Positions 1 to 64,000 of a stretch of DNA of 64,000 nt are shown here, piece after piece. A program made the translations under genes and the position numbers. The stretch is from positions 1,798,001 through 1,862,000 of the forward strand of contig NZ_CP100470.1 of the NCBI RefSeq assembly GCF_030323145.1. Reading direction: 5' to 3'. The stretch comes from Mesorhizobium sp. C432A. Lineage in GTDB: Bacteria > Pseudomonadota > Alphaproteobacteria > Rhizobiales > Rhizobiaceae. Within the stretch, counting starts at the first letter, position 1; each line of letters begins with the position of its first letter. The notes below the pieces were generated by a model. The model was not told the origin of the DNA. It made no database searches and saw only the letters and a list, made by a program, of their open reading frames with translations.

Positions 1-1
1 C

Positions 2-124
2 TATATAGACGAGCGAACCGTCGACGTGCATGTCGGGCGGCTGCGCAAGGCCGTCAACAACGGCCGCATGCCGGATGTCATCCGTACCATTCGCGGCGCC
101 GGCTACGCTATCAGGGAAGACTAG
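2..124 (+). CDS. phoB: Response regulator C-terminus, PhoB-like (partial)
   Basis: The last 40 codons of a gene that begins before the window. The translation contains ERTVDVHVGRLRKAV and ends RTIRGAGYAIRED, which is the recognition helix and wing of an OmpR/PhoB winged-helix DNA-binding domain. The residues match the PhoB subgroup, the phosphate-starvation regulator, but the receiver domain is outside the window, so the assignment to PhoB rather than another OmpR-type regulator is an inference. It converges on the ROK regulator, with about 30 bases between their stop codons. Confidence 0.75.
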   Translation, partial: YIDERTVDVHVGRLRKAVNNGRMPDVIRTIRGAGYAIRED

Positions 125-154
125 GATGCTGCGCGTCGCGCCGTTGCCGGCCAT

Positions 155-1390
155 TCAGGCGACATGCTTGCCGGATTTCGCCTGAATGCCCGGCGCGAAA
201 ATCTCCTGGTCGACGAAGCCGAGCGCGCGCATGGCGCAGCCTTCGCGGATCAGCGGCAGCTCGTTGGGCTCGGTGTCGAAGGAGATCGATTTCGAGTGCT
301 GGCCGCCGGCGGTCTGGGCGATCGCTTCGCGCAATGCCGGTTCGATCAGGTCGAAGGCGGCGGCGCTGACGCCGACCATGGCGACGGGTGCCGGATCGAT
401 CAGAGCAAACAGGCTGCCGAGGCCGAAGCCGAGCGCCTCACCGGCCCTGCGATAGGCTTCGCGCTCCGGGCCATCGGTTTCGCGGGCGCGCGCGGCGAGT
501 GCGCGCATATCAGCGTCGCCGATATCGACCGGCTCGGCATCCTCGCCCATCATTTTGGCGCTGCGCCAGATGGCGTAGTTTCCGGCATAGGCCTCGACGC
601 AGCCGCGCCGCCCGCAGCGGCAGAGCGCGCCGCCCGGACGGTGGATCATGTGGCCGAACTCGCCGCCCGAGGAATGGGTGCCGGTGAACAGTTCGCCTTT
701 CAGCACCAGTCCCATGCCGATGCCGTGCGACAAGAGGATGGCGATAAAGTTGTCGCGGTAGCGCTCGGGCTGGCGCCATTGCAGCGCCACCGCCATCATA
801 TTGCAGTCGTTCTCCATGGTGGCCGGAATGCCGAATTCCACTTCCAACATGTCGGCGAAGGCAATGTCGGTCAGTGGCGTGATTGGCGACCACAGCATGG
901 CGCGCGCCTGCGAATCGGTGATGCCCTGGATGCCCATGGCAATGCGGGCGATGCTCTGGACATCGAGGTCGGGATCCTCAAGCCGCCGCCGGACGATTGC
1001 TACGCATTCGCCAATCAGCTCGTCGCGCGGCTTGGTCAGCGTGTCCAGCCGGCGCTGTTCCTCGGCGACGACGTGGCCGGCATAGTCGATGACGGTGACG
1101 GACAGGAAATTGAGCGACAGCACGACGGTCATCACCGCCGCCGCTTCCGGGTTGAGGCCAAGGCCGACCTGCGGCCGGCCGCGTTTCAGTGCGCCTGTCT
1201 CGCCAGGTTTGCCTTCAATCAGGACGCCTTCTTGAATCAGATCAGACGAGATTGCCGATATGGTCGAGTGGCTGAGGCCGGTGGTCGCCGCAATCTCGGT
1301 CCGCGACGGCTGGCCGGCCCGGCGCACGGCCGAAATCACCATGGCACGGTTGCGACGGCGCAGATCGTCGTGGCGGATTCCAACCGACAT
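155..1390 (-). CDS. ROK-family transcriptional repressor (XylR-like)
   Basis: A 411-residue repressor. The N-terminal winged helix (about residues 15-75, with TEIAATTGLSHSTISAI) is followed by a sugar-kinase-like ROK domain containing the glycine-rich HSSGGEFGH segment and the zinc-binding CRCGRRGCVE motif. I chose the ATG at 1390 because GGGAGGAAACA lies directly before it; an ATG 30 codons upstream has no such site. It is divergent from a xylose-type ABC importer and probably represses it, with the sugar as inducer. The palindrome at 1569-1587 is the likely operator. The family is clear; the exact sugar is inferred from the neighbours. Confidence 0.88.
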   Translation of the reverse strand: MSVGIRHDDLRRRNRAMVISAVRRAGQPSRTEIAATTGLSHSTISAISSDLIQEGVLIEGKPGETGALKRGRPQVGLGLNPEAAAVMTVVLSLNFLSVTVIDYAGHVVAEEQRRLDTLTKPRDELIGECVAIVRRRLEDPDLDVQSIARIAMGIQGITDSQARAMLWSPITPLTDIAFADMLEVEFGIPATMENDCNMMAVALQWRQPERYRDNFIAILLSHGIGMGLVLKGELFTGTHSSGGEFGHMIHRPGGALCRCGRRGCVEAYAGNYAIWRSAKMMGEDAEPVDIGDADMRALAARARETDGPEREAYRRAGEALGFGLGSLFALIDPAPVAMVGVSAAAFDLIEPALREAIAQTAGGQHSKSISFDTEPNELPLIREGCAMRALGFVDQEIFAPGIQAKSGKHVA

Positions 1391-1539
1391 TTGTTTCCTC
1401 CCGGCCTCCTCGCGCCTCATGATAGTGAAGGCGTTCGACGGCACCAGCCAAATATTGGCAGACGCCGGCAGCCCTGTCATTGTTTATTGCGGACCTCGAA
1501 AAAATTCGGCAAGGCCATCAGAATCCATCAGAATCGATG

Positions 1540-1587
1540 TTGACAGCGCCTTATCATTGAACCAGTATTTTTTCGAGGCTCGAAAAA
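1540..1587 (+). promoter_or_regulatory. xylF promoter with overlapping ROK operator
   Basis: TTGACA at 1540-1545 is followed after 17 bases by a weak -10 (CAGTAT, 1563-1568). Immediately downstream is a perfect inverted repeat, TTTTTCGAG-G-CTCGAAAAA, at 1569-1587. A second related site, CGAAAAAATTCG, lies at 1497-1508. The placement over the transcription start is typical of repression. The repeat is seen directly; binding by the adjacent ROK protein is inferred. Confidence 0.7.
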
Positions 1588-1654
1588 TAGGGCCTCTGTG
1601 TGCCGGCCCTCGGGCCAGTTTTGTCGCGCCGCACGCGGCGCAGGGAGGATTATG

Positions 1655-2695
1655 ATGAACAGATTTGCAGCCGCCATGCTGGCGGGTGTCGCCATGTCGC
1701 TGGCGCTGATGTCGGTCGCGCAGGCGAAGGACAAGGTCATCGGCGTGTCGTGGTCGAACTTCCAGGAAGAGCGCTGGAAGACCGACGAGGCGGCGATGAA
1801 AACGGCGATCGAGGCTGCCGGCGACAAGTACATTTCGGCCGACGCGCAGTCCAATCCCGGCAAGCAGCTGACCGACGTCGAAAGCCTGATCTCGCAGGGC
1901 GCCAACTCGCTGATCATCCTGGCGCAGGACGCCTCGGCCATCGGCCCGGCGGTGCAGAAGGCGCTGGACGAAGGCATTCCGGTCGTCGGCTATGACCGCC
2001 TGATCGAGAACAAGGACGTCTTCTACCTGACCTTCGATAACAAGGAAGTCGGCCGCATGCAGGCCCGCGAAGTGTTCAAGGCGAAGCCCGAAGGCAACTA
2101 TGTCTTCATCAAGGGCTCGGGCTCGGATCCGAATGCCGATTTCCTGTTCTCGGGCTCGATGGAAGTGCTCAAGGAAGCCATCGACTCGGGCAAGATCAAG
2201 AATGTCGGCGAGGCCTATACCGATGGCTGGCTGCCGGCCAATGCCCAGAAGAACATGGAACAGTTCCTGACCGCCAATGACAACAAGGTCGATGCCGTGG
2301 TTGCGGCCAATGACGGCACCGCCGGCGGCGTTGTCGCCGCGCTGACGGCGCAGGGCCTTGCCGGAACGGTTCCGGTCTCCGGCCAGGACGGCGACCATGC
2401 CGCTCTGAACCGCATCGCGCTCGGCACGCAGACGGTGTCGGTGTGGAAGGACGCGCGCGAACTCGGCAAGAACGCCGCCGAGATCGCCTCGCAGCTTGCC
2501 GATGGCAAGAAGACGGGCGACATTGCCGGCGCCAAGGACTTCACCACGCCTGGCGGCAACACCGTCAAGTCGCTGTTCCTGACCCCCGTCGCGATCACCA
2601 AGGACAACCTCAACGTCGTCATCGACGCCGGCTGGATCAAGAAGGACGAAGTCTGCACGGGCGTCGCCGCCGGCAGCGTCGCGGCTTGCAACTGA
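1655..2695 (+). CDS. xylF: Xylose-type ABC transporter substrate-binding protein
   Basis: Periplasmic sugar-binding protein of about 347 residues. A Sec signal peptide ends near AQA-KDK. The mature part is a type I periplasmic-binding fold with [31 protein letters not shown] and [15 protein letters not shown], which match the D-xylose-binding XylF subgroup. GGGAGG at 1643-1648 is six bases before the ATG at 1655; an ATG one codon earlier is also possible. It is the first gene of xylF-xylH-xylG and is separated from xylH by a hairpin, which would favour excess binding protein over permease. D-xylose is inferred from family resemblance; no xylA or xylB is in the window. Confidence 0.9.
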
Positions 2696-2719
2696 TCTCG
2701 ACGACTTGAAGAAATGAGG

Positions 2720-2747
2720 CGCCGCGGCTGTCAAGCCGCGGCGTTTT
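2720..2747 (+). terminator. Intrinsic terminator/attenuator between xylF and xylH
   Basis: A ten-base-pair stem CGCCGCGGCT / AGCCGCGGCG with a four-base loop is followed by TTTT. It lies 25 bases after the xylF stop, inside the transport operon, so it probably terminates part of the transcripts and makes binding protein more abundant than membrane components. Confidence 0.8.
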
Positions 2748-2839
2748 CTCTACGAGAATTGTGTGTTTCCGCCATCGGCGGCAAACTTCTAGGCTGTGGT
2801 CCGGCATCCGCGCCAGACGGCAAGCCGCTGGAGGACATC

Positions 2840-4156
2840 ATGACCGACACGACCTCAAATCCGCAGGCCGATACGGCACGAGCGTCTGAACTCGGCGCGG
2901 TCGCCCGGTTCCTGAAAGCGACCGAGCTCGACACGCGCATGCTCGGCATGGTCGGCGCGCTGCTGGTCATCTGGGTCGGCATACATATCCTGTCGGGTGG
3001 GCTTTTCCTGACGCCGCGCAATCTTTGGAACCTGTCGGTGCAGACGTCCTCGGTCGCGATCATGGCGACCGGCATGGTATTGGTCATCGTGATGCGCAAC
3101 ATCGACCTTTCGGTGGGCTCCGTCGAAGGCGTGATCGGCATGATCATGGGCGTGGCACAGGCCGAATTCCTGATTCGCGTCATCGGCTTCCAGCTTGGAA
3201 ACCCCTGGCTCTGGGTCGTCGCGCTTGCCGCCGGCGTGGTGCTTGGTCTGCTGATCGGCGCGTTCCAGGGCTTCATCATCGCCTATATGCAGGTTCCGGC
3301 CTTCATCGTGACGCTTGGTGGCCTGCTGGTCTGGCGTGGCATGGCATGGCTCATCACCAGCGGGCGCACGGTCGCGCCACTCGACGCCACCTTCCAGCTG
3401 ATGGGCGGCGGACCACGCGGCTCGATTGGCGCCGCTGCCAGCTGGATCGTCGGCATCGTCGCCTGCGCGGCGGTCGCCTTCGCGCTGCTCAACGGTCGCT
3501 CACAGCGCAAGCGCTTCAGCTTTCCACTGCGCCCCGTCTGGGCCGAGACCTTGCTTGGCGTGGTCACTTGCGCGGCCATCCTCGGCGCCGTGTGGATCGC
3601 CAATTCCTATCCATGGCCGATCGGCATCGTGCGCCAGTACGCACAGCAGAACGGCATCACCGTTCCCGAAGGCGGGCTGTTCATCGCGCATGGCATCGCC
3701 ATACCGGTGCTAATGGCGGTGATTGTCGGCATCATCATGACGTTCATCACCAAGCGCACGCGTTTCGGCCGCTATGTCTTCGCCATCGGGGGCAATCCGG
3801 AGGCTGCGGAACTCGCCGGCATCAACACGCGCTGGGTGACCATGAAGGTGTTCATGATCATGGGTGTGCTGGCTGCAATCAGCGCGGCGATCTCGTCGGC
3901 CCGTCTCAATGCGTCAACCAATGCGCTGGGCACACTGGACGAGCTTTTGGTGATCGCGGCCGCTGTCATCGGCGGCACGTCGCTCGCGGGCGGCGCCGGA
4001 ACGGTGATGGGCGCCATGCTCGGCGCGCTACTGATGCAGTCGCTGCAATCCGGCATGGTGCTGCTCGGCATCGACTCGCCGCTGCAGAGCATTGTCGTTG
4101 GCGCTGTCCTGGTCATCGCCGTCTGGCTCGACACCGTCTACCGCAAGCGCGTCTAG
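2840..4156 (+). CDS. xylH: Xylose-type ABC transporter permease
   Basis: A 438-residue integral membrane protein of the ribose/xylose permease family (BPD_transp_2). It has many hydrophobic segments and the conserved TGMVLVIVMRNIDLSVGSV, IVTLGGLLVWRG and AIGGNPEAAELAGIN stretches. The length, with a long insertion in the middle, fits XylH rather than the shorter RbsC. The ATG at 2840 follows GGAGG with good spacing; an open frame reaching further upstream overlaps the terminator and is unlikely to be translated. It forms the membrane channel for the XylF substrate together with the ATPase encoded 12 bases downstream. Confidence 0.9.
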   Translation: MTDTTSNPQADTARASELGAVARFLKATELDTRMLGMVGALLVIWVGIHILSGGLFLTPRNLWNLSVQTSSVAIMATGMVLVIVMRNIDLSVGSVEGVIGMIMGVAQAEFLIRVIGFQLGNPWLWVVALAAGVVLGLLIGAFQGFIIAYMQVPAFIVTLGGLLVWRGMAWLITSGRTVAPLDATFQLMGGGPRGSIGAAASWIVGIVACAAVAFALLNGRSQRKRFSFPLRPVWAETLLGVVTCAAILGAVWIANSYPWPIGIVRQYAQQNGITVPEGGLFIAHGIAIPVLMAVIVGIIMTFITKRTRFGRYVFAIGGNPEAAELAGINTRWVTMKVFMIMGVLAAISAAISSARLNASTNALGTLDELLVIAAAVIGGTSLAGGAGTVMGAMLGALLMQSLQSGMVLLGIDSPLQSIVVGAVLVIAVWLDTVYRKRV

Positions 4157-4168
4157 GGAGGAACGACT

Positions 4169-4966
4169 ATGGAAAAAACTGCTCCCACCGGTACGCCACT
4201 GATCGACATGCGCAACATCTCGATCGCGTTCGGTGGCATTCGCGCCGTCGACGATGCGTCCATCGATCTTTTCCCGGGCGAAGTGGTGGCGCTGCTTGGC
4301 CACAACGGCGCCGGTAAGTCGACGCTGATCAAGATCCTGTCGGGCGCCTACAAGCGCGATGCCGGCCAGATCTTGGTCAACGGCCAGGAGGCCTCGATCT
4401 CCAATCCGCGCGACGCCAAGAAATACGGCATCGAAACGATCTACCAGACGCTTGCGCTGGCCGACAATGTCGACGCTGCCGCCAACCTCTTCCTCGGCCG
4501 CGAACTGATGACCGCGTGGGGGACACTCGACGATGTCGCCATGGAGGCCGAGGCGCGCAAGGTGATGGGCCGGCTCAATCCGCGCTTCCAGCGCTTCAAG
4601 GAGCCCGTGATCAAGCTATCGGGCGGCCAGCGCCAGTCGGTGGCGATCGCACGCGCCATCCTGTTCAACGCCCGCATCCTGATCATGGACGAACCGACGG
4701 CCGCGCTTGGGCCGCAGGAGACGGCGCAGGTCGGCGAACTGGTAAAGCAGCTCAAGGCCGACGGCATCGGCATTTTCCTGATCAGCCACGACATTCACGA
4801 CGTGTTCGAGCTTGCCGACCGGGTCTGCGTAATGAAGAACGGCCAGGTCGTCGGCACCGCGCTCACCACCGATGTGACGCAGGACGAAGTGCTCGGCATG
4901 ATCATCCTGGGAAAGTGCCCGCCCGGCGCCATTCCCGGTCCGGGTGCGCTGAAGATCGCGGCCTGA
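4169..4966 (+). CDS. xylG: Sugar ABC transporter ATP-binding protein, single domain
   Basis: A 265-residue ABC ATPase with Walker A (GHNGAGKST), signature LSGGQRQ, Walker B ([10 protein letters not shown]) and the H-loop in [10 protein letters not shown]. The E. coli XylG/RbsA type carries two fused nucleotide-binding domains. This protein has one, as in the rhizobial FrcA-type proteins, so it must work as a homodimer. GGGAGG precedes the start, and it follows xylH by 12 bases. The gene symbol follows operon context rather than architecture. Confidence 0.88.
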
Positions 4967-5122
4967 GACCACGCTATCGTCAGCTGTCATGTTCACTGAT
5001 GCTCGAGATCGATAAGCCGGCTAAATATGCATGATATGCCAGCTGTCATTATGGCTTGGCCGCGCCATTGTCTTGCCGCGGCGACTTGCCCATAAAGGTC
5101 CCGAACCGTCCATGGGCCTGCG

Positions 5123-6769
5123 TTGAAGAAGTTTTTCCCGATCCTTGCCTTCATTGCCGTTGCACTGATCAGCCTGACGATGGCGGGCTTCGCCTATTTC
5201 GCGACCCAGGAAGCGGCGCGCATCAAGTTCGAGGCGACGGCCGACGACGCGCTCAACCGCATCGAAAGCCGTATCGATCTGCATCTGTCACTGCTGCGCT
5301 CGACGCAGGCGCTGTTCGACGCCCGCAATGGCGAGATTTCAGGTAGCGAATTCAAGGCCTTCTTCAGCGCCCTCGATGTCGATAACAATTTCGCCGGCCT
5401 GCGCGGCATCGGCTATCTCAGGCTGGCCAAGACCGGTGACGAAGCGGCGGTCGAGCGCGACATGTTGCGCGACCGCGGCGCCGCCCACACGGTCTATCCG
5501 GACACGACACAGCCATGGCGCACGCCCGTCGTGCTGTTCGAGCCGCTCGACCCTGCCAACGAATCCACCATCGGCTACGACATGTTCACCGAGCCGGTGC
5601 GGCGCGAGGCGATCGAAAAAGCGATGGCCGATGACGCACAGCACGCAAGCGGTCTGGTCCAGCTCGGCCAGGACACTGGCGCGGCGCAGACCTTTACCGG
5701 TTTCCTGGTCTTCGTCAGGCTCAATGTCGAAACCGCGCCGGATGGTATCAATGCGTCCAGATCATCGACATCAGGCCTTCTCTACGCGGCCTTCCGCGCC
5801 CGCGACCTGTTCCAGACCGCGCTCAGCCGCACGCCTTTGCTGCCGGTCAACACCGCGGTCTATGACGGCACGGCCGACGCCGACAATCTTCTGTTCCAGT
5901 CGGAAACGCCGCCGGTTGCGAGCTTTGGCGACAGGCTGTTGGTGACGCGCAAGATCATCGTCGCCGGTCGGCCGTGGACGGTGCTGTTTCGGCCGACAAG
6001 TGCATTTTCGCAACCGTCCTCGCGCGCCATTCCGGTCATGCTCGGGCTGTTCGGCCTGCTTCTGGCCGGGGCCATCGCGTTGGTGGCGCGCTACCAGGAG
6101 CGCGCCTACGACGCCAAGTCGCTGCTGCATGAAACGACGGAAAAAAGCCTGCTCGAAAAGGATTTGATGCTGCAGGAGATGAAGCATCGGATCAAGAATT
6201 CGATCACGCGGGTGCTGGCGATTGCGCGCCAGACGGCAGCGCAAGCAACCGACGTGAAGGAGTTCTCAACTTCCTTCTCAGCCCGCCTGCAGGCAATGGC
6301 GGCTTCCCAGGATATGCTGACGCGTTCGCGCTGGCAGAAGGCCGATCTTGGCGACCTGCTGCGCATCGAGCTCGGCCAGGTGTTCGGCAAGGAGCTTCCG
6401 GAAGGGATATTGTCAGGGCCTCAGGTGCTGCTCGACGAGAGGACGACGCAGGCGCTTGGCCTGACCTTTCACGAACTGGCGACGAATGCGCTGAAATATG
6501 GCGAGGCCGGCAATTCCGTGGGTGCGCTCAAGGTCGACTGGTCGTTCGAGGGGCGCGGGTCCGAGCGGATGCTGGTTCTGAACTGGCGCGAGGCCGGGCA
6601 GAAGGAACTCGAAGCGCCGGCGAAGACCGGCTTCGGCACCAAGCTGATCGACCTCAATGTCACGCGCGAATTGCGCGGCACGATTGCCCGAGATTTTCGC
6701 ATCGATGGGCTTACGGTGGAAATCAGGATCCCGCAGCCTGATGCAGTCAAACAAACGGAGGCCGGCTGA
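5123..6769 (+). CDS. CHASE-domain HWE-family sensor histidine kinase
   Basis: A 548-residue membrane kinase. The N-terminal membrane segment (about residues 5-27) is followed by a periplasmic CHASE domain (about 50-290, with LRSTQALFDARNG and LRGIGYLRL), a second membrane segment near 300-320 and a cytoplasmic HWE kinase core. The phospho-acceptor is in MKHRIKNSITRVLAIARQT, the N-box is FHELATNALKYGE, and NWREAG supplies the W-x-E motif that defines the HWE class. The start is a TTG; I see no in-frame ATG with a ribosome binding site. No response regulator is adjacent. It lies next to the stress island, and HWE kinases often feed PhyR, but that link is inferred. Confidence 0.85.
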   Translation: MKKFFPILAFIAVALISLTMAGFAYFATQEAARIKFEATADDALNRIESRIDLHLSLLRSTQALFDARNGEISGSEFKAFFSALDVDNNFAGLRGIGYLRLAKTGDEAAVERDMLRDRGAAHTVYPDTTQPWRTPVVLFEPLDPANESTIGYDMFTEPVRREAIEKAMADDAQHASGLVQLGQDTGAAQTFTGFLVFVRLNVETAPDGINASRSSTSGLLYAAFRARDLFQTALSRTPLLPVNTAVYDGTADADNLLFQSETPPVASFGDRLLVTRKIIVAGRPWTVLFRPTSAFSQPSSRAIPVMLGLFGLLLAGAIALVARYQERAYDAKSLLHETTEKSLLEKDLMLQEMKHRIKNSITRVLAIARQTAAQATDVKEFSTSFSARLQAMAASQDMLTRSRWQKADLGDLLRIELGQVFGKELPEGILSGPQVLLDERTTQALGLTFHELATNALKYGEAGNSVGALKVDWSFEGRGSERMLVLNWREAGQKELEAPAKTGFGTKLIDLNVTRELRGTIARDFRIDGLTVEIRIPQPDAVKQTEAG

Positions 6770-6780
6770 CCGGTCTCCGT
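6755..6780 (+). terminator. Hairpin at the end of the CHASE kinase gene
   Basis: ACGGAG-GCCGG, loop CTGA, then CCGGT-CTCCGT forms a strong stem that overlaps the kinase stop codon. There is no clear T-run after it, so termination activity is uncertain. Confidence 0.4.
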
Positions 6781-6808
6781 CGCGATTGTCTGACGCTTTT
6801 GAAGCGGA

Positions 6809-7051
6809 TCAGCAGCGAGCGGTGTAGAGCCGGCCGCGATTGTCGCGATACTGGCAATAGCCGTTGCGCAGGTTGCGCACCAGCAGGCCGGAACCGGCGC
6901 CAACGGCTGCGCCGATCAGCGCACCCTTGCCGCCGCCGATCAGTCCGCCGGCCAAAGCACCGACACCGGCGCCGACACCGACATCCTGCTCGGTCGTGCT
7001 GCAGCCGCTGACGGCGACCACCGTAACCATGGCAATAATCAATTTCCGCAT
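6809..7051 (-). CDS. Glycine-zipper lipoprotein
   Basis: An 80-residue lipoprotein. The signal peptide ends in a lipobox (AVSGC, with the lipidated Cys near residue 18). It is followed by a glycine-zipper segment of alternating Gly/Ala (about residues 25-60, containing GALAGGLIGGGKGALIG) and a short C-terminal part with NGYCQYRDNRGRLY. The ATG at 7051 follows GAGGAGA; an upstream in-frame ATG has no such site. Proteins of this type sit in the outer membrane and often belong to envelope stress responses. Function is unknown. Confidence 0.8.
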   Translation of the reverse strand: MRKLIIAMVTVVAVSGCSTTEQDVGVGAGVGALAGGLIGGGKGALIGAAVGAGSGLLVRNLRNGYCQYRDNRGRLYTARC

Positions 7052-7134
7052 AGAATCTCTCCTCACTTTTGTCCTCACTTTAGTAAGCTCCAGCCGCTAT
7101 TTAGCACGAAACAGCAGCCTTTGCCCGCTCGATC

Positions 7135-7461
7135 TTATTGTTGGCTAAGAGAGTCTTTTTCGCGGCGCGTGGCGTTCGACGCGACCACGACACTGGAAAT
7201 CTGCAAAGACGCGTCGAGGGTGCCGTCCGGGCGCACGTTCCAGACGATCTGGTCGTAATCATCCTCCAGCGCGGGGTCGACCGTAAGACATTTGGCAACG
7301 ACGTGCTCGGCCTGACCCTGCACGTCGCCGGCAGCGAATGGACGTTCTGCCGTGCATGCTTCGGCGGTTTCGAAAACACTGACCGGCACCGGCAGTTCAC
7401 GACATTCGGTCATGTTGTTCGAACAGCCAATTACCAAAAGCAAAGCGGCGATGTGTTCCAC
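7135..7461 (-). CDS. Small predicted lipoprotein under an EcfG-type promoter
   Basis: An uncharacterised protein of about 108 residues. A short hydrophobic leader runs into a lipobox-like LVIGC, then a hydrophilic domain with four further cysteines. I recognise no family. An ATG at 7482 opens the frame, but a perfect EcfG promoter has its -10 at 7486-7489, so the transcript would begin downstream of that ATG. The GTG at 7461, preceded by GAGAGGAC, is therefore the more likely start. Convergent or shadow frames on the other strand look non-coding. Confidence 0.6.
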   Translation of the reverse strand: MEHIAALLLVIGCSNNMTECRELPVPVSVFETAEACTAERPFAAGDVQGQAEHVVAKCLTVDPALEDDYDQIVWNVRPDGTLDASLQISSVVVASNATRREKDSLSQQ

Positions 7462-7485
7462 GGCGATACGTCCTCTCGCCATAAG

Positions 7486-7510
7486 AACGGTCCACAGCCG
7501 TCAAAGTTCC
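7486..7510 (-). promoter_or_regulatory. EcfG-type promoter
   Basis: On the minus strand GGAAC (7510-7506), 16 bases, then CGTT (7489-7486): an exact match to the general stress sigma factor consensus. It faces the small lipoprotein gene. Confidence 0.75.
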
Positions 7511-7603
7511 TGTGCCGAAAGGGGCGTTAATAATTGGTCGGCTACGAGCTGGACAGCTTCTGAGCCAGGCTGCTTGGGAGCAGCGTGAACCTGAGCATCT
7601 GGC

Positions 7604-7762
7604 TCAGGCCAATTGCGACGCCACGATCAGCACAACAGCGGCGAAGCGAAGCAAGGGGTGCCAGGCGTGCTGCAAAGGCGAGGCTGAAGCATCAGGATCC
7701 TGAAAGCCGCTCATCGAGACCCGCGCGGCCTGCTCCAGCCTGTTCATATCGGCCACCGTCAT
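7604..7762 (-). CDS. Small single-pass membrane protein, hypothetical
   Basis: A 52-residue protein beginning MTVADMNRLEQAARVS with a hydrophobic C-terminal segment (LLRFAAVVLIVASQL). GGGAGGA lies seven bases before the ATG at 7762, which is the best evidence that it is real; a longer version opening at 7831 lacks such a site. No family is recognised. It sits between two stress-associated genes in the same orientation. Confidence 0.5.
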   Translation of the reverse strand: MTVADMNRLEQAARVSMSGFQDPDASASPLQHAWHPLLRFAAVVLIVASQLA

Positions 7763-7890
7763 GATCATTCCTCCCATACTTGCGTTGCAGGCCGCGGACG
7801 AACATCGGTTGAATCGGTCAAGATCCAGCAATCTCTGGGAACCACAGCATCGGATTTTATGGTGAACAGCCGGTTAAGGAATCCCGCCGC

Positions 7891-8925
7891 TCATTCGGTT
7901 TCGAAATTGCCGTGCGGAACCACCAGGCGATATTCGAGGCGGTCACTGGTGATCTCCAGCGTCGCCGTGCCGTTCAGCGATGCCGGCACGACACGTTCGA
8001 GGGCAACGCTGCCGAAGCGTTTCTCGGTGCGTCTGTTATCATTGGCGACAATGGCCTCGACCCAGGTCAGCGACAAAGCCGGCTTGTCGGCGGCCTCTGC
8101 GACGTTCGACAGATCGGCAGTTACCTCGACAAAGCCGTCCGGCCGCGCCAGGGCGCCGTAGCTGAATGAATTGACGGCGAGTTCGTGCATTGCCAGTCCG
8201 ATATGAATGGCGGCGTTGGGATTGAGGTAGGGGTTGACGCCATTGAAGCGCAGGCTCTGCGCGGGATCGGCGCCGTAGCGAACGACCTGGCCGCGGATAA
8301 GCTCGCGAAGTGCTGCACCCCGCCAGTTCGACGACGTTACCAGATCCTGGGAGGAAGCCAGTGACTGCAGGCGGCCGCGAAAGCGCTTCAGGAAATCGTC
8401 GGGTGTCTCGGAATAGCGGCCGGTCTGGGTGGCAATACTCTGGATGATGGCCAACAGGTTCTTGGAGCGGTGGCTGACTTCGCGCAACAGCGTCTTCAGC
8501 GTCTGTTCGCGGCGTTTCTGCTCGGTGGTTTCCACCATCGTGGTGACGACGCCCTGCACGTCGCCGCGATGGCCCCGATCGGCATCGACCCATACCTGGA
8601 ACCAGCGCATGCCATCACCGGTGGGAACACTCAGTTCAAGGCGTTCCGGATTGCCGGAAGCGATCACATTGCTTTTGGCGGCGGCGATTTGCTCAGCTTG
8701 CGCCGGTGGCAACGCGCCGTTGCTGTCGGCTGTGTCGGAAACCCACGGCGCACGCATGTTGCGGGCCCATACAGTCTTCAATTCACGATCCTGATAGAGG
8801 ACGGAAATGCCGGCATTGTGCAGAGCGTGAAGCAAGGCCCGGCCAAGCTGCATTCCGCTTTCAGCCGGGTGCAGTGCGATCACCTCGTCGCCCTGTCCGC
8901 TCTCGCCTCCGCCAATGGAACGCAT
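7891..8925 (-). CDS. PAS-domain HWE-family histidine kinase, soluble
   Basis: A 344-residue cytoplasmic kinase without membrane segments. A PAS-like sensor domain (about residues 25-140, ending VVTTMVETTEQKRREQ) is followed by the HWE core with LREVSHRSKNLLAIIQ, the N-box MHELAVNSFSYGA and the W-x-E in LTWVEA. The ATG at 8925 is preferred to a TTG one codon upstream. A near-consensus EcfG promoter lies at 8954-8977. It is encoded about 550 bases from phyR, so it is a good candidate for a PhyK-type kinase that phosphorylates PhyR, although no biochemical link can be read from the sequence. Confidence 0.82.
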   Translation of the reverse strand: MRSIGGGESGQGDEVIALHPAESGMQLGRALLHALHNAGISVLYQDRELKTVWARNMRAPWVSDTADSNGALPPAQAEQIAAAKSNVIASGNPERLELSVPTGDGMRWFQVWVDADRGHRGDVQGVVTTMVETTEQKRREQTLKTLLREVSHRSKNLLAIIQSIATQTGRYSETPDDFLKRFRGRLQSLASSQDLVTSSNWRGAALRELIRGQVVRYGADPAQSLRFNGVNPYLNPNAAIHIGLAMHELAVNSFSYGALARPDGFVEVTADLSNVAEAADKPALSLTWVEAIVANDNRRTEKRFGSVALERVVPASLNGTATLEITSDRLEYRLVVPHGNFETE

Positions 8926-8953
8926 CAATCACCTGTCCACCTGATCGGGACCG

Positions 8954-8977
8954 AACGATTCACTTGGACTCAGTTCC
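8954..8977 (-). promoter_or_regulatory. Candidate EcfG promoter with 15-base spacer
   Basis: Minus-strand GGAAC (8977-8973), 15 bases, CGTT (8957-8954). Both elements are perfect, but the spacer is one base shorter than in the other sites of this window. It is 28 bases before the HWE kinase start. Confidence 0.5.
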
Positions 8978-8999
8978 TGAGTAGGTCCCCAGAAAAGGT

Positions 9000-9038
9000 C
9001 CGCCGGACGATGTCCCGTTGGAGGACATCGCCCGGCGG
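9000..9038 (-). terminator. Terminator-like hairpin after the DUF1328 gene
   Basis: A long stem, CCGCCGG and CGATGTCC pairing with GGACATCG and CCGGCGG, with one internal mismatch. On the minus strand it is followed by CTTTTCT. It separates the DUF1328 gene from the HWE kinase promoter. Confidence 0.6.
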
Positions 9039-9088
9039 TGGCTGGAAACCGTTTGAGGGGTGCGGCTTCCAGTGTTCTTCGCCCGCTC

Positions 9089-9256
9089 CTACGATGCCCG
9101 TCTGAACAGGCCGGCCAGAAGCGAGATGACGAGGAAGGCGAGAAAGATGAAGAACAATATTTGCGCGATACCGGCCGAGGTACCGGCGATGCCGCCGAAA
9201 CCAAGCGCGCCGGCGATGATCGCCACGACGAGAAATACGAGCGCCCAGTAGAGCAT
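9089..9256 (-). CDS. DUF1328 / UPF0391 small membrane protein
   Basis: A 55-residue protein starting [20 protein letters not shown] and ending [10 protein letters not shown]: two hydrophobic helices separated by [12 protein letters not shown]. This is the conserved YtjA/UPF0391 pattern. GGAGACAG precedes the ATG at 9256. A perfect EcfG promoter lies 30 bases upstream. Members are often stress-induced in proteobacteria, and their biochemical role is unknown. Confidence 0.88.
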
Positions 9257-9285
9257 GATCTGTCTCCTTCCGATACTGGATCAAG

Positions 9286-9310
9286 AACGTGAGTGATTGC
9301 TGTTTGTTCC
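9286..9310 (-). promoter_or_regulatory. EcfG-type promoter for the DUF1328 gene
   Basis: Minus-strand GGAAC (9310-9306), 16 bases, CGTT (9289-9286). It is an exact consensus match located 30 bases before the start codon. Confidence 0.85.
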
Positions 9311-9476
9311 ACCATTTGACGAAAAAGAAGGTCTTTGGAAGAGGCCCGGACGCGAATTGATTCGCGCGCGTGAGCGCCATACGGCGCGACGGGCAGCCGC
9401 CGATCGCCGGGTTAGGCGATCGCCAGTGCCGCCAACGCTGCGAGGCGGCGAAAAGTTGGAGATTGAAGGCCCTACT

Positions 9477-10271
9477 TCACGCGGCGGCCTTGGCCTGCCG
9501 GTCGAAGAACAGCGCTTGGCTGATCAGCGCCTTGACCATGTCGGGATTGAACGGCTTGGTGACGAGGAAGGCCGGTTCAGGCCGCTCGCCGGTCAGCAGA
9601 CGTTCGGGGAAGGCGGTGATGAAGATTACCGGCACCGAAGTCGACGACAGGATTTCGTTGACCGCATCGATACCCGAGCTGCCATCGGCAAGCTGAATGT
9701 CGGCCAGCACCATCTTCGGCCTTGTCTTGCCGAACATCGCCACCGCCTCGGTATGGGTGCGCGCGGTTCCGACCACGTGGTGGCCGAGGCTCTCGACCAT
9801 TTCCTCGATGTCCATGGCGATCAGCGGCTCGTCCTCGATGATCAGCACATCGGTCGCCACCTGGCGAGAGATCTCGTTGCTCGCCTGGGCAAGCAGTTCG
9901 GAGAATTCCTTGGCGTCGACATCGAGAATTTCAGCTGCCTCGTCTTCACCGAAGCCTTCGACCGCGACCAGCAGGAAAGCCTGGCGTGGCCGTGGCGCAA
10001 TGGCGTTCAGATTGGCGGCGGCGCGCTGCTCCCATGCCGATTGCGCCTGCTCCTGCGGAACGCGGATGGCAATGGAGGTGAACAGTTTGGCGAATACCTT
10101 GTAGAGCGCGATGCGGTCGCTTGACGCTTGCGGGAAGATGTCGACGTCGGCGATGATGGCTTCGAGCATCGCGGCTACCAGCGCATCGCCACTCTCCTGC
10201 GATCCGGATACGGCGCGTGAAAAGCGGCGCAGGAACGGCAGGTGCGGAGCGATGGTTGCGGAAAGGCTCAT
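9477..10271 (-). CDS. phyR: General stress response anti-anti-sigma regulator PhyR
   Basis: A 264-residue regulator. The N-terminal half (about 1-135) is a sigma-factor-like domain of the EcfG type. The C-terminal half (about 140-260) is a receiver with VLIIEDEPLIAMDIEE, the phospho-acceptor Asp in VLADIQLADG, and FITAFPERLL. After phosphorylation, PhyR family proteins bind NepR and release sigma EcfG. The ATG at 10271 follows GGGAGACG; the open frame extends further upstream across the promoter, which argues against the earlier start. It is divergent from nepR-ecfG, with facing EcfG promoters that would give positive autoregulation. Confidence 0.95.
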   Translation of the reverse strand: MSLSATIAPHLPFLRRFSRAVSGSQESGDALVAAMLEAIIADVDIFPQASSDRIALYKVFAKLFTSIAIRVPQEQAQSAWEQRAAANLNAIAPRPRQAFLLVAVEGFGEDEAAEILDVDAKEFSELLAQASNEISRQVATDVLIIEDEPLIAMDIEEMVESLGHHVVGTARTHTEAVAMFGKTRPKMVLADIQLADGSSGIDAVNEILSSTSVPVIFITAFPERLLTGERPEPAFLVTKPFNPDMVKALISQALFFDRQAKAAA

Positions 10272-10342
10272 GGTAGACGTCTCCCTCAGATGACGTGATT
10301 GCATAGATTGCAGGTCAAGCTGATTGCAAGCCCCAACACCCA

Positions 10343-10367
10343 AACGCGGGTTTTGCGAAAAAGTTCC
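10343..10367 (-). promoter_or_regulatory. EcfG-type promoter of phyR
   Basis: Minus-strand GGAAC (10367-10363), 16 bases, CGTT (10346-10343), 72 bases before the phyR start. Its -35 lies only nine bases from the -35 of the opposite promoter. Confidence 0.88.
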
Positions 10368-10376
10368 GAGACTTGT

Positions 10377-10401
10377 GGAACGAAACCGTACGGGCGACGT
10401 T
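10377..10401 (+). promoter_or_regulatory. EcfG-type promoter of nepR-ecfG
   Basis: GGAAC at 10377-10381, 16 bases, CGTT at 10398-10401, 83 bases before nepR. It lies back to back with the phyR promoter. Confidence 0.88.
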
Positions 10402-10483
10402 TGTGGTGCGATGGGCAACCAGACGAGGGGGCCGCTTTGCGTTGTGTAATGGGGCGGCTCGGGGCGCTGGATTTAAGGGCGAA

Positions 10484-10687
10484 ATGAAGGACATGAATAA
10501 AGAAACGCTGGCTGGCGCCGCTGACAGGCGCCGGGCCAATTCCGGCGACCCGCTCGGGGCGAATTCGGAAATCGGCCGCAAACTCAAACAATATTATGAC
10601 GAGCTGGTCTCGGACAATGTGCCGGATCGCTTTGCCCAGTTGCTCAGCCAACTGGAAAAGGCCGAACCTGCACAGAAGAAGGACTGA
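10484..10687 (+). CDS. nepR: Anti-sigma factor NepR
   Basis: A 67-residue protein whose core IGRKLKQYYDELVSDNVPDR and following FAQLLSQLE are the conserved helices with which NepR holds either sigma EcfG or phospho-PhyR. An ATG three codons further in (10493) is an alternative start with a similar ribosome binding site. The gene is followed after three bases by ecfG, so the two are co-transcribed from the EcfG promoter at 10377. Confidence 0.93.
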   Translation: MKDMNKETLAGAADRRRANSGDPLGANSEIGRKLKQYYDELVSDNVPDRFAQLLSQLEKAEPAQKKD

Positions 10688-10690
10688 GGC

Positions 10691-11242
10691 ATGGCAGCTG
10701 TCTCACAAGGGTTCAAGACCGACCTGCTCGGCTCGATCCCGAGCCTGCGGGCCTTTGCCGTGTCGCTGACGCAGAATGCCGACAAGGCCGACGATCTGGT
10801 GCAGGAGACGCTGGTCAAGGCTTGGGACAAGCATGAGAGCTTTCAGCCCGGCACCAATCTCAAGGCATGGCTGTTCACCATCCTGCGCAACGAGTTCTAT
10901 TCCCAGATGCGCAAGCGCGGCCGCGAGGTGCAGGACAGCGACGGCATCATGACGGCCAGGCTTGCCGTTCATCCGGCTCAGCACGGCCAGCTTGACCTCA
11001 AGGATTTTCGCGGCGCGCTCGAGCAACTCCCCGAGGACCAGCGCGAAGCCATCATCCTCATCGGCGCTTCAGGCTTTTCCTATGAAGAGGCCGCCGAAAT
11101 CTGCGGCTGTGCGGTCGGAACGATCAAAAGCCGGGTCAGCCGGGCCCGCACGCGGTTGCAGGAGATCCTGAAAATCTCCGGTGAAGACGAATACGGGCCG
11201 GACGCAATCTCGTCCCAGGTGACGGGTTCAAACGCTGCCTGA
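10691..11242 (+). CDS. ecfG: RNA polymerase sigma factor EcfG
   Basis: A 183-residue ECF sigma factor. Region 2 (about residues 15-80) contains NADKADDLVQETLVKAW and LKAWLFTILRNEFYS. Region 4 (about 115-165) contains LPEDQREAIILIGASGFSYE and GTIKSRVSRARTRL. There is no anti-sigma-type extension. The position directly behind nepR and opposite phyR identifies it as the general stress sigma factor, which recognises the GGAAC/CGTT promoters listed in this window. Confidence 0.95.
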   Translation: MAAVSQGFKTDLLGSIPSLRAFAVSLTQNADKADDLVQETLVKAWDKHESFQPGTNLKAWLFTILRNEFYSQMRKRGREVQDSDGIMTARLAVHPAQHGQLDLKDFRGALEQLPEDQREAIILIGASGFSYEEAAEICGCAVGTIKSRVSRARTRLQEILKISGEDEYGPDAISSQVTGSNAA

Positions 11243-11248
11243 CGGCGG

Positions 11249-11275
11249 AGGCCCGTTTGCGGGCCTGGGCTCTTT
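11249..11275 (+). terminator. Terminator-like hairpin after ecfG
   Basis: AGGCCCG, loop TTTG, CGGGCCT, then GGGCTCTTT. The T-run is short. It lies between convergent ecfG and the receiver gene. Confidence 0.55.
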
Positions 11276-11297
11276 ACACATACGCATCGAAGATATC

Positions 11298-11705
11298 TCA
11301 GACTGGCGCGCGGCCGCAGGCCGCCGCCAGAGCCTCGACGAGATCGGTCCCCGAATAAGGCTTGGTGACCAGGCGGATGCCGGGAAAAGACCCTTTGATC
11401 TCATCGGGGTCCGAATAGCCGGAGGCAAAGACAAACGGCAGGCCCGATTGGCGCAGCCGCGCGGCGAAATCGAGTGTGGACGTTCCGCCCAGCATGAGGT
11501 CCACGATAGCGGCGTCGAACTCGCCAACGACCTTCTGCTCATCGATCTCGGCCAGAGCGCGGGCAATCACTACGTCGTTCGCGCCATGGTCGCGGCAAAG
11601 CTGCTCGACATCCATGGCGATCAGGAATTCATCCTCCAAGACAAGAATTCGCAATCCCTCAAGCAATGGCGGCACTTGGCAATCTCTCCTCAATTCTTGC
11701 AGCAT
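11298..11705 (-). CDS. Single-domain response regulator
   Basis: A 135-residue stand-alone receiver with the acidic pair in LVLEDEFLIAMDVE, the phospho-acceptor Asp in AIVDLMLGG, the FASGYSDPDE segment and the Lys in LVTKPYSG. There is no output domain. Single-domain receivers of this kind (SdrG-like) act as phosphate sources or sinks in the alphaproteobacterial stress pathway. Its position directly beside ecfG supports such a role, but that role is inferred. Confidence 0.85.
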   Translation of the reverse strand: MLQELRRDCQVPPLLEGLRILVLEDEFLIAMDVEQLCRDHGANDVVIARALAEIDEQKVVGEFDAAIVDLMLGGTSTLDFAARLRQSGLPFVFASGYSDPDEIKGSFPGIRLVTKPYSGTDLVEALAAACGRAPV

Positions 11706-11887
11706 CGGCTACAGTGACTCCAGTCAACCGCATCGCGGACCTTGGGGGATCGGTCAGGCCTTAATCCGAAAAGTTCGCCCACCGGCTCTACTCCACAAGC
11801 GAGCTTCGAATTCGCCTCAGTGGAGTGTAGCGAGTCATGATCGCTATTTGCCATCCTGTCATTTAAAAAAGACATGCCATCGGCAGC

Positions 11888-11912
11888 GGAACCGCGGCCT
11901 TGCAAAGGCGTA
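11888..11912 (+). promoter_or_regulatory. Candidate EcfG promoter before the Crp/Fnr gene
   Basis: GGAAC at 11888-11892, 16 bases, CGTA at 11909-11912. It differs from the consensus by one base in the -10 element. It lies 42 bases before the start codon. Confidence 0.45.
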
Positions 11913-11954
11913 GCACTCAGTCTCTGGCAAGAGACTTTCGAAAGAGGGATCGAA

Positions 11955-12716
11955 ATGTCTGGCCAGAATGGTCGTTCGTTTTCCAGCCGTCAGTACCCAT
12001 GCGAGATCTGCCCGCTTCGGCGATTGCCGGTGTTCCGGGAATTCGAGAAGCAGGAGCTTGCCTATGTCAGCATGTTCAAGAAGGGCGAACTGGCCGTCGA
12101 CAAGGGCGCCACAGTGCTGGTCGAAGGCAGCCAAAGTGCTCATCTCTACACCGTGCTTTCGGGCTGGGCCTTCCGCTACAAACTATTGTCGGACGGCAGG
12201 CGCCAGATCCTGAACTACTCCATGCCCGGCGATCTTATCGGGCTGCAGGGCAGCCTGATGGGCGAAATGCAGCACTCGGTCGAGGCGCTGTCGCCCATGC
12301 TGTTGTGCGTCTTCGAGCGTGAAAACCTGCACGAGCTCTACCGCAACCATCCGGGCCTTGCTTACGACATTACCTGGCTGGCGTCGCGCGAGGAGCGCAT
12401 GCTGGACGAGAACCTGCTCAGCGTCGGCCGGCGCACGGCGGTCGAGCGCACCGCCTATCTCATTGCCTTCATCGCCAGCCGCGCGGCGGCAGTCGGGCTC
12501 AACGGCAAGGCGCCGGTGCAAATCCCGATTACCCAGCAGCATGTCGCCGATACGCTCGGCCTGTCGCTGGTCCACACCAACAAGACGATCCGCAAGCTCA
12601 TCGATCGCAAGCTGATCGCCTGGCGCGACGGCGGTTGCGAAGTGATCGACGGGGAGGGGCTGAAGGATCTCGCGCGCTGGGAGGGCCTAAGCGAAGGCCG
12701 TCGGCCGCTGATCTGA
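11955..12716 (+). CDS. Crp/Fnr-family transcriptional regulator
   Basis: A 253-residue regulator with a cyclic-nucleotide-binding-type beta-barrel (about residues 35-150), a long dimerisation helix and a C-terminal winged helix (about 170-240) with PITQQHVADTLGLSLVHTNK. A CEICPLR segment sits near the N-terminus, but the full four-cysteine Fnr cluster is not apparent. AGAGGGATCGAA precedes the ATG at 11955. The gene is monocistronic between the receiver and the ElaB-like operon; ligand and targets are not known. Confidence 0.85.
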   Translation: MSGQNGRSFSSRQYPCEICPLRRLPVFREFEKQELAYVSMFKKGELAVDKGATVLVEGSQSAHLYTVLSGWAFRYKLLSDGRRQILNYSMPGDLIGLQGSLMGEMQHSVEALSPMLLCVFERENLHELYRNHPGLAYDITWLASREERMLDENLLSVGRRTAVERTAYLIAFIASRAAAVGLNGKAPVQIPITQQHVADTLGLSLVHTNKTIRKLIDRKLIAWRDGGCEVIDGEGLKDLARWEGLSEGRRPLI

Positions 12717-12786
12717 CAGGCAGGCCTCCATCTGGGGCTGGACTCGCACTTGCAAACACCCTTTCATGGATACGGTCTCCGATTTC

Positions 12787-12811
12787 GGAACCATGATGTG
12801 TGTCGGGCGTT
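12787..12811 (+). promoter_or_regulatory. EcfG-type promoter for the ElaB-like/holin-like operon
   Basis: GGAAC at 12787-12791, 16 bases, CGTT at 12808-12811, 29 bases before the start codon at 12841. Exact consensus. Confidence 0.88.
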
Positions 12812-12840
12812 TGAAGCCAAGCAAACGCAAGGAGTTTAGA

Positions 12841-13167
12841 ATGGCAACTGCCGCAGGAAAAACCGCCAACGAAAGTCAGACGAACGCCGACCTGGAAGCC
12901 GACATTCGGCAGTTGAAGGCGGATATCGAAAAATTGACCAAGCAATTGGCCAAGACCGGCGAACATGGTTACGGCACGGCGCGGCGCGCTGCTGCCGAAG
13001 GCGTCGACCAGTTGCGCGCGCAGGGCGAAGCCGTCTTCGACAGCCTGCGTGGCAACGCCAAGGATCTTGAGGCCCAGATCACGGCCAATGTGCGCGAGAA
13101 GCCGGTCACTTCACTGGCGATCGCGGCCGGCGTCGGCTTCCTGTTTGCGCTTCTTGCCCGGCGCTAG
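12841..13167 (+). CDS. DUF883 (ElaB/YqjD-like) membrane-anchored protein
   Basis: A 108-residue protein. A charged helical N-terminal part (about 15-85) with heptad-like DLEADIRQLKADIEKLTKQL is followed by a C-terminal membrane anchor (SLAIAAGVGFLFALLARR). This is the pattern of the ElaB/YqjD family, which associates with the inner membrane and, in E. coli, with stationary-phase ribosomes. AAGGAG precedes the ATG. It has an exact EcfG promoter and is followed after 11 bases by a holin-like gene, so both belong to the general stress regulon by prediction. Confidence 0.85.
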   Translation: MATAAGKTANESQTNADLEADIRQLKADIEKLTKQLAKTGEHGYGTARRAAAEGVDQLRAQGEAVFDSLRGNAKDLEAQITANVREKPVTSLAIAAGVGFLFALLARR

Positions 13168-13178
13168 TTTCGACAGAG

Positions 13179-13640
13179 ATGGGCATGCTGGCACCGCTTA
13201 TCTCGGCCTTGGCCTCGGGTGAAGCCATTGCCGCCATGCGCCGCGCGCGCACGGCGGCAATCGTCTATGGGCTCGCCGCCGTGGCTGCCCTGTGCGGCCT
13301 CGGGTTTCTCCTGGGGGCGGCCTACATCTGGGCGGCTGACCGTTACGGCTCGATGGCCGCCTGTCTCGGCTTCGCGGCCGGTTTCCTGGTAACGGCCGGG
13401 CTTATCGTGCTCATTCATCAACTTGCGGCCGGAACGCGTGCGCGCCGACGTGCGCGAAGGCGCAATGCCGACCTGAAGGCGCTCGGTATCACCGCGGCGC
13501 TTGCCGTGCTGCCGGCCTTGCTCAAGGGGAAAGGCGGGAAGGGCGTCATTCTCGGCCCGATGATCGCGCTCGCGGCCTATGCCATCTACCGCGAGAACGT
13601 CAAACCGGATCCGGGCGATCCAGACAGCGAAGCCGACTAA
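13179..13640 (+). CDS. Phage-holin-family (DUF1469-like) membrane protein
   Basis: A 153-residue protein with two hydrophobic helices (about 25-50 and 58-85), a basic stretch TRARRRARRRN and a further hydrophobic segment. This resembles the YqjE/holin-superfamily partners that accompany YqjD-like proteins. An ATG two codons downstream is an alternative start. It is co-transcribed with the DUF883 gene. Its stop codon lies in the left end of an intergenic repeat. Function unknown. Confidence 0.75.
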   Translation: MGMLAPLISALASGEAIAAMRRARTAAIVYGLAAVAALCGLGFLLGAAYIWAADRYGSMAACLGFAAGFLVTAGLIVLIHQLAAGTRARRRARRRNADLKALGITAALAVLPALLKGKGGKGVILGPMIALAAYAIYRENVKPDPGDPDSEAD

Positions 13641-13702
13641 AGCGCGTCGCGCTGATACGCTGTTCCCGGGAAAACCGCTTCGCACTTCTGAAATTGCTTT
13701 AA
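13638..13702. repeat. Short palindromic intergenic repeat
   Basis: A 65-base element with terminal inverted TAAAGC / GCTTTA and an internal AAAACCGCTTCGCACTT segment, as in repeats I know from rhizobial genomes. The holin-like gene ends in its left end and the converging HWE kinase ends in its right end. Confidence 0.55.
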
Positions 13703-15231
13703 GCCGGCAGATCTTCAAGCGGCATCGATATTTCGGCGAACACGCCTTCGCTGCGGAATTCGTGGGTCACTTCGCTCGATAAAACCTTGGCGAGGCTGCG
13801 GCGGATCAGGATAGAGCCGAAGCCCTGGCGTTCCGGCGGGTCGACTTTCGGCCCGCCGCTTTCGCTCCAGGTCAGCACAAGGCGGTGCGCGCCTTTCTTG
13901 CCCGCCGCCTTCCAGTCGACATCGACCTTCCCCGAGCCAACCGACAGCGATCCGTATTGCAGCGCGTTGCTGGCCAGTTCGTGCATGATCAGGCCGAGCC
14001 CCACCGCCTGGTCGGGCGAAAGCAGCAGCTCCGGACCGGAGATCACGATGCGCGGCCGTTCTGCCGAATCGAACGGCTTCACCTCGATCTGCATCAGTTC
14101 GCGAATACCGATGCCGCGCCATTCGCGATCCGACAGCAGGTTATGGGCAGCGCCCAGCGCCTGCAGCCTGGCGCCGAAGGCTTCCAGGAATTCGCTTGGG
14201 CGGCGAGCGTGGCGAACGGTCTGTGTGGCCAGCGCCTGCACGGTCGCCAGCGTGTTCTTGACCCGATGGTTGAGCTCGCGCAGCAGCAGCCTTTGCCGGT
14301 CCTCGCCGAGCTTGCGTTCCGAGATGTCGTAGTTGACGCCAAAGATAAGCGTCGGCTTGCCTTCGCCGTCGCGCTCGATGACGCGGCCGCGGGTGACTAT
14401 CCAGCGCGGCGGATCGAAGCCTTTGACCCGGTATTCGCCGAAATAGTCGTCGCTGCCGGTCAGGGCATCGCGAAAGCGCGTCTCGGTCTGGTAGACGTCG
14501 CGCGGGTCGATGGCGGCCAAAATGTCGCGCGCCCGCAGCCGGTTCGAACGCGGCAGGTTGAACAGCTCCGACAAACGCACGTCGCATTCGATCATGTCGG
14601 TGCGGATATCCCAGGCCCAACTGGCGAGCGAGGCGGCGTCGAGCGCTATGGCTCGGCGCTTTTCCTCCTGCGCCAAAGCAGCCGTGGCAATGGCGCCGCT
14701 GCGGGTGGCGTCCTTGAGGGTAAACAGGCTGGCGGCGAGGCTGGCCAGCGATTTCAAATGATCGAGCGCGGCAGCGGACGGAAATTCATGCGGCTCCCGG
14801 TCGAGTACGCACACCGTACCGACGCGCGCGCCGGCGACCACCATCGGCGCGCCGACATAAAAGCGGACATGGTGTTCGCCGGTGACCAGCGGGTTGCGGG
14901 AGAAGCGAGGGTCGATGCTGGCATCCGGCACCACCATCGGCTCGTCGCCGGCGGCAATGGTATGGGCGCAGAACGATATGTCGGTCGCGGTTTCGGTCTC
15001 GTTGAAGCCGACACAGGATTTGAACCACTGTCGTTCGGTGTCGAGCAGCGTGACGAGCGCGATCGGCGCCTGCATCACGGCGGCGGCAAGGCCGGTGATG
15101 CGATCGAAGTCGGGATCGGAGTCGGTGTCGATCGCGTCAAGCCCGTGCAGTACGGCAAGCCGCTCCGGCGCCGCCACGGCGCGGCGGACCTCAACCGGCA
15201 AACCAGCCTGCTTCGTCACCTTGCTATCCAC
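13699..15231 (-). CDS. GAF-PAS HWE-family histidine kinase
   Basis: A soluble kinase of about 510 residues. A GAF domain (about 20-170, with APIALVTLLDTERQWFKS and SFCAHTI) is followed by a PAS domain (about 195-310) and the HWE core with LRELNHRVKNTLATVQAL, the N-box MHELASNALQYGS and the W-x-E in LTWSESGG. I chose the GTG at 15231, preceded by GAGGGGGC; a TTG at 15312 is possible but overlaps an EcfG promoter on the other strand. It is a second candidate sensor for the PhyR pathway. It ends within an intergenic repeat. Confidence 0.83.
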   Translation of the reverse strand: MDSKVTKQAGLPVEVRRAVAAPERLAVLHGLDAIDTDSDPDFDRITGLAAAVMQAPIALVTLLDTERQWFKSCVGFNETETATDISFCAHTIAAGDEPMVVPDASIDPRFSRNPLVTGEHHVRFYVGAPMVVAGARVGTVCVLDREPHEFPSAAALDHLKSLASLAASLFTLKDATRSGAIATAALAQEEKRRAIALDAASLASWAWDIRTDMIECDVRLSELFNLPRSNRLRARDILAAIDPRDVYQTETRFRDALTGSDDYFGEYRVKGFDPPRWIVTRGRVIERDGEGKPTLIFGVNYDISERKLGEDRQRLLLRELNHRVKNTLATVQALATQTVRHARRPSEFLEAFGARLQALGAAHNLLSDREWRGIGIRELMQIEVKPFDSAERPRIVISGPELLLSPDQAVGLGLIMHELASNALQYGSLSVGSGKVDVDWKAAGKKGAHRLVLTWSESGGPKVDPPERQGFGSILIRRSLAKVLSSEVTHEFRSEGVFAEISMPLEDLPA

Positions 15232-15292
15232 CAAGCCCCCTCGCTTGCAGGCCCCACCCGCGGTGGCGCGCACCTTGCGCGGCCGTCGCGCC

Positions 15293-15317
15293 GGAACTTT
15301 TGTAGCAAGCAATCGTT
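15293..15317 (+). promoter_or_regulatory. EcfG-type promoter for the 75-residue membrane protein
   Basis: GGAAC at 15293-15297, 16 bases, CGTT at 15314-15317. Exact consensus, 66 bases before the ATG at 15384. Confidence 0.8.
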
Positions 15318-15383
15318 ACCCCACCATGTTTCGCCGGCGATGGTTTTATCCACCATCCCGGTTGCGCGATAGGAACGCCGCCG

Positions 15384-15611
15384 ATGACCAAGATCGCCCC
15401 TGAAAACAAAGCCCGTCAGGGGCGCTGGGGTTGGCACGGCCTGCGCATATTGGTCGCCGCGTTGCTCCTGGCTTTCATTGCTTGGGGAGCGGCCGAGATT
15501 TATGGCCAAAAGATCGATCCAGATACCCCTGAAAGCCAGGGGCAGCCCACCGGCCAGACCGCGCCGGCCGACCAGAGCGCGCCAGCCGGCGAGGGGCAGT
15601 CGGGCGGCTAG
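15384..15611 (+). CDS. Small single-pass membrane protein, hypothetical
   Basis: A 75-residue protein: a basic N-terminus, one membrane helix (about 20-40, LRILVAALLLAFIAWGAAEI) and a Pro/Gln/Ala-rich tail likely to face the periplasm. No family is recognised. The upstream EcfG promoter makes it a predicted member of the general stress regulon and supports its being a real gene. It is divergent from the GAF-PAS kinase. Confidence 0.6.
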   Translation: MTKIAPENKARQGRWGWHGLRILVAALLLAFIAWGAAEIYGQKIDPDTPESQGQPTGQTAPADQSAPAGEGQSGG

Positions 15612-15637
15612 GGTTTTCCTCGTCATTCGTAATCGCA

Positions 15638-16558
15638 TCAGGCGGCCTTCGCCTGGGCGGCTTGCGCCGGAACCAGGACGTTCAGTGCGCCAGGGTGGAT
15701 CTGGATTGTCGTTTCACGCTCCAGCTTGACCAGTTCGCCGTCGATGACGGCGCCGAATTTCTTGCTCCCTGTATGGATTTTCACGATTGCCTTGTCGGCC
15801 TGATGGGTTTCGACATGATCGCTGTCGCGCCACCTGCCGCGAGCCATGTCGAAGAGCGCCCTGACCAGCTCGCCACGCTGCCGCGCCACGGTGACATAGA
15901 TGCCGAGCACGCCGCCGGCAGGATTGTCGGCATAAGGCAGATGGCCTTCGCCAAACAGATTGTTGGAAATGCCGATGCCGCTGATGCGGGTCACGATTTC
16001 GGCTTCGCCGACCGTCAATGTCACCTTCATGGCTGGAGGATTGTTGATCGTCGTCCAAGCGGCCTTGGCCGAAGCGCGGATCTTTCCCAGGCGCGAGGCA
16101 AATTCCATATTGTCGCGCAGCTTCACCATTCTGGCGTGCAGGCCAATCGAGAACTGATGCACGAAAGGCCGGCCATTCGCGCTCGCGATATCGACCGCCA
16201 TGATCTCGCCGTCGGCAAAGGACTTTAGCGCGCCATCGATGGTCTGCGGAATTCCAAGGCCACGGGCAAACAGGTTCATGGTTCCTGCAGGCAGGACGGC
16301 CAGCGCCTTCTTGCCATTCATCAGCCGCCCCGCGGCGGCCGAAATGGTGCCGTCGCCGCCACCGGCCAGCACGACGTCGATGTCGCGCCGCGCGGCGACC
16401 TTGTCGAGCGCCGCGACAATCTCTTTGCCGGCGACGATGTCGATATCGATGGAGTGACCAGCCGCCTCGAGCGTCTGGCGCATGCGGTCCGTTAGCGCGG
16501 AAAGATCGGTGGTCCGCAAGGTGCCGCCGTCCCGGTTCAGCACCGCTGCAAATCGCAT
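15638..16558 (-). CDS. Diacylglycerol kinase-family lipid kinase
   Basis: A 306-residue protein with the DAGK catalytic domain: LAGGGDGTISAAAG supplies the nucleotide-binding GGDGT, followed by LPAGTMNLFARGLGIP. The C-terminal beta domain (about 140-295) is of the YegS/bacterial lipid kinase type. It would phosphorylate a lipid such as diacylglycerol at the membrane. GGAGCGGGG precedes the ATG. Substrate specificity cannot be read from the sequence. Confidence 0.85.
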   Translation of the reverse strand: MRFAAVLNRDGGTLRTTDLSALTDRMRQTLEAAGHSIDIDIVAGKEIVAALDKVAARRDIDVVLAGGGDGTISAAAGRLMNGKKALAVLPAGTMNLFARGLGIPQTIDGALKSFADGEIMAVDIASANGRPFVHQFSIGLHARMVKLRDNMEFASRLGKIRASAKAAWTTINNPPAMKVTLTVGEAEIVTRISGIGISNNLFGEGHLPYADNPAGGVLGIYVTVARQRGELVRALFDMARGRWRDSDHVETHQADKAIVKIHTGSKKFGAVIDGELVKLERETTIQIHPGALNVLVPAQAAQAKAA

Positions 16559-16702
16559 GCCCCGCTCCGTATTCTTTTTTAAAGGCCGGAATGCCAGCCG
16601 CAGGCTGAAACGGGCAAGCTTGGCAAAGGTTCCATCGGCCGGGCGGGAATGTCGGGCGATTCCGCGGACTTGCCCAGGGTATTTCGATGCTCCCGTTTTT
16701 TC

Positions 16703-16727
16703 GGAACAAGCGCCTTGTCACAACGTT
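16703..16727 (+). promoter_or_regulatory. EcfG-type promoter for the PRC-barrel gene
   Basis: GGAAC at 16703-16707, 16 bases, CGTT at 16724-16727, 90 bases before the start codon. Exact consensus. Confidence 0.82.
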
Positions 16728-16817
16728 GTGATCCCATTGGAGGCGCCGCCTTCGGTCTCCCGGCAAGTGGTTTGCCGATTGCGGCGCGCATGAGATCACG
16801 CAAGAGGAGACTTAATC

Positions 16818-18122
16818 ATGATCCGCACACTGTTCGCGACGACTGCACTCGCAACGCTGATCGCTACCGGTGCGTTTGCGCAGTCAACGACGGCCCCGGC
16901 GACGACCCCAGCGCCGGCTGAAGCCCCTGCTACCATCGCGCCGGCGCCGCAACAGGCCGACGGCGCGCTGATGACCAATATCATCGGCGAGTCCGTCTAC
17001 AATGGCACTGGCGACGATGCGCAGAAGATCGGTGACGTCAGCGACGTCGTCCTCGATGAAAACGGCCAGGCGAAATCCGCCATTATCGGCGTTGGCGGCT
17101 TCCTCGGCATAGGCAGCAAGAACGTCGCCTTCGACTACGGCAAGTTGCAATGGGTCGAGAGGAATGGTGACCGCTGGCTCGTCGCCGAGACGACGAAAGA
17201 AGCGTTGACGGCGCTGCCCGACTTCGACCGTAAGCCCTACGATCCGGCCTCGGCGCCTGCTTCCACGGCGCAGAACGACCCGCAGAAGCCGGTTGATCTC
17301 AACGCCGCGCCGTCAGAACCCGCGGTGAAACGCGCTGACGGCAATCTCGCAACCAACATCATCGGCGAGAATGTCTACAATGGCACTGGCGACGATGCCC
17401 AGAATATCGGCGACGTCAACGACATCGTGCTGACCAAGGATGGCAAGGCGCAGTCGCTGGTGATCGGCGTCGGCGGCTTCCTCGGCATGGGTGAAAAGAA
17501 CGTCACCTATGATTTCGCCAAGGCGCGGTGGGCCGAAAAGAACGGCGATCGCTGGCTGGTGGCGCAGACGACCAAGGAGGAACTGCAGGCGCAGCCTGAT
17601 TTCGACCGCAAGCCCTATGATCCGGCGCCGGTGACGACAACCTCCGACGCAACGCAGCCGACTGCTCCCGCTGCCCCGACGGCCGTTGCACCGGCTGACA
17701 ATGCTCAGCCAGCGGACAAGACCGCGGAAGCTCCGGCCGGTACAAAAGCCACCGATCCGACGCAAACGGCAGCGATCGACAAGTCGACACTGACCGAAAT
17801 GCCGGTCGGCAACATCAGAGGCGACGACCTGAAGGGCACCACCGTCTATGGCGCCAACGACGCCAAGGTCGGCGAGATCGGCGACGTCGTGCTCACGCCC
17901 GACAGCAAGCCGGATGCCGTCATCATCGATGTCGGCGGCTTTCTAGGCATCGGCGCCAAGGAGGTCGCGGTCGGCATGGACAAGCTCAAATTCATGACCG
18001 ACAAGGACGGCAACAAATATCTCTACACCAACTTCACCAAGGAGCAGTTGCAGGCGCAGGCCGCCTATGACAAGGGCAGCTATGCCGAGAAGCGCGACCA
18101 GCAGCGGATGATGGTACAGTAA
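16818..18122 (+). CDS. Exported protein with three PRC-barrel domains
   Basis: A 434-residue secreted protein. A Sec signal peptide (cleavage after GAFA, about residue 21) is followed by three PRC-barrel repeats at about 50-130, 175-265 and 330-420, separated by Pro/Ala/Thr-rich linkers. Each repeat carries IGDV..VVL and VGGFLGIG-type strands; the first two are very similar to each other and the third is more divergent. It probably acts in the periplasm, but the ligand is unknown. An exact EcfG promoter places it in the general stress regulon. GAGGAG precedes the ATG. Confidence 0.85.
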   Translation: MIRTLFATTALATLIATGAFAQSTTAPATTPAPAEAPATIAPAPQQADGALMTNIIGESVYNGTGDDAQKIGDVSDVVLDENGQAKSAIIGVGGFLGIGSKNVAFDYGKLQWVERNGDRWLVAETTKEALTALPDFDRKPYDPASAPASTAQNDPQKPVDLNAAPSEPAVKRADGNLATNIIGENVYNGTGDDAQNIGDVNDIVLTKDGKAQSLVIGVGGFLGMGEKNVTYDFAKARWAEKNGDRWLVAQTTKEELQAQPDFDRKPYDPAPVTTTSDATQPTAPAAPTAVAPADNAQPADKTAEAPAGTKATDPTQTAAIDKSTLTEMPVGNIRGDDLKGTTVYGANDAKVGEIGDVVLTPDSKPDAVIIDVGGFLGIGAKEVAVGMDKLKFMTDKDGNKYLYTNFTKEQLQAQAAYDKGSYAEKRDQQRMMVQ

Positions 18123-18125
18123 GGG

Positions 18126-19767
<1,642 letters not shown>

Positions 19768-19984
19768 TGCTCTATCCTGTCACGTCGGGAAGACGTTCAA
19801 TGAACCGGAATTTGGCGGCAGCGCAAGCCTGTCAGTCTTGCTTAAATGGTGAACGAAAATTTCCTGCTGTTCACTATTAAGATACAGTCCATTCTGAGTT
19901 TGCCGCCTTTGCCGTTGCCGGGCGGCCCCTCATATAGGCGTGGACAGCGGCAACGGCCGCAAACCCAAGGGAAGGAGCAAGACA

Positions 19985-20917
19985 ATGCTCGACCAGATCA
20001 AGGGCCTGCATCACGTGACGTCGATGGCCGGCGATGCGCGCCAGAACAATGATTTCTTCACGCACAAGCTCGGCCTGCGCCGGGTCAAGAAGACCGTCAA
20101 CTTCGACGCGCCAGATGTCTATCACCTCTATTATGGTGACGAGCACGGTACGCCCGGCTCGGTGATGACCTATTTTCCGTTCCCGGACATTGCCAGGGGC
20201 CGCCACGGCGTAGGCGAGGTCGGTACCACGGCCTATTCGGTGCCGGCCGGCACGCTCGGCTATTGGGAAAAGCGCTTCGCCGATGAAGGCGTTGCGGGTG
20301 TCTCCCGCGAAGAGACGTTCGGCGAGAAGCGGCTGGCCTTCGCCGGTCCCGACGGCGACGGTTTCGCGCTGGTTGAAGACAAGGCGGACAGCCGCGCGCC
20401 ATGGTTGAAAGGCGGCATTCCCGCTGATGAGGCGATACGCGGCTTCCACTCGGTCTCGCTCAGATTGAAGGATGGTGGCGCCACGGAAGAGCTGTTGAAG
20501 TTCATGGGCTATGAGCAAGTGGACAAGTCCGGCAGTGTCAGCCGGCTCGCCATCAAGAACGGCAACGGCGCTGATGTCGTAGATATCGAATCGCTGCCTA
20601 CCGCGGGCTTTGCCAATCTCGGCGCCGGCTCGGTCCACCATGTCGCCTTCGCGGTGGAGAACCGCGCCCAGCAACTCGAAGTGCGCAAGGCGCTGATCGA
20701 TACGGGTTATGGCGTAACGCCGGTGATCGACCGCGACTATTTCTGGGCGATCTACTTCCGAACGCCGGGCGGCGTGCTGTTCGAAGTCGCTACCAATGAG
20801 CCGGGCTTCGACCGCGACGAGGACACCGCCCATCTCGGCGAAGCCCTGAAACTGCCGACGCAGCACCAGCATCTGCGGCCCTATCTTGAAGAGCATCTGC
20901 AGAAGCTGGAAGGCTGA
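19985..20917 (+). CDS. VOC-family ring-cleaving dioxygenase-like protein (MhqO-like)
   Basis: A 310-residue protein with two vicinal-oxygen-chelate modules (about 5-150 and 155-285). Candidate metal ligands are His in GLHHVTSM, His in VHHVAFAV and Glu in VLFEVATNE. It resembles the MhqA/E/O group implicated in quinone or hydroquinone detoxification. AAGGAG precedes the ATG at 19985. It forms an operon with an esterase and an acetyltransferase, the same pairing as in MhqO-MhqD systems. The substrate is inferred from this resemblance. Confidence 0.82.
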   Translation: MLDQIKGLHHVTSMAGDARQNNDFFTHKLGLRRVKKTVNFDAPDVYHLYYGDEHGTPGSVMTYFPFPDIARGRHGVGEVGTTAYSVPAGTLGYWEKRFADEGVAGVSREETFGEKRLAFAGPDGDGFALVEDKADSRAPWLKGGIPADEAIRGFHSVSLRLKDGGATEELLKFMGYEQVDKSGSVSRLAIKNGNGADVVDIESLPTAGFANLGAGSVHHVAFAVENRAQQLEVRKALIDTGYGVTPVIDRDYFWAIYFRTPGGVLFEVATNEPGFDRDEDTAHLGEALKLPTQHQHLRPYLEEHLQKLEG

Positions 20918-20921
20918 GACG

Positions 20922-21554
20922 ATGAGCAAGGAAGCTTACATCCATAAGACGCTGCCGGGTTCGCCCGGCGGCCCGCTGCTCTTCGTCTTTCACGGCACCG
21001 GCGCGGACGAGAGCCAGCTGCTGTCGCTCGGGCGCGACCTCGCGCCACAGGCGACGATCGTATCGCCGCGCGGCGATGTTTCCGAGCATGGTGCGGCGCG
21101 TTTCTTCCGCCGCACCGGCGAGGGCGTCTACGATATGGACGACCTCGCGCGGGCGACCGCCAAGATGGCCGGTTTCATCAAGGCGCAGGTGATAGCGGCA
21201 AGGCCATCTTCGGTCTTGGGTCTCGGCTATTCCAACGGCGCCAACATCCTGGCGTCCGTAATGTTCGCCGCGCCCGAGCTGTTCGATGCGGCGGTGCTGA
21301 TGCACCCGCTGATCCCGTTCGAACCGCAGGTGCAGGGCAGCCTTGCCGGACGCCGCATCCTGGTCACCGCCGGCAAGCGCGACCCGATCTGCCCGCCCAA
21401 CCTGACATCCCGGCTGGAGGCCTATTTGCGCGCCGATGGCGCCGATGTCACAGTGGAGTGGCACGATGGCGGCCACGAAATTCGACCAAACGAGATCGAA
21501 GCGGCGAGGCGGCTTTTTGCCGATGCGCCGGTTGAAGGAGCAAGCGATGCCTGA
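20922..21554 (+). CDS. Alpha/beta-hydrolase, carboxylesterase/phospholipase type (MhqD-like)
   Basis: A 210-residue alpha/beta hydrolase. FVFHGTGADES forms the oxyanion region, Ser is in the nucleophile elbow GYSNGAN, Asp in GKRDPICP and His in HDGGHEI. It starts four bases after the dioxygenase stop and overlaps the next gene by eight bases, so the three genes are co-translated. The MhqD-like assignment rests on size, motifs and the VOC partner. Confidence 0.82.
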   Translation: MSKEAYIHKTLPGSPGGPLLFVFHGTGADESQLLSLGRDLAPQATIVSPRGDVSEHGAARFFRRTGEGVYDMDDLARATAKMAGFIKAQVIAARPSSVLGLGYSNGANILASVMFAAPELFDAAVLMHPLIPFEPQVQGSLAGRRILVTAGKRDPICPPNLTSRLEAYLRADGADVTVEWHDGGHEIRPNEIEAARRLFADAPVEGASDA

Positions 21555-21846
21555 CGAATTGCCTGAGATCGAACTCGAGGACCGCGGCTCGAAGGGACGT
21601 TATGTCCTGCGCGGGCCCGGTGGCGCCGAGGCGGAAATGACCTTCACCAAGGTCGGCGAGCACCAGATCATCATCGATCACACCGAAGTGCCGGACGTGT
21701 TTCGCGGCCAGGGCGCCGGCCTTCGGCTTGTCACACGCGCCGTCGAGGACGCGCGGGCAGTGGGCAAGAAGATCATCCCGCTCTGCCCCTTCGCCAACGC
21801 CCAGTTCCGCCGCCATCCGGAATGGGCGGATGTGCTGAAGCAATGA
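21547..21846 (+). CDS. Small GNAT-family N-acetyltransferase (YidJ/YjdJ type)
   Basis: A 99-residue protein of the minimal GNAT type. VPDVFRGQGAGLRLVTRAVED corresponds to the acetyl-CoA-binding loop and helix, and IIPLCPFANAQFRRHPEW is the typical C-terminal end. Its start overlaps the esterase gene by eight bases; GAAGGAG precedes it. The substrate is unknown. Confidence 0.8.
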   Translation: MPDELPEIELEDRGSKGRYVLRGPGGAEAEMTFTKVGEHQIIIDHTEVPDVFRGQGAGLRLVTRAVEDARAVGKKIIPLCPFANAQFRRHPEWADVLKQ

Positions 21847-22094
21847 CCTTTTTCCCTTCTCCCCTTGTGGGGTGAGCAGCCGGTTCGCCGCAGGCGAATT
21901 CATCGTGCCGGTGGCATGATGAAAGGCCGGCGAACGCCGGGACGCTGCGAAGCAGCGGGGACCGGCAGGTGGTCGGAGTCGCTCAGCCACAAGAGCGAAC
22001 GCCTCTCTGGCATTTGCGCAGTTCGGCCTTCTTGCCTAAGTACACAGTTCGCTGCGGTTCGTCCGCTCCTGCCAACTGACCGAATGGCTTCCTG

Positions 22095-23153
22095 ATGACC
22101 GAATCCGATCTCGTCCCCGTCTTCGACGGCCACAACGACACGCTGCTGCGACTGTACCAGTCGAAAGACACCGACGTCGAAAAGCTGTTCATCGAGGGGA
22201 CGCAGGGCGGTCATATAGATCTGCCGCGCGCCAAGAAGGGCGGCTTTGCCGGCGGCATGTTCGCGATCTTTCCACCGCCGGTCGAGAAGAGCAAACGCTC
22301 TGCGGTGCCGCCGGCGCCGAGCGACAATGAGCCGTTGCCGCCGGAACTGCCGCGCGCTGATGCGCTCAATTCCACCATCGGCATGGCCTCGATCCTGTTT
22401 CGGCTGGAGCGAGCGGGGGCGCTGACCGTCTGCCGCAGTGCCGGTGACATTCGCGAGGCGATGGCGAAAGGTTCGATCGCGGCGGTGTTTCATATTGAAG
22501 GCGTCGAGGCGATCGATCCCGAACTTACCTTGCTCGACGTGCTCTACGAATCCGGCCTGCGCTCGCTCGGCATTGTCTGGAGCCGCCCCAACGCCTTCGG
22601 CCACGGCGTCCCGTTCCGCTTTCCGTCGTCGCCCGATACCGGACCGGGGCTGACCGATGCCGGCAAGGCGCTGATCAAGGCCTGCAATCAGCTCAAGATC
22701 ATGGTCGACCTGTCGCATCTCAACGAAAAGGGCTTTCGCGATGTCGCCGCACTCAGCGATGCGCCGCTGGTCGCCACCCATTCGAACGTGCATGCGCTGT
22801 GCACCCATTCGCGCAACCTGACGGACTGGCAGCTCGGCGCTATCCGCGAGACCGGCGGCATGGTCGGGCTCAACTTCGCCACCGGCTTCCTGCGCGAAGA
22901 CGGACGGATGAACTCGGACACCAGCCTCGACATCATGGTGCGCCATGTCGACTCGCTGCTGCAGGCGCTGGGCGAGGACGGCGTCGGTCTCGGCTCCGAT
23001 TTCGACGGCGCGATGATTCCGGCGGTCATCGGCGACGTTGCCGGCTTGCCGAAGCTGATAGATGCGCTGGCCGCGCGCGGATTCGGACGCGCATTGATCG
23101 AGAAGATCGCCTATCGCAACTGGCTGAACGTTCTCGAAAGAACCATAGGCTGA
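22095..23153 (+). CDS. Membrane dipeptidase, peptidase family M19
   Basis: A 352-residue zinc dipeptidase. DGHNDTLLR near the N-terminus gives the H-x-D metal ligands, FHIEGVEAID the bridging Glu, VDLSHLNEKG and VATHSNVHAL the further His ligands, and LGSDFDGAMIP the substrate-site Asp. The fold is a TIM barrel. It probably hydrolyses dipeptides, including D-amino-acid-containing ones. The 248 bases upstream hold no gene; they contain a CTTCTCCCCTTGTGGGG repeat fragment. Confidence 0.88.
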   Translation: MTESDLVPVFDGHNDTLLRLYQSKDTDVEKLFIEGTQGGHIDLPRAKKGGFAGGMFAIFPPPVEKSKRSAVPPAPSDNEPLPPELPRADALNSTIGMASILFRLERAGALTVCRSAGDIREAMAKGSIAAVFHIEGVEAIDPELTLLDVLYESGLRSLGIVWSRPNAFGHGVPFRFPSSPDTGPGLTDAGKALIKACNQLKIMVDLSHLNEKGFRDVAALSDAPLVATHSNVHALCTHSRNLTDWQLGAIRETGGMVGLNFATGFLREDGRMNSDTSLDIMVRHVDSLLQALGEDGVGLGSDFDGAMIPAVIGDVAGLPKLIDALAARGFGRALIEKIAYRNWLNVLERTIG

Positions 23154-23156
23154 GGC

Positions 23157-23402
23157 TTAAGCGCCCATGCGCTTCAGCCAATCCTGGCCGCCGCGATCCC
23201 TGATCATCGGCAGCGGGTTCTCCCAGTCCAACCGCGCGCAGATGCGGTAGACTTCGAGCGTCTCGGCGCTCATTTCGCCGCGCTTGTAGAAGTACATGGC
23301 GGCGGCATAGCGGGTACGACCCGACCATTTTTCGCCGAGCGGCGTGTTGACCAGCTGCCACTGTTCGGCGGCTTCCGTATCATCATCCGGTTCGTCGGCC
23401 AT
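23157..23402 (-). CDS. Conserved small hypothetical protein
   Basis: An 81-residue acidic soluble protein (starts MADEPDDDTEAAEQWQ, ends RGGQDWLKRMGA). No known domain is recognised. It begins two bases after the GcvT-like stop codon and is the last gene of the four-gene minus-strand operon, so it probably supports that catabolic pathway. Confidence 0.7.
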   Translation of the reverse strand: MADEPDDDTEAAEQWQLVNTPLGEKWSGRTRYAAAMYFYKRGEMSAETLEVYRICARLDWENPLPMIRDRGGQDWLKRMGA

Positions 23403-23404
23403 GA

Positions 23405-24631
23405 TCAGAAATCCGCCGGCGGATTGGCGGTGCGGCGGTCGAGCTTGATGAAAGGACGGGCCACCACCTTGGCCCGCTTCATCAGCTTCTGGTACTGCAA
23501 CTCGCGCATGGCGTAGATCTCGACCCAGAGGTCTTCCACCATCGTATCACCATAGGGACGCGTCAGCGAGGCGATGGCGATATTGCGCTTGGCCATCGGC
23601 GACCAGATGGCGGCGCTGACCAGCCCGACCTCCTGATGCTTCTTGTGGTAGACGATGGCGTGCTCGGCCGGGATGTTGCCTTCGATCTCCAGCCCGACCA
23701 GCATGTGGCGCAGCCTGCGTTTGGCACGGGCTTCGAGGATGGCGCGGCGGCCGTTGAAATGGCCTTTTCCCAAATCGACCATAAAGCCGAGACCGATCTC
23801 GTCCGGCATGCGCAGACGGTCGGCGCGAATGGCATGGTCTGCGGTGGTGAAGTCGGCATTGGCGACGATCAGGCCGGCTTCCAGCCGGGCGCGGTTGAGG
23901 GCGGCGTAGCCGATGGCGCGGATGCCGCGCAGTTCGCCTGCCGTCATCAGGCGGTCCCAGAGGCTGAGCGCTTTTTCGGCCGGCACGAACAGTTCGTAGC
24001 CGAGATCGCCGGTGAAGCCGGTGCGCGAGATGGTTACGGTGCCGCTGTCGTGCGGAAACTCGGCGAGGTCGAATATCTTCAACTTCTCGACGCCGGCGAA
24101 ACCCGCCTCGCGCAGCACGGCGAAGGAGGTTGGGCCTTGCAGCGCGAGACCAGCGACGTTTTCGGTCTCTTCCTCGACGGTCACTTCGAAACCGATGGCG
24201 CTGTCGAGCAGCCAGGGCAGGTGCCGCTCCTGCGAACACAGGCGGAAGCGGGTCGGCGACAGCCGGAACAGCGTGCCGTCATCGAGGACAAAACCTTCGT
24301 CGTCGCACCATGCGGTGTAGTGGACGCGGCCGGGTTTCAGCTTGGTGACATCGCGCAGCGTGACGCGATCGAGGAAGGCTTCGGCATCCGGCCCCTCGAT
24401 GCGGTATTTGGTCATCGGCGAGATGTCGAACAAAGCCGCCTGGCTGCGGATGGCGAAATATTCGAGTTCCTCGTCCCACAGCGAATGCGGCGCGCGATAG
24501 CCGGCCCAATTGTACCAGTCCTGAGTTTTGGCCACCGCATCGATGCGCGGCTGGAACGGCGTGCCGAGACGCAAGGTGCGGAAATGGCCCTGCGCTGTGG
24601 TGCGGGCGGCGTTGTTGACCCGACTCGTCAT
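23405..24631 (-). CDS. GcvT-like aminomethyltransferase/demethylase
   Basis: A 408-residue protein of the folate-binding GcvT family. Domain 1 contains FDISPMTKYRIEGPDAEAFL, then LALQGPTSFAVL and the diagnostic RTGFTGDLGYELF; a C-terminal beta-barrel follows (about 300-400). The family transfers one-carbon units from amines or methylated compounds to tetrahydrofolate (GcvT, DmdA, and domains of dimethylglycine and sarcosine oxidases). Here it stands between two FAD oxidoreductases and a small protein. This suggests demethylation or aminomethyl transfer during amine catabolism; the substrate is not known. Confidence 0.83.
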   Translation of the reverse strand: MTSRVNNAARTTAQGHFRTLRLGTPFQPRIDAVAKTQDWYNWAGYRAPHSLWDEELEYFAIRSQAALFDISPMTKYRIEGPDAEAFLDRVTLRDVTKLKPGRVHYTAWCDDEGFVLDDGTLFRLSPTRFRLCSQERHLPWLLDSAIGFEVTVEEETENVAGLALQGPTSFAVLREAGFAGVEKLKIFDLAEFPHDSGTVTISRTGFTGDLGYELFVPAEKALSLWDRLMTAGELRGIRAIGYAALNRARLEAGLIVANADFTTADHAIRADRLRMPDEIGLGFMVDLGKGHFNGRRAILEARAKRRLRHMLVGLEIEGNIPAEHAIVYHKKHQEVGLVSAAIWSPMAKRNIAIASLTRPYGDTMVEDLWVEIYAMRELQYQKLMKRAKVVARPFIKLDRRTANPPADF

Positions 24632-24682
24632 GACGGCATTCCTTCGCCGTAGAGTGCGGCGTTGACTGGCTGAAACATCCGA

Positions 24683-26248
24683 TCATCCCTTCATCGCTAT
24701 GATGCGCCGCGCCGCATTAAAACCGGGAGCACCCGAAACGCCGCCGCCTGGATGCGAACCGGCGCCGGCCAGGAACAGCCCCTCGATCGGCGTGTCGTAG
24801 CCCGACCAGCCCGAGACGGGCCGCGACATCAGCATCTGGTCGGCCTGCAATTCGCCGTGGTGCCAATGGCCGCCCGGCATCCGGTAGTTGGCTTCGATAC
24901 CGGCTGGCGTCAAAAGCTCGGCATGCAGCACGGACTTGCCGATACCGGGGGCGTACGCTTCGAGCTGCGCCATAACAGCCTTGAGGAATTTCGGCTTGCC
25001 GGCATCCCAACCCTCTTTCAGCGCGTAAGGCGCGTATTGCACGTTCGCCGACAGCACGCAGGCGCCGCTTGGCGCGAGCGAGGGGTCGGAGAGCGAGGGC
25101 AGTGTGATCTCCATCACCGGTTCGGCTGAGAACTCGCCATATTTTGACGGGTTGAAGGCGCGCTCGACATGGTCGGCCGAGGGCGCGATGACCAGACGGC
25201 CCTTGTGATTATCGGCGTCGACGCCGGAAAATTGCGGTGGCCGATCGAGCGCCAGATGGAGCTTGGCAGCGTCGCCCTTCATGCGGATATTTTTTACCTT
25301 GCGCACGAAACCCGTGTCGATCTCGCGCGGACCGACGAGATCGAGCATGGTCGTCGCGGGGTTGACGGCGGAGACGATCGTTCTGGCGTGCAGCACCTCG
25401 CCGCCGTCGAGGGTCACGCCGAGGGCGCGGCCTTTCTCGACGACTATTCTGGCCACGGGCGCTGCCGTGCGGATGGTGACGCCGGCTTTCTCCGCCGCCG
25501 CGCGGATCGCGGCGACGACCGCACCCATGCCACCTTTCGGCAGCATCTGTGCCCCTGCCGCACCGTCGGTCTCGCCGGCCAGCCGATAGTAGAGGCCGAG
25601 CAGGGAGGTCGGCGAACGCGGGCCGAGATGGCTACCAAGCGTGGCGTCGAAGGCAAGCAGGCCCTTCAGCCTGATATCGGCAAGCTGCTCGTCGAGCAGG
25701 TCGGCGACGTTCATCAGGAGAACGCGCAGAAAGTCGCGCATGTCTTCCTTGCCGAGCTTTTTCAGCGCCACGGCCGTCTGGCCGAGCGCTGCCGTTTCAA
25801 GCAGCGACATGCCACCGAGATCGGGCGGGCGCCGCGACAGGAACGGTTTCAGGATGCCGGCATAGCGCATGAGTTGCGCGCGCAATTCCTTCCAGGCGGA
25901 CTGCTCGGACGGAGTGGAGCCGGTCAGCACTTCGCCATAGGCGCCATGCAGGACAAGCGGCGGGCCGTCCTTCGCCAAGGCGACCGACGGCATGAAGTCT
26001 GTACGGGTGACCTGCAGCCCGTGTTTCTCCAGCTCCAATGTCTTCACCACGTCGGGGTGCAGGCGGTTCAGCACATGCGCGATCGAGGAGACCCGAAAAC
26101 CCGGCGCAAACTCTTCGGTGCGCGCCGCGCCGCCGACATCGCCAGCGGCTTCCAGCACCAGCACCTTGCGGCCGGCTTTCGCCAGAGTGGCGGCAGCGAC
26201 AAGGCCGTTATGGCCGCCGCCTATGATGATGGCATCAAATGACGTCAT
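24683..26248 (-). CDS. FAD-dependent oxidoreductase, phytoene desaturase-like
   Basis: A 521-residue flavoprotein. The N-terminal Rossmann motif IIGGGHNGLVAAATLAKAG binds FAD, GGAARTEEF follows, and the C-terminal LFLAGAGSHPGGGVSGAPG is typical of the NAD(P)/FAD-dependent phytoene desaturase/CrtI-like family. Carotenoid genes are absent; such proteins occur in rhizobial amine-catabolic clusters. It overlaps its upstream paralogue by 14 bases, so the two are translationally coupled and may work as a pair. Confidence 0.83.
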   Translation of the reverse strand: MTSFDAIIIGGGHNGLVAAATLAKAGRKVLVLEAAGDVGGAARTEEFAPGFRVSSIAHVLNRLHPDVVKTLELEKHGLQVTRTDFMPSVALAKDGPPLVLHGAYGEVLTGSTPSEQSAWKELRAQLMRYAGILKPFLSRRPPDLGGMSLLETAALGQTAVALKKLGKEDMRDFLRVLLMNVADLLDEQLADIRLKGLLAFDATLGSHLGPRSPTSLLGLYYRLAGETDGAAGAQMLPKGGMGAVVAAIRAAAEKAGVTIRTAAPVARIVVEKGRALGVTLDGGEVLHARTIVSAVNPATTMLDLVGPREIDTGFVRKVKNIRMKGDAAKLHLALDRPPQFSGVDADNHKGRLVIAPSADHVERAFNPSKYGEFSAEPVMEITLPSLSDPSLAPSGACVLSANVQYAPYALKEGWDAGKPKFLKAVMAQLEAYAPGIGKSVLHAELLTPAGIEANYRMPGGHWHHGELQADQMLMSRPVSGWSGYDTPIEGLFLAGAGSHPGGGVSGAPGFNAARRIIAMKG

Positions 26249-27854
26249 GGGCCGGGCTCATATGGGAGGTCGATTTGGCGAGATCGCGCAGGATTTCGGC
26301 TGCCGCATTGCGGCCGGGCGCGCCCATGACGCCGCCGCCGGGATGGGTCGAGGATCCGCATATATAGAGCCCGCCGACCGGCGAACGGTATTGCGCGTAG
26401 CCCGGCACCGGCCGGTTGAACAGCAGCTGGTCGAAGGTCAGCTCGCCCTGGAAAATATTGCCTTCGGTCAGCCCAACCTCGGCTTCGATCTCGCGCGGCG
26501 TGCGAACCTCCATGTGAACGATGCGGTCGCGGAAGCCCGGCGAGTATTCCGCGATCTGCGCGACCACGCTTTCGGCGAAGCCGTCGCGGTCGGTATCGGT
26601 CCAGTCGCGGCCGTTCACCTTGGGCGGCGCGTACTGCACGAAGCAGCTCATGAAATGCTTGCCCGGCGGCGCCATGGTCGGGTCGAGCGTCGTTGGGATG
26701 ACCATGTCGAGGAATGGGTCGGCCGACCAGCGACCGGCCTTCCAGTCGTCATAGGCGCGCTCCATGCGCTCCATGGAGTCGGTGAAATGCATGTCGCCGC
26801 GATAAACGGGCGAATCCTTCGGCAGTGCCGGGAAATCGGGCAGCGAATCCAGCGCGATGTTGACCTTGCCGGACGAGCCGCGGACCTTGAAGTTCCTGAC
26901 CCGACGCAGGAAAATATCGGGCAGTTCCTTCTCCTCGACCAGTTTCAGGAATGTGCGTTTGGCGTCGGCGTTGGAGACGACGAGCTTGCCGTAGACCTCC
27001 TCGCCGCCGGCCAGCACCACGCCCTTGGCCTTGCCTCGGCTCACCAGCACATGGTCGACCTCGGCGCCGGTACGGATGGTGCCGCCGGACCCCTCGAAGG
27101 AAGCGGCGAGCGCCTTGGTGACAGCGCCCATGCCGCCGCGCGCATAGCCCCAGGCGCCGACCGAGCCGTCGACCTCGCCCATATAGTGGTGCAGCAGCAC
27201 GTAGGCCGTGCCGGGCGACATCGGCCCGAGCGCGGTACCGATAATGCCGGACAAAGCGAAGTTCGCCTTGATGACATCGGTCTCAAAATATTCGTCGAGG
27301 AATTCCGAGATCGACATGGTCCAGAAGCGCAGCGTCAGCGCCATTTCTTCTGATGACAGGCCGGCGAATTTCCTGCCGAGATAGAGAAACTCTCCGAGGT
27401 CACGCGGCTTGAGACTGGTCGGGTCCGGTGCGGTGCGCATCAGCAGCGGCTGGATGAAGCGGCACTGCCGCGTCACGTCGCGCGAATAACGGTCATAGGC
27501 CTCGGCGTCGCGCCTGGAGAAGCGGGCAAATTCGCGCCGGTGCGCATCGTGATCGCGGTAGTTGGCGAGGTAGTCGCCATCGCGCGTGAACACGGCGCCG
27601 CCCTCATAGGAAATCACCTGCAAGCCGAAGCGCGGCAGTTCGAGGTCGCGCATGATCTCGGGGCGAAACAGCGAGCAGACATAGGAGCAGTTGGAGTAGA
27701 GGAAGCCCGGCGTCAGCTCGCGGCTGGTGGCGGCGCCGCCGACCCAGTCGTTCTTTTCCACCACCAGCACGTCGAGCCCGGCGCGTTGCAAATAGCAGGC
27801 GTTGACCAGGCCGTTGTGTCCGCCGCCGATGACGATCGCATCCCAAGCTTTCAT
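26235..27854 (-). CDS. FAD-dependent oxidoreductase, phytoene desaturase-like (paralogue)
   Basis: A 539-residue paralogue of the neighbouring flavoprotein with the same architecture: IVIGGGHNGLVNACYLQRAG at the N-terminus and GLYICGSSTHPGGGVMGAPG at the C-terminus. It is the first gene of the minus-strand operon. The shared divergent region to the methyltransferase gene carries a candidate BetI-like operator at 27956-27970. Oxidation or dehydrogenation of an amine-derived substrate is inferred from context. Confidence 0.83.
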   Translation of the reverse strand: MKAWDAIVIGGGHNGLVNACYLQRAGLDVLVVEKNDWVGGAATSRELTPGFLYSNCSYVCSLFRPEIMRDLELPRFGLQVISYEGGAVFTRDGDYLANYRDHDAHRREFARFSRRDAEAYDRYSRDVTRQCRFIQPLLMRTAPDPTSLKPRDLGEFLYLGRKFAGLSSEEMALTLRFWTMSISEFLDEYFETDVIKANFALSGIIGTALGPMSPGTAYVLLHHYMGEVDGSVGAWGYARGGMGAVTKALAASFEGSGGTIRTGAEVDHVLVSRGKAKGVVLAGGEEVYGKLVVSNADAKRTFLKLVEEKELPDIFLRRVRNFKVRGSSGKVNIALDSLPDFPALPKDSPVYRGDMHFTDSMERMERAYDDWKAGRWSADPFLDMVIPTTLDPTMAPPGKHFMSCFVQYAPPKVNGRDWTDTDRDGFAESVVAQIAEYSPGFRDRIVHMEVRTPREIEAEVGLTEGNIFQGELTFDQLLFNRPVPGYAQYRSPVGGLYICGSSTHPGGGVMGAPGRNAAAEILRDLAKSTSHMSPAHDVI

Positions 27855-27955
27855 TCGCGCCCAGCCTTCATGGTGCTCGACCCTTCATTTTTCGCGTGAT
27901 TTGTCGCCGAATGCGCGGAATTTGGCACGGCAGCGGCTATTCTGTCCAGCCGTTC

Positions 27956-27970
27956 TGAATGAATGTTCAA
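27956..27970 (-). promoter_or_regulatory. Candidate BetI-like operator, divergent promoter region
   Basis: On the minus strand this reads TTGAACATTCATTCA. Thirteen of 15 positions match TTGAATACTCATTCA at 35031-35045, in front of the Rieske fusion gene. It lies between the divergent starts at 27854 and 28057 and would serve both operons. The TetR/BetI-family regulator at 28857 is the likely binder. Confidence 0.6.
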
Positions 27971-28056
27971 CAAATGATATTGCGTTTTCCTGTTAATACG
28001 CTACGCTTTGCCGGCATTCGAACCTGCGCAATTCGGCTGATGGGACTTAAAGTCTG

Positions 28057-28850
28057 ATGATCGAAACGGCAGATGGCGAGCCGGAATATGACGACGCCGC
28101 GATCCGCTTCCTCGAGGCGCTGTGGGGCGAGGGTTATCTGTCGCCGGGCCGACCCGACGAGGTCGACCGGGTGGTCGAAGGCCTGTCGCGCAAGACGATC
28201 CTCGACATAGGCTGCGGCTCCGGCGGCATCGCGTTGCATCTGATCGAGCGCCACGGTGCAGCCCATGCCACCGGCTTCGACATCGACGCCCGGTGATCGA
28301 GGCGGCCAGAACGCGGGCTGCTGCACGCGGGCTCTCAGACCGCGCCAGCTTCATCCAGGCGTCACCCGGAGCGCTGCCTTTCACCGATGGCGCCTTCGAT
28401 GTTGTGTTCTCCAAGGACGCGCTTTTGCATGTGCGTGACAAGGACGCGCTGTTTGCCGAAATCTTCCGCGTGCTGAAACCGGGCGGCGTCTTTGCCGCCT
28501 CCGACTGGCTGATCGGCCATGACGGCGAGCCGTCATCTGAGATGAAGGCCTATGTCGCGGCCGAAGGCCTGTCCTTCGCCATGGCCTCGCCGGCACGCTA
28601 TGCGCAAGCGATGCGCAGCGCCGGCTTTGCCGATGTCGCCGTCAGAGACCGCAATTCTTGGTATCGCAAGGTCGCGCGCGGCGAGCTGGAAAGGCTGAAA
28701 GGCCCGCTCTACCAGACGGCGGCAGCCGCAGTCGGAGCGGCCTATATCGACAAGAACATACGAACCTGGGAGGCCATGCAGAAGGTGCTTGACAGTGGCG
28801 AGCACCGTCCCACTCATCTTCGCGGGTGGAAGCCGGCTGTGGTGGGATAG
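28057..28850 (+). pseudogene. SAM-dependent methyltransferase with a frameshift
   Basis: The gene reads well in two frames that join near 28288-28293. The first frame gives the SAM-binding motif [20 protein letters not shown] and ends with a stop at 28294-28296. The second gives [36 protein letters not shown] and FRVLKPGGVFAASDW. One missing base (a C before CGGTGATC) would restore a single protein of about 264 residues. The family resembles small-molecule N-methyltransferases such as phosphoethanolamine methyltransferases. It is either a young pseudogene or a sequence error. It is the first gene of the plus-strand half of the amine cluster. Confidence 0.8.
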
Positions 28851-28856
28851 CCGGCA

Positions 28857-29558
28857 ATGTGGAGCATGACGGCACCGATGAAAGCTGCAGCGCGCGAAGA
28901 GCGATCCTCCGACACGTCTGGAAAAACCGAACCGGAAAAACGCGGCCGCAAGGCGTCGAAGGAGGTCAGGCAACAGCAGCTGATCGAAGCGACCATCGAT
29001 TCGCTGGCCAAGCGCGGTTATTCGGAAACGACGATGGCCGATGTCGCTGACGGCGCCGGCCTGTCGCGCGGCATCGTCAACTTCCATTTCGAGAGCAAGG
29101 AGAAGCTGCTCGTCGCCACGCTTGCCTATATGGCCGACGAATATGCGGCGCATTGGCGCGTCGCGCTGACCAAGGCCGGCGAGGATCCAGCCCGGCAGCT
29201 GCGGGCGCTGGTCGCCGCCGATTTCGACCGTTCGATCTGCAACAAGCGCAAGCTCGCGGCCTGGTGCGCGTTCTGGGGCGAGGCCAAGTCGCGGCCGACC
29301 TACCAGGCGCTGTGCGGCGCACGCGACGCGGCCTACCAGAAGATCTTCATCGACCTCTGTGCCACGCTCAAGCAGGGCGGTGGTTATGCCTATGAGCCGC
29401 AGGTGATGGCGCTCGCGCTCAGCGCCATGCTGGAGGGCTTGTGGCTGCGGCTGATGATGGGGACCGAGGACGTCACCCGTGAGAGCGCGCTGCAGGCGGC
29501 AAACGAATTCCTGTCGGCCGCCTTTCCGAAACACTACCGGCCGGGCAGCGGACGTTGA
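28857..29558 (+). CDS. TetR-family regulator, BetI-like
   Basis: A 233-residue repressor. After a charged extension of about 30 residues, the TetR helix-turn-helix (about 40-85) reads TTMADVADGAGLSRGIVNFHF. The C-terminal domain with CNKRKLAAWCAFWGEAKSRP and ALSAMLEGLWLRLMMG is characteristic of BetI, the choline-responsive repressor. No bet genes are nearby, so the effector is probably another quaternary or methylated amine. Inverted repeats TTGAA-N5-TTCA in front of both halves of the locus are its likely operators. ATGs at 28869 and 28881 are alternative starts. Confidence 0.85.
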   Translation: MWSMTAPMKAAAREERSSDTSGKTEPEKRGRKASKEVRQQQLIEATIDSLAKRGYSETTMADVADGAGLSRGIVNFHFESKEKLLVATLAYMADEYAAHWRVALTKAGEDPARQLRALVAADFDRSICNKRKLAAWCAFWGEAKSRPTYQALCGARDAAYQKIFIDLCATLKQGGGYAYEPQVMALALSAMLEGLWLRLMMGTEDVTRESALQAANEFLSAAFPKHYRPGSGR

Positions 29559-29616
29559 CAACAACCGGCAGATCCAAGCCGGAGCGAACAATCAAAAACA
29601 AAGAGGATGGAACAGC

Positions 29617-30699
29617 ATGAAAAGAATAACCCGACGCCTGACACTGACATTGGCGCTGACGGCGACGCTGGCTGGTTCGGCCGCGGCGATTGCGGTCGCC
29701 GCCGACAAGGACCTGATCGTGTTCGACTGGTCGGGCTATGAGGACCCGAGCTTTCACCCCAAATATGTCGAGAAGAACGGCGACTCGCCGACCTTCGCCT
29801 TCTTCGGCGACGAGGACGAAGCCTTCGAGAAAGTGCGCTCCGGTTTCAAGGCCGATCTTGGCCATCCCTGCTCGCAGAGCGTGACAAAGTGGCGTGAGGC
29901 GGGGCTGCTGCAGCCGCTCGACACCTCGAGGATCACCGGCTGGAAGGATCTCAATCCCGGCATCATGGCGATGAAGGATCTGGCCACCACTTCGGACGGC
30001 AAGGCCTGGTTCATGCCGTGGGACTGGGGCAACACCCAGCTCACCTACAACTCCGACAAGATCGACGCGAAGGATGTGCAGTCGCTGAAGGCCTTCGCCG
30101 ACCCCAAGTTCAAGGGGCGGGTCTCAATCGGCGACAATGTCGACGACGCCTATGCGCTGGCCAGCCTTGCCATCGGGCTCAAGGACTGGACCAAGATGAC
30201 GGACAACCAGTTCAAGCAGGCTTCCGACTTCCTGCGTCAGGTGCACAAAAATGTCCGCTCCTACTGGACCGATACCACCGACGTCGTGCAGTTGCTGAGC
30301 GGCGGCGAGGTCGATCTCGCCTGGGCATGGAACGATGCCACAGTACAATCCGTCGCTGCCGGTGTGCCGATCAAGTCCAAGAAGGATACGGACGAAGGCA
30401 TCTCGACCTGGGTCTGCGGCTACGTGCTGTTCAAGGACGCACCCGGCAATGTCGACAAGGCCTATGACTACCTCAACGCGATCAACGATCCCGAGACCGC
30501 CAAGGTGCTGGTCAAGGACTGGGGTTATGGCCAGGCCAACGCCAAGGGCATGGCCGGCGTCGACCCGGCGATCCTGAAAGAAAAGGGCTATGACGACGTG
30601 CAGAAATTCGTCGACAAGACCCTGTTCCAATCGCCCGTGCCGTCGTCGCTCAAGCTCAAGATGATCGCCGAATTCGAGAAGATCAAGGCAGGCTACTAA
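29617..30699 (+). CDS. ABC transporter substrate-binding protein, PotD-like
   Basis: A 360-residue periplasmic protein. A Sec signal peptide (cleavage near VAA-DKD) is followed by a type II binding fold: [44 protein letters not shown] and VDLAWAWNDATVQS. This is the spermidine/putrescine-binding class. The Trp/Asp-rich putative ligand pocket fits a cationic amine. A near-copy follows at 30816. The permeases of this transporter are missing from the window, and the only nearby ATPase is truncated. Confidence 0.87.
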   Translation: MKRITRRLTLTLALTATLAGSAAAIAVAADKDLIVFDWSGYEDPSFHPKYVEKNGDSPTFAFFGDEDEAFEKVRSGFKADLGHPCSQSVTKWREAGLLQPLDTSRITGWKDLNPGIMAMKDLATTSDGKAWFMPWDWGNTQLTYNSDKIDAKDVQSLKAFADPKFKGRVSIGDNVDDAYALASLAIGLKDWTKMTDNQFKQASDFLRQVHKNVRSYWTDTTDVVQLLSGGEVDLAWAWNDATVQSVAAGVPIKSKKDTDEGISTWVCGYVLFKDAPGNVDKAYDYLNAINDPETAKVLVKDWGYGQANAKGMAGVDPAILKEKGYDDVQKFVDKTLFQSPVPSSLKLKMIAEFEKIKAGY

Positions 30700-30717
30700 A
30701 GCTCTGTCCGGCCTCCT

Positions 30718-30748
30718 CCGTCTGCCTGTCAGTGCGCCGGGCAGACGG
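30718..30748 (+). promoter_or_regulatory. Intercistronic hairpin between the two binding-protein genes
   Basis: CCGTCTGCC and GGCAGACGG form a nine-base-pair stem with a 13-base loop. There is no T-run, so it is more likely an mRNA-stabilising hairpin for the upstream binding-protein message than a terminator. Confidence 0.5.
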
Positions 30749-30815
30749 TCTCGCCAAGGCCGCTGAAATTCCGTAACGTCGCCCGGCCGCTTTTCGCGAT
30801 GAGGAGTTTCGCGCC

Positions 30816-31892
30816 ATGAATTCCATGCTTCGCCGCCTCGCCCTTGCCGCTGCTCTTACAGTCGGCGCCGGCGCCGTGCTTGCTTATGCCGAAGGCGGCG
30901 GCGACCTCGTCGTGTTCGACTGGTCAGGCTATGAAGATCCGTTGCTGCACCCCGACTACACCGCCAAATACGGCGCCGAGCCGACCTTTGCTTTCTTCGG
31001 CGACGAGGAGGAAGCGTTCCAGAAGATGCGCGCCGGCTTCAAGGCCGACATCGCCCACCCCTGCTCGCAAAGCGTGACCAAGTGGCGCGCGGCCGGCATT
31101 CTGCAACCGCTCGACACCTCGCGGATCGCCGGCTGGAAGGATCTCAATCCCGGCATCATGGCGATGAAGGATCTCGCCGTCACCGCCGACGGCAAGGCCT
31201 GGTTCATGCCGTTCGATTGGGGCAACACTTCGCTGCTCTACCGCACCGACAAGGTCACGGCGGAGGAAGCGCAGTCGCTGAAGATTTTCGCCGATCCCAA
31301 ATTCAAGGGCCGCGTCACCATCGGCGACAATGTCGATGACGCCTATGCGCTGGCCAGCCTGGTCATCGGCCTCAAGGACTGGACCAAGATGACCGACGCG
31401 CAGTTCCAGGAGGCGTCCGCCTTCCTGCGTGACGTCCACAAGAACATCCGCTTTTACTGGACCGACGACACCGACCTCAACCAGGCCTTTACCGGCAATG
31501 AGGTCGACCTAGTCTGGGGCTGGAATGAGACCTTCGTGACGCTCAAGGGCCAAGGCATGCCGATCGCCATGAACCGCGACACCAGGGAAGGCATATCCAC
31601 CTGGGTGTGCGGCTATGTGCTGATGAAGGATGCGCCGGGCAAGCTCGATCAGGCCTATGATTTCCTCAGTGCGGTCAACGCGCATGCCGTGTCCGATTAC
31701 TTGGTCAAGACCTTCGGCTACGGCCACGGCAACAGCGCCGGGATGGCCGCGATCGACCATCAGGTGCTGAGCGACCGTGGCTTCGACAATCTCGACAAGT
31801 TCTTGGACAAGACGCTGTTCCAGCAGCCGGTGCCGCCTGAGCTCAAGCAGCGCATGGTCACGGAATTCGAGAAGATCAAGGCCGGCTATTGA
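30816..31892 (+). CDS. ABC transporter substrate-binding protein, PotD-like (tandem paralogue)
   Basis: A 358-residue paralogue of the preceding protein; by eye about two thirds of the positions are identical. A signal peptide ends near LAYA-EGG. The shared blocks include [26 protein letters not shown] and [14 protein letters not shown]. The pocket differs: WAWNDATVQS becomes [10 protein letters not shown] and MPWDWG becomes MPFDWG, so the two may bind related but different ligands. It overlaps the amine oxidase start by four bases. Confidence 0.87.
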
Positions 31893-33184
31893 GCGACAGG
31901 ACTGAAAGAACCGATGTCGTCATCGTCGGCGCCGGTTTCACCGGCCTGTCGGCTGCGCTTGAGCTGAGAAAGGCCGGCATCGATGTCGTGCTGCTCGAAG
32001 CACGCGACCGCGTCGGCGGCAGGGTCGAGGCTATTCGCAACGGGCTTGGCGAGCGCATCGACAGCGGCGGCCAGTTTTTCTGCGAAGACATGCCGGAGGT
32101 GACGGCGCTGGCCGCGTCCCGTGGCAAGGCCTTCGTCGAAACCTATGTGAATGGCGATTTCATCACCCATCCATCGCTGTCGGTCGAAGAGGCCGAACGG
32201 ACCTATCATGGCGCGATGGCAATCCGCGAGCGGATGAATGCGATCGAGCCGGACGATCCCTCGATCGCCGGCATGAGCGCTGCCGCCTGGCTCGAACGCC
32301 AGCCTGATCCCACTGACGCCAAGACGGCTTTCCGCTCGATGATCGAAGGCCTGTGGTGCCTGGCGATGGACAAGGTGCCGCTGTGGTACCTCATCGACAA
32401 TGACCGCCGCATCACCAACGAGATGCCCGAGCTGCAATATTCGCTGCTCGAAACCATGCAGTCGCTGGCCGAGGACATGGCGGGAGATCTCGGCGACAGG
32501 GTTTGGCTGAACGAACCGGTTACGCGCATCGAGCACGGGCCGCAACGGGTTCGTGCCGTCTCGGCGAGCAACTCCATCGAAGCGCGAAAAGTGCTGGTCG
32601 CGCTGCCGCCGGCGACGGCCGCGAAGCTGGATTTCGCGCCCGCTCTGCCGCCGGCTCTCGCAAAGGCGCTCGGTGTCTGGGAAAGCGGTGCGGTGATCAA
32701 GATCCTGGTGCGCTATCCCACGCCGTTCTGGCGCGAGCGCGACCTGTGCGGCATGGTGATGTGGCGCGACCTGCCGGGCCTGTTCGCCTGTGACGCCAGC
32801 AAGGATGCGCAACATGCCGCGCTGGTCGTCTTCGTCGGCGGACCGCTGGCCTTGCATTGGCGTCCGCTCGCGGACGCGGCGCTGCGTGCGGAGGTCACGG
32901 CAAGGCTCGTTGATGCCCTTGGCCCGGAGGCGGCCGATATTATCGATTTCAGCCAGCGCGACTGGATCGATGACCGCTGGAGCGGCGGCGCCTACAGCGA
33001 CCTTATTGTCGATGTGACGGCACGGGATGCCGAGCGCACGATCCGTGCCGGCGCAGATCCTGTTCATTTCGCATCGTCGGAACTGTCGCCGTCATTCCCG
33101 GGCTATGTCGAAGGCGCCATCGTGATGGGGCGGATCGCAGCCAAACAGATCGCGACGGAACTTAAAATTCTTAGTGGAGCATGA
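31889..33184 (+). CDS. Flavin-containing amine oxidase
   Basis: A 431-residue FAD enzyme of the monoamine/polyamine oxidase family: [21 protein letters not shown] with the ARDRVGGR motif, then the substrate domain and a C-terminal FAD-contact segment around [12 protein letters not shown]. The TTG start overlaps the stop of the binding-protein gene, so it is translationally coupled to uptake. It probably deaminates the imported amine. Its stop codon lies inside the 33177 repeat. Confidence 0.85.
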
Positions 33185-33227
33185 TCTTATTCCGAAAACC
33201 GGTTTCCACTTTTCGGGATCATGCTCA
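33177..33227. repeat. Palindromic intergenic repeat
   Basis: Inverted ends GAGCATGATC / GATCATGCTC enclose CCGAAAACCGGTTTCCACTTT. This is a repeat type I know to be very common in Mesorhizobium and related genomes. The amine oxidase and the converging Rieske-ABC gene both take their stop codons from it. Confidence 0.75.
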
Positions 33228-35012
33228 GTCCGCCATCGCCACCAAGGCCTCCGGATCGTAGCCGAGGCGGATCGAAGTGCCGACGGGGATATCGTCGGCG
33301 CCGAAGTCGTTGGTCTCGGTGACCGACAGTGGCTTTTCCAATCCGGGTATCTCGACGATGAGATGGGTGATCTCGCCAAAATAGTGGCGTTCGACCACCT
33401 TGCCGGCCACTTCGAATTTCGCCGTCGCGTTGTCCCACAGCACGCGCAATCGCTCCGGCCTGATGCCCAGCGTGGCGCCGCCGCCATTGCGCACGAAGGC
33501 TTTCGGCTTGTCGGTCCGGACGCGGCCGAAGCCCAGCGTGCCGACGACCAGCGAGGCGGCATTCTCCTCGACGATCTCAGCTTTTACGAAATTCATGCCG
33601 CCGAGGAAGTCGGCGACCTGGCGGTTGACCGGCCGCTGGTAGATTTCCTTGGGCGAGGCGACCTGGGCGATCTTGCCGCCGAACATTACGGCGATGCGAT
33701 CGGACATAGCGAGCGCCTCATACTGGTCATGGGTGACCAGCACGAAGGTGATGCCGACCGCCTGCTGCAGGCGGCGCAGTTCGACCTGCATCTGCTCGCG
33801 CAATTTCTTGTCGAGAGCCGACAGCGGCTCGTCGAGCAGCAGCACTTTGGGCCGCATCACCAAGGCGCGGGCGAGCGCCACGCGCTGGCGCTGGCCGCCG
33901 GAAAGCTCGGTGGCGAGGCGTTTGCCGAGGCCGGTGAGCGACACCTGCGCCAGCGCTTCCTCGACGCGGCGCTTTTCTTCCGTTCCTCCCAGCCTGAGCC
34001 GTTTCAGCCCATAGGCGACATTCTGCTCGACATTGAGATGCGGGAAGATGGCATAGCTCTGGAACACCATGTTGGTCGGCCGGCGGTTGGCCGGGATGCC
34101 TTCCATCGACTGGCCGCCCGACAGCGGGAACTCCTGATAGAACTGCACCGATTCCGGCATGATCGACAGCGCGTTGTTGGGGAAGATGCCGTAATAGATC
34201 CAGGCCCTGCGCAGATGCTCCGGCAGGTGTGAGGCATCGGGCGTGAGCTTGATGTATTCGCGCACGCTCCAGCGCCGGCCGGCATGCGGATTGTAGGTGG
34301 CAAACGAGCGCGACACGCCGTTGATGAACGGCTCGTCGAAATAGGTCGAGCCGTAGAGATCCTGCAGCGCCGGATGCGCCATGGCGACGTGGTAGCCTTC
34401 ATTGTCGACGTCGCGCACCGACTTCCAGTTGACCGGCGTTTTCTGTGTCCAGATGCCCCAGGACGGCACCATCTCGGCCACGTTGTAGTGTGCCATCTCG
34501 GCCTCGATCGGCTTCAACAGTTCGGCCACCGAAGGCTGCGGGCCGCCCTTGCGAAAGCGGACAAAGATGAAGCCCATCCATATCTCAAGGTCGAGCGGCA
34601 TCAGGCCGAATTCGGTCTTGTCGAGCTCGGGGAAGGAGCGCGGCCGGGCGGCGCCGCGCAGCGTGCCGTCGAGATTGTAGACCCAGCCATGGAACGGGCA
34701 GACCAGCGCGTTCTTGCAGGTGCCCTGGCTGTCGGCGACGACGCGGCTGCCGCGATGCCGGCACATGTTGTTGAAGGCGCGCACGACGCCGTCCTTGCCG
34801 CGCACGATGAGCGCCCGCTCGCCGACCACGTCCATAGTCAGATAGTCGCCGGCATTCGGCACGTCGCAGACATGGCCGGCGATCTGCCAATGGTTGCGGA
34901 AGACGTATTCCTTCTCAAGTTCGAGAAGCGCGTCGGAGTGATAACTCCAGCCCGGCAGACCCCGCCGGTCCCAATCATTGGGGATCGCCACGTCACGGAG
35001 ATGCGGGTTCAT
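33225..35012 (-). CDS. Chimeric gene: Rieske oxygenase N-terminus joined to a truncated ABC ATPase
   Basis: A continuous 595-codon frame made of two incomplete proteins. Residues 1-296 are a Rieske oxygenase alpha subunit of the quaternary-amine type: C84/H86 and C105/H108 bind the [2Fe-2S] cluster, and VRDVDNEGYHVAMAHP gives two iron ligands (H208, H213). The region carrying the third ligand is missing. From about residue 298 the sequence is a PotA-like ATPase: Q-loop FQSYAIFPHL, signature LSGGQRQR, Walker B LLLDEP, H-loop THDQ and a TOBE domain. Walker A is absent. Neither half should be active. The junction is near 34115-34125. This looks like a deletion that removed the Rieske C-terminus, the ATPase start and whatever lay between, probably the permeases, or an assembly error. 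Confidence 0.88.
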   Translation of the reverse strand: MNPHLRDVAIPNDWDRRGLPGWSYHSDALLELEKEYVFRNHWQIAGHVCDVPNAGDYLTMDVVGERALIVRGKDGVVRAFNNMCRHRGSRVVADSQGTCKNALVCPFHGWVYNLDGTLRGAARPRSFPELDKTEFGLMPLDLEIWMGFIFVRFRKGGPQPSVAELLKPIEAEMAHYNVAEMVPSWGIWTQKTPVNWKSVRDVDNEGYHVAMAHPALQDLYGSTYFDEPFINGVSRSFATYNPHAGRRWSVREYIKLTPDASHLPEHLRRAWIYYGIFPNNALSIMPESVQFYQEFPLSGGQSMEGIPANRRPTNMVFQSYAIFPHLNVEQNVAYGLKRLRLGGTEEKRRVEEALAQVSLTGLGKRLATELSGGQRQRVALARALVMRPKVLLLDEPLSALDKKLREQMQVELRRLQQAVGITFVLVTHDQYEALAMSDRIAVMFGGKIAQVASPKEIYQRPVNRQVADFLGGMNFVKAEIVEENAASLVVGTLGFGRVRTDKPKAFVRNGGGATLGIRPERLRVLWDNATAKFEVAGKVVERHYFGEITHLIVEIPGLEKPLSVTETNDFGADDIPVGTSIRLGYDPEALVAMAD

Positions 35013-35029
35013 AAAAAAGCTCTTCTTTT

Positions 35030-35047
35030 ATTGAATACTCATTCAAT
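35030..35047 (-). promoter_or_regulatory. Inverted-repeat operator before the Rieske fusion gene
   Basis: ATTGAATACTCATTCAAT, with arms ATTGAAT / ATTCAAT, lies 18 bases upstream of the start codon in an AT-rich stretch. It shares 13 of 15 core bases with the site at 27956-27970 and resembles operators of BetI-type repressors. Confidence 0.65.
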
Positions 35048-35515
35048 AAAACCATATTTTACATTGAAATGCAATGGCTTGTAGAAATCACAACTTTTCA
35101 AGTCGGCACAACAGGACCAGCTGAAAGCCAGAAAATCCCGGAATATCCGGGCGTTAACCGGGGGCGTGAAATAGCTGTCCGGCATGCGGATTTGGCCGTG
35201 CCGAGCTTGCAAACACGGCCCGCTCCGAGACGAAAATACCTGGCGTCCGCAAATTCGATCCGCAGTGTGAGCTTGTTCATAGTGCGGCCGACAGGAAGCG
35301 GGCTTGGTGCGTTCGCGGCCCGCCTGTCGTCAACATTTGATTGCCCGGATGAAACAGCTTCGCAAACGCATCTTGCCGTCGGCACATGACCGGATCTGTC
35401 CGGATATGCCCGAATTTCTTGTTTCAAACCTGTTACGCGGGCAAGCCAAGCGCATCATTCGCCCGTTACCAGGCGCGCTTAGGTTCGTTTCATAAGAAAA
35501 CGAAGGGGAGCAGCA
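35048..35515. other. Intergenic region without a recognisable gene
   Basis: About 470 bases between the divergent Rieske fusion and the 35516 gene. The first 60 bases are AT-rich, as expected for a promoter. Open frames on both strands here have no ribosome binding site and no family resemblance. Confidence 0.6.
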
Positions 35516-35896
35516 ATGCATACGAAAGTCGAGATCACTAGCAACGAACGACGCGCCAAACTGGCACTGCGTCAGCGCGCCAGCGACCATCCGGTTGCGA
35601 TGTTCTCCATGCTGGGCGCCTGCGCTCTGGCCGTCATGTTCCTGACACCGGCTTCCGGTCCGGCTTTTGCTTCGCTCAACCCGCCGGCCAATGTTGTCCA
35701 GGGCGCGCCGACCACCATCAAGACCGCCCGGCTGCCGGAGCCGGAAATCGATTTTGCCTGCCAGGGTCAGGCCTGGGGCGCCGAGAGCGCGGAGTGCCTG
35801 CGCGTCATCGCCGCCCAGTCCGGCGTGCACAAGGCGCGTTCCGTCCGCATGATCGCCAACGCAGCGCCGCTGACCACGACACCCAACGTTTTCTGA
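35516..35896 (+). CDS. Hypothetical exported or membrane-anchored protein
   Basis: A 126-residue protein with one hydrophobic segment (about 27-52, FSMLGACALAVMFLTPASGPAF) that may be a late signal peptide or an anchor. It is followed by a short domain with two cysteines (DFACQGQAWGAESAECLRVI). AAGGGGAGCAGCA precedes the ATG, and an intrinsic terminator follows. I recognise it only as a rhizobial-type conserved hypothetical. Confidence 0.65.
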   Translation: MHTKVEITSNERRAKLALRQRASDHPVAMFSMLGACALAVMFLTPASGPAFASLNPPANVVQGAPTTIKTARLPEPEIDFACQGQAWGAESAECLRVIAAQSGVHKARSVRMIANAAPLTTTPNVF

Positions 35897-35929
35897 ACCT
35901 CCCGAGCGCTTCCTCCCGCGCTCGTTCTT

Positions 35930-35967
35930 GGCTCCCGCCGCTTCCCTCGGTCGGGAGCCTCTTTTTT
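35930..35967 (+). terminator. Intrinsic terminator
   Basis: Stem GGCTCCCG / CGGGAGCC with a 14-base loop followed by TCTTTTTT, about 35 bases after the stop of the 35516 gene. Confidence 0.85.
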
Positions 35968-36111
35968 AGGGCCTATCGATATTCGGGTGAGGCCGGCCTG
36001 CGCATGGAGGTTCCCTGCGCTTCCGGTGCTCGCGTACTTCAAGTACGCTCCGCTCCGGTTCTCGGGAACCACCATTCTCGACTCCGCCTGACCCGAATCT
36101 CGATAGACCCT
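35968..36111. repeat. Long palindromic repeat element
   Basis: A 144-base element. The outer arms are AGGGCCTATCGATATTCGGG and CCCGAATCTCGATAGACCCT (imperfect), the inner arms GGTTCCC / GGGAACC, and the centre GCGTACTTCAAGTACGC. It can fold into one long hairpin. It has no coding content and looks like a miniature mobile or REP-like intergenic element. Confidence 0.7.
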
Positions 36112-36131
36112 ACGTGGGTGCTTCGGAAAAC

Positions 36132-38231
36132 TTAGCCGGCGGCGGCGACCTGGTCGGCTATTGCCGAGAGTACGCCGCGGACGTCCAGCGTCGAGAACGG
36201 CTTTTCCAGGATTTGCGGGCGCTGCGGCGCCGGCAAGGCTTCGATCTCGGCCTTGGCGCCGATCAGGTCGCCGGTTACCAACACGAAGCGTTTGGCCAGC
36301 GCCAGGTTGTCGGCGAGCAATTCGCGGTAGATGGCAATGCCGCTGGTGCCGGGCATGCGCAAGTCGGAAAAGACGATGTCTGGCGGCATGTGGCCGGTCA
36401 AGGTCGCCGCCGCCGACGTCCAGGCCGGCACGACCCGCGACTTGATACCCATCAGTTCCAGGATGTCGGAGAGGGAGCCGGCGACGTCGGGTTCGTCGTC
36501 GATGATCAGCGCATGGCGCAAGCCGCTGGAACGAGCCGGGCTGTCGCCGGCTGCTGCCGCGCCGCCGGTGATTACCGGCAGCTGGACGACGAAGCGCGCG
36601 CCACGCGGCAGCACCTCCTCGAACCAGATATTGCCGTTGTGGCGCTCGACGATCGATTTCGAGATCGACAGGCCGATGCCGGTGCCGACGCCGACCGGCT
36701 TGGTGGTGAAATAGGATTCGAAGATGCGGCTGCGGATCGCCTCGGGAATGCCCGGTCCGTTGTCCTCGACCGAAAACCCGGGGTTGCCGCGATCGCTGCG
36801 GAATGTCCGCACCTTGATCAGGCGGTCGCCGCCGATACCGGCCAGAGCGTGTTGGCTGTTGATCAGGAAATTGGCGGCCACCTGCGTGACGTGGTCGGCA
36901 TCGGCCATCGCCAGCAGCGGGCCGGGCGCGAAATCGGTGTCGATGATGATGCCGCTCGAGCGTGCGCCATAGGCGGTTACTTCGAGTGCGGCGCGGATCA
37001 CCTGGTTGAGATCGGTCTCGGCCTGCGCCGCCGGATGCAGGCGCACCATCGACAGGAAGCTTTTGACGATGCGGCCGCAGCGCTCGGCAGCGGCGCGCAC
37101 TTTCTCGGCGCGAACCTTGGTCTGCGGGTCGGTGGCGAATTCATGCAGCAGCGTCGACTGCGCAACGACCACGGCGAGCGGGTTGTTGAGCTCGTGCGAA
37201 ACACCGGCCAGCAGTGAACCCATCGCCGCCATCTTCTCGTTCTGGTGCAGTTTTTCGCGCTGGCGGTTGATCTCTTCTTCGGCGCGCAGCTTATCGCGCA
37301 GATCGCGGATCGAACCGAAGATGAGCTGACGGTCAGCCACCCGCATCTCGGTCGCCGTCAATTCGATGGGAAACACCTCGCCGGCCGCATTCTGTGTCAC
37401 GGTCTCAAGCCGTTGGCCAACCATCGGCGCGCCGCGGCCAGACATGTATTCGGCGCCCGAGACATAGCCCTTGCGGTAATATTCCGGCACCACGGTATCG
37501 AGCAGGTCCTTGCCGAGGATGTCGCTGCGCTGATAGCCGAACATCTTTTCGGCGGCCGGATTGAATTCGATGATCGAGCCGGTCTCGTCGATGACGATGA
37601 TGGCGTCGAGCGACGCCTGCAGCATGGTGCGGCGGATGACTTCGCTGGCATGGGCGTCGGACGGCGAGTGCTCGATGGCGTCGCCGATGGCGAGCGCGAT
37701 GATGTGCATCGTCGCCTCTTCCTCTTCGGTCCATTCGCGCTCGTTTAGGCAGTCGTTGACCGCGAACGTGCCCCACAGATGACCGTGCGCGAACACCGAT
37801 ACCGACAGGAACGACTTGATGTGCTGCTTTTCGAAATCGGCCCTGAGGAACCCGTCGAGATCGCGCGTATGGCCGGCGAAGATCTTGCCTTGCCGCTCGT
37901 CCTCTCCAATCCGCTCCAGCAGCGGATCGGTATCGACGATCGACTGCATGATCACCGTCGGCGAAGCCAGTTCGCCGCCGAAGCGAGGATCGATCCAGTA
38001 GGCGGCGACCGATTGGGCGAAGCCCTGGCCGGGCAATTCGCGCAGCCTGAACAGGATGCCGCGCTGGCAATTCATGGCGCTGCAGAGCGTTTCGAGGATG
38101 GTTTCCATCTCGCGCTGCCAGTCGCCGGCATCGCGCAACCGGCGGACGACGCGCACAGCCGCCATCGCGGCGCTCTGGCGAGCGCCTTGCGGGTCCATAC
38201 GTGGTGCTGGTTCAGCGGTCATGTCAGCCAT
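36132..38231 (-). CDS. Hybrid sensor histidine kinase (GAF-PAS-HisKA-HATPase-receiver)
   Basis: A 699-residue cytoplasmic hybrid kinase. A GAF domain (about 35-190) is followed by a PAS domain (about 200-320, DAIIVIDETGSIIEFN), a HisKA domain with the phospho-acceptor in GVSHELNNPLAVV, an HATPase domain with VEDNGPGIPE and GTGIGLSISKSI, and a C-terminal receiver (about 575-695) with DDEP and the acceptor Asp in VFSDLRMPG. There are no membrane segments. It lies next to, and in the same orientation as, the OmpR-type regulator at 38445, a likely partner. A repeat with an EcfG-like promoter match separates them. Confidence 0.88.
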   Translation of the reverse strand: MADMTAEPAPRMDPQGARQSAAMAAVRVVRRLRDAGDWQREMETILETLCSAMNCQRGILFRLRELPGQGFAQSVAAYWIDPRFGGELASPTVIMQSIVDTDPLLERIGEDERQGKIFAGHTRDLDGFLRADFEKQHIKSFLSVSVFAHGHLWGTFAVNDCLNEREWTEEEEATMHIIALAIGDAIEHSPSDAHASEVIRRTMLQASLDAIIVIDETGSIIEFNPAAEKMFGYQRSDILGKDLLDTVVPEYYRKGYVSGAEYMSGRGAPMVGQRLETVTQNAAGEVFPIELTATEMRVADRQLIFGSIRDLRDKLRAEEEINRQREKLHQNEKMAAMGSLLAGVSHELNNPLAVVVAQSTLLHEFATDPQTKVRAEKVRAAAERCGRIVKSFLSMVRLHPAAQAETDLNQVIRAALEVTAYGARSSGIIIDTDFAPGPLLAMADADHVTQVAANFLINSQHALAGIGGDRLIKVRTFRSDRGNPGFSVEDNGPGIPEAIRSRIFESYFTTKPVGVGTGIGLSISKSIVERHNGNIWFEEVLPRGARFVVQLPVITGGAAAAGDSPARSSGLRHALIIDDEPDVAGSLSDILELMGIKSRVVPAWTSAAATLTGHMPPDIVFSDLRMPGTSGIAIYRELLADNLALAKRFVLVTGDLIGAKAEIEALPAPQRPQILEKPFSTLDVRGVLSAIADQVAAAG

Positions 38232-38261
38232 CAGTAAAGGGCCGTCGAATTAGGCAGCTAT

Positions 38262-38446
38262 GGAGCATTTCACGAAAAAGGTGAAACGCTCCATGTTTCA
38301 ATGTAATCCCGAACGGAAATCGCTACGCACTGTTCCTGGAATTGCTAGAGCGTTTCACCGTTTCACGGAAACGGAGAAGCCTCTATCTCTTTGTTTTTAC
38401 GCAATTCCGGGCGGAAAACCGCGTACACTTTTCCTGTAATTGCTCT
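38262..38446. repeat. Two tandem copies of a palindromic intergenic repeat
   Basis: Two similar units (about 38262-38350 and 38347-38446) in the same orientation, each with GAGCRTTTCAC near one end and CGGAA..CGC.TACRCACTTTTCC..AATTGCT toward the other. This repeat type is known from rhizobial genomes. The right end provides the TAG stop of the OmpR-type regulator gene. Confidence 0.65.
38312..38336 (-). promoter_or_regulatory. EcfG-like promoter match inside a repeat copy
   Basis: Minus-strand GGAAC (38336-38332), 16 bases, CGTT (38315-38312). It is a formal consensus match in the left repeat unit, pointing to the hybrid kinase 80 bases away. The right unit lacks it. It may be fortuitous. 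Confidence 0.35.
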
Positions 38447-39173
38447 AGTGCCCGTCACCGGTCGGCAGCGAGAAGATATAGCCTTCGCCGCGCACTGTGC
38501 GCAAAAATTTCGGATTGGCCGGATCGGTTTCGATCTTCTTGCGCAGCCGCATGATGCGAATGTCGACGGCGCGCGACGATTCAGGATCCTCGACAAAACC
38601 AATCGCCTCGGAGATCGCCGATCGCGTCAACAGCCGGTTGGCGCGGGTCAGGAAAACCTCCAGCACATCGAACTCGCTCTTGGCCATGTCGATGACGGCG
38701 CCGTTGGCGCCGGTGACAAGCCTGCCGTCGAGGTCGGCCTGGAACGGGCCGAAGGTCAGGCGGCGGCCGCCATCGGCTTGTGTCTTCGCCGCCTGGGGCG
38801 GGCTCGGCTGCGGAACGCGGCGCAGCACGCTGCGCACACGAGCCAGCACCTCACGCAACTCGTAGGGCTTGACGATGTAGTCGTCGGCGCCAAGCTCCAG
38901 CCCGACAATGCGGTCGAGTGCGGTGCCGGCAGCCGTGGCATAGATGATGCCGACCGGTATTTTCGAGCGCAGCCAGCGGCCGAGCGACAGTCCGTCCTCG
39001 CCCGGCATGGCGATGTCGAGAATGGCCAAATGAAACGATTCCGTCTCCAGCAAGGCGCGCGCCTCGGCCGCGCTTCCGGCCTGGGTCACATCGTAGCCGT
39101 TGGCGCCGAGATACTCGGCGACCGCGTCCCGGAGATCGGGCTCGTCCTCGACGATGACAATCCGTGCCCGCAC
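38445..39173 (-). CDS. OmpR-family response regulator
   Basis: A regulator of about 242 residues. The canonical receiver has VIVEDEPDLRDA, the acceptor Asp in AILDIAMPGEDG and the Lys in DDYIVKPYE. The winged helix (about 140-235) contains DIRIMRLRKKIETDP and TVRGEGYIF. I favour the GTG at 39173, preceded by GCGAGG; ATGs at 39221 and 39233 are possible. It is divergent from a degenerate paralogue at 39268 and probably pairs with the hybrid kinase. Confidence 0.85.
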   Translation of the reverse strand: MRARIVIVEDEPDLRDAVAEYLGANGYDVTQAGSAAEARALLETESFHLAILDIAMPGEDGLSLGRWLRSKIPVGIIYATAAGTALDRIVGLELGADDYIVKPYELREVLARVRSVLRRVPQPSPPQAAKTQADGGRRLTFGPFQADLDGRLVTGANGAVIDMAKSEFDVLEVFLTRANRLLTRSAISEAIGFVEDPESSRAVDIRIMRLRKKIETDPANPKFLRTVRGEGYIFSLPTGDGH

Positions 39174-39267
39174 TATGGCCTCGCTCCCGCTTTCAGCGGA
39201 AAGTAGATTGGGTATAAACATGATGTCCAGCACTCATATCCGGTTGCGGGGGAACGGGAAGAAAAAC

Positions 39268-39972
39268 ATGGCTGCACGATCCGTCATCGCGCTGGTTTCC
39301 GTCGCCGATGTGGTGGCCGGCGATCTTGCCGATCATCTCGACCGGCGCGGCCATGACGTGCGCGAGGCGCGGCAGCCCTGGGAAGCTGAATCCCTGCTTT
39401 CGGCCGGAGGCATCGATATCGTCATCGTCGGCGACAGCCTCAGCCAGGCGGAGGGGCGGGACCTGCTCAGGCGTTATGGCGGCGGCCAGAGCGCGGACGG
39501 GAAGGCGGGGCCGGATTTCATCCTGATCTGCCGGCCGGCCGATCTGGTCGACAAGGTGCTGGCGCTCGAGCTTGGCGCCGCAGATGTCGTCGAAAGTCCG
39601 CTCAATGTCAGGGAGCTTGCCGCGCGCATCGGCGGCCTGCTGACGCGGCGCGGCAGGTCCGCCCAGGAACTGATCGTGCTGGAAAATGCCACCGTCGATT
39701 TGCGGTCGGCCATCGTCATGCACCGTTCGGGTACGGAAGAACAGCTGTCGCCGGGCCAGGTGGCGCTGCTCAGGCTGTTTCTGGCCAGCCCGCGCAAGGT
39801 GCTGACGCGCGACGACATCATTGCGGCGGCGCCCGCCGAAAATGCCGATGCCTTCGACCGCTCGATCGATTCGCGCATCGTGCGGCTGCGCCGCAAGCTC
39901 GACACCGAAACCATCACAACTATACGCGGCGCAGGCTACCGGTTCGACCCGCCGACGCAGCGCGCCGACTGA
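39268..39972 (+). CDS. Response regulator with degenerate receiver (pseudo-receiver)
   Basis: A 234-residue OmpR-like regulator. The receiver fold is recognisable, but the key residues are gone: the acidic pair is replaced in ALVSVADVV, the acceptor position reads IVIVGDSLS with Gly where Asp is expected, and the conserved Lys-Pro is ESPLN. The winged helix is intact (SIDSRIVRLRRKLDTETITT, then IRGAGYRF). It probably acts without phosphorylation. It is divergent from an intact relative at 38445, so it may have arisen by duplication. The ATG at 39268 follows GGGAAGAAAAAC. Confidence 0.82.
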   Translation: MAARSVIALVSVADVVAGDLADHLDRRGHDVREARQPWEAESLLSAGGIDIVIVGDSLSQAEGRDLLRRYGGGQSADGKAGPDFILICRPADLVDKVLALELGAADVVESPLNVRELAARIGGLLTRRGRSAQELIVLENATVDLRSAIVMHRSGTEEQLSPGQVALLRLFLASPRKVLTRDDIIAAAPAENADAFDRSIDSRIVRLRRKLDTETITTIRGAGYRFDPPTQRAD

Positions 39973-40043
39973 GGGTCGGGAGGCTGGATTGTTCCTCGGC
40001 TCGCCCAAAAAAGCTGCGCAATCTCGGGCGCCATGCATAGGCG

Positions 40044-40214
40044 TCAGCGCACCACCAGAAGCGATGGTCCCGACGGCAATTCGCTGGCGACTACGATTTC
40101 GCTGGCGGCATGCGCGCGGTCCTTCAGGAGAACCGTGGCGAGACCGGCAAAGCCGAGCAGGCCTTGTGCATAGAGCAGTACCGAAAGCACGGAGGCTGCA
40201 GATTTCGTCTTCAT
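40044..40214 (-). CDS. Small putative exported protein
   Basis: A 56-residue protein: basic MKTKSAAS, a hydrophobic stretch (VLSVLLYAQGLLGFAGLATVLL) and a possible signal peptidase site after AHA. TGGGGACA precedes the ATG. No family is recognised, and expression is uncertain. Confidence 0.45.
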   Translation of the reverse strand: MKTKSAASVLSVLLYAQGLLGFAGLATVLLKDRAHAASEIVVASELPSGPSLLVVR

Positions 40215-40247
40215 CGGTTGTCCCCAAAAATCAGAACCGCGGGTGCT

Positions 40248-40580
40248 TCAGGATAAACCCGAAGTGCCCGCGTCGCCCACGGAGCCCCCCGTTGCGACGC
40301 GGGCCTTCGGTCCTCTCGGCAGCAAGTTGCCGGAGGGGCCGCGCATCCACTTCAACCCGAGGCCGACCCGCCAGAGGGCCCTGAGACGGCTGATGCGCAG
40401 ACTGGAGACAATCCAGACCAAGGCTATGAACAGCGCGGCATGCAGCGTCGAAATCTCACCCGAATTCATCACCGCCAGTTTCGTCATCGGGGTGCCGGCT
40501 ACTGTGCCGATGCCGCCGACGACAAATGCGGCGATGCTTATCCTGAAGAGCCAGGACAGGGTGGTCGATTTGATGCTCAT
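40248..40580 (-). CDS. Hypothetical membrane protein
   Basis: A 110-residue protein with two likely membrane helices (about 10-33 and 45-62), a basic loop SLRISRLRALWRV and a Gly/Pro-rich tail. There is no strong ribosome binding site. It is oriented with the small exported protein gene and may be co-transcribed with it. No family is recognised. Confidence 0.5.
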   Translation of the reverse strand: MSIKSTTLSWLFRISIAAFVVGGIGTVAGTPMTKLAVMNSGEISTLHAALFIALVWIVSSLRISRLRALWRVGLGLKWMRGPSGNLLPRGPKARVATGGSVGDAGTSGLS

Positions 40581-40911
40581 TTTCGTTGGCGCCGGCTGTT
40601 CTCGTTGGGATGACTGTGCCGCGAGCCTGTAACCAGATCATGCCGCCCAGGCCGCGCTTTGTTGCAAGTCGGTTTCGAGCGAAGCCAATCTTCTTTCATA
40701 TAAGGACATCAGCACTTTCGTTTGGGGGCGCGGTGCGTGATCGGGAGTGCGCAGCGAAGGCGGAGCACGCTTCCCTTGTCCACCTTGCTTGTTAACCAGA
40801 GGAAACAGATTCGAAACACAAACGAGCCTCAGCGAAGTCAGTCTGAAACATGGCGCGGGGATAAGGCGGCCACCGAATTGACGCCGGCAGGACCGGCAAA
40901 GAGGAGCCATC
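40581..40911. other. Intergenic region upstream of the L,D-transpeptidase
   Basis: About 330 bases with stop codons in all frames or only short open frames lacking ribosome binding sites. I see no gene. It must contain the promoter of the transpeptidase gene, but no convincing -35/-10 pair stands out. Confidence 0.5.
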
Positions 40912-41373
40912 ATGTACAAAGCCATTTCCGCCAAACTCATCAACGTCACCGCCGCAGCCGGCGGCGCCGCGCTTCTGCTTGGCACCGCCAACAGCACCGC
41001 CCATGCCGCGGCAAACCAGATCGTGGCGCGTGTTTCGCTGTCGCAGCAGACCATGGAAGTGCTGGTCGATGGCCGGCCGACTTTCGCCTGGAAGGTCTCG
41101 ACCGGCGACAGTGCGCATGTCACGCCGACCGGCTCGTTCAAGCCGACCCGCATGCACGAGATGTGGCATTCGAAGAAATACGACAACGCGCCGATGCCGC
41201 ATTCGGTCTTCTTCAGCGGCGGCTACGCCGTGCATGCGACCAACGCCATCAAGCGGCTGGGACGGCCGGCGTCGCATGGCTGCGTGCGGCTGCATCCCGA
41301 CAATGCCGCCGACTTCTACCAGTTGGTCGAAACCTTCGGCCCGACCAACACCAGCATCGTCATCGTCAAGTAG
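40912..41373 (+). CDS. L,D-transpeptidase (YkuD family)
   Basis: A 153-residue exported enzyme. The signal peptide ends near AHA-AAN. The catalytic motif HATNAIKRLGRPASHGCVRL contains the nucleophilic Cys. The protein is essentially signal peptide plus one YkuD domain, shorter than many family members. It would form 3-3 cross-links or anchor proteins to peptidoglycan in the periplasm. AGAGGAGCC precedes the ATG, and a bidirectional terminator follows. Confidence 0.88.
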   Translation: MYKAISAKLINVTAAAGGAALLLGTANSTAHAAANQIVARVSLSQQTMEVLVDGRPTFAWKVSTGDSAHVTPTGSFKPTRMHEMWHSKKYDNAPMPHSVFFSGGYAVHATNAIKRLGRPASHGCVRLHPDNAADFYQLVETFGPTNTSIVIVK

Positions 41374-41480
41374 CAGACTGCGTTTGGAGCGATGGTGCAG
41401 CGCAGCCGGCCAGGTCATGCCGCACCGCAAGTTCCCGCCTGAAGCTCCATCAGAGCTTCGCGGTAAATCAATCCAGTCAA

Positions 41481-41510
41481 AAAAGAGGCCGGAAATTTCC
41501 GGCCTCTTTT
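41481..41510. terminator. Bidirectional terminator
   Basis: A perfect 30-base palindrome: arms AAAAGAGGCCGGAAA and TTTCCGGCCTCTTTT. It lies between the L,D-transpeptidase and the converging RND operon and has a T-run in both directions. Confidence 0.9.
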
Positions 41511-41537
41511 CGTTTGTTCGCTAACGCCGTTCGCAGC

Positions 41538-44500
41538 TCAGTCCGCGTGCACCGGCATCAGCTTCGGGTCTGGCTTTTCGGCGTGGTGCGGCAGGTCCTT
41601 GCTGGCGATGAAGGTGTAGAACATCGGCACCACGAACAGGGTGAACATGGTTCCGACCAGGATGCCGGTGAAGATCACGAGGCCCATCGAATAGCGCGCC
41701 GCCGCACCAGCACCACTGGACACGATCAGCGGCACGACGCCGAGCGCCATCGCCGCTGTCGTCATCAGGATCGGCCGCAAGCGCACCTTGGCCGAGGCGA
41801 CGATCGCATCGCGCCGCCTCATGCCATGCAGCTCGCGCTGCTGGTTGGCGAACTCGACCAGAAGAATGCCATGCTTGGTGATCAGACCTATCAGTGTGAT
41901 CAGGCCGACCTGCGTGTAGATATTGAGCGTTCCAAGCCCCAGATTGAGCGGCACGATGGCGCCAAAGATCGACAGTGGCACCGCCATCATGATGATCAGC
42001 GGGTCGCGGAAGCTTTCGAACTGCGCCGCCAGCACCAGATAGATGACGATTACGGCGGCTGCGAACGCGATAAGGATCGTGTTGCCCTGCTCCTTCTCCT
42101 GCCGGGACTGGCCGGAATAATCGATGAAGAAGGTATCGGGCAGGCTCTCCTTGGCAAGGTTCTCCAGGGTCTGCAGCCCGTCGCCCGTGGTGACGCCGGG
42201 AAGCGGCAGCGCTGATATCGTCGCCGAGTTCAGCTGGTTGAACTGCTCGATCGCGGCCGGCGCGGCGTTGGTCGAAATCTTCACTACCGCTGAAAGCGGC
42301 ACCATTTCGCCGGTCACGCTACGCACGAAATATTCGCCGAGCTTCTCGGGATTGTCGCGGAATTCCTTCGGCACCTGCGGGATGATGTCGTAGCTGTTGG
42401 AGTCGCGGTCGAACTGAGCCACTTCGGCGCCGCCGACCAGCAGCGTCAGCGTCTGGCCGATGTCGGCGATCGGCAGGTTGAGAGCCGCCGCGCGGTCGCG
42501 GTCGATGGTCACCGTCACCTGCGGAGCGTCAAAGGACATCGAGTTTTGCACGACGATGAAGCGGCCGGAGGCCTGCGCCTTGTTCTTAATCTGCTCGGCC
42601 GCCTCGTAGACCTCGGCGGAGCCACCGGTCGAGCGCACCACCATGGAGATCGGCAGGCCGCCGCCGGAGCCCGGCAGCGTCGGCGGCGCGAAGACGAAGG
42701 CCTCGACGCCGGCCACCTTGCCGAGGCGTCCCTGGATATCGGCTTGAAGCTCCTTTGAGTTGCGCTGGCGCTCGGCCCAATCCTTGAAGGCGAAGCCGAC
42801 AAAGGCGCCGTTGGTGGCGCCGCCAAAGGCAACGGCAGAGAATTGCGCCCTGGTTTCGGGAATGTCCTTCACCAGGCCGAGGATCTGGTTGACGTAGGTC
42901 TCGGTGTAGTCCGAGGTCGCGTAGCGCGGTGCCGTCACGATCGACAACAGGAAGCCCTGGTCCTCTTCCGGCGCCAGTTCGCTCGAGGTCTTGGTGAACA
43001 TGAAGCCGGTGAGCGCAACCAGCGCCACGACCATCAGCAGCGTCACCGGTCGATTTCTCAAGGAGGCGGTGACCGCCCGCTCATAGACATGCTCGACACG
43101 GCTGAAGGTTCCGTCGACGACGCGCTGGAAGCGACTGTGCGATCCCGCCTTGAGCAGACGCGCCGCCATCATCGGCGTGATGGTGACGGCTATGAGGCCG
43201 GACAGCACCACCGAACCGGCGAGCGTCACCGCGAACTCGCGGAACAGCGCGCCGGTCAGGCCGCCGGTGAAGGCCAGCGGCGCGAACACGGCGGCGAGCG
43301 TGATGGTCATGGCCACGATGGCGGAGAAAATCTCGCGCATGCCGTTGAAGGCCGCCTGCATCGGCGACATGTGGTCCTCCTCCATGTGGCGATGAATGTT
43401 CTCCACCACCACGATAGCGTCGTCGACGACAAGGCCGATGGCCAGCACCATGGCCAGCAGCGACAGAAGGTTGATCGAATAGCCGACCGCAAACAAAAGA
43501 AAGCAGACGCCGACCAGCGACAGCGGGATGGTCACGATCGGCATCATCACCGAGCGGAATGAGCCGAGGAACAACAGGATGACCACGACGACGATGGCGA
43601 CGGCTTCGGCGATGGTCTTGAACACTTCATCGATCGAGGCGCTGATCTGTTCGGTGGAATCGTAGACGATTTCGATGGTCATGCCTTTCGGCAGCGTCTC
43701 TTGAATCAAAGGCACGATCTTGTGGATCGCCTCCGCCGTTGTCAGCGGGTTGGCGGCCGGCGTCGGGAAGATGGCGAGGAAGGTGCCGGGCTTGCCATTG
43801 AAGCTCACCCTCGTGTCGGTGCTCTCGGCGGCAAGCTCGACTCGCGCCACGTCGCGCAAGCGCACCACCTGGCCGTCCGTCGAGCGCAGCGGAAGCTCGG
43901 CAAAGGCCTCAGGCGTCTGCAGCGTCGAGCGAACCGTGATCGAGGAGACGACATATTCGTTCTCGGTGTTGCCGGGCGCCGACAGGAAGTTGGAGTTGTT
44001 GATCGCCGCCAGCACTTCGGCGGCGGTGACGCCACGCGCAGCAAGCTTGACCGGGTCGATCCAGACCCGCATCGAATATTCCTCGGCGCCGAAGATCTGC
44101 ACGTCGGCGACACCTTCGACCGTCGACATGCGGGGCCGCACGACGCGCTCGATATATTCGGTGAGCTGCTCCTTGCTCATGTTCGGATTCTGCATCGAGA
44201 TGTACATCATCGCGAACTCTTGGCCGGTGCCCTTGACGATGACCGGGTCCTTGGATGCATCCGGCAAGGTGCCGCGTACGCCCTGCACCTTCGACAGGAC
44301 CTCGGTGAGCGCGACATCCGGATTGGAGCCGAGCTTCATCTGGACGACCACAGTGCTCGAAGACGGCCGGCTGGACGAGGTGACGTAGTCGATGTTCTCG
44401 GTCGAGGCGACGGCCCGCGCGATCGGGGCGGAGATAAAGCCCTGGATCAGGTCGGCGCTGGCGCCGGGATAGGCGGTGGTGATGGTGATCGCCGTCTCGT

Positions 44501-44621
44501 CAACCTTGGGATACTGCCGGATCGACAGGTTGAAGATGCCCTGGAAACCCAGGAGCAGGATCATGCAGGCGAGGACGGTGGAGAGGACCGGCCGGCGAAT
44601 GAAGATGTCGGAAAAGTTCAT
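41538..44621 (-). CDS. RND-family multidrug efflux permease
   Basis: A 1027-residue inner-membrane transporter of the AcrB/MexF (HAE1) type. It has the usual two halves of six helices with large periplasmic loops. Proton-relay residues are visible: the Asp pair in IGLVVDDAIVVVEN (TM4) and the Lys in LITKHGILLVEF (TM10). Its start overlaps the stop of the adaptor gene (ATGA). No outer-membrane factor gene is present, so a TolC-like protein must be supplied from elsewhere. Substrates are unknown. Confidence 0.93.
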   Translation of the reverse strand: MNFSDIFIRRPVLSTVLACMILLLGFQGIFNLSIRQYPKVDETAITITTAYPGASADLIQGFISAPIARAVASTENIDYVTSSSRPSSSTVVVQMKLGSNPDVALTEVLSKVQGVRGTLPDASKDPVIVKGTGQEFAMMYISMQNPNMSKEQLTEYIERVVRPRMSTVEGVADVQIFGAEEYSMRVWIDPVKLAARGVTAAEVLAAINNSNFLSAPGNTENEYVVSSITVRSTLQTPEAFAELPLRSTDGQVVRLRDVARVELAAESTDTRVSFNGKPGTFLAIFPTPAANPLTTAEAIHKIVPLIQETLPKGMTIEIVYDSTEQISASIDEVFKTIAEAVAIVVVVILLFLGSFRSVMMPIVTIPLSLVGVCFLLFAVGYSINLLSLLAMVLAIGLVVDDAIVVVENIHRHMEEDHMSPMQAAFNGMREIFSAIVAMTITLAAVFAPLAFTGGLTGALFREFAVTLAGSVVLSGLIAVTITPMMAARLLKAGSHSRFQRVVDGTFSRVEHVYERAVTASLRNRPVTLLMVVALVALTGFMFTKTSSELAPEEDQGFLLSIVTAPRYATSDYTETYVNQILGLVKDIPETRAQFSAVAFGGATNGAFVGFAFKDWAERQRNSKELQADIQGRLGKVAGVEAFVFAPPTLPGSGGGLPISMVVRSTGGSAEVYEAAEQIKNKAQASGRFIVVQNSMSFDAPQVTVTIDRDRAAALNLPIADIGQTLTLLVGGAEVAQFDRDSNSYDIIPQVPKEFRDNPEKLGEYFVRSVTGEMVPLSAVVKISTNAAPAAIEQFNQLNSATISALPLPGVTTGDGLQTLENLAKESLPDTFFIDYSGQSRQEKEQGNTILIAFAAAVIVIYLVLAAQFESFRDPLIIMMAVPLSIFGAIVPLNLGLGTLNIYTQVGLITLIGLITKHGILLVEFANQQRELHGMRRRDAIVASAKVRLRPILMTTAAMALGVVPLIVSSGAGAAARYSMGLVIFTGILVGTMFTLFVVPMFYTFIASKDLPHHAEKPDPKLMPVHAD

Positions 44622-45922
44622 TGCTGAGCCTGCTGGTTAGCCGACTTGCTGGGGTCAATGGTGTTGTCGACAGCGACGGACATGCCGTTGAAGAGACGGT
44701 TCTGACCGGCGGTGACGACCTCGTCACCGGTCTTGATGCCCTCGATGATCTCGACCATGCCGTCGTTGCGGCGGCCGGGCTTCACGAACACCTGCGACAG
44801 CACGAGCGCCGGCTTTTCCGGTTCTGCCGCGGGCTTCGCGGGGTCGACAGCCGGCTTGTCCGCGGGCTTCGCCGCGGCGTCTTCGGCAGCCGGTTTCGCG
44901 TCTGCCGGCTTTGCATCTGCCGCCGGCTTTGCTGCGTCGGCCCCCGCGGCAGGCTTTTCCTCGGGTTTCGCGGCTGGGGCGCCTTCCGCCGGCTTCGCCG
45001 GAACGACGACGAAGACGAAGTCGCCATAGAGGCTCGACGTCAATGCCGTCTGCGGCAAGGACAGAATGTTTTTCTCCTGCGGCAGCTCGACGCGAACCTG
45101 GACGAACTGGCCGGGCGTCAGCTTGCCGTCAGGGTTGGCGACCTCGCCGCGGACGGACACCAGGCGGCTTGAAGCGTCGATCTTGGGATCGATGCCGCGA
45201 ATGGAGCCGGCAAACGGCATGTCGGCGCCGCCGCCGGTGCCGCCGAGGCCGAGCCGCACCGCCTGGCCTATCTTGAGCAGCGGCAGCTGCTGTTCGGGTA
45301 CCGAGAAATCGACCCGCATGGTGTCCAGATCCTGCAAGGTCACCACTGCGTTGCCGGGCGAGAGATATTGGCCGAGGTCGATCTTGGGGATGCCCACGGT
45401 GCCGGCGAACGGCGCCGTCAGCTGCTTCTGATCGAGCACGGCCTGCAGCTTGTTGACCTGCGCGGCGGAGGCCGATGCAGCGGCTTGAGCGGTGTCGAGC
45501 GTGGCATCCGTTCCGACGCCGCGCCGCTGCAGCTCCAGCGCGCGTTCGAGCGCCGTCTTGTCGGACACGGACTGCGCCTTGGCCGCGACCAGATCCGCGC
45601 GTTCGACGGCATCGTCGAGCTGCAGCAGGACCGAATCGACCGGCACCTTCTGGTTGGCATGGAAAAGGATGTCCTTGACGATGCCGCTGGTCTCGACGGT
45701 AAGGTCGACACCGCGCACGGCGCGTACCGTGCCGATCGCCTCGACGCCCGGCGTCCAGTCGGAAGGCTTGACGACAACCGTCGATACGGTCGTCGCCGGC
45801 GGCTTCATGGTGGCGAAATACTGTTTGATAGCGTTGTCGCGGAACAGGTTGAAGCCGACAACGCCGACGCACACCAGAGCGAGCAGAAGCAGAATTGCGG
45901 TGATAGAGATGAAGCGCTTCAC
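44618..45922 (-). CDS. RND efflux periplasmic adaptor (membrane fusion protein)
   Basis: A 434-residue adaptor. An N-terminal membrane anchor (ISITAILLLLALVCVGVVGF) is followed by a lipoyl/hairpin region (about 65-190) and a beta-barrel (about 195-285). In the membrane-proximal domain a low-complexity Ala/Pro/Lys insertion of roughly 65 residues lies between VFVVVPAKPAEG and LVLSQVFVKPG. The GTG start at 45922, preceded by GAGGGGACAG, places the anchor at the N-terminus; the frame stays open upstream. It links the RND pump to an outer-membrane channel. Confidence 0.9.
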   Translation of the reverse strand: MKRFISITAILLLLALVCVGVVGFNLFRDNAIKQYFATMKPPATTVSTVVVKPSDWTPGVEAIGTVRAVRGVDLTVETSGIVKDILFHANQKVPVDSVLLQLDDAVERADLVAAKAQSVSDKTALERALELQRRGVGTDATLDTAQAAASASAAQVNKLQAVLDQKQLTAPFAGTVGIPKIDLGQYLSPGNAVVTLQDLDTMRVDFSVPEQQLPLLKIGQAVRLGLGGTGGGADMPFAGSIRGIDPKIDASSRLVSVRGEVANPDGKLTPGQFVQVRVELPQEKNILSLPQTALTSSLYGDFVFVVVPAKPAEGAPAAKPEEKPAAGADAAKPAADAKPADAKPAAEDAAAKPADKPAVDPAKPAAEPEKPALVLSQVFVKPGRRNDGMVEIIEGIKTGDEVVTAGQNRLFNGMSVAVDNTIDPSKSANQQAQQ

Positions 45923-46017
45923 GAACTGTCCCCTCGGCCGGTGTCCGGCAAAATAGCCGAATAGCGGGACACTTATCGACGCCAGGTCCCGATTACAAAT
46001 GACGGCGAACTTACTGT

Positions 46018-46031
46018 ACCGTCTGGACGGT
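46018..46031. promoter_or_regulatory. TetR-type operator between the pump operon and its regulator
   Basis: A perfect palindrome ACCGTC-TG-GACGGT in the 150-base divergent region between the adaptor start (45922) and the TetR start (46072). It is placed to control both transcripts. Confidence 0.7.
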
Positions 46032-46071
46032 CTTGTCAATTCCGCCTAGGCTGGTGCGGGGGAAGGGATCG

Positions 46072-46608
46072 ATGAAGACCCAAAGGGCAAATTCGCGCGA
46101 CAAGATACTCGCCGCCGCCGCCGATGTCGCACGCGAGACCGGTCCCGGCAGCCTGTCGCTTGACGCCGTCGCCAGCCGCGCCGGCGTGTCGAAAGGCGGC
46201 CTGTTATATAACTTTCCGACCAAGGCCAAACTGATGCAGGGCCTGGTGGAGAATTACCTGCGCGCGTTCGAGCTGGCGCTGGAATCGGGCCGTGTCGCCG
46301 GCGCCAGCGGCGAGAGCCTGCTCGCCACCTATATCCGGCTCTCGGCGGATGATTGTGAGGAGCCGAAGCCGACGGCTTCGTGGATATTCTCGGCGATCGC
46401 CGAGGATCCGGATTTCCTGACGCCGATAAAAGCCTTCAAGTCACAGCTGCTGCAGCGGCTGAAGAGCGAGACGCCGGACCTCAAGACGCTGCTGGTCTGC
46501 TTTCTGGCCATCGAAGGGCTGCGCAGCATGAACCTCTTCGATTCCGACGTGCTGTCCGCCGACGAACGCCACTTGCTGGTATCGGCCCTACTGGAGATTG
46601 CGGGATAG
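46072..46608 (+). CDS. TetR-family repressor of the RND pump
   Basis: A 178-residue regulator. The helix-turn-helix (about 10-55) reads LSLDAVASRAGVSKGGLLYNFPTKAKLM; the ligand-binding domain follows, with TASWIFSAIAEDPDFLTP. It is divergent from the RND operon, with a palindrome between them, the usual layout for a local repressor released by pump substrates. The ATG at 46072 follows GGGAAGGGATCG. Confidence 0.88.
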   Translation: MKTQRANSRDKILAAAADVARETGPGSLSLDAVASRAGVSKGGLLYNFPTKAKLMQGLVENYLRAFELALESGRVAGASGESLLATYIRLSADDCEEPKPTASWIFSAIAEDPDFLTPIKAFKSQLLQRLKSETPDLKTLLVCFLAIEGLRSMNLFDSDVLSADERHLLVSALLEIAG

Positions 46609-46955
46609 CTTAGGGCGTCGCGGTCGAAGAAGCGATACGGGCCGGGCGGAAAGGACGGTTAGTGAGCGGCATGGCATAGGCACGCATCACGACATCGGCG
46701 ATTTCAAGCTACAGCCCCCTGATTCGTTGGATCGATGCTTCAGGAATGACTGCGCGAATGCGCGGCCGACTATGTTGCGCCGCACCATAACACTGCCGTG
46801 CCAGCCTTGACGTGTCAGCCTTGAGACGGCGCTCGGCGAGGCCGGCAAAGCGCGTTTTAGGGCTGTGATGGCGCCGGCATATGGTTATGGCATTGTCATG
46901 TTGCGGCGCACAAACTATGTGCCTTTGTAGTCCTCCTAACAGTCGCGAGATCTCC
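46609..46955. other. Intergenic region without a recognisable gene
   Basis: About 350 bases. Open frames on the minus strand lack a ribosome binding site and overlap the 5' end of the dehydrogenase gene. A 14-base direct repeat with one mismatch (ATGTTGCGCCGCAC, and ATGTTGCGGCGCAC further on) is present. I see no RNA gene. Confidence 0.5.
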
Positions 46956-47743
46956 ATGGGTTCCCTTTCTTCGAAGAATGCGCTCGTCACCGGATCGACC
47001 AGCGGCATTGGCCTGGCCATTGCCCGCGCCCTTGCCGCGAGGGCTCCAACGTCACGATCAACGGCCTTGGCGAAGCCGCGGCGATCGAACAGGAGCGCGC
47101 CGGCATCGAGAAGGATTTCGGCGTCCAGTGCCGCTACTCCGGCGCCAACATGATGGACGGCGCAGCGGTGACCGCCATGGTGCGCGAAGCCGAGCAGGCC
47201 TTAGGCAGCCTCGACATTCTGGTCAACAATGCCGGGATACAGCATGTCGCGCCAATCGAGGAGTTTCCCGACGACAAGTGGGAAGCCATCATCCGCATCA
47301 ATCTGCTTGCCGCCTTTTACGCGATCAAGGCCGTGGTGCCCGGCATGAAGGCGCGCAAATGGGGCCGCATCATCAACACCGCGTCGGCGCATGCACTGGT
47401 CGCCTCGCCGTTCAAGTCGGCTTACGTCTCGGCCAAGCACGGCATAGCGGGTCTGACCAAGACGGTAGCGCTGGAAGTCGCGCAGGACGGCATCACCGTC
47501 AACGCCATCGCGCCCGGCTATGTCTGGACGTCACTGGTCGAAAGGCAGATCCCCGACACGATGAAGGCGCGCGGCATGACCGAGGAACAGGTCAAGCGCG
47601 ACGTGCTCCTGGCGGCACAGCCGACGAAGCAATTCGTCACCGTGGAGGAGCTCGCCGCGCTGACGCTGTTTCTGTGCTCGGACTCGGCCAGGCAGATTAC
47701 CGGCACGACTTTGCCTATGGATGGCGGCTGGACGGCGCAGTAG
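46956..47743 (+). pseudogene. bdhA: 3-hydroxybutyrate dehydrogenase with a frameshift
   Basis: A short-chain dehydrogenase in two frames. The first frame gives the nucleotide-binding start, NALVTGSTSGIGLAIARALA. After one missing base near 47037-47042 the second frame continues with SNVTINGLGEAAAIEQERAG, LVNNAGIQHVAPIEEFPD, the catalytic Tyr-Lys in SAYVSAKHG and TLPMDGGWTAQ. Restored, it would have about 262 residues and match D-3-hydroxybutyrate dehydrogenase, which links polyhydroxybutyrate breakdown to acetoacetate. It is either a recent pseudogene or a sequencing error. The rest of the frame is undamaged, so any decay is recent. Confidence 0.85.
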
Positions 47744-47883
47744 GCGCGGTCCCCCGGCGCCGCTCTTTCCTTGACAAAGACGAAGGATCAATCCAGCATT
47801 GTGGCAAGGGGTTCCTTCGCGACGACCCCGTGAGGCGTCAGCCCAATGATCGCGTCCAAACTCTCACTCTGGAGGTGGACGCC

Positions 47884-48702
47884 ATGCCGTCAACAACCGC
47901 AATCACCGTAGCGCAGCTTTCCCGCCTTGTCGGTCTGTCCGACGCGCCTGTTCTTGTCGATGTCCGCATCGACGAAGACTACGACGCCGATCCGCGGCTG
48001 CTTCCGGCCTCGTGCCGGCGCGACTTCAAGTCTGTTTCGAGCTGGGCGGCCGAGTTCACGGGGGCTCATGCTGTCGTCATCTGCCAGAAGGGGCTGAAGC
48101 TCTCGCAAGGCGTTGCCGCATGGCTGCGCCATGAGGGCATTGCTGCCGAATCCCTTGAAGGCGGCTTCGAGGCGTGGCAGGCGGCCAAGGGACTTCTGGT
48201 CAAGGCCGACAAGATACCGCCCCGCGACGACAAGGGCCGCACGGTCTGGGTGACGCGTGCCCGCCCCAAGGTCGACCGCATCGCCTGTCCCTGGCTGATC
48301 CGCCGCTTCGTCGATCCCTCGGCGGTGTTCCTGTTTGTCGAGCCGTCTGAAGTGCTGGCGGCCGCCGATCGGTTTGGGGCGGTTGCCTTCGACATCGACG
48401 ACGTGTTCTGGAGCCATCGCGGCGAGCGCTGCACCTTCGACACGATGATCGAAGAGTTCGGGTTGCGGTCCGAAGCGCTCGATCGCCTTGCGCTGATCGT
48501 GCGTGCAGCCGATACGGCGCGCCTCGATCTCGTACCGCAGGCGGCCGGGTTCCTCGCTGCATCGCTCGGGCTGTCGCGCATGTTCCGCGACGATCTCGAA
48601 CAGCTTGATGCCGGCATGCTGCTCTACGATGCGTTCTTCAGATGGTGCCGCGATGCCACTGACGAAACCCACAATTGGCCCAGCGCGGGCAAAGCGCCAT
48701 GA
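47884..48702 (+). CDS. chrB: Chromate resistance protein ChrB with N-terminal rhodanese domain
   Basis: A 272-residue fusion. Residues about 10-105 are a rhodanese domain with the active-site Cys in VVICQKGLKLSQG. Residues about 120-265 are the ChrB C-terminal domain with RARPKVDRIACPWLIRRFVD and the acidic/His pattern HRGERCTFDTMI. Family members regulate or support ChrA-mediated chromate efflux. CTCTGGAGG precedes the ATG. The stop overlaps chrA by four bases. Confidence 0.88.
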   Translation: MPSTTAITVAQLSRLVGLSDAPVLVDVRIDEDYDADPRLLPASCRRDFKSVSSWAAEFTGAHAVVICQKGLKLSQGVAAWLRHEGIAAESLEGGFEAWQAAKGLLVKADKIPPRDDKGRTVWVTRARPKVDRIACPWLIRRFVDPSAVFLFVEPSEVLAAADRFGAVAFDIDDVFWSHRGERCTFDTMIEEFGLRSEALDRLALIVRAADTARLDLVPQAAGFLAASLGLSRMFRDDLEQLDAGMLLYDAFFRWCRDATDETHNWPSAGKAP

Positions 48703-50090
48703 GCGCCCTCGCCGCGGACGACGATGCACAGGCTACCGAGGCTCCGGTCGTCCCGACCTTCCGCCAAGCCGCGAAACTGTGGGCAAGGATCGGCCTGCTC
48801 TCCTTCGGCGGGCCGGCCGGACAGATCGCGCTGATGCACAAGGAATTGGTCGAGGATCGCCGCTGGATCGGCGAGCAGCGGTTCCTGCATGCGCTCAACT
48901 ACTGCATGCTTCTGCCAGGCCCCGAGGCACAGCAGCTCGCCATCTATATCGGCTGGCTGCTGCACCGGACCGCCGGCGGCCTCGTCGCCGGCATCCTGTT
49001 CGTGCTGCCCGGTGCGTTTGTCATGCTGGGCCTCAGCATCTTCTACGTGCTTTACAATGATGCGCCTGTCATCGAGGCGCTGTTTTTCGGCATCAAGGCG
49101 GCGGTGCTGGCCGTCGTCGTCGAGGCGGTCCTCCGCATCGGCAAACGGGCGCTCAAGAACCGGGTGATGGTGGCGATCGCGGTGGCCGCGTTCCTTGCCA
49201 TTTATGTCATCAGGCTGCCGTTTCCGCTGATCATCCTGGTTGCAGGGCTGACCGGCTGGATCGGCAACCGCTTGGCACCGGCGCGTTTTTCCGGAGCCGC
49301 ACGCGGCAAGGACAATTTGCCCGATGTCAGGGGCGCCGTCGACGTCATGTTCGAACGCGGCGACCTCGCTCACACCAAGCCGACGAAATGGCACGCGCCG
49401 CGCACCATCGCGATCTGGCTGCCGATCTGGCTCGGGCCGGTCGTACTGATCCTGGCGCTGACCGGCCCTGCCAGTGTTTGGGCACAGCTTGGCGGCTTCT
49501 TCAGCCTGATGGCGGTGGTCACATTCGGCGGCGCCTACGCTGCGCTCTCCTATGTCGCGCAGGCAGCGGTGACCTCGTTCGGCTGGCTGGCGCCGGGTGA
49601 AATGGTCGATGGGCTTGGTCTGGCCGAGACGACGCCGGGACCATTGATCCTGGTGCTGCAGTTCGTCGGCTTCGTCGCCGCCTATCGTCACGCCGGTGCG
49701 ATGGGACCGCTTGTGGCCGGATCGCTCGGCGCATTGCTGACGCTCTGGGTGACGTTCGTGCCGTGCTTCTTCTGGATCTTTCTGGGTGCCCCCTACATCG
49801 AGGCGCTGCGCGGCAACAAGGCGCTGTCGGCGGCGCTGAGTGCGATCACGGCGGCTGTGGTCGGCGTGGTGATGAACCTTGCGCTGTGGTTCGCACTGCA
49901 TGTCGTCTTCGGCGCGTTGCACCGTTTTGGTCTTGGGATGGAGCTACCGGTGCTGTCGTCGCTGGATTGGCGCGCCGCGCTGCTGGCGGCGGCCGCCATG
50001 GTCGCCATGCTGAAACTGAGGATCGGCATGCTGCCGACATTGGCCGGCTCGGCGCTGGCCGGACTGGCGCTGCTGGCCTTGCCTGCGTAG
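48699..50090 (+). CDS. chrA: Chromate transporter ChrA
   Basis: A 463-residue membrane protein of the long-chain CHR family with two homologous halves. The first contains GLLSFGGPAGQIALMHKE and LNYCMLLPGPEAQQLAIYIG; the second contains VVTFGGAYAALSYV and GLAETTPGPLILVLQFVGF. It exports chromate across the inner membrane. It is coupled to chrB by an ATGA overlap, so the pair is one operon. Confidence 0.9.
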   Translation: MSALAADDDAQATEAPVVPTFRQAAKLWARIGLLSFGGPAGQIALMHKELVEDRRWIGEQRFLHALNYCMLLPGPEAQQLAIYIGWLLHRTAGGLVAGILFVLPGAFVMLGLSIFYVLYNDAPVIEALFFGIKAAVLAVVVEAVLRIGKRALKNRVMVAIAVAAFLAIYVIRLPFPLIILVAGLTGWIGNRLAPARFSGAARGKDNLPDVRGAVDVMFERGDLAHTKPTKWHAPRTIAIWLPIWLGPVVLILALTGPASVWAQLGGFFSLMAVVTFGGAYAALSYVAQAAVTSFGWLAPGEMVDGLGLAETTPGPLILVLQFVGFVAAYRHAGAMGPLVAGSLGALLTLWVTFVPCFFWIFLGAPYIEALRGNKALSAALSAITAAVVGVVMNLALWFALHVVFGALHRFGLGMELPVLSSLDWRAALLAAAAMVAMLKLRIGMLPTLAGSALAGLALLALPA

Positions 50091-50136
50091 CGTCCGAAGG
50101 CGCGACCAGCCATTATCACAGCCGGATTTTTGAGGT

Positions 50137-50268
50137 ATGCCGGGCCGGCGCACAACGGTCGCGGGCGCTGGTAGGATCAGCGCCGGCCCCGGAGATACGC
50201 TTTACGTCGAACCCGATACCGCCAAGCTGAACCTGCTCGACGCGGAGAGCGGCGCGCTGGCGAACTGA
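50137..50268 (+). pseudogene. Relic of an ABC transporter ATPase C-terminus
   Basis: A 43-codon frame ending GDTLYVEPDTAKLNLLDAES plus GALAN. The last 30 residues resemble the end of the TOBE domain of sugar-type (CUT1) ABC ATPases, which typically finish with a dPaklhlFDaesG pattern. Nothing upstream encodes the rest of an ATPase, so this is a gene remnant between chrA and the O-methyltransferase. The first codons may not be part of the relic. Confidence 0.6.
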
Positions 50269-50327
50269 TTTGACGAGGTTGGCCGAGCTGTTCAAAGTCG
50301 ATCCTGGATCGCACAACGGGATATGAC

Positions 50328-51314
50328 ATGGTGGATTCCGATCGGATCGACAAGCTGATCGCAGGGGTGCCCCCCGCCTTGGCGCTTCGTGCCGGGCTGG
50401 ACCTTGGCATCTTCACCCGGCTCGGCGGCGATGCTGCGACTGCCGACAGCCTTGGGGCAGCGCTCAAAGTCGAGCCCGCTCGTCTGTCGCGGCTCCTCTA
50501 CGCGCTCGCCAGCATCGGTCTCCTCGACGTCGAGGATGGTCAGTTTCGCAACGGAGCCGAAGCGTCGAAGTTTCTCGACGCGTCCAAGTCGACCTATCGC
50601 GGCGGCGATCATGTGCTGCTGCGCGAACTCTGGGGAGCCGACCTTTTGACCGCAGAGTCGCTGCGGCAGAACCGGCCGGCCGCGCTGCACGACTTTTCTG
50701 AAGCGGGGCCAGAATCCGCAGCGGCCTTCAGCCGCATGCTCGCACCGGGAGGGGTGATTTTCGGCCGGAATCTGGCCCGTGAGCTGGACCTCTCGGCGGT
50801 CCGTTCGGTGATCGACATCGGCGGCGGCGCCGGGACCATTCTGGTCGGACTTCGCGAGCGATGGCCGCATATTGCGGCGACTTTGATGGAACTCCCGACG
50901 GTCGCAGCGGTCGCACCAGCGATCCTGTCGGAATACGGTGCCGGCGATGTGGTTGTCGAAGAAGGCGACATAACGGTCGCGCCATCGACCGGCCGGCATG
51001 ACTTGGCAATCCTGAAGGCCGTCGTCCAGGTCCTGCCGCCGGACCAGGCGCGCAGTTCGATCCTGAACGCGGCGCGTTGCCTCACCCAAGGAGGCGAGAT
51101 CGCAATTGCGGGGTGGGGTGTCGTCGATGACGACCGTCTCGGCCCGCCTGAGGGTGTCTTTCTCAATCTCACCTTCCTGAACCTTTACCGCGCAGGCGAA
51201 TCGTACACGGAAGGTCAGTATCGCGGGTGGATGGCCGGGGCTGGGTTCCGGGATATCTCCAGGTCGCAGCTGACCGACGGCACCACGTTGTTTCGTGGGC
51301 GCCTCACGGACTGA
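50328..51314 (+). CDS. SAM-dependent O-methyltransferase
   Basis: A 328-residue enzyme of the plant/bacterial small-molecule O-methyltransferase type. An N-terminal winged-helix dimerisation domain (about 10-95, with LDLGIFTRLGG and LYALASIGLL) is followed by a Rossmann domain with the SAM motif VIDIGGGAGTILVGL and LAILKAVVQVLPPDQA. The usual catalytic His of the LKRVLHDW-type motif appears replaced (VVQVLPP), so activity as an O-methyltransferase is uncertain. It stands alone next to a gene relic. Confidence 0.78.
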   Translation: MVDSDRIDKLIAGVPPALALRAGLDLGIFTRLGGDAATADSLGAALKVEPARLSRLLYALASIGLLDVEDGQFRNGAEASKFLDASKSTYRGGDHVLLRELWGADLLTAESLRQNRPAALHDFSEAGPESAAAFSRMLAPGGVIFGRNLARELDLSAVRSVIDIGGGAGTILVGLRERWPHIAATLMELPTVAAVAPAILSEYGAGDVVVEEGDITVAPSTGRHDLAILKAVVQVLPPDQARSSILNAARCLTQGGEIAIAGWGVVDDDRLGPPEGVFLNLTFLNLYRAGESYTEGQYRGWMAGAGFRDISRSQLTDGTTLFRGRLTD

Positions 51315-51352
51315 TCGTGGCTGGAGTGGTTGGTTTCGGGCGTGTGTGGCCC

Positions 51353-51571
51353 TCAGAGCCAGCCCCGGACGGATTGCACAAAGTTCCTGAGGCGGCGTGA
51401 GCCGATCTTTCCCCTTACCGGCAGCGCGGTGTCCCCTGTCTTCTCGATAGCTTCTTCGCAGAGGGGGCATTTAAATGTCACTTGGTCGACAACAAAGTTC
51501 GGGATAGCGGCATATTTCGCATTCGTCGATTGGGGCGGAACCTCCGACAGGATGTTGCGCGGTCGCTGCAA
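51353..51571 (-). CDS. Possible small CxxC protein
   Basis: A 72-codon frame with a TTG start and a single CPLC motif in VTFKCPLCEEAIEKTGD, and a basic C-terminus. The amino-acid pattern looks protein-like, but the ribosome binding site is weak and I recognise no family. The flanking bases of this 343-base gap show nothing else. Confidence 0.35.
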   Translation of the reverse strand: MQRPRNILSEVPPQSTNAKYAAIPNFVVDQVTFKCPLCEEAIEKTGDTALPVRGKIGSRRLRNFVQSVRGWL

Positions 51572-51657
51572 CTTGCGCCTAGCTAGCCCGTTCGACTACG
51601 TCGAATCGGAATGGAGTTTTTAGACATTCGTTTATCTATTCGTGGTTTCTAATACAT

Positions 51658-52899
51658 ATGGCATCCAACGCGTTCACCCGGATTTGGTTTGCTTTGAGCC
51701 GCCTAAGGCGCGCCACGAACGGTAACGTTGCCGTCATCGTTGCCTTCACCTTGCCGGTCGTGGTTGGCGGCGCCGGCCTCGGTGTGGAGACATCCTTCTG
51801 GTATTACAGCAGCCTCAAGCTGCAGGCCGTTGCCGATGCCGCGGCCTATGCCGGCGCGCTCGAGAAAGTCGCGGGTTCCGATAACCCGACCATCATCGCC
51901 GCCGCCACGCAGTCCGCGACCTCGAACAATTTTGCCACGCCGGGCACGATCCAGGTCAACACGCCGCCATTGTCCGGCCCGAACACCGCGAAGAAGGCAG
52001 TGGAGGTCATCGTCAAGCAGAACCTCGACCGCTACTTCACGGCGATTTTCAACCAGGCGCCCGTTGCCGAACAGGCAAGGGCGGTGGCGCTGATCAATGA
52101 CGCCTCCAAAGCTTGCGTGCTGGCGCTCAGTCCGTCGGCCTCCCAGGCTGCGCTCTTTTCCGGCAACACCACCGTCAACCTCACCGGCTGTTCGGTCATG
52201 TCGGACTCGATTGCCTCGGACGCCATAAAGACGCAGGGCTCGGCGGTGCTCAAGGCCGACTGCCTGATCACGGTCGGCGGCATGGTGCTGAACAATCCAG
52301 CGACCACAGTCTGCAAGTCCAACATCACCCGAGCCTTGCCGGCAGCCGATCCTTTCTCCGGCTTGGCGACGCCGACAGCCGGCAACCCTTGCAAGAATGT
52401 CAACGGCAACAAGACGTCGCAAACACTCCAGCCTGGCACCTACTGTAGCGGCATGAGCCTCAGCGGCAACGTCACCCTGCAGCCCGGCGTCTACGTCGTG
52501 CAGGGCGGTATGAAGGTCAACGCCAACGCGGTCGTCGCCGGCAGCGGGGTAACCATCTTCATGGCAGGCAGCAACACCGTCAGCATGAACGGCAACGCCA
52601 AGGTGACGCTGAGCGCGCCTACCTCCGGAGCCTATTCCGGCGTGCTGTTCTACGGCGACAGGACCGGGACTGCGGCACAGAGCACCTTCAACGGCACAGC
52701 GGACTCGCTTTTGACCGGCGCCATCTATTTTCCCAGGCAGCAGGTCAACTACCTTGGCAACTTCTCGGGGAACGGTGGCTGCACTCAGGTCGTCGCCGAC
52801 ACCATCCAGTGGTCAGGCAGTACGACGATCAAGCAGAACTGCAAAGGCCTCGGGATGGACGACATTCCGGCGGCACTGTCCGTTCAGCTTGTCGAGTAG
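51658..52899 (+). CDS. TadG-like pilus/secretion-associated protein
   Basis: A 413-residue protein. The N-terminal segment NGNVAVIVAFTLPVVVGGAGLGVE is the TadE/TadG-type membrane anchor (about 22-46). A long extracytoplasmic region follows, rich in Asn, Thr, Gly and Ser, with beta-strand-like repeats (LSGNVTLQPGVYVVQGGMKV). It is the first gene of a three-gene cluster with two TadE-like minor pilins. No Tad ATPase or secretin is in the window. Confidence 0.8.
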   Translation: MASNAFTRIWFALSRLRRATNGNVAVIVAFTLPVVVGGAGLGVETSFWYYSSLKLQAVADAAAYAGALEKVAGSDNPTIIAAATQSATSNNFATPGTIQVNTPPLSGPNTAKKAVEVIVKQNLDRYFTAIFNQAPVAEQARAVALINDASKACVLALSPSASQAALFSGNTTVNLTGCSVMSDSIASDAIKTQGSAVLKADCLITVGGMVLNNPATTVCKSNITRALPAADPFSGLATPTAGNPCKNVNGNKTSQTLQPGTYCSGMSLSGNVTLQPGVYVVQGGMKVNANAVVAGSGVTIFMAGSNTVSMNGNAKVTLSAPTSGAYSGVLFYGDRTGTAAQSTFNGTADSLLTGAIYFPRQQVNYLGNFSGNGGCTQVVADTIQWSGSTTIKQNCKGLGMDDIPAALSVQLVE

Positions 52900-52903
52900 C
52901 GGG

Positions 52904-53335
52904 ATGGGTGGGCGGACCTTGCGCATTGTCCGGGACAAATCCGGGATAGCCGCCGTGGAGTTTGCCATGTTGCTGCCCGTCCTGTGCTTGGTCTGCCTCG
53001 GCATCGCCGATGGCTGGTCCTACGTGACGAGTTACCTGCAGATGCGCGCGGGCGTCAAAACCGCGGCCAATCTCGTGATGGCCGGCGCGTCCAATGACAC
53101 CGGGACGCAGGCGGTCGCGCTTTCGAGCTGGAACGACAAGCCCGAGGACGCCGCGGTCGTGCTGGTCCGCTCCTATTTGTGCGGCGCCACGGTCGTGGAT
53201 GAGACCACCATCTGCGGCGGAAAGAAAATCTTCGTCCAGATAACGGCGACGGGCACCTGGGTGCCCCCGTTTAACTTCGGTGTCTTCCCGGACCCGCGCG
53301 CGATCAGTCATCAGCAGGTGATCCGTGTCCGCTGA
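52904..53335 (+). CDS. TadE-like minor pilin
   Basis: A 143-residue protein with the N-terminal TadE motif [18 protein letters not shown] (about 13-30) and a C-terminal extracytoplasmic domain with a Cys pair ([16 protein letters not shown]). It starts four bases after the TadG-like gene. The GTG start of the next gene overlaps its 3' end by 11 bases. Confidence 0.82.
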
Positions 53336-53735
53336 AAGGATCGGATCCAGGTGGCGCCGTGACTGCTCCGGCGCAGCCGGGCTGGAATTCGCTTTGATCG
53401 CGCCTTTCCTGGTGATGCTTTTGTTCGGAATCTTCGCCTTCGGCTGGGCCATGAATGCCGTGTCGACCGTCCGCTATACACTGGAAACCTCTTCCCGGGC
53501 GCTGCAGCTGAACAACACGCTTTCGCAGAGCGACATCCAGGCCATCGCCACGCAGAAATTGGTGAACCTGGGTCTGAAGAACGTCATTGTGACGATCGCG
53601 ACCGACCCTGCCAGCGGCGGTTTCAAGATGGCGCATCTGACCGCCAGCTATGCCTTCGTCATCGCTTTCCCGTATTTCGACCAGTATCCGATAAATTACG
53701 CCACGACCGTCACGGTGCCCCTGGTTGCCAGCTAG
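53325..53735 (+). CDS. TadE-like minor pilin
   Basis: A 136-residue protein with [20 protein letters not shown] (about 14-33) as the TadE membrane segment, followed by a domain ending in a beta-rich tail. It starts with GTG inside the preceding gene and is translationally coupled to it. Together with its neighbours it forms a Tad accessory operon. Confidence 0.82.
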
Positions 53736-54013
53736 GATACGGCCGGCTTCGTTGAGTTGGCGGCGCCGAACTCAGACCGTAACGGATCGACTGGGAACCA
53801 TCGCTCGATCTGGAATTGTACTTGCAAGAGGTCGATTCTCTTCGCGGCTGTAGATGCTTAAAGCTCGCTCCTGAGACCTCAGGGATGGACTTTTTCTATG
53901 GAACTAAAGTCAGGCTGCTTGCTTGGTCGCGTCCGTGAAAATCACCGAAAACCAGTCCATCAGTGCTGCAACATGCCGACAGGCTATCTCAGTCACCAAG
54001 CCTTTGATCTTGC

Positions 54014-54090
54014 TGGTGATCCCGACAGGAATCGAACCTGTGACCTACAGATTAGGAATCTGCCGCTCTATCCTACTGAGCTACGGGACC
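54014..54090 (-). tRNA. tRNA-Arg (anticodon CCU)
   Basis: A complete cloverleaf on the minus strand. The acceptor stem GGTCCCG / CGGGATC is followed by discriminator A and an encoded CCA. The anticodon stem GCAGA / TCTGT encloses the loop TTCCTAA, giving anticodon CCT for AGG codons. The T-arm contains GGTTCGATTCC. I see no integrase or attachment-site duplication beside it. Confidence 0.95.
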
Positions 54091-54196
54091 ACGCGGCCCG
54101 ACACATAGCCGCTTCCGATCGTTTCGCCAAGAGGCTCGCCGAAGGCAATGAAGAGGCCGGCCGAAGGCTAATCGGCCGGCCTTTCGTCGGGGCAGG

Positions 54197-55360
54197 TCAG
54201 GCTGCCAGCGCCGTTTCGGCCAGTTTCACCCAGTAGCTCATGCCGTGCGGTATGACTTCGTCGTTGAAGTCGTAGGCCGGATGATGGAGGCCGGCGGTCT
54301 CGCCATTGCCGATGAAGATGAAGGCGCCAGGGCGGGCTTCCAGCATGTAGGAGAAGTCTTCGCCGCCCATCACCGGCTGGATGGCGCGGTGGACCTGGGT
54401 GTCGCCGGCGACATTTGCCGCGACATCGCCGGCAAAGACCGTTTCTTCCGGATGATTGAAGGTCACGGGATAGTTGGCGTCATAGTCGACAGTGATCGTC
54501 GCGCCGAAGGCGGTGGCTATTCCTTCGCAGATGGTGCGGATGCGCTCTTCCGATTTCTTGGCGATCTCTTTCTTCAGTGTGCGCACCGTGCCGGCAATCT
54601 CGGCGGTCTCGGGAATGACGTTATAGGCGTCGCCGGCGTGGAACTTCGTCACCGAAACCACCACGGCCTCGACCGGATCGGTGCTGCGCGAAGCGACCGT
54701 CTGCAGGGCGCCGACCAGCTGGCTGGTGATGACGATCGGGTCGATCGTGCCGTGCGGCATCGCCGCATGGCCGCCGCGGCCCTTGACCGTGATGGTGAAC
54801 TCGGCGGTCGCCGCCATGATGGGACCCGGCCGGATGGCGAACTGGCCCACCGGCAGGCCCGGCATGTTGTGCATGCCAAAGACGCGCGAAATGTCGAAAC
54901 GCTCCATCATGCCGTCCTTGACCATCTCGTTGCCGCCGCCGCCGCCCTCTTCGGCCGGCTGGAAGATAACCGCGACCGAACCGGCGAAATTGCGCGTTTC
55001 GGTCAGATATTTGGCGGCGCCCAAAAGCATCGCCGTATGGCCGTCATGGCCGCAGGCATGCATTTTGCCAGGAATGGTCGAGGCATAGGGCTTGCCGGTG
55101 ATCTCGTTGATCGGCAGCGCGTCCATGTCGGCGCGCAAGCCGATGGTCGCGCCTTGCCCCTTGCGGCCATGGATGATGCCGACGACGCCGGTCTTGCCGA
55201 GGCCCGTCACCACGTCGTCGCAGCCGAATTCCTTCAGCTTCTCGGTGACGAAGGCGGCGGTCTTGAAGACATCGAAATTCAGTTCTGGCGTCTGGTGCAG
55301 ATGGCGTCGCCAGCCGGCAACTTCATCCTGCATCTCGGCGGCGCGGTTGAGAATCGGCAT
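54197..55360 (-). CDS. M20-family amidohydrolase
   Basis: A 387-residue zinc aminoacylase/carboxypeptidase-like hydrolase of the hippurate hydrolase type. IGLRADMDALPI, MHACGHDGHTAMLLG, FQPAEEGGGGGNEMV and PVMGGEDFSYML give the metal ligands and catalytic Glu. A dimerisation domain lies at about 180-290. The ATG at 55360 fits the start of the family better than a frame opening 28 codons upstream. It hydrolyses N-acyl amino acids or similar amides. Confidence 0.88.
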   Translation of the reverse strand: MPILNRAAEMQDEVAGWRRHLHQTPELNFDVFKTAAFVTEKLKEFGCDDVVTGLGKTGVVGIIHGRKGQGATIGLRADMDALPINEITGKPYASTIPGKMHACGHDGHTAMLLGAAKYLTETRNFAGSVAVIFQPAEEGGGGGNEMVKDGMMERFDISRVFGMHNMPGLPVGQFAIRPGPIMAATAEFTITVKGRGGHAAMPHGTIDPIVITSQLVGALQTVASRSTDPVEAVVVSVTKFHAGDAYNVIPETAEIAGTVRTLKKEIAKKSEERIRTICEGIATAFGATITVDYDANYPVTFNHPEETVFAGDVAANVAGDTQVHRAIQPVMGGEDFSYMLEARPGAFIFIGNGETAGLHHPAYDFNDEVIPHGMSYWVKLAETALAA

Positions 55361-55590
55361 AATGGTTCCATCTCGCTGTTGGAGCAGACGATCTGGCCTG
55401 CTTGATTGCAATTGTGATTGCCATGCTTGTTGCCATCTTGGCACTTTGCCATCTTGGCGTCACATAGGGTAAATAGCACCCCAGACAATGTGATCCGGAA
55501 ATTGAGGGCCGGATCAGGTCATGCTGGCCATCGCGTAACGAAATCTTACGGAGCCAGGGGCGACTACGGCAAGAGGCGATTTCGGATTCC

Positions 55591-56772
55591 ATGATGCGGC
55601 ACAGCCATATCCTCAAATTACTGCTAACGGGCGGCTTGGCGCTACCCATGCTGGCTGGGCCAGCTTTGGCCAATCCGGTGATCCTGTTCGACCTCAACAG
55701 CGGCAAGGTTCTGCAGCACCAGGACGCATTCAAGCGCTGGTATCCCGCTTCGCTGAGCAAGCTGATGACCGCCTATGTCACCTTCCGGGCGATTGCCGCC
55801 GGCGAGGTCCAGCTCGATTCACCGATCAAGGTGACCAAGCATTCGGCGGGCGAACCGCCGAGCAAGATGGGCTTCAAGCCGGGCTCGGTGATGCGGCTCG
55901 ACAATGCGTTGAAGATGATGCTGGTCAAATCGGCCAACGATATCGCCATGGCCATCGGCGAAAACATAGGCGGCTCGCAGGCCGGATTCGCCGTTCGCAT
56001 GAATGCGGAGGCGGCGCGGCTCGGCATGACCGGATCACATTTCGTCAATCCGAACGGACTGTTTTCGCCGGAGCAGTATACGACGGCGCGCGATCTTGCC
56101 CTGCTGGTGATGGCGATCCGCAAGGAATTCCCGCAATACGCCCCCTGGTTCTCGATCGAAGGCCTTGCCGTCGGCAAGAAGGCGATCTCCAACTACAATC
56201 TCTTGATCGGGCGCTATCCCGGCGCCGACGGCATGAAAACCGGGTTCGTCTGTCCCTCGGGCTTCAACATGATCGGCTCGGCGACACGCAATGGCCGCAC
56301 GCTGGTCGCGGTCGTGCTCGGCGAAAAATCGGCGATCAGCCGTGCCGAGACCGCCGCCAGGCTGCTCGACCAGGGCTTTGCCACGCCCGACCCGAACTGG
56401 CTCACGGTCGCGGCCATGCCTTCCTATGGCGATACAATGTCACCCAACGACATGCATGATGAGATCTGCAGGAAGAAGGCGCCGCACGAGCAGTCCGAGG
56501 CGGCTCCGCCGGTGGCCGCGAAGGGTGCCGACGTGCCGAAATCGCCCTATCAGGAAAAGCTCGACCACGTGCCGACGCTGGTTGCCGTGGGCCTCGGCGG
56601 CGCCACCGGGCCGGCGCCGAAGGCGATGCTCGACCAGGGCGGCCAGGAATACGCCGATGTGCCGCTGCCGAGCTGGCGGCCAGACATTCCGGCGCCAAAG
56701 GGCGCCGAACCGGCCGTGGTGGGCCAGGCAACCGCGGTGCAGGGCGACCAGCTGGTCAAAGCCGCGAACTAG
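55591..56772 (+). CDS. D-alanyl-D-alanine carboxypeptidase, DacF-like
   Basis: A 393-residue penicillin-binding protein of the S11 type. The signal peptide ends near ALA-NPV. Active-site motifs are S-x-x-K in PASLSKLMT, S-x-N in VKSANDIAM and K-T-G in GMKTGFVCP. The C-terminal tail of about 110 residues is Pro/Ala-rich rather than the usual PBP5-like domain. It trims peptidoglycan pentapeptides in the periplasm. It is followed after three bases by a CobW-family gene. Confidence 0.87.
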   Translation: MMRHSHILKLLLTGGLALPMLAGPALANPVILFDLNSGKVLQHQDAFKRWYPASLSKLMTAYVTFRAIAAGEVQLDSPIKVTKHSAGEPPSKMGFKPGSVMRLDNALKMMLVKSANDIAMAIGENIGGSQAGFAVRMNAEAARLGMTGSHFVNPNGLFSPEQYTTARDLALLVMAIRKEFPQYAPWFSIEGLAVGKKAISNYNLLIGRYPGADGMKTGFVCPSGFNMIGSATRNGRTLVAVVLGEKSAISRAETAARLLDQGFATPDPNWLTVAAMPSYGDTMSPNDMHDEICRKKAPHEQSEAAPPVAAKGADVPKSPYQEKLDHVPTLVAVGLGGATGPAPKAMLDQGGQEYADVPLPSWRPDIPAPKGAEPAVVGQATAVQGDQLVKAAN

Positions 56773-56775
56773 GCG

Positions 56776-57873
56776 ATGGCTGGCTTTCCGATACCCGTCA
56801 CGGTGGTCACCGGCTTCCTCGGCGCCGGCAAGACGACATTGCTCAACCGGCTGCTCAAAGATCCGGCACTGGTCGACACGGCCGTCATCATCAACGAATT
56901 CGGTGAGGTGGCGATCGACCACCTGCTGGTCGAGCAGGCCTCGGACGGCATCATCCAGTTGTCCGACGGCTGTCTGTGCTGCACGGTGCGCGGCGAACTG
57001 GTCGATACGCTGGCTGACCTCGTCGACCGGCTGCAGACCGGCCGTATCGCCCGCCTTGCCCGCGTCGTCGTCGAAACCACCGGGCTCGCCGATCCGGCGC
57101 CGGTGCTGCAGTCTATCATGGCGCATCCCGCCCTTGTGCAGGCCTTCCGACTTGATGGCGTCATCACGCTGGTCGACGCGGTCAACGGCAATGCGACGCT
57201 CGACGGCCATGTCGAGGCGGTCAAGCAGGTGGCGGTCGCCGATCGCATCGTGCTGACCAAGGTCGATCTGGCCAGCGATCCCGGCGACGTCGATGCTTTG
57301 CGAACGCGACTCCATCAGCTCAATCCAGGCGCCGTGGTGCTGGAGGCCGGCGACGGCCGAACCGGCGTCACGGCGCTGTTCGATTGCGGCCTCTACAATC
57401 CGGCGACCAAATCCGCCGATGTCCGGCGCTGGCTCGGCGAAGAAGCCGCCCATGAGCACCACCATCATCATGATCACGGCGAACATGAGCACCACCACCG
57501 CCACGATTCCCGCGTGCGCTCCTACTCGCTGGTCCATGACGGCCCGGTGCCGTTTTCGGCGATCGAGATGTTCCTCGACCTGCTGCGTTCTGCGCATGGC
57601 GACAAGCTTTTGCGGATGAAGGGCGTCATCGAGCTTGCGGAGGACCCGTCGCGGCCGCTTGTCGTCCACGGGGTGCAGAAGATCCTGCATCCGCCGGCGC
57701 GGCTGCTGGCCTGGCCGGACGGCCAACGCGGCACCAGGCTGGTGCTGATCACGCTCGATATGCCGGAAGATTATGTGCGCCGGCTGTTTTCCGCCTTCAC
57801 CAACCGGCCGTCGATCGACACGCCGGATCGCGCGGCGCTGGAGAGCAATCCGCTGGCGATAGCCGGGGGCTGA
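56776..57873 (+). CDS. CobW/COG0523-family GTPase, putative metal chaperone
   Basis: A 365-residue GTPase. The P-loop is GFLGAGKTTLLNRLL, then the metal-binding CLCC in SDGCLCCTVRGEL, the G-motifs VETTGLADP and TKVD, and a His-rich stretch (HEHHHHHDHGEHEHHHRHD, about residues 231-249) before the C-terminal CobW domain. The family supplies zinc or cobalt to target proteins. Cobalamin genes are absent, and the His-rich segment and linkage to the dacF-like gene favour a zinc role. That is an inference. Confidence 0.85.
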   Translation: MAGFPIPVTVVTGFLGAGKTTLLNRLLKDPALVDTAVIINEFGEVAIDHLLVEQASDGIIQLSDGCLCCTVRGELVDTLADLVDRLQTGRIARLARVVVETTGLADPAPVLQSIMAHPALVQAFRLDGVITLVDAVNGNATLDGHVEAVKQVAVADRIVLTKVDLASDPGDVDALRTRLHQLNPGAVVLEAGDGRTGVTALFDCGLYNPATKSADVRRWLGEEAAHEHHHHHDHGEHEHHHRHDSRVRSYSLVHDGPVPFSAIEMFLDLLRSAHGDKLLRMKGVIELAEDPSRPLVVHGVQKILHPPARLLAWPDGQRGTRLVLITLDMPEDYVRRLFSAFTNRPSIDTPDRAALESNPLAIAGG

Positions 57874-57885
57874 TTGTCAGGCTCG

Positions 57886-58134
57886 CTATGCGCCGCGTTC
57901 GACCAGGAAGCGGTGGCCGCCGCTGACGGCTGATGTTTCAACAAGCTGGTGGCCAGCGTCGGCGCAAAAGGCGGGGATGTCGATGACCGCCAGTGGGTCG
58001 GTGGTCTCCAGCCAAAGCCGGCTGCCCGGCTGCATTGCCGCCAGGCGTTTTTTCGCCTTGAGAACGGGCAGGGGGCAGTTCAGGCCCTTGAGGTCATAGA
58101 TCGCGGTGTGATTTGTTTGTTTGTCTTCATGCAT
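57886..58134 (-). CDS. tusA: TusA/SirA-family sulfur carrier
   Basis: An 82-residue protein with the CPxP motif in LKGLNCPLPVLKAKKRL, where Cys carries the persulfide, and the compact beta-alpha fold of TusA. The family moves sulfur for tRNA thiolation or molybdenum cofactor synthesis. The symbol is by family only. Its ATG lies in the left end of an intergenic repeat, so the repeat has taken over the translation start region. Confidence 0.82.
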   Translation of the reverse strand: MHEDKQTNHTAIYDLKGLNCPLPVLKAKKRLAAMQPGSRLWLETTDPLAVIDIPAFCADAGHQLVETSAVSGGHRFLVERGA

Positions 58135-58177
58135 GTCTTTGTCCCAAAACCGCTGCGCACTTTTGGGCGACATGCAT
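58129..58177. repeat. Palindromic intergenic repeat
   Basis: Inverted ends ATGCATGTC / GACATGCAT around GTCCCAAAACCGCTGCGCAC and TTTTGGGC. This repeat type is known from Mesorhizobium-like genomes. It contains the start codon of the tusA-like gene. Confidence 0.7.
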
Positions 58178-58194
58178 CGGCAAGGCGAAAAACC

Positions 58195-59490
58195 TCAGCC
58201 GCCGAACATGCCTAGCAGCTTGTTCTTGATCTTCGACATCCGGCTTTCGTCCGCCGGCGGTTCTGCAGGCGCCGCCTCGACGCTCGCAGTGGCGACCGGC
58301 TGCTGGGGGGCCTGCTTGGCTGCTTCCTTTTCGGCCAGCGCTTGGGCCTTTGCGGCTTGCTTTTCAGCCAGTGCCTGGGCCTTGGCGGCTTTCGCAGCCT
58401 CGATGGCAGCAACCCGCTGTTCCTCGGCCTTGCGCTTGGCTTCCTTCTCTGCGTCCAGCGCCGCCATCTTGCGGCCGGCGGGCGAATCGATGCGGCCCAT
58501 GCGCGCCGTCTCGGTCAGCGTGCCGTCGGAATTCAGCGACGGCGGTTCGATCGGCACGCGCTCGCCCCGGGCGCGGCGCTTCGACCATTCGGAAACGATG
58601 GCGGCTTCCTTGATGCCGGCAATGGTCGGCTTGGGCGCCGGCACGCTGGCTTTGACCGCGCCGGTGAAGGCCGCGTCATAGCTGCTTTGATAGGCGTTGA
58701 GTGCGCTCTTCAGCGAATCCGGCTGCGTGGTCGCCGGGCAGGCGCCGGTCGGATCGAATGTCGTGCCCTCGGGCGCCACCTGGTTGAAGACATAGCGCTT
58801 GTCGCAGACATCGACTTTCGGCGGCACCTTGGTGATCTCGAAATTGTCGTAACCGACCTTCAGCATCTTCCAGAACTCATAGTTCGGGTCGTTGCGGTAA
58901 CGCGCCATGTTGGCGGCGGTCATGCGGAATGGGAAAGCCTGGATCTGGAACTCGGTCTGGCCGCCCTGGAAGGCATCGCGACCAAAAGCGTAGATCTGCT
59001 CGATCTGCGGATCGGTCATCGAATAACAGCCCGACGACGAGCAGGCGCCGTGCACCATCAGATTGGCGCCGGTGCGGCCATTGGCACGGTCATAGGCGTT
59101 GGGATAGCCGATGTTGAAGGACAGGTGATAGTTCGAGCGCGGATTCATCTGCGACGGGCGGACCGTATAGAAACCTTCCGGCGCCTGGCGGTCGCCCTCG
59201 GTGTATTTCGGGCCGAGCTTGCCCGACCATTTGCAGATGTCGTAGCTGGCGACCATCTCGTAGCGGCCGGTGGTCTTGGCCTTCCAGATTTCGAGCTTGC
59301 CTTCTTCCTTGAAGATGCGAGCCATCACCGACGAGGTGCGGATCATGCCCTTGGCCTTCATGTCGGCCAGGATCTTGTCCGGCAGCGGCTTGCTGGCTTC
59401 CGGCGCAAAATTCTTCATAGAGGAATCGTTGCAGCCGGCAACGCCAAGCGCGGCGATCAGAAGTGCGGTGCGGGCAAGCTTGGCAAACAT
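58195..59490 (-). CDS. YafK-family L,D-transpeptidase lipoprotein
   Basis: A 431-residue lipoprotein. The signal peptide ends in lipobox GVAGC (Cys near residue 20). The catalytic domain (about 60-240) carries NLMVHGACSSSGCYSM, with the catalytic His and Cys of the YafK/DpaA type. The C-terminal 100 residues form a long charged helix with repeated AKAQALAEKQ units and an Ala/Pro tail. Family members cut or form bonds between peptidoglycan and lipoproteins. The ATG at 59490 places the signal peptide at the N-terminus. Confidence 0.87.
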   Translation of the reverse strand: MFAKLARTALLIAALGVAGCNDSSMKNFAPEASKPLPDKILADMKAKGMIRTSSVMARIFKEEGKLEIWKAKTTGRYEMVASYDICKWSGKLGPKYTEGDRQAPEGFYTVRPSQMNPRSNYHLSFNIGYPNAYDRANGRTGANLMVHGACSSSGCYSMTDPQIEQIYAFGRDAFQGGQTEFQIQAFPFRMTAANMARYRNDPNYEFWKMLKVGYDNFEITKVPPKVDVCDKRYVFNQVAPEGTTFDPTGACPATTQPDSLKSALNAYQSSYDAAFTGAVKASVPAPKPTIAGIKEAAIVSEWSKRRARGERVPIEPPSLNSDGTLTETARMGRIDSPAGRKMAALDAEKEAKRKAEEQRVAAIEAAKAAKAQALAEKQAAKAQALAEKEAAKQAPQQPVATASVEAAPAEPPADESRMSKIKNKLLGMFGG

Positions 59491-59727
59491 GGATACGGCT
59501 ATGTCTTTTTCTCGCGTCACGGGCCGGATAGCGCCCGGTCCTGTATGCTGAACACTGACGGACACCCTAAGCCCGTTAACCTTGAAAATTCCTTACCGCA
59601 AGCGTCGGACGGCGTCCCCCACGGCAATTCGCCCGGTGTCACGGATTTTTTATTGAGCCGAATGCGGCGGCATTTTTATGGCGAAATTGCTCCTTGACGC
59701 CACATTGCGGTGCGTTGCCCGCCGAAA

Positions 59728-60678
59728 TCAGAGGCTGCGGCCCATCGCCAGGTATTTTTCGCGGCGCTGCTCGCGAAAATCGGTATTGGCGCCGGCAAAT
59801 TCCTTCATCGTCTTGGCAATGAGGTCGCCGGTGGCGGCGATCACCGTTTCGGGCGCGCGCTGGGCGCCGCCGAGCGGCTCGGCAATGATGGCGTCGATGA
59901 TCTTCATTTCCAGAAGGTCCTGGGCGGTGATCTTCATGTTGGTCGCCGCATCCTTCGAGCGCGTGGTGTCGCGCCACAGGATCGAGGCAGCGCCTTCCGG
60001 CGAGATCACCGAATAGATGGCGTGTTCCAGCATGTAGACGCGGTTGGCGGTGGCGATCGCAATGGCGCCGCCCGAACCGCCTTCGCCGATGACGACCGAA
60101 ATCGATGGCACTTTGAGGCCGAGGCAGGCCGAGGTTGAACGGGCGATGGCTTCAGCCTGGCCGCGTTCCTCGGCGCCAACGCCGGGGTAGGCGCCGGCGG
60201 TGTCGACCAGCGTCAGAAGTGGAATCTGGAAGCGGTCGGCAAGTTCCATCAGCCGCACGGCCTTACGGTAGCCTTCAGGGCGCACCGAGCCGAAATTGTG
60301 CTTGAGCCGGCTCGCCGTGTCGGAGCCCTTTTCCTGGCCGATGACGGCCACCGGTTCGCCGCGGAATCGGGCGAAGCCGCCGATGATCGCCTGGTCCTCG
60401 CCGAAATTGCGGTCGCCGGCGAGCGGCGTGAAATCGCTGAACAGACCCTTGATGTAGTCGAGGCAATGCGGCCTGTCGGTGTGGCGCGCGACCTGCACCT
60501 TCTGCCACGGCGTCAGCGCCTTGTAGATGTCGCGCAGCGCGTCGCGCACGCGCTTCTCGAGCCGGCTGATTTCGTCGCCGACATCGACCGCCTCGCCATT
60601 CTCGGCAAGCTTCTTCAGCTCGAGGATCTTGAGTTCAAGGTCCTGCACCGGCTTTTCGAAATCGAGGTAATTGTACAT
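59728..60678 (-). CDS. accA: Acetyl-CoA carboxylase carboxyltransferase subunit alpha
   Basis: A 316-residue subunit of the carboxyltransferase, which transfers the carboxyl group from biotin to acetyl-CoA in fatty acid synthesis. The N-terminal helical part (YLDFEKPVQDLELKILELKK) and crotonase-like core (VDTAGAYPGVGAEERGQAEA, IGEGGSGGAIAIATANRVYM, SVISPEGAASILWRD) are intact, and the length is typical. It follows xerD in the same orientation. Confidence 0.96.
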   Translation of the reverse strand: MYNYLDFEKPVQDLELKILELKKLAENGEAVDVGDEISRLEKRVRDALRDIYKALTPWQKVQVARHTDRPHCLDYIKGLFSDFTPLAGDRNFGEDQAIIGGFARFRGEPVAVIGQEKGSDTASRLKHNFGSVRPEGYRKAVRLMELADRFQIPLLTLVDTAGAYPGVGAEERGQAEAIARSTSACLGLKVPSISVVIGEGGSGGAIAIATANRVYMLEHAIYSVISPEGAASILWRDTTRSKDAATNMKITAQDLLEMKIIDAIIAEPLGGAQRAPETVIAATGDLIAKTMKEFAGANTDFREQRREKYLAMGRSL

Positions 60679-60766
60679 TCTTGAGCGGACCGATGCGTCG
60701 GAAGGCAAACATCGCGCAGATGTAGGCTCCGCGCGGGCACGTTGCCCTCACATAGCGATATGAGGC

Positions 60767-61678
60767 CTAGTCGGCAAGCGGATGATGATCGTTGACCAGC
60801 CGCACCAACCGCTCTTCCAGCACATGCGTGTAAATCTGCGTGGTCGAGATATCGGCGTGGCCGAGCAGCTGCTGCACCGCCCTGAGATCGGCGCCGTTCT
60901 GCAGGAGATGGCTGGCGAAAGCATGGCGCAGCACATGCGGCGAAATTTTCGCCGCCGATATGCCGGCCCGCGCGGCAAGGCCTTTGAGGTCGCGGGCAAA
61001 GACCTGCCGGGAGAGAAAGCCGCTGTCGCCGGCGGCCGGGAACAGAAACGGGCTGTCGGCGAAAGCCGGCACCGACGCCCGGGCCGTGAGCCATGCCCGC
61101 ATCGCCATGCGGGCCTTGGCCGACAGCGGCACCATGCGCTCCTTGTCGCCCTTGCCGCGCACCATGAAGAAGCGGTCGTCGCGCTGCGCGACGGTCACCG
61201 GCAGGCCGACAAGTTCGGAGACGCGCAGGCCGGTGGCATAGAGCACCTCGACCAAAGCGTGCAGGCGCAGTGCCGCCACCCGGTCGCCATTGACGCCATC
61301 GCCTGTCTCAAGCGCCGCACGGTCGAGCAGCCGACCGGTATCGGCCTCGCTCATCGTCTTGGGCAGCGGCCGGCCCTTTTTCGGACTGTCCAGCGTGCCG
61401 GTCGGGTCGTCGCCGCGCAAGCCCTCGGCGTAGAGAAACTTGAAGAACTGGCGGATCGCCGACAGTTTGCGCGCCTGCGACGTCGACGCAAAGCCGCGCG
61501 CCGCGATATCGTCGAGATAGGCGCGGATGTCGGCTGCGGCGGCAGCGGCAAGCCCGCCGGCAATCTGCTGCGAAGCGTCTTCGAGATCACGGCGGTAGGA
61601 AGACAGCGTGTTTGCAGCGGCACCGCGTTCGGCGCTCATCATCTCGAGAAAGGCTTCGATGCGAGCCGCGCTGTTCAT
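60767..61678 (-). CDS. xerD: Site-specific tyrosine recombinase XerD
   Basis: A 303-residue recombinase. An N-terminal SAM-like DNA-binding domain (about 5-90) is followed by the catalytic domain with Arg in ATGLRVSEL, Lys in [12 protein letters not shown]-x-x-R in [12 protein letters not shown], His in LLGHADI and nucleophile Tyr in QIYTHVLEE. It resolves chromosome dimers at dif together with XerC. The position beside accA and opposite aroK indicates the housekeeping enzyme, not a mobile integrase. Confidence 0.92.
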
Positions 61679-61698
61679 GTTCCAGGGGTCAGTTTGGG

Positions 61699-61851
61699 TC
61701 AGTTTTTCTTGGGGTTCAGCTTTTCCGGTGGGATGCGCACGGTGATTTCGGCTTTTTTCGGCTCGACGAACATCGCCAGCGCCACCATCGTACCATAGGC
61801 AATGCCGGCAAGAATCATCATCGTCACGACAAAGCGGAACAGTGTCGGCAT
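61699..61851 (-). CDS. Small single-pass membrane protein
   Basis: A 50-residue protein with one membrane helix (about 6-28, [22 protein letters not shown]) and a basic tail [20 protein letters not shown]. It lies between xerD and aroK. The codon pattern and membrane topology support a real gene, but I recognise no function. Confidence 0.65.
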
Positions 61852-62022
61852 CAATCTTCGCCCGTCTTCTTGCTCTGCGATTCCAAGCCCGTGTCCTTAT
61901 GGGACGCTAATTCCGTCAATTCAAGGACGAAGGGCTCTGCGTGCGAAAGGCGCTATGCTTGACGCAAACGGGCTTTTGATGTCGATACGCCGGCAAAGAC
62001 GGCTTAGAAACAGCATGGTCTC

Positions 62023-62634
62023 ATGAACGCGTTACCAGCAAATCCTCCCGGCGATAGCCATGCCGCGCTGCTCGACAGGCTGGGCAGCCGCTCGATCGTC
62101 TTTGTCGGCCTGATGGGCGCCGGCAAGACGGCGATCGGCCGCAAGGTGGCGACGATGCTGTCGCTGCCCTTCGTCGACAGCGACCAGGAGATCGAAACCG
62201 TGTCGCGCATGACGGTGCCGGAACTGTTCGAACGTTATGGCGAGACCGAATTCCGGGCATTGGAGCAGCGCGTCATCCTGCGCGTGCTGGAGAGTGGGCC
62301 GCAGGTGCTGTCGACCGGCGGCGGCGCGTTCATGAATGCGCAGACGCGGGAAGCGATCGCCGGGCATGGCGTGTCGGTGTGGCTGAAGGCCGAGATCGAC
62401 CTGTTGATGGAACGCGTGTCCAAGAAGCAGAACCGGCCGTTGCTCAAAAGCGCCGATCCGCGCGCCGTGCTCGAGCGGCTGATGGGCGAGCGCTACCCGG
62501 TCTATGCCACGTCCAACATCACGGTGCCGACACGCGACGACCGCAAGGAGGTCATTGCGACCGAGGTTGTCGACGCGCTGTGCGGGCATTTCGGCATTCC
62601 GGCTCCGACTGCGCCGGGCGAGGTGCGGCTGTGA
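62023..62634 (+). CDS. aroK: Shikimate kinase
   Basis: A 203-residue kinase that makes shikimate 3-phosphate. Walker A is [15 protein letters not shown]; the shikimate-binding DSDQEIE and STGGGAF segments and the Arg-containing lid (KKQNRPLL) are present. The N-terminal 25 residues and the C-terminus are somewhat longer than in E. coli AroK, as usual in rhizobia. The stop overlaps the aroB start (GTGA). Confidence 0.94.
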
Positions 62635-63764
62635 GCGAACCGGTCACTGTCGAGGTCGGCCTTGGCGAGCGTGCCTATGACATCCTGATCGGCCCCGGCC
62701 TTTTGGCGCGCGCCGGCGCCGAGATTTCGCGCCGCCTGCCCGGCACGAGAGCGGCGGTGGTCACCGACGACAATGTCGCGGCGGCACATCTCGACGCGCT
62801 GAAGGCCGGTCTGGAAACAGGCGGCATCCAGCCTGCCGTCATCACTTTGCCGGCCGGCGAAAAGACCAAGAGCTTTGCCCATCTCGAAGAGGTGGTCGAC
62901 GGCGTGCTCGCCGCCAAGCTGGAGCGCGGCGATGTCGTCATTGCGCTCGGCGGTGGCGTCATCGGCGACCTCACCGGCTTTGCCGCCGGCATCGTGCGCC
63001 GCGGCATGAATTTCGTCCAGATTCCAACCTCGCTGCTGGCGCAGGTCGATTCCTCGGTCGGCGGGAAAACCGGCATCAACAGTCCGCGCGGCAAGAATCT
63101 GGTCGGTGTCTTCCACCAGCCGAAACTGGTGCTGGCCGACACCGAAGTGCTCGACACGCTGCCGATCCGCGAATTTCGCGCCGGCTATGCCGAGCTTGCC
63201 AAATACGGGTTGATCGACCGACCGGCGTTTTTCGCCTGGCTGGAAGCGAACTGGGAAAAGGTGTTCGCTGGCGGACCGGAGCGGACCGAGGCCATTGCCG
63301 AGGCGTGCCGCGCCAAGGCCGATGTCGTCGCCCGCGACGAGTTCGAAACCGGCGACCGCGCACTGCTCAATCTTGGCCACACATTCGGCCATGCGCTGGA
63401 AGGCGCCACACAGTATGACGGCGCCCGCCTCGTCCATGGCGAAGGCGTCGCCATCGGCATGGCGCTGGCGCACCGCTTTTCCGCAAGGCTCAATCTGGCC
63501 AGCCCGGACGACGCGGCGCGGGTCGAGGCGCATCTTCGCGCCGTCGGTCTACCCTGGCGGATGGCCGACATCCCTGGTGAGTTGCCCGATGCCGAGGCGC
63601 TTCTTGGCTTCATCACCCAGGACAAGAAAGTGTCGCGCGGCGCGCTGACCTTCATCCTGACGCGCGGCGTTGGCCAGGCTTTTATTGCCAAGGATGTACC
63701 GGCGTCGGAAGTGCTTTCGTTCCTCAGCGAAAACCACCCGGGCCAGGAAGGCCGGCCGCGATGA
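62631..63764 (+). CDS. aroB: 3-dehydroquinate synthase
   Basis: A 377-residue enzyme that converts DAHP to 3-dehydroquinate with NAD and a divalent metal. The NAD-binding [14 protein letters not shown], the [20 protein letters not shown] segment and metal ligands in [12 protein letters not shown] and [11 protein letters not shown] are intact. The GTG start overlaps the aroK stop, and the end overlaps the next gene by four bases, so all three are co-translated. Confidence 0.95.
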
Positions 63765-64000
63765 TCAACGAGCCCGGCTGGACCGTCGTCGCCGTCCTTG
63801 CCATCCTCATCCTGCTTGTCCTGGCCGTGCGCACGCGCCTGCTTGCCATGTTCGGCTATGAGTTGTCGCGCATCGAGCCGCAGCGCTCGACCCAGGACGA
63901 GTTGCGCGGCGCGGTCGACGATTTCCGCCGCGACGGCCAGATGGTGCGTGAGGACCGCGACCGTGTCGGCGGGCTGTTCGATCTCGCCGAGCTCGAAGTC
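63761..64000 (+). CDS. HlyC/CorC-like protein, N-terminal part with most of DUF21 missing
   Basis: Eighty codons are visible; the gene continues past the window. After one hydrophobic segment ([16 protein letters not shown]) the sequence goes straight to [20 protein letters not shown] and [10 protein letters not shown], then [16 protein letters not shown]. In the HlyC/CorC (CNNM) family the latter segments follow a DUF21 membrane domain of about 150-180 residues and precede the CBS pair. That domain is essentially absent here. The aroK-aroB-tlyC order is typical of rhizobia, so this looks like an internal in-frame deletion or assembly collapse. Confidence 0.7.

Follow-up and report, generated by a model that had tools for sequence, protein, structure and literature searches.

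Gene content of the island

The window (the whole 64,000-nt stretch of DNA analyzed here, from the soil bacterium Mesorhizobium sp. C432A, to which all coordinates refer) carries a PhyR-NepR-EcfG general stress response locus, a kind of locus that is already known. Promoters were predicted as exact matches to GGAAC-N16-CGTT. Their conservation was followed in 80 EcfG loci, in which an orthologue is the best tblastn match with at least 30% identity and sites are counted with N15-17 spacers; these loci include many close relatives and the counts are not independent. The core switch comprises:

9477..10271, minus strand: phyR, anti-anti-sigma factor with sigma-like domains and a receiver (PF22029, PF22233, PF00072)
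10343..10367, minus strand: predicted EcfG-type promoter of phyR (exact match; site in 65/80 orthologues)
10368..10376, no strand: 9 bp separating the -35 boxes of the phyR and nepR promoters, which stand back to back
10377..10401, plus strand: predicted EcfG-type promoter of nepR-ecfG (exact match; site in 54/66 orthologues)
10484..10687, plus strand: nepR, anti-sigma factor of 67 aa (PF18557, E 1e-15)
10691..11242, plus strand: ecfG, general-stress sigma factor of 183 aa, 3 bp after nepR (Sigma70_r2, r4_2)

In PhyR, the sigma-like domains (PF22029, 7-60; PF22233, 88-137) precede the receiver (PF00072, 142-247). The PF18557 match of NepR lies over the cut-off and is the only one in the genome at E 0.001; two further NepR-like ORFs are without Pfam confirmation. 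EcfG shares 99% identity with a protein of M. neociceri. phyR is divergent from both other genes, of which nepR stops at 10687 and ecfG begins at 10691, and nepR and ecfG are probably carried by one transcript. Three HWE/HisKA_2 kinases are encoded at the locus (5123-6769, 7891-8928 and 13699-15231). The other elements of the island are:

7135..7461, minus strand: putative lipoprotein of 108 aa, GTG start (lipobox LVIGC by eye; no Pfam family)
7486..7510, minus strand: predicted EcfG-type promoter of the lipoprotein gene (exact match; site, N15-17, in 41/46 orthologues)
7891..8928, minus strand: candidate PhyR kinase, an HWE histidine kinase (PF07536, E 2e-24) that also matches PAS weakly
8954..8977, minus strand: GGAAC-N15-CGTT ahead of the HWE kinase gene (site in 35/69 best matches, a count that takes in some distant paralogues)
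9000..9038, minus strand: terminator-like hairpin of 17 pairs between the DUF1328 and HWE kinase genes (fold z -6.0)
9089..9256, minus strand: DUF1328 small membrane protein of the YtjA family, 55 aa (PF07043, E 9e-16)
9286..9310, minus strand: predicted EcfG-type promoter of the DUF1328 gene (exact match; site in 72/74 orthologues)
12787..12811, plus strand: predicted EcfG-type promoter of the DUF883/holin-like pair (exact match; site in 68/78 orthologues)
12841..13167, plus strand: DUF883-like protein of 108 aa, presumably ElaB/YqjD-like (Pfam match under the curated cut-off)
13179..13640, plus strand: holin-superfamily-III-like membrane protein of 153 aa (Pfam match under the curated cut-off)
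15293..15317, plus strand: predicted EcfG-type promoter of the 75-residue membrane protein gene (exact match; site in 34/44 orthologues)
15384..15611, plus strand: 75-residue protein without a Pfam family, in which one membrane segment was seen by eye
15638..16558, minus strand: DAGK_cat/YegS-type lipid kinase (PF00781, E 1e-20; PF19279)
16609..16633, minus strand: predicted EcfG-type promoter of the lipid kinase gene (exact match; site in 41/56 orthologues)
16703..16727, plus strand: predicted EcfG-type promoter of the triple PRC-barrel gene (exact match; site in 40/56 orthologues)
16818..18122, plus strand: protein of 434 aa with three PRC-barrel domains and a likely signal peptide by eye (PF05239, three stretches)

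The GTG at 7461 is a more likely start for the lipoprotein than the ATG at 7482 because an ATG or GTG is found at the equivalent position in all 25 loci listed, mostly behind a GAGAGGA-like Shine-Dalgarno sequence. The site of the HWE kinase gene has an N16 spacer in most Mesorhizobium orthologues bearing one (sequences compared by eye), and this unit belongs to the predicted site set in many relatives. Read-through from the DUF1328 gene into the kinase gene is less likely because of the hairpin at 9000..9038, which has the longest stem among the 12 terminator-like sites of the region (11.5 in shuffles). The holin-like gene begins 11 bp after the DUF883-like gene, and those homologues of the 75-residue protein that were listed with a name are called hypothetical or uncharacterized. 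No known RNA was found in the island at Rfam gathering scores, and sigma-70-type promoters number one between 6700 and 18400, compared to 2.5 in shuffles.

Number and genomic density of the sites

The sequence-only reading of this DNA had announced six sites in its title and listed seven in its text. The seven listed are all exact GGAAC-N16-CGTT matches on the strands given, but the interval 7486-16727 contains eight: the one overlooked (16609-16633, minus strand) stands 51 bp ahead of the DAGK/YegS gene. A ninth site, the N15 variant at 8954-8977 (minus strand), precedes the HWE kinase gene, and one further exact N16 site is present in the window (38312-38336, minus strand). The spacing of 20-90 bases to a start codon given earlier is right within a base: between the last base of the -10 box and the called gene start, we measured 25, 30, 72, 83, 30, 67, 51 and 91 bp for the eight sites in coordinate order.

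The 6.02-Mb genome contains 98 exact N16 matches, eight of them within 9.2 kb. Random placement of 98 sites (5000 runs) reached six per 9.3 kb at the highest, compared to the eight observed, and the N15-18 pattern has 10 matches in the window, compared to a mean of 2.02 and a maximum of six in 100 shuffles. Nowhere else does the genome-wide scan reach the density of the island. The proposal that the sites form a clustered regulon around the master genes is thus supported by this density and by the conservation of the sites, and their clustering is not due to chance. Among the spacer variants, N16 (n = 98) outnumbers N15 (n = 33) and N17 (n = 35); N15 was rejected as a general promoter class, its 33 matches resembling background. 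According to the gene calls made for this analysis on the DNA stretches around all 98 sites, 58 of these N16 matches lie in promoter position, compared to 6.6% of positions drawn at random within the window and to 1/11 matches with a wrong spacing.

Conservation in relatives and across the order

The island sites are mostly kept ahead of the same genes across the 80 loci. Motif columns are 0.85-1.00 identical in relatives while spacer and flanks drift; for the lipoprotein site, the values are 0.97-1.00 for the motif, 0.57 for the spacer and 0.45 for the flank. Neighbors devoid of a site mostly remain so (CHASE-HWE 0/55, Gly-zipper 1/44, response regulator 0/77, Crp 3/58, small-51 0/30, HWE-B 13/71), as do genes in second position of an operon (holin-like 0/69, EcfG 0/80). 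These loci contain 481 forward matches, compared to 27 reversed ones, and 468 of the 481 fall in the interval from -4 to +8 kb relative to the start of ecfG. Fewer sites are kept in the loci of Phyllobacterium, Devosia and Brucella/Ochrobactrum, and an exact phyR site is absent from all seven loci of the Phyllobacterium type (L145, L147, L149, L151, L152, L156 and L160).

At the order level, 57 phyR loci gave 239 forward and 15 reversed matches. Once the two core bins are removed, density is 0.22/kb from -4 to +7 kb of phyR, compared to 0.098/kb beyond; enrichment near phyR therefore holds on average across the order, seven of the 57 loci being devoid of any site within -4 to +6.5 kb. Exact N16-17 sites precede phyR in 27/57 and nepR in 22/32 cases, the PRC gene in 4/17 and the lipid kinase gene in 0/8, and neither the lipoprotein nor the 75-residue membrane protein was found in these 57 loci.

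The clustering could also be without regulatory meaning, if this block of genes was inherited and selected together. We give this explanation a little less than an even chance: many relatives keep the same genes within 10 kb of ecfG, and the phyR side has a sharp edge, its bins between -10 and -4 kb containing a single site. However, genes devoid of a site (response regulator, Crp, HWE-B) are interspersed among the others, and the order-level enrichment near phyR persists where several island genes are absent.

Spacing of the phyR and nepR promoters

The gap between the two core -35 boxes is 7-10 bp in 45 of the 47 relatives with both sites exact, although it shows 44 distinct sequences; the exact composite is missing from 33 of the 80 loci. 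By comparison, the gap between the divergent lipid kinase and PRC promoters spans 25-120 bp in the 34 composites found among 45 pairs. Since the first gap is near-constant and that of the other pair variable, phyR and nepR-ecfG, as the two arms of the switch, may contend for a single polymerase site. Boxes 9 bp apart would leave no room for two polymerases, so that transcription would alternate between the two units and keep their ratio roughly fixed. This exclusion, which comes from geometry and inference, has lower odds than the regulon.

Among 60 phyR stretches of the order, both sites are present in 16 (relaxed motif). The gap is 8-9 bp in nine of these, two of which are Mesorhizobium, and 29, 29, 29, 32, 39, 51 and 79 bp in the other seven. 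Four of these lengths, found in three families (29, 29, 29 and 39), exceed 9 by a multiple of 10, whereas 32 and 51 follow this rule badly and 79 well only in its last digit. Among the 75 order-wide composites listed, 31 have a gap of 8-10 bp and 17, ten of them from one family, a gap of 28-31 bp; the remaining gaps are scattered, with no clear period by eye between 32 and 62. Helical phasing of the gap is therefore no more than a suggestion. A class-wide search found the composite in 15 of 385 genomes (reversed control, 1/385), with PhyR beside it in four of the 15 loci (L175, L176, L183 and L177, the last from the genome studied here).

It is unlikely that the spacing reflects not polymerase but a dimeric regulator bound to the inverted repeat GTTCC-N9-GGAAC, although this repeat is perfect and its spacing near-constant. 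Each half coincides exactly with the -35 box of a promoter whose -10 box is intact, and a gap of 29 or 39 bp in three families is beyond the reach of one small dimer. To our knowledge, no dimeric regulator of this repeat has been described.

Discussion

Previous work had established the partner switch, the motif and the control of both core units by EcfG. In the available parts of the literature, GGAAC-N16-CGTT is the EcfG motif (PMC3892343) and the divergent phyR/nepR-ecfG core is under EcfG control (PMC4814048, PMC8103513). The same sources, as far as accessible, report as direct EcfG targets csbD, ku-ligD and an HWE kinase (PMC7083833), a PRC-barrel gene and Ku (PMC6599016), and ba14K (PMC12354254); the motif stands ahead of the CsbD, Ku, PRC-barrel and BA14K genes of the present genome. 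The lipid kinase, the 75-residue membrane protein and the lipoprotein are not among the EcfG targets in the portions of the literature examined.

The locus shares with those of Rhizobium etli, Sphingopyxis and other Alphaproteobacteria the three proteins, the divergent layout, the motif ahead of both core units and the HWE kinases nearby, according to the available text of PMC3892343, PMC8103513 and PMC7083833. It differs from them by six more EcfG-type units on both sides within 9 kb and, in its relatives, by core -35 boxes a near-fixed 7-10 bp apart. As far as the searches go, this spacing is new: neither it nor a clustering of EcfG targets around phyR was found reported in the accessible literature, in which the spacing was not sought by name and most subscription journals were outside. 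The EcfG regulons of Sphingopyxis granuli, Sphingomonas melonis and Brucella, among whose reported targets are the CsbD, Ku, PRC-barrel and BA14K genes just mentioned, were mapped by transcriptomics, whereas the present one is predicted from sequence. The likeness to the RpoS regulon of enterobacteria is functional and concerns the small proteins CsbD/YjbJ and DUF1328/YtjA; the sigma factor, promoter and switch are different, the island is no member of that regulon, and this bacterial group is devoid of rpoS homologues according to the available part of PMC7083833. The first functional label that the sequence-only reading saw for several small proteins is therefore only partly new, since DUF1328 and CsbD proteins appear as RpoS-controlled in Salmonella in what is accessible of PMC5437024.

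With a probability of about 0.9, the island is a general stress locus wrapped in its own EcfG regulon, and all eight units are most likely transcribed under EcfG. Stress kinases would phosphorylate PhyR, which would pull NepR off EcfG; the EcfG-polymerase would then fire eight promoters within 9 kb, those of nepR-ecfG, of phyR and of six effector units: (i) the lipoprotein, (ii) DUF1328, (iii) DUF883 and the holin-like protein, (iv) the 75-residue membrane protein, (v) the YegS-type lipid kinase, and (vi) the triple PRC-barrel protein. Each island site is probably in use, and the effectors would protect the envelope. The phyR-nepR region would offer one polymerase-sized site, usable by EcfG in one direction at a time, so that the activator and the inhibitor/sigma operon would be made in a set proportion whatever the strength of the stress. 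A gap of about 9 bp, or near 29 or 39 bp in a few families, would keep both -35 boxes in constant helical phase. Newly freed EcfG would reach neighboring promoters first, so that an envelope arm of the response would come into play early. That the ratio lock, the helical phase and the early arm nearby hold jointly is rather doubtful.

It is very improbable that another ECF sigma factor mainly uses these sites. The genome has twelve ECF-type matches including EcfG, and the best paralogue (45% identity, at G000:C1:2919083) adjoins a small ORF that is NepR-like by eye; moreover, two Sphingopyxis EcfG paralogues seemingly have common targets, according to the available part of PMC8103513. However, the canonical ecfG lies amid these sites, one of which belongs to its own operon, and in a second-EcfG mutant of R. 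etli only one of 19 lowered units has the motif, in the accessible text of PMC3892343. Finally, that the sites are noise of a GC-rich composition clustered by accident is practically untenable: the pattern read backwards is as common genome-wide as the motif (123 and 98 matches), but it is absent from the window (matches listed up to 4.87 Mb), N16 has about three times the counts of N15 and N17, the N16 matches favor promoter positions, and the conservation counts refute this explanation.

A second, looser motif cluster lies at 2.998-3.028 Mb, and a PhyR-like protein with reversed domain order was observed in it, at about 3.0 Mb; this cluster is a further lead. For the EcfG regulon proposed here, the island provides a compact and conserved set of promoters for testing whether the distance of a target from the sigma factor gene matters, and the phyR/nepR spacing rule could be broken by the insertion of a few bases. 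Furthermore, hypothetical small envelope proteins can now be tested for membership in the general stress response.

The PhyR-NepR-EcfG core is already known; the present analysis adds a conserved shell of targets around it, assigns stress labels to two unnamed families and finds a fixed spacing of the switch promoters, with no prior report of these in the literature searched.

EcfG-type sites and their placement

The window lies on a 6.02-Mb Mesorhizobium chromosome (G000:C1:1798001-1862000), and its EcfG shares 99% identity with the M. neociceri protein. The sequence-only reading had counted six exact sites, or seven in a wider set, between 7486 and 16727. This set stands in substance but was one site short: pattern matching of GGAAC-N16-CGTT, the EcfG motif given in the excerpts of PMC3892343 and PMC7083833, found eight. 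A ninth site, with N15 spacing, lies upstream of the HWE kinase gene (start 8928). Gene calls are not those of a curated annotation but were made from codon usage, with 46 open frames of the window as the training set; protein families were assigned by Pfam. The overlooked site and other features of the window are:

16609-16633, minus: overlooked EcfG-type site, 51 bp upstream of the lipid kinase gene
38312-38336, minus: exact EcfG-type site, 114 bp upstream of a GAF-PAS hybrid histidine kinase gene (36132-38198)
7604-7759, minus: hypothetical 51-aa protein between the lipoprotein and HWE kinase genes, devoid of site, present in 30 of 80 EcfG loci
47803-47886, plus: chrB-a cis-regulatory RNA match, above the Rfam gathering score

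Raw motif counts by themselves prove little, since the reversed pattern gives 123 matches genome-wide compared to 98 for the forward N16 motif (N15, n = 33; N17, n = 35). It is the placement relative to genes that marks the motif as more than chance. Among the 98 N16 matches, 58 are promoter-placed (outside genes, on the correct strand and no more than 250 bp ahead of a called start), 24 are inside called genes and 16 are intergenic but otherwise placed. Only 6.6% of random window positions are promoter-placed (p ~1e-42 against 58/98), as is one of 11 wrong-spacing matches from the window and a second cluster. Furthermore, eight of the 98 sites fall within 9.3 kb, compared to a maximum of six across 5000 random placements; for the 58 promoter-placed sites alone, the random maximum is four.

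Conservation of the predicted target shell

The best 80 of 565 EcfG loci (flanks up to 10 kb) come mostly from Mesorhizobium and close genera, with some from Phyllobacterium, Devosia and Brucella/Ochrobactrum. They contain 481 forward N16 matches versus 27 reversed ones, with 1, 0 and 0 per 2-kb bin from -10 to -4 kb of the ecfG start and 35, 198, 72, 53, 91, 19, 11 and 1 in the successive bins from -4 kb. In 27-42 closer relatives, the columns of the motif match the window at 0.85-1.00 identity, whereas outside them identity averages 0.40-0.70 in spacers and 0.35-0.63 in flanks. Controls were neighbour genes without site in the window and second genes of operons.

Table. Genes with an upstream site in the 80 EcfG loci (N15-17 accepted); then, where given, with an exact site in 57 order-level phyR loci
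Lipoprotein: 41/46
DUF1328: 72/74; 15/26
phyR: 65/80; 27/57
nepR: 54/66; 22/32
DUF883: 68/78; 7/10
75-residue membrane protein: 34/44
Lipid kinase: 41/56; 0/8
PRC-barrel: 40/56; 4/17
HWE-A (kinase gene 7891-8928): 35/69
HWE-B (no site in the window): 13/71
Control, CHASE-HWE: 0/55
Control, Gly-zipper: 1/44
Control, response regulator: 0/77
Control, Crp: 3/58
Control, 51-aa protein: 0/30
Second in operon, holin-like: 0/69
Second in operon, EcfG: 0/80

The HWE-B matches with a site are 31-46% identical and come from Phyllobacterium, Devosia and Brucella, and the HWE kinase counts are blurred because paralogues match one another.

The 57 order-level phyR loci, all outside the family (N16-17 spacing), gave 239 forward versus 15 reversed matches. 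With the two core bins excluded, site density is 0.22/kb near phyR versus 0.098/kb further out. Seven of these 57 loci have no site from -4 to +6.5 kb of phyR, and neither the lipoprotein nor the 75-residue membrane protein was found in the set. Therefore, enrichment is centred on the switch on average across the order, the dense shell belonging to Mesorhizobium and close genera.

Back-to-back promoters of the switch

In the window, the promoters of phyR and nepR are arranged back to back (GTTCC-N9-GGAAC), and both exact sites were found near phyR in 47 of the 80 loci. Their gap is 7-10 bp in 45 of these composites (7 bp, n = 1; 8, n = 12; 9, n = 27; 10, n = 5) and 19 and 22 bp in the other two, with 44 distinct gap sequences. 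The lipid-kinase/PRC pair, a control within the same cluster, forms 34 composites in 45 pairs, with gaps of 25-120 bp. A wider check of 60 phyR stretches (57 order-level, three of the family; relaxed motif, overlapping self-pairs excluded) found both sites near phyR in 16: the gap is 8-9 in nine, from seven families (two of the nine being Mesorhizobium), and 29, 29, 29, 32, 39, 51 and 79 in the others. At any location, composites with gaps of 1-31 occur in 88 of 397 genomes of the order, with no reversed control among the matches listed; gaps of 32-62 occur in 37, with the reversed control in three. Among the matches listed for gaps of 1-31, 31 of 75 places, in 11 of 16 families, have a gap of 8-10. 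Since 9 bp between the -35 boxes should make two polymerases collide, the two arms of the switch (phyR and nepR-ecfG) are probably transcribed by turns. Helical phase is a possible reason for the tight gap, which the data do not establish.

In six Phyllobacterium-type loci (L147, L149, L151, L152, L156 and L160), another two EcfG sites stand back to back, 6 bp apart, near 13.5 kb in the loci, about 3.5 kb from ecfG and away from phyR.

Second cluster and wider regulon

At 12-kb linkage, promoter-placed sites form just one further cluster with more than two members; it has seven (2,998,404-3,028,469), or ten when all exact sites are counted (G000:C1:2997786-3028493, loci L031-L033). It contains genes for DUF892, Ku and a trehalose-phosphate-synthase-type protein as well as for an ATP-dependent DNA ligase. 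It also includes a CheB-CheR-PAS-HWE kinase gene and the gene of a very long multi-HAMP protein, and LigD is encoded directly beyond its edge. Two genes, one in this cluster and one elsewhere in the genome, resemble switch parts:

L031:11484-12050, minus (G000:C1:3001484-3002050): 188-aa PhyR-like protein, exact EcfG site upstream
L084:1477-2217 (outside the cluster, G000 near 2919083): ECF sigma factor with 45% identity to EcfG

The PhyR-like protein has a receiver-like N-terminal part (homology to receiver proteins) followed by PhyR sigma2 (PF22029, 124-175), so that the order of the PhyR parts is reversed and sigma4 is lacking; it has 290 homologues at E 0.001, with many Mesorhizobium among the 120 listed. 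The small ORF after it and a convergent 58-aa ORF beside the sigma factor gene look NepR-like by eye, Pfam confirming neither.

Outside the island, Pfam at E 0.001 gave a match for 34 of 50 promoter-placed genes, in some cases under the curated cut-off, and none for the other 16. Predicted targets include CsbD (n = 3), Ku (n = 2), DUF1236 (n = 3), BA14K (n = 2), DUF982 (n = 2), a family-20 glycosyltransferase of trehalose-phosphate-synthase type and a DUF892 protein. This prediction is supported by EcfG targets reported elsewhere, in the excerpts of the sources: csbD and ku-ligD are direct targets in Sphingopyxis (PMC7083833), and in Brucella ba14K ranks with the most EcfG-dependent genes (PMC12354254). 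As CsbD and DUF1328 small proteins are RpoS-controlled in Salmonella (excerpts of PMC5437024), part of the small-protein set appears to be common to two unrelated master regulators.

Proposed kinase control and function

The DUF1328 and HWE kinase genes are separated by a hairpin of 17 pairs (fold z -6.0) that has a T-rich tail, so the kinase gene probably depends on its own promoter; terminator-like sites overall show no excess (12 versus 11.5 in shuffles). In Sphingopyxis, EcfG directly targets an HWE kinase gene adjoining phyR, according to the excerpts of PMC7083833. Since the spacing of the kinase promoter is N15 in the window, against N16 in most Mesorhizobium relatives having one, feedback via the kinase may be weaker in this strain.

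The phyR and nepR-ecfG units are mostly behind EcfG promoters in Alphaproteobacteria, according to the excerpts of PMC4814048 and PMC8103513. PhyR, NepR and EcfG form the known partner switch and EcfG, once released, would fire eight units in the island, whose effectors, small membrane or envelope proteins and a lipid kinase, would fit an envelope-protecting arm.
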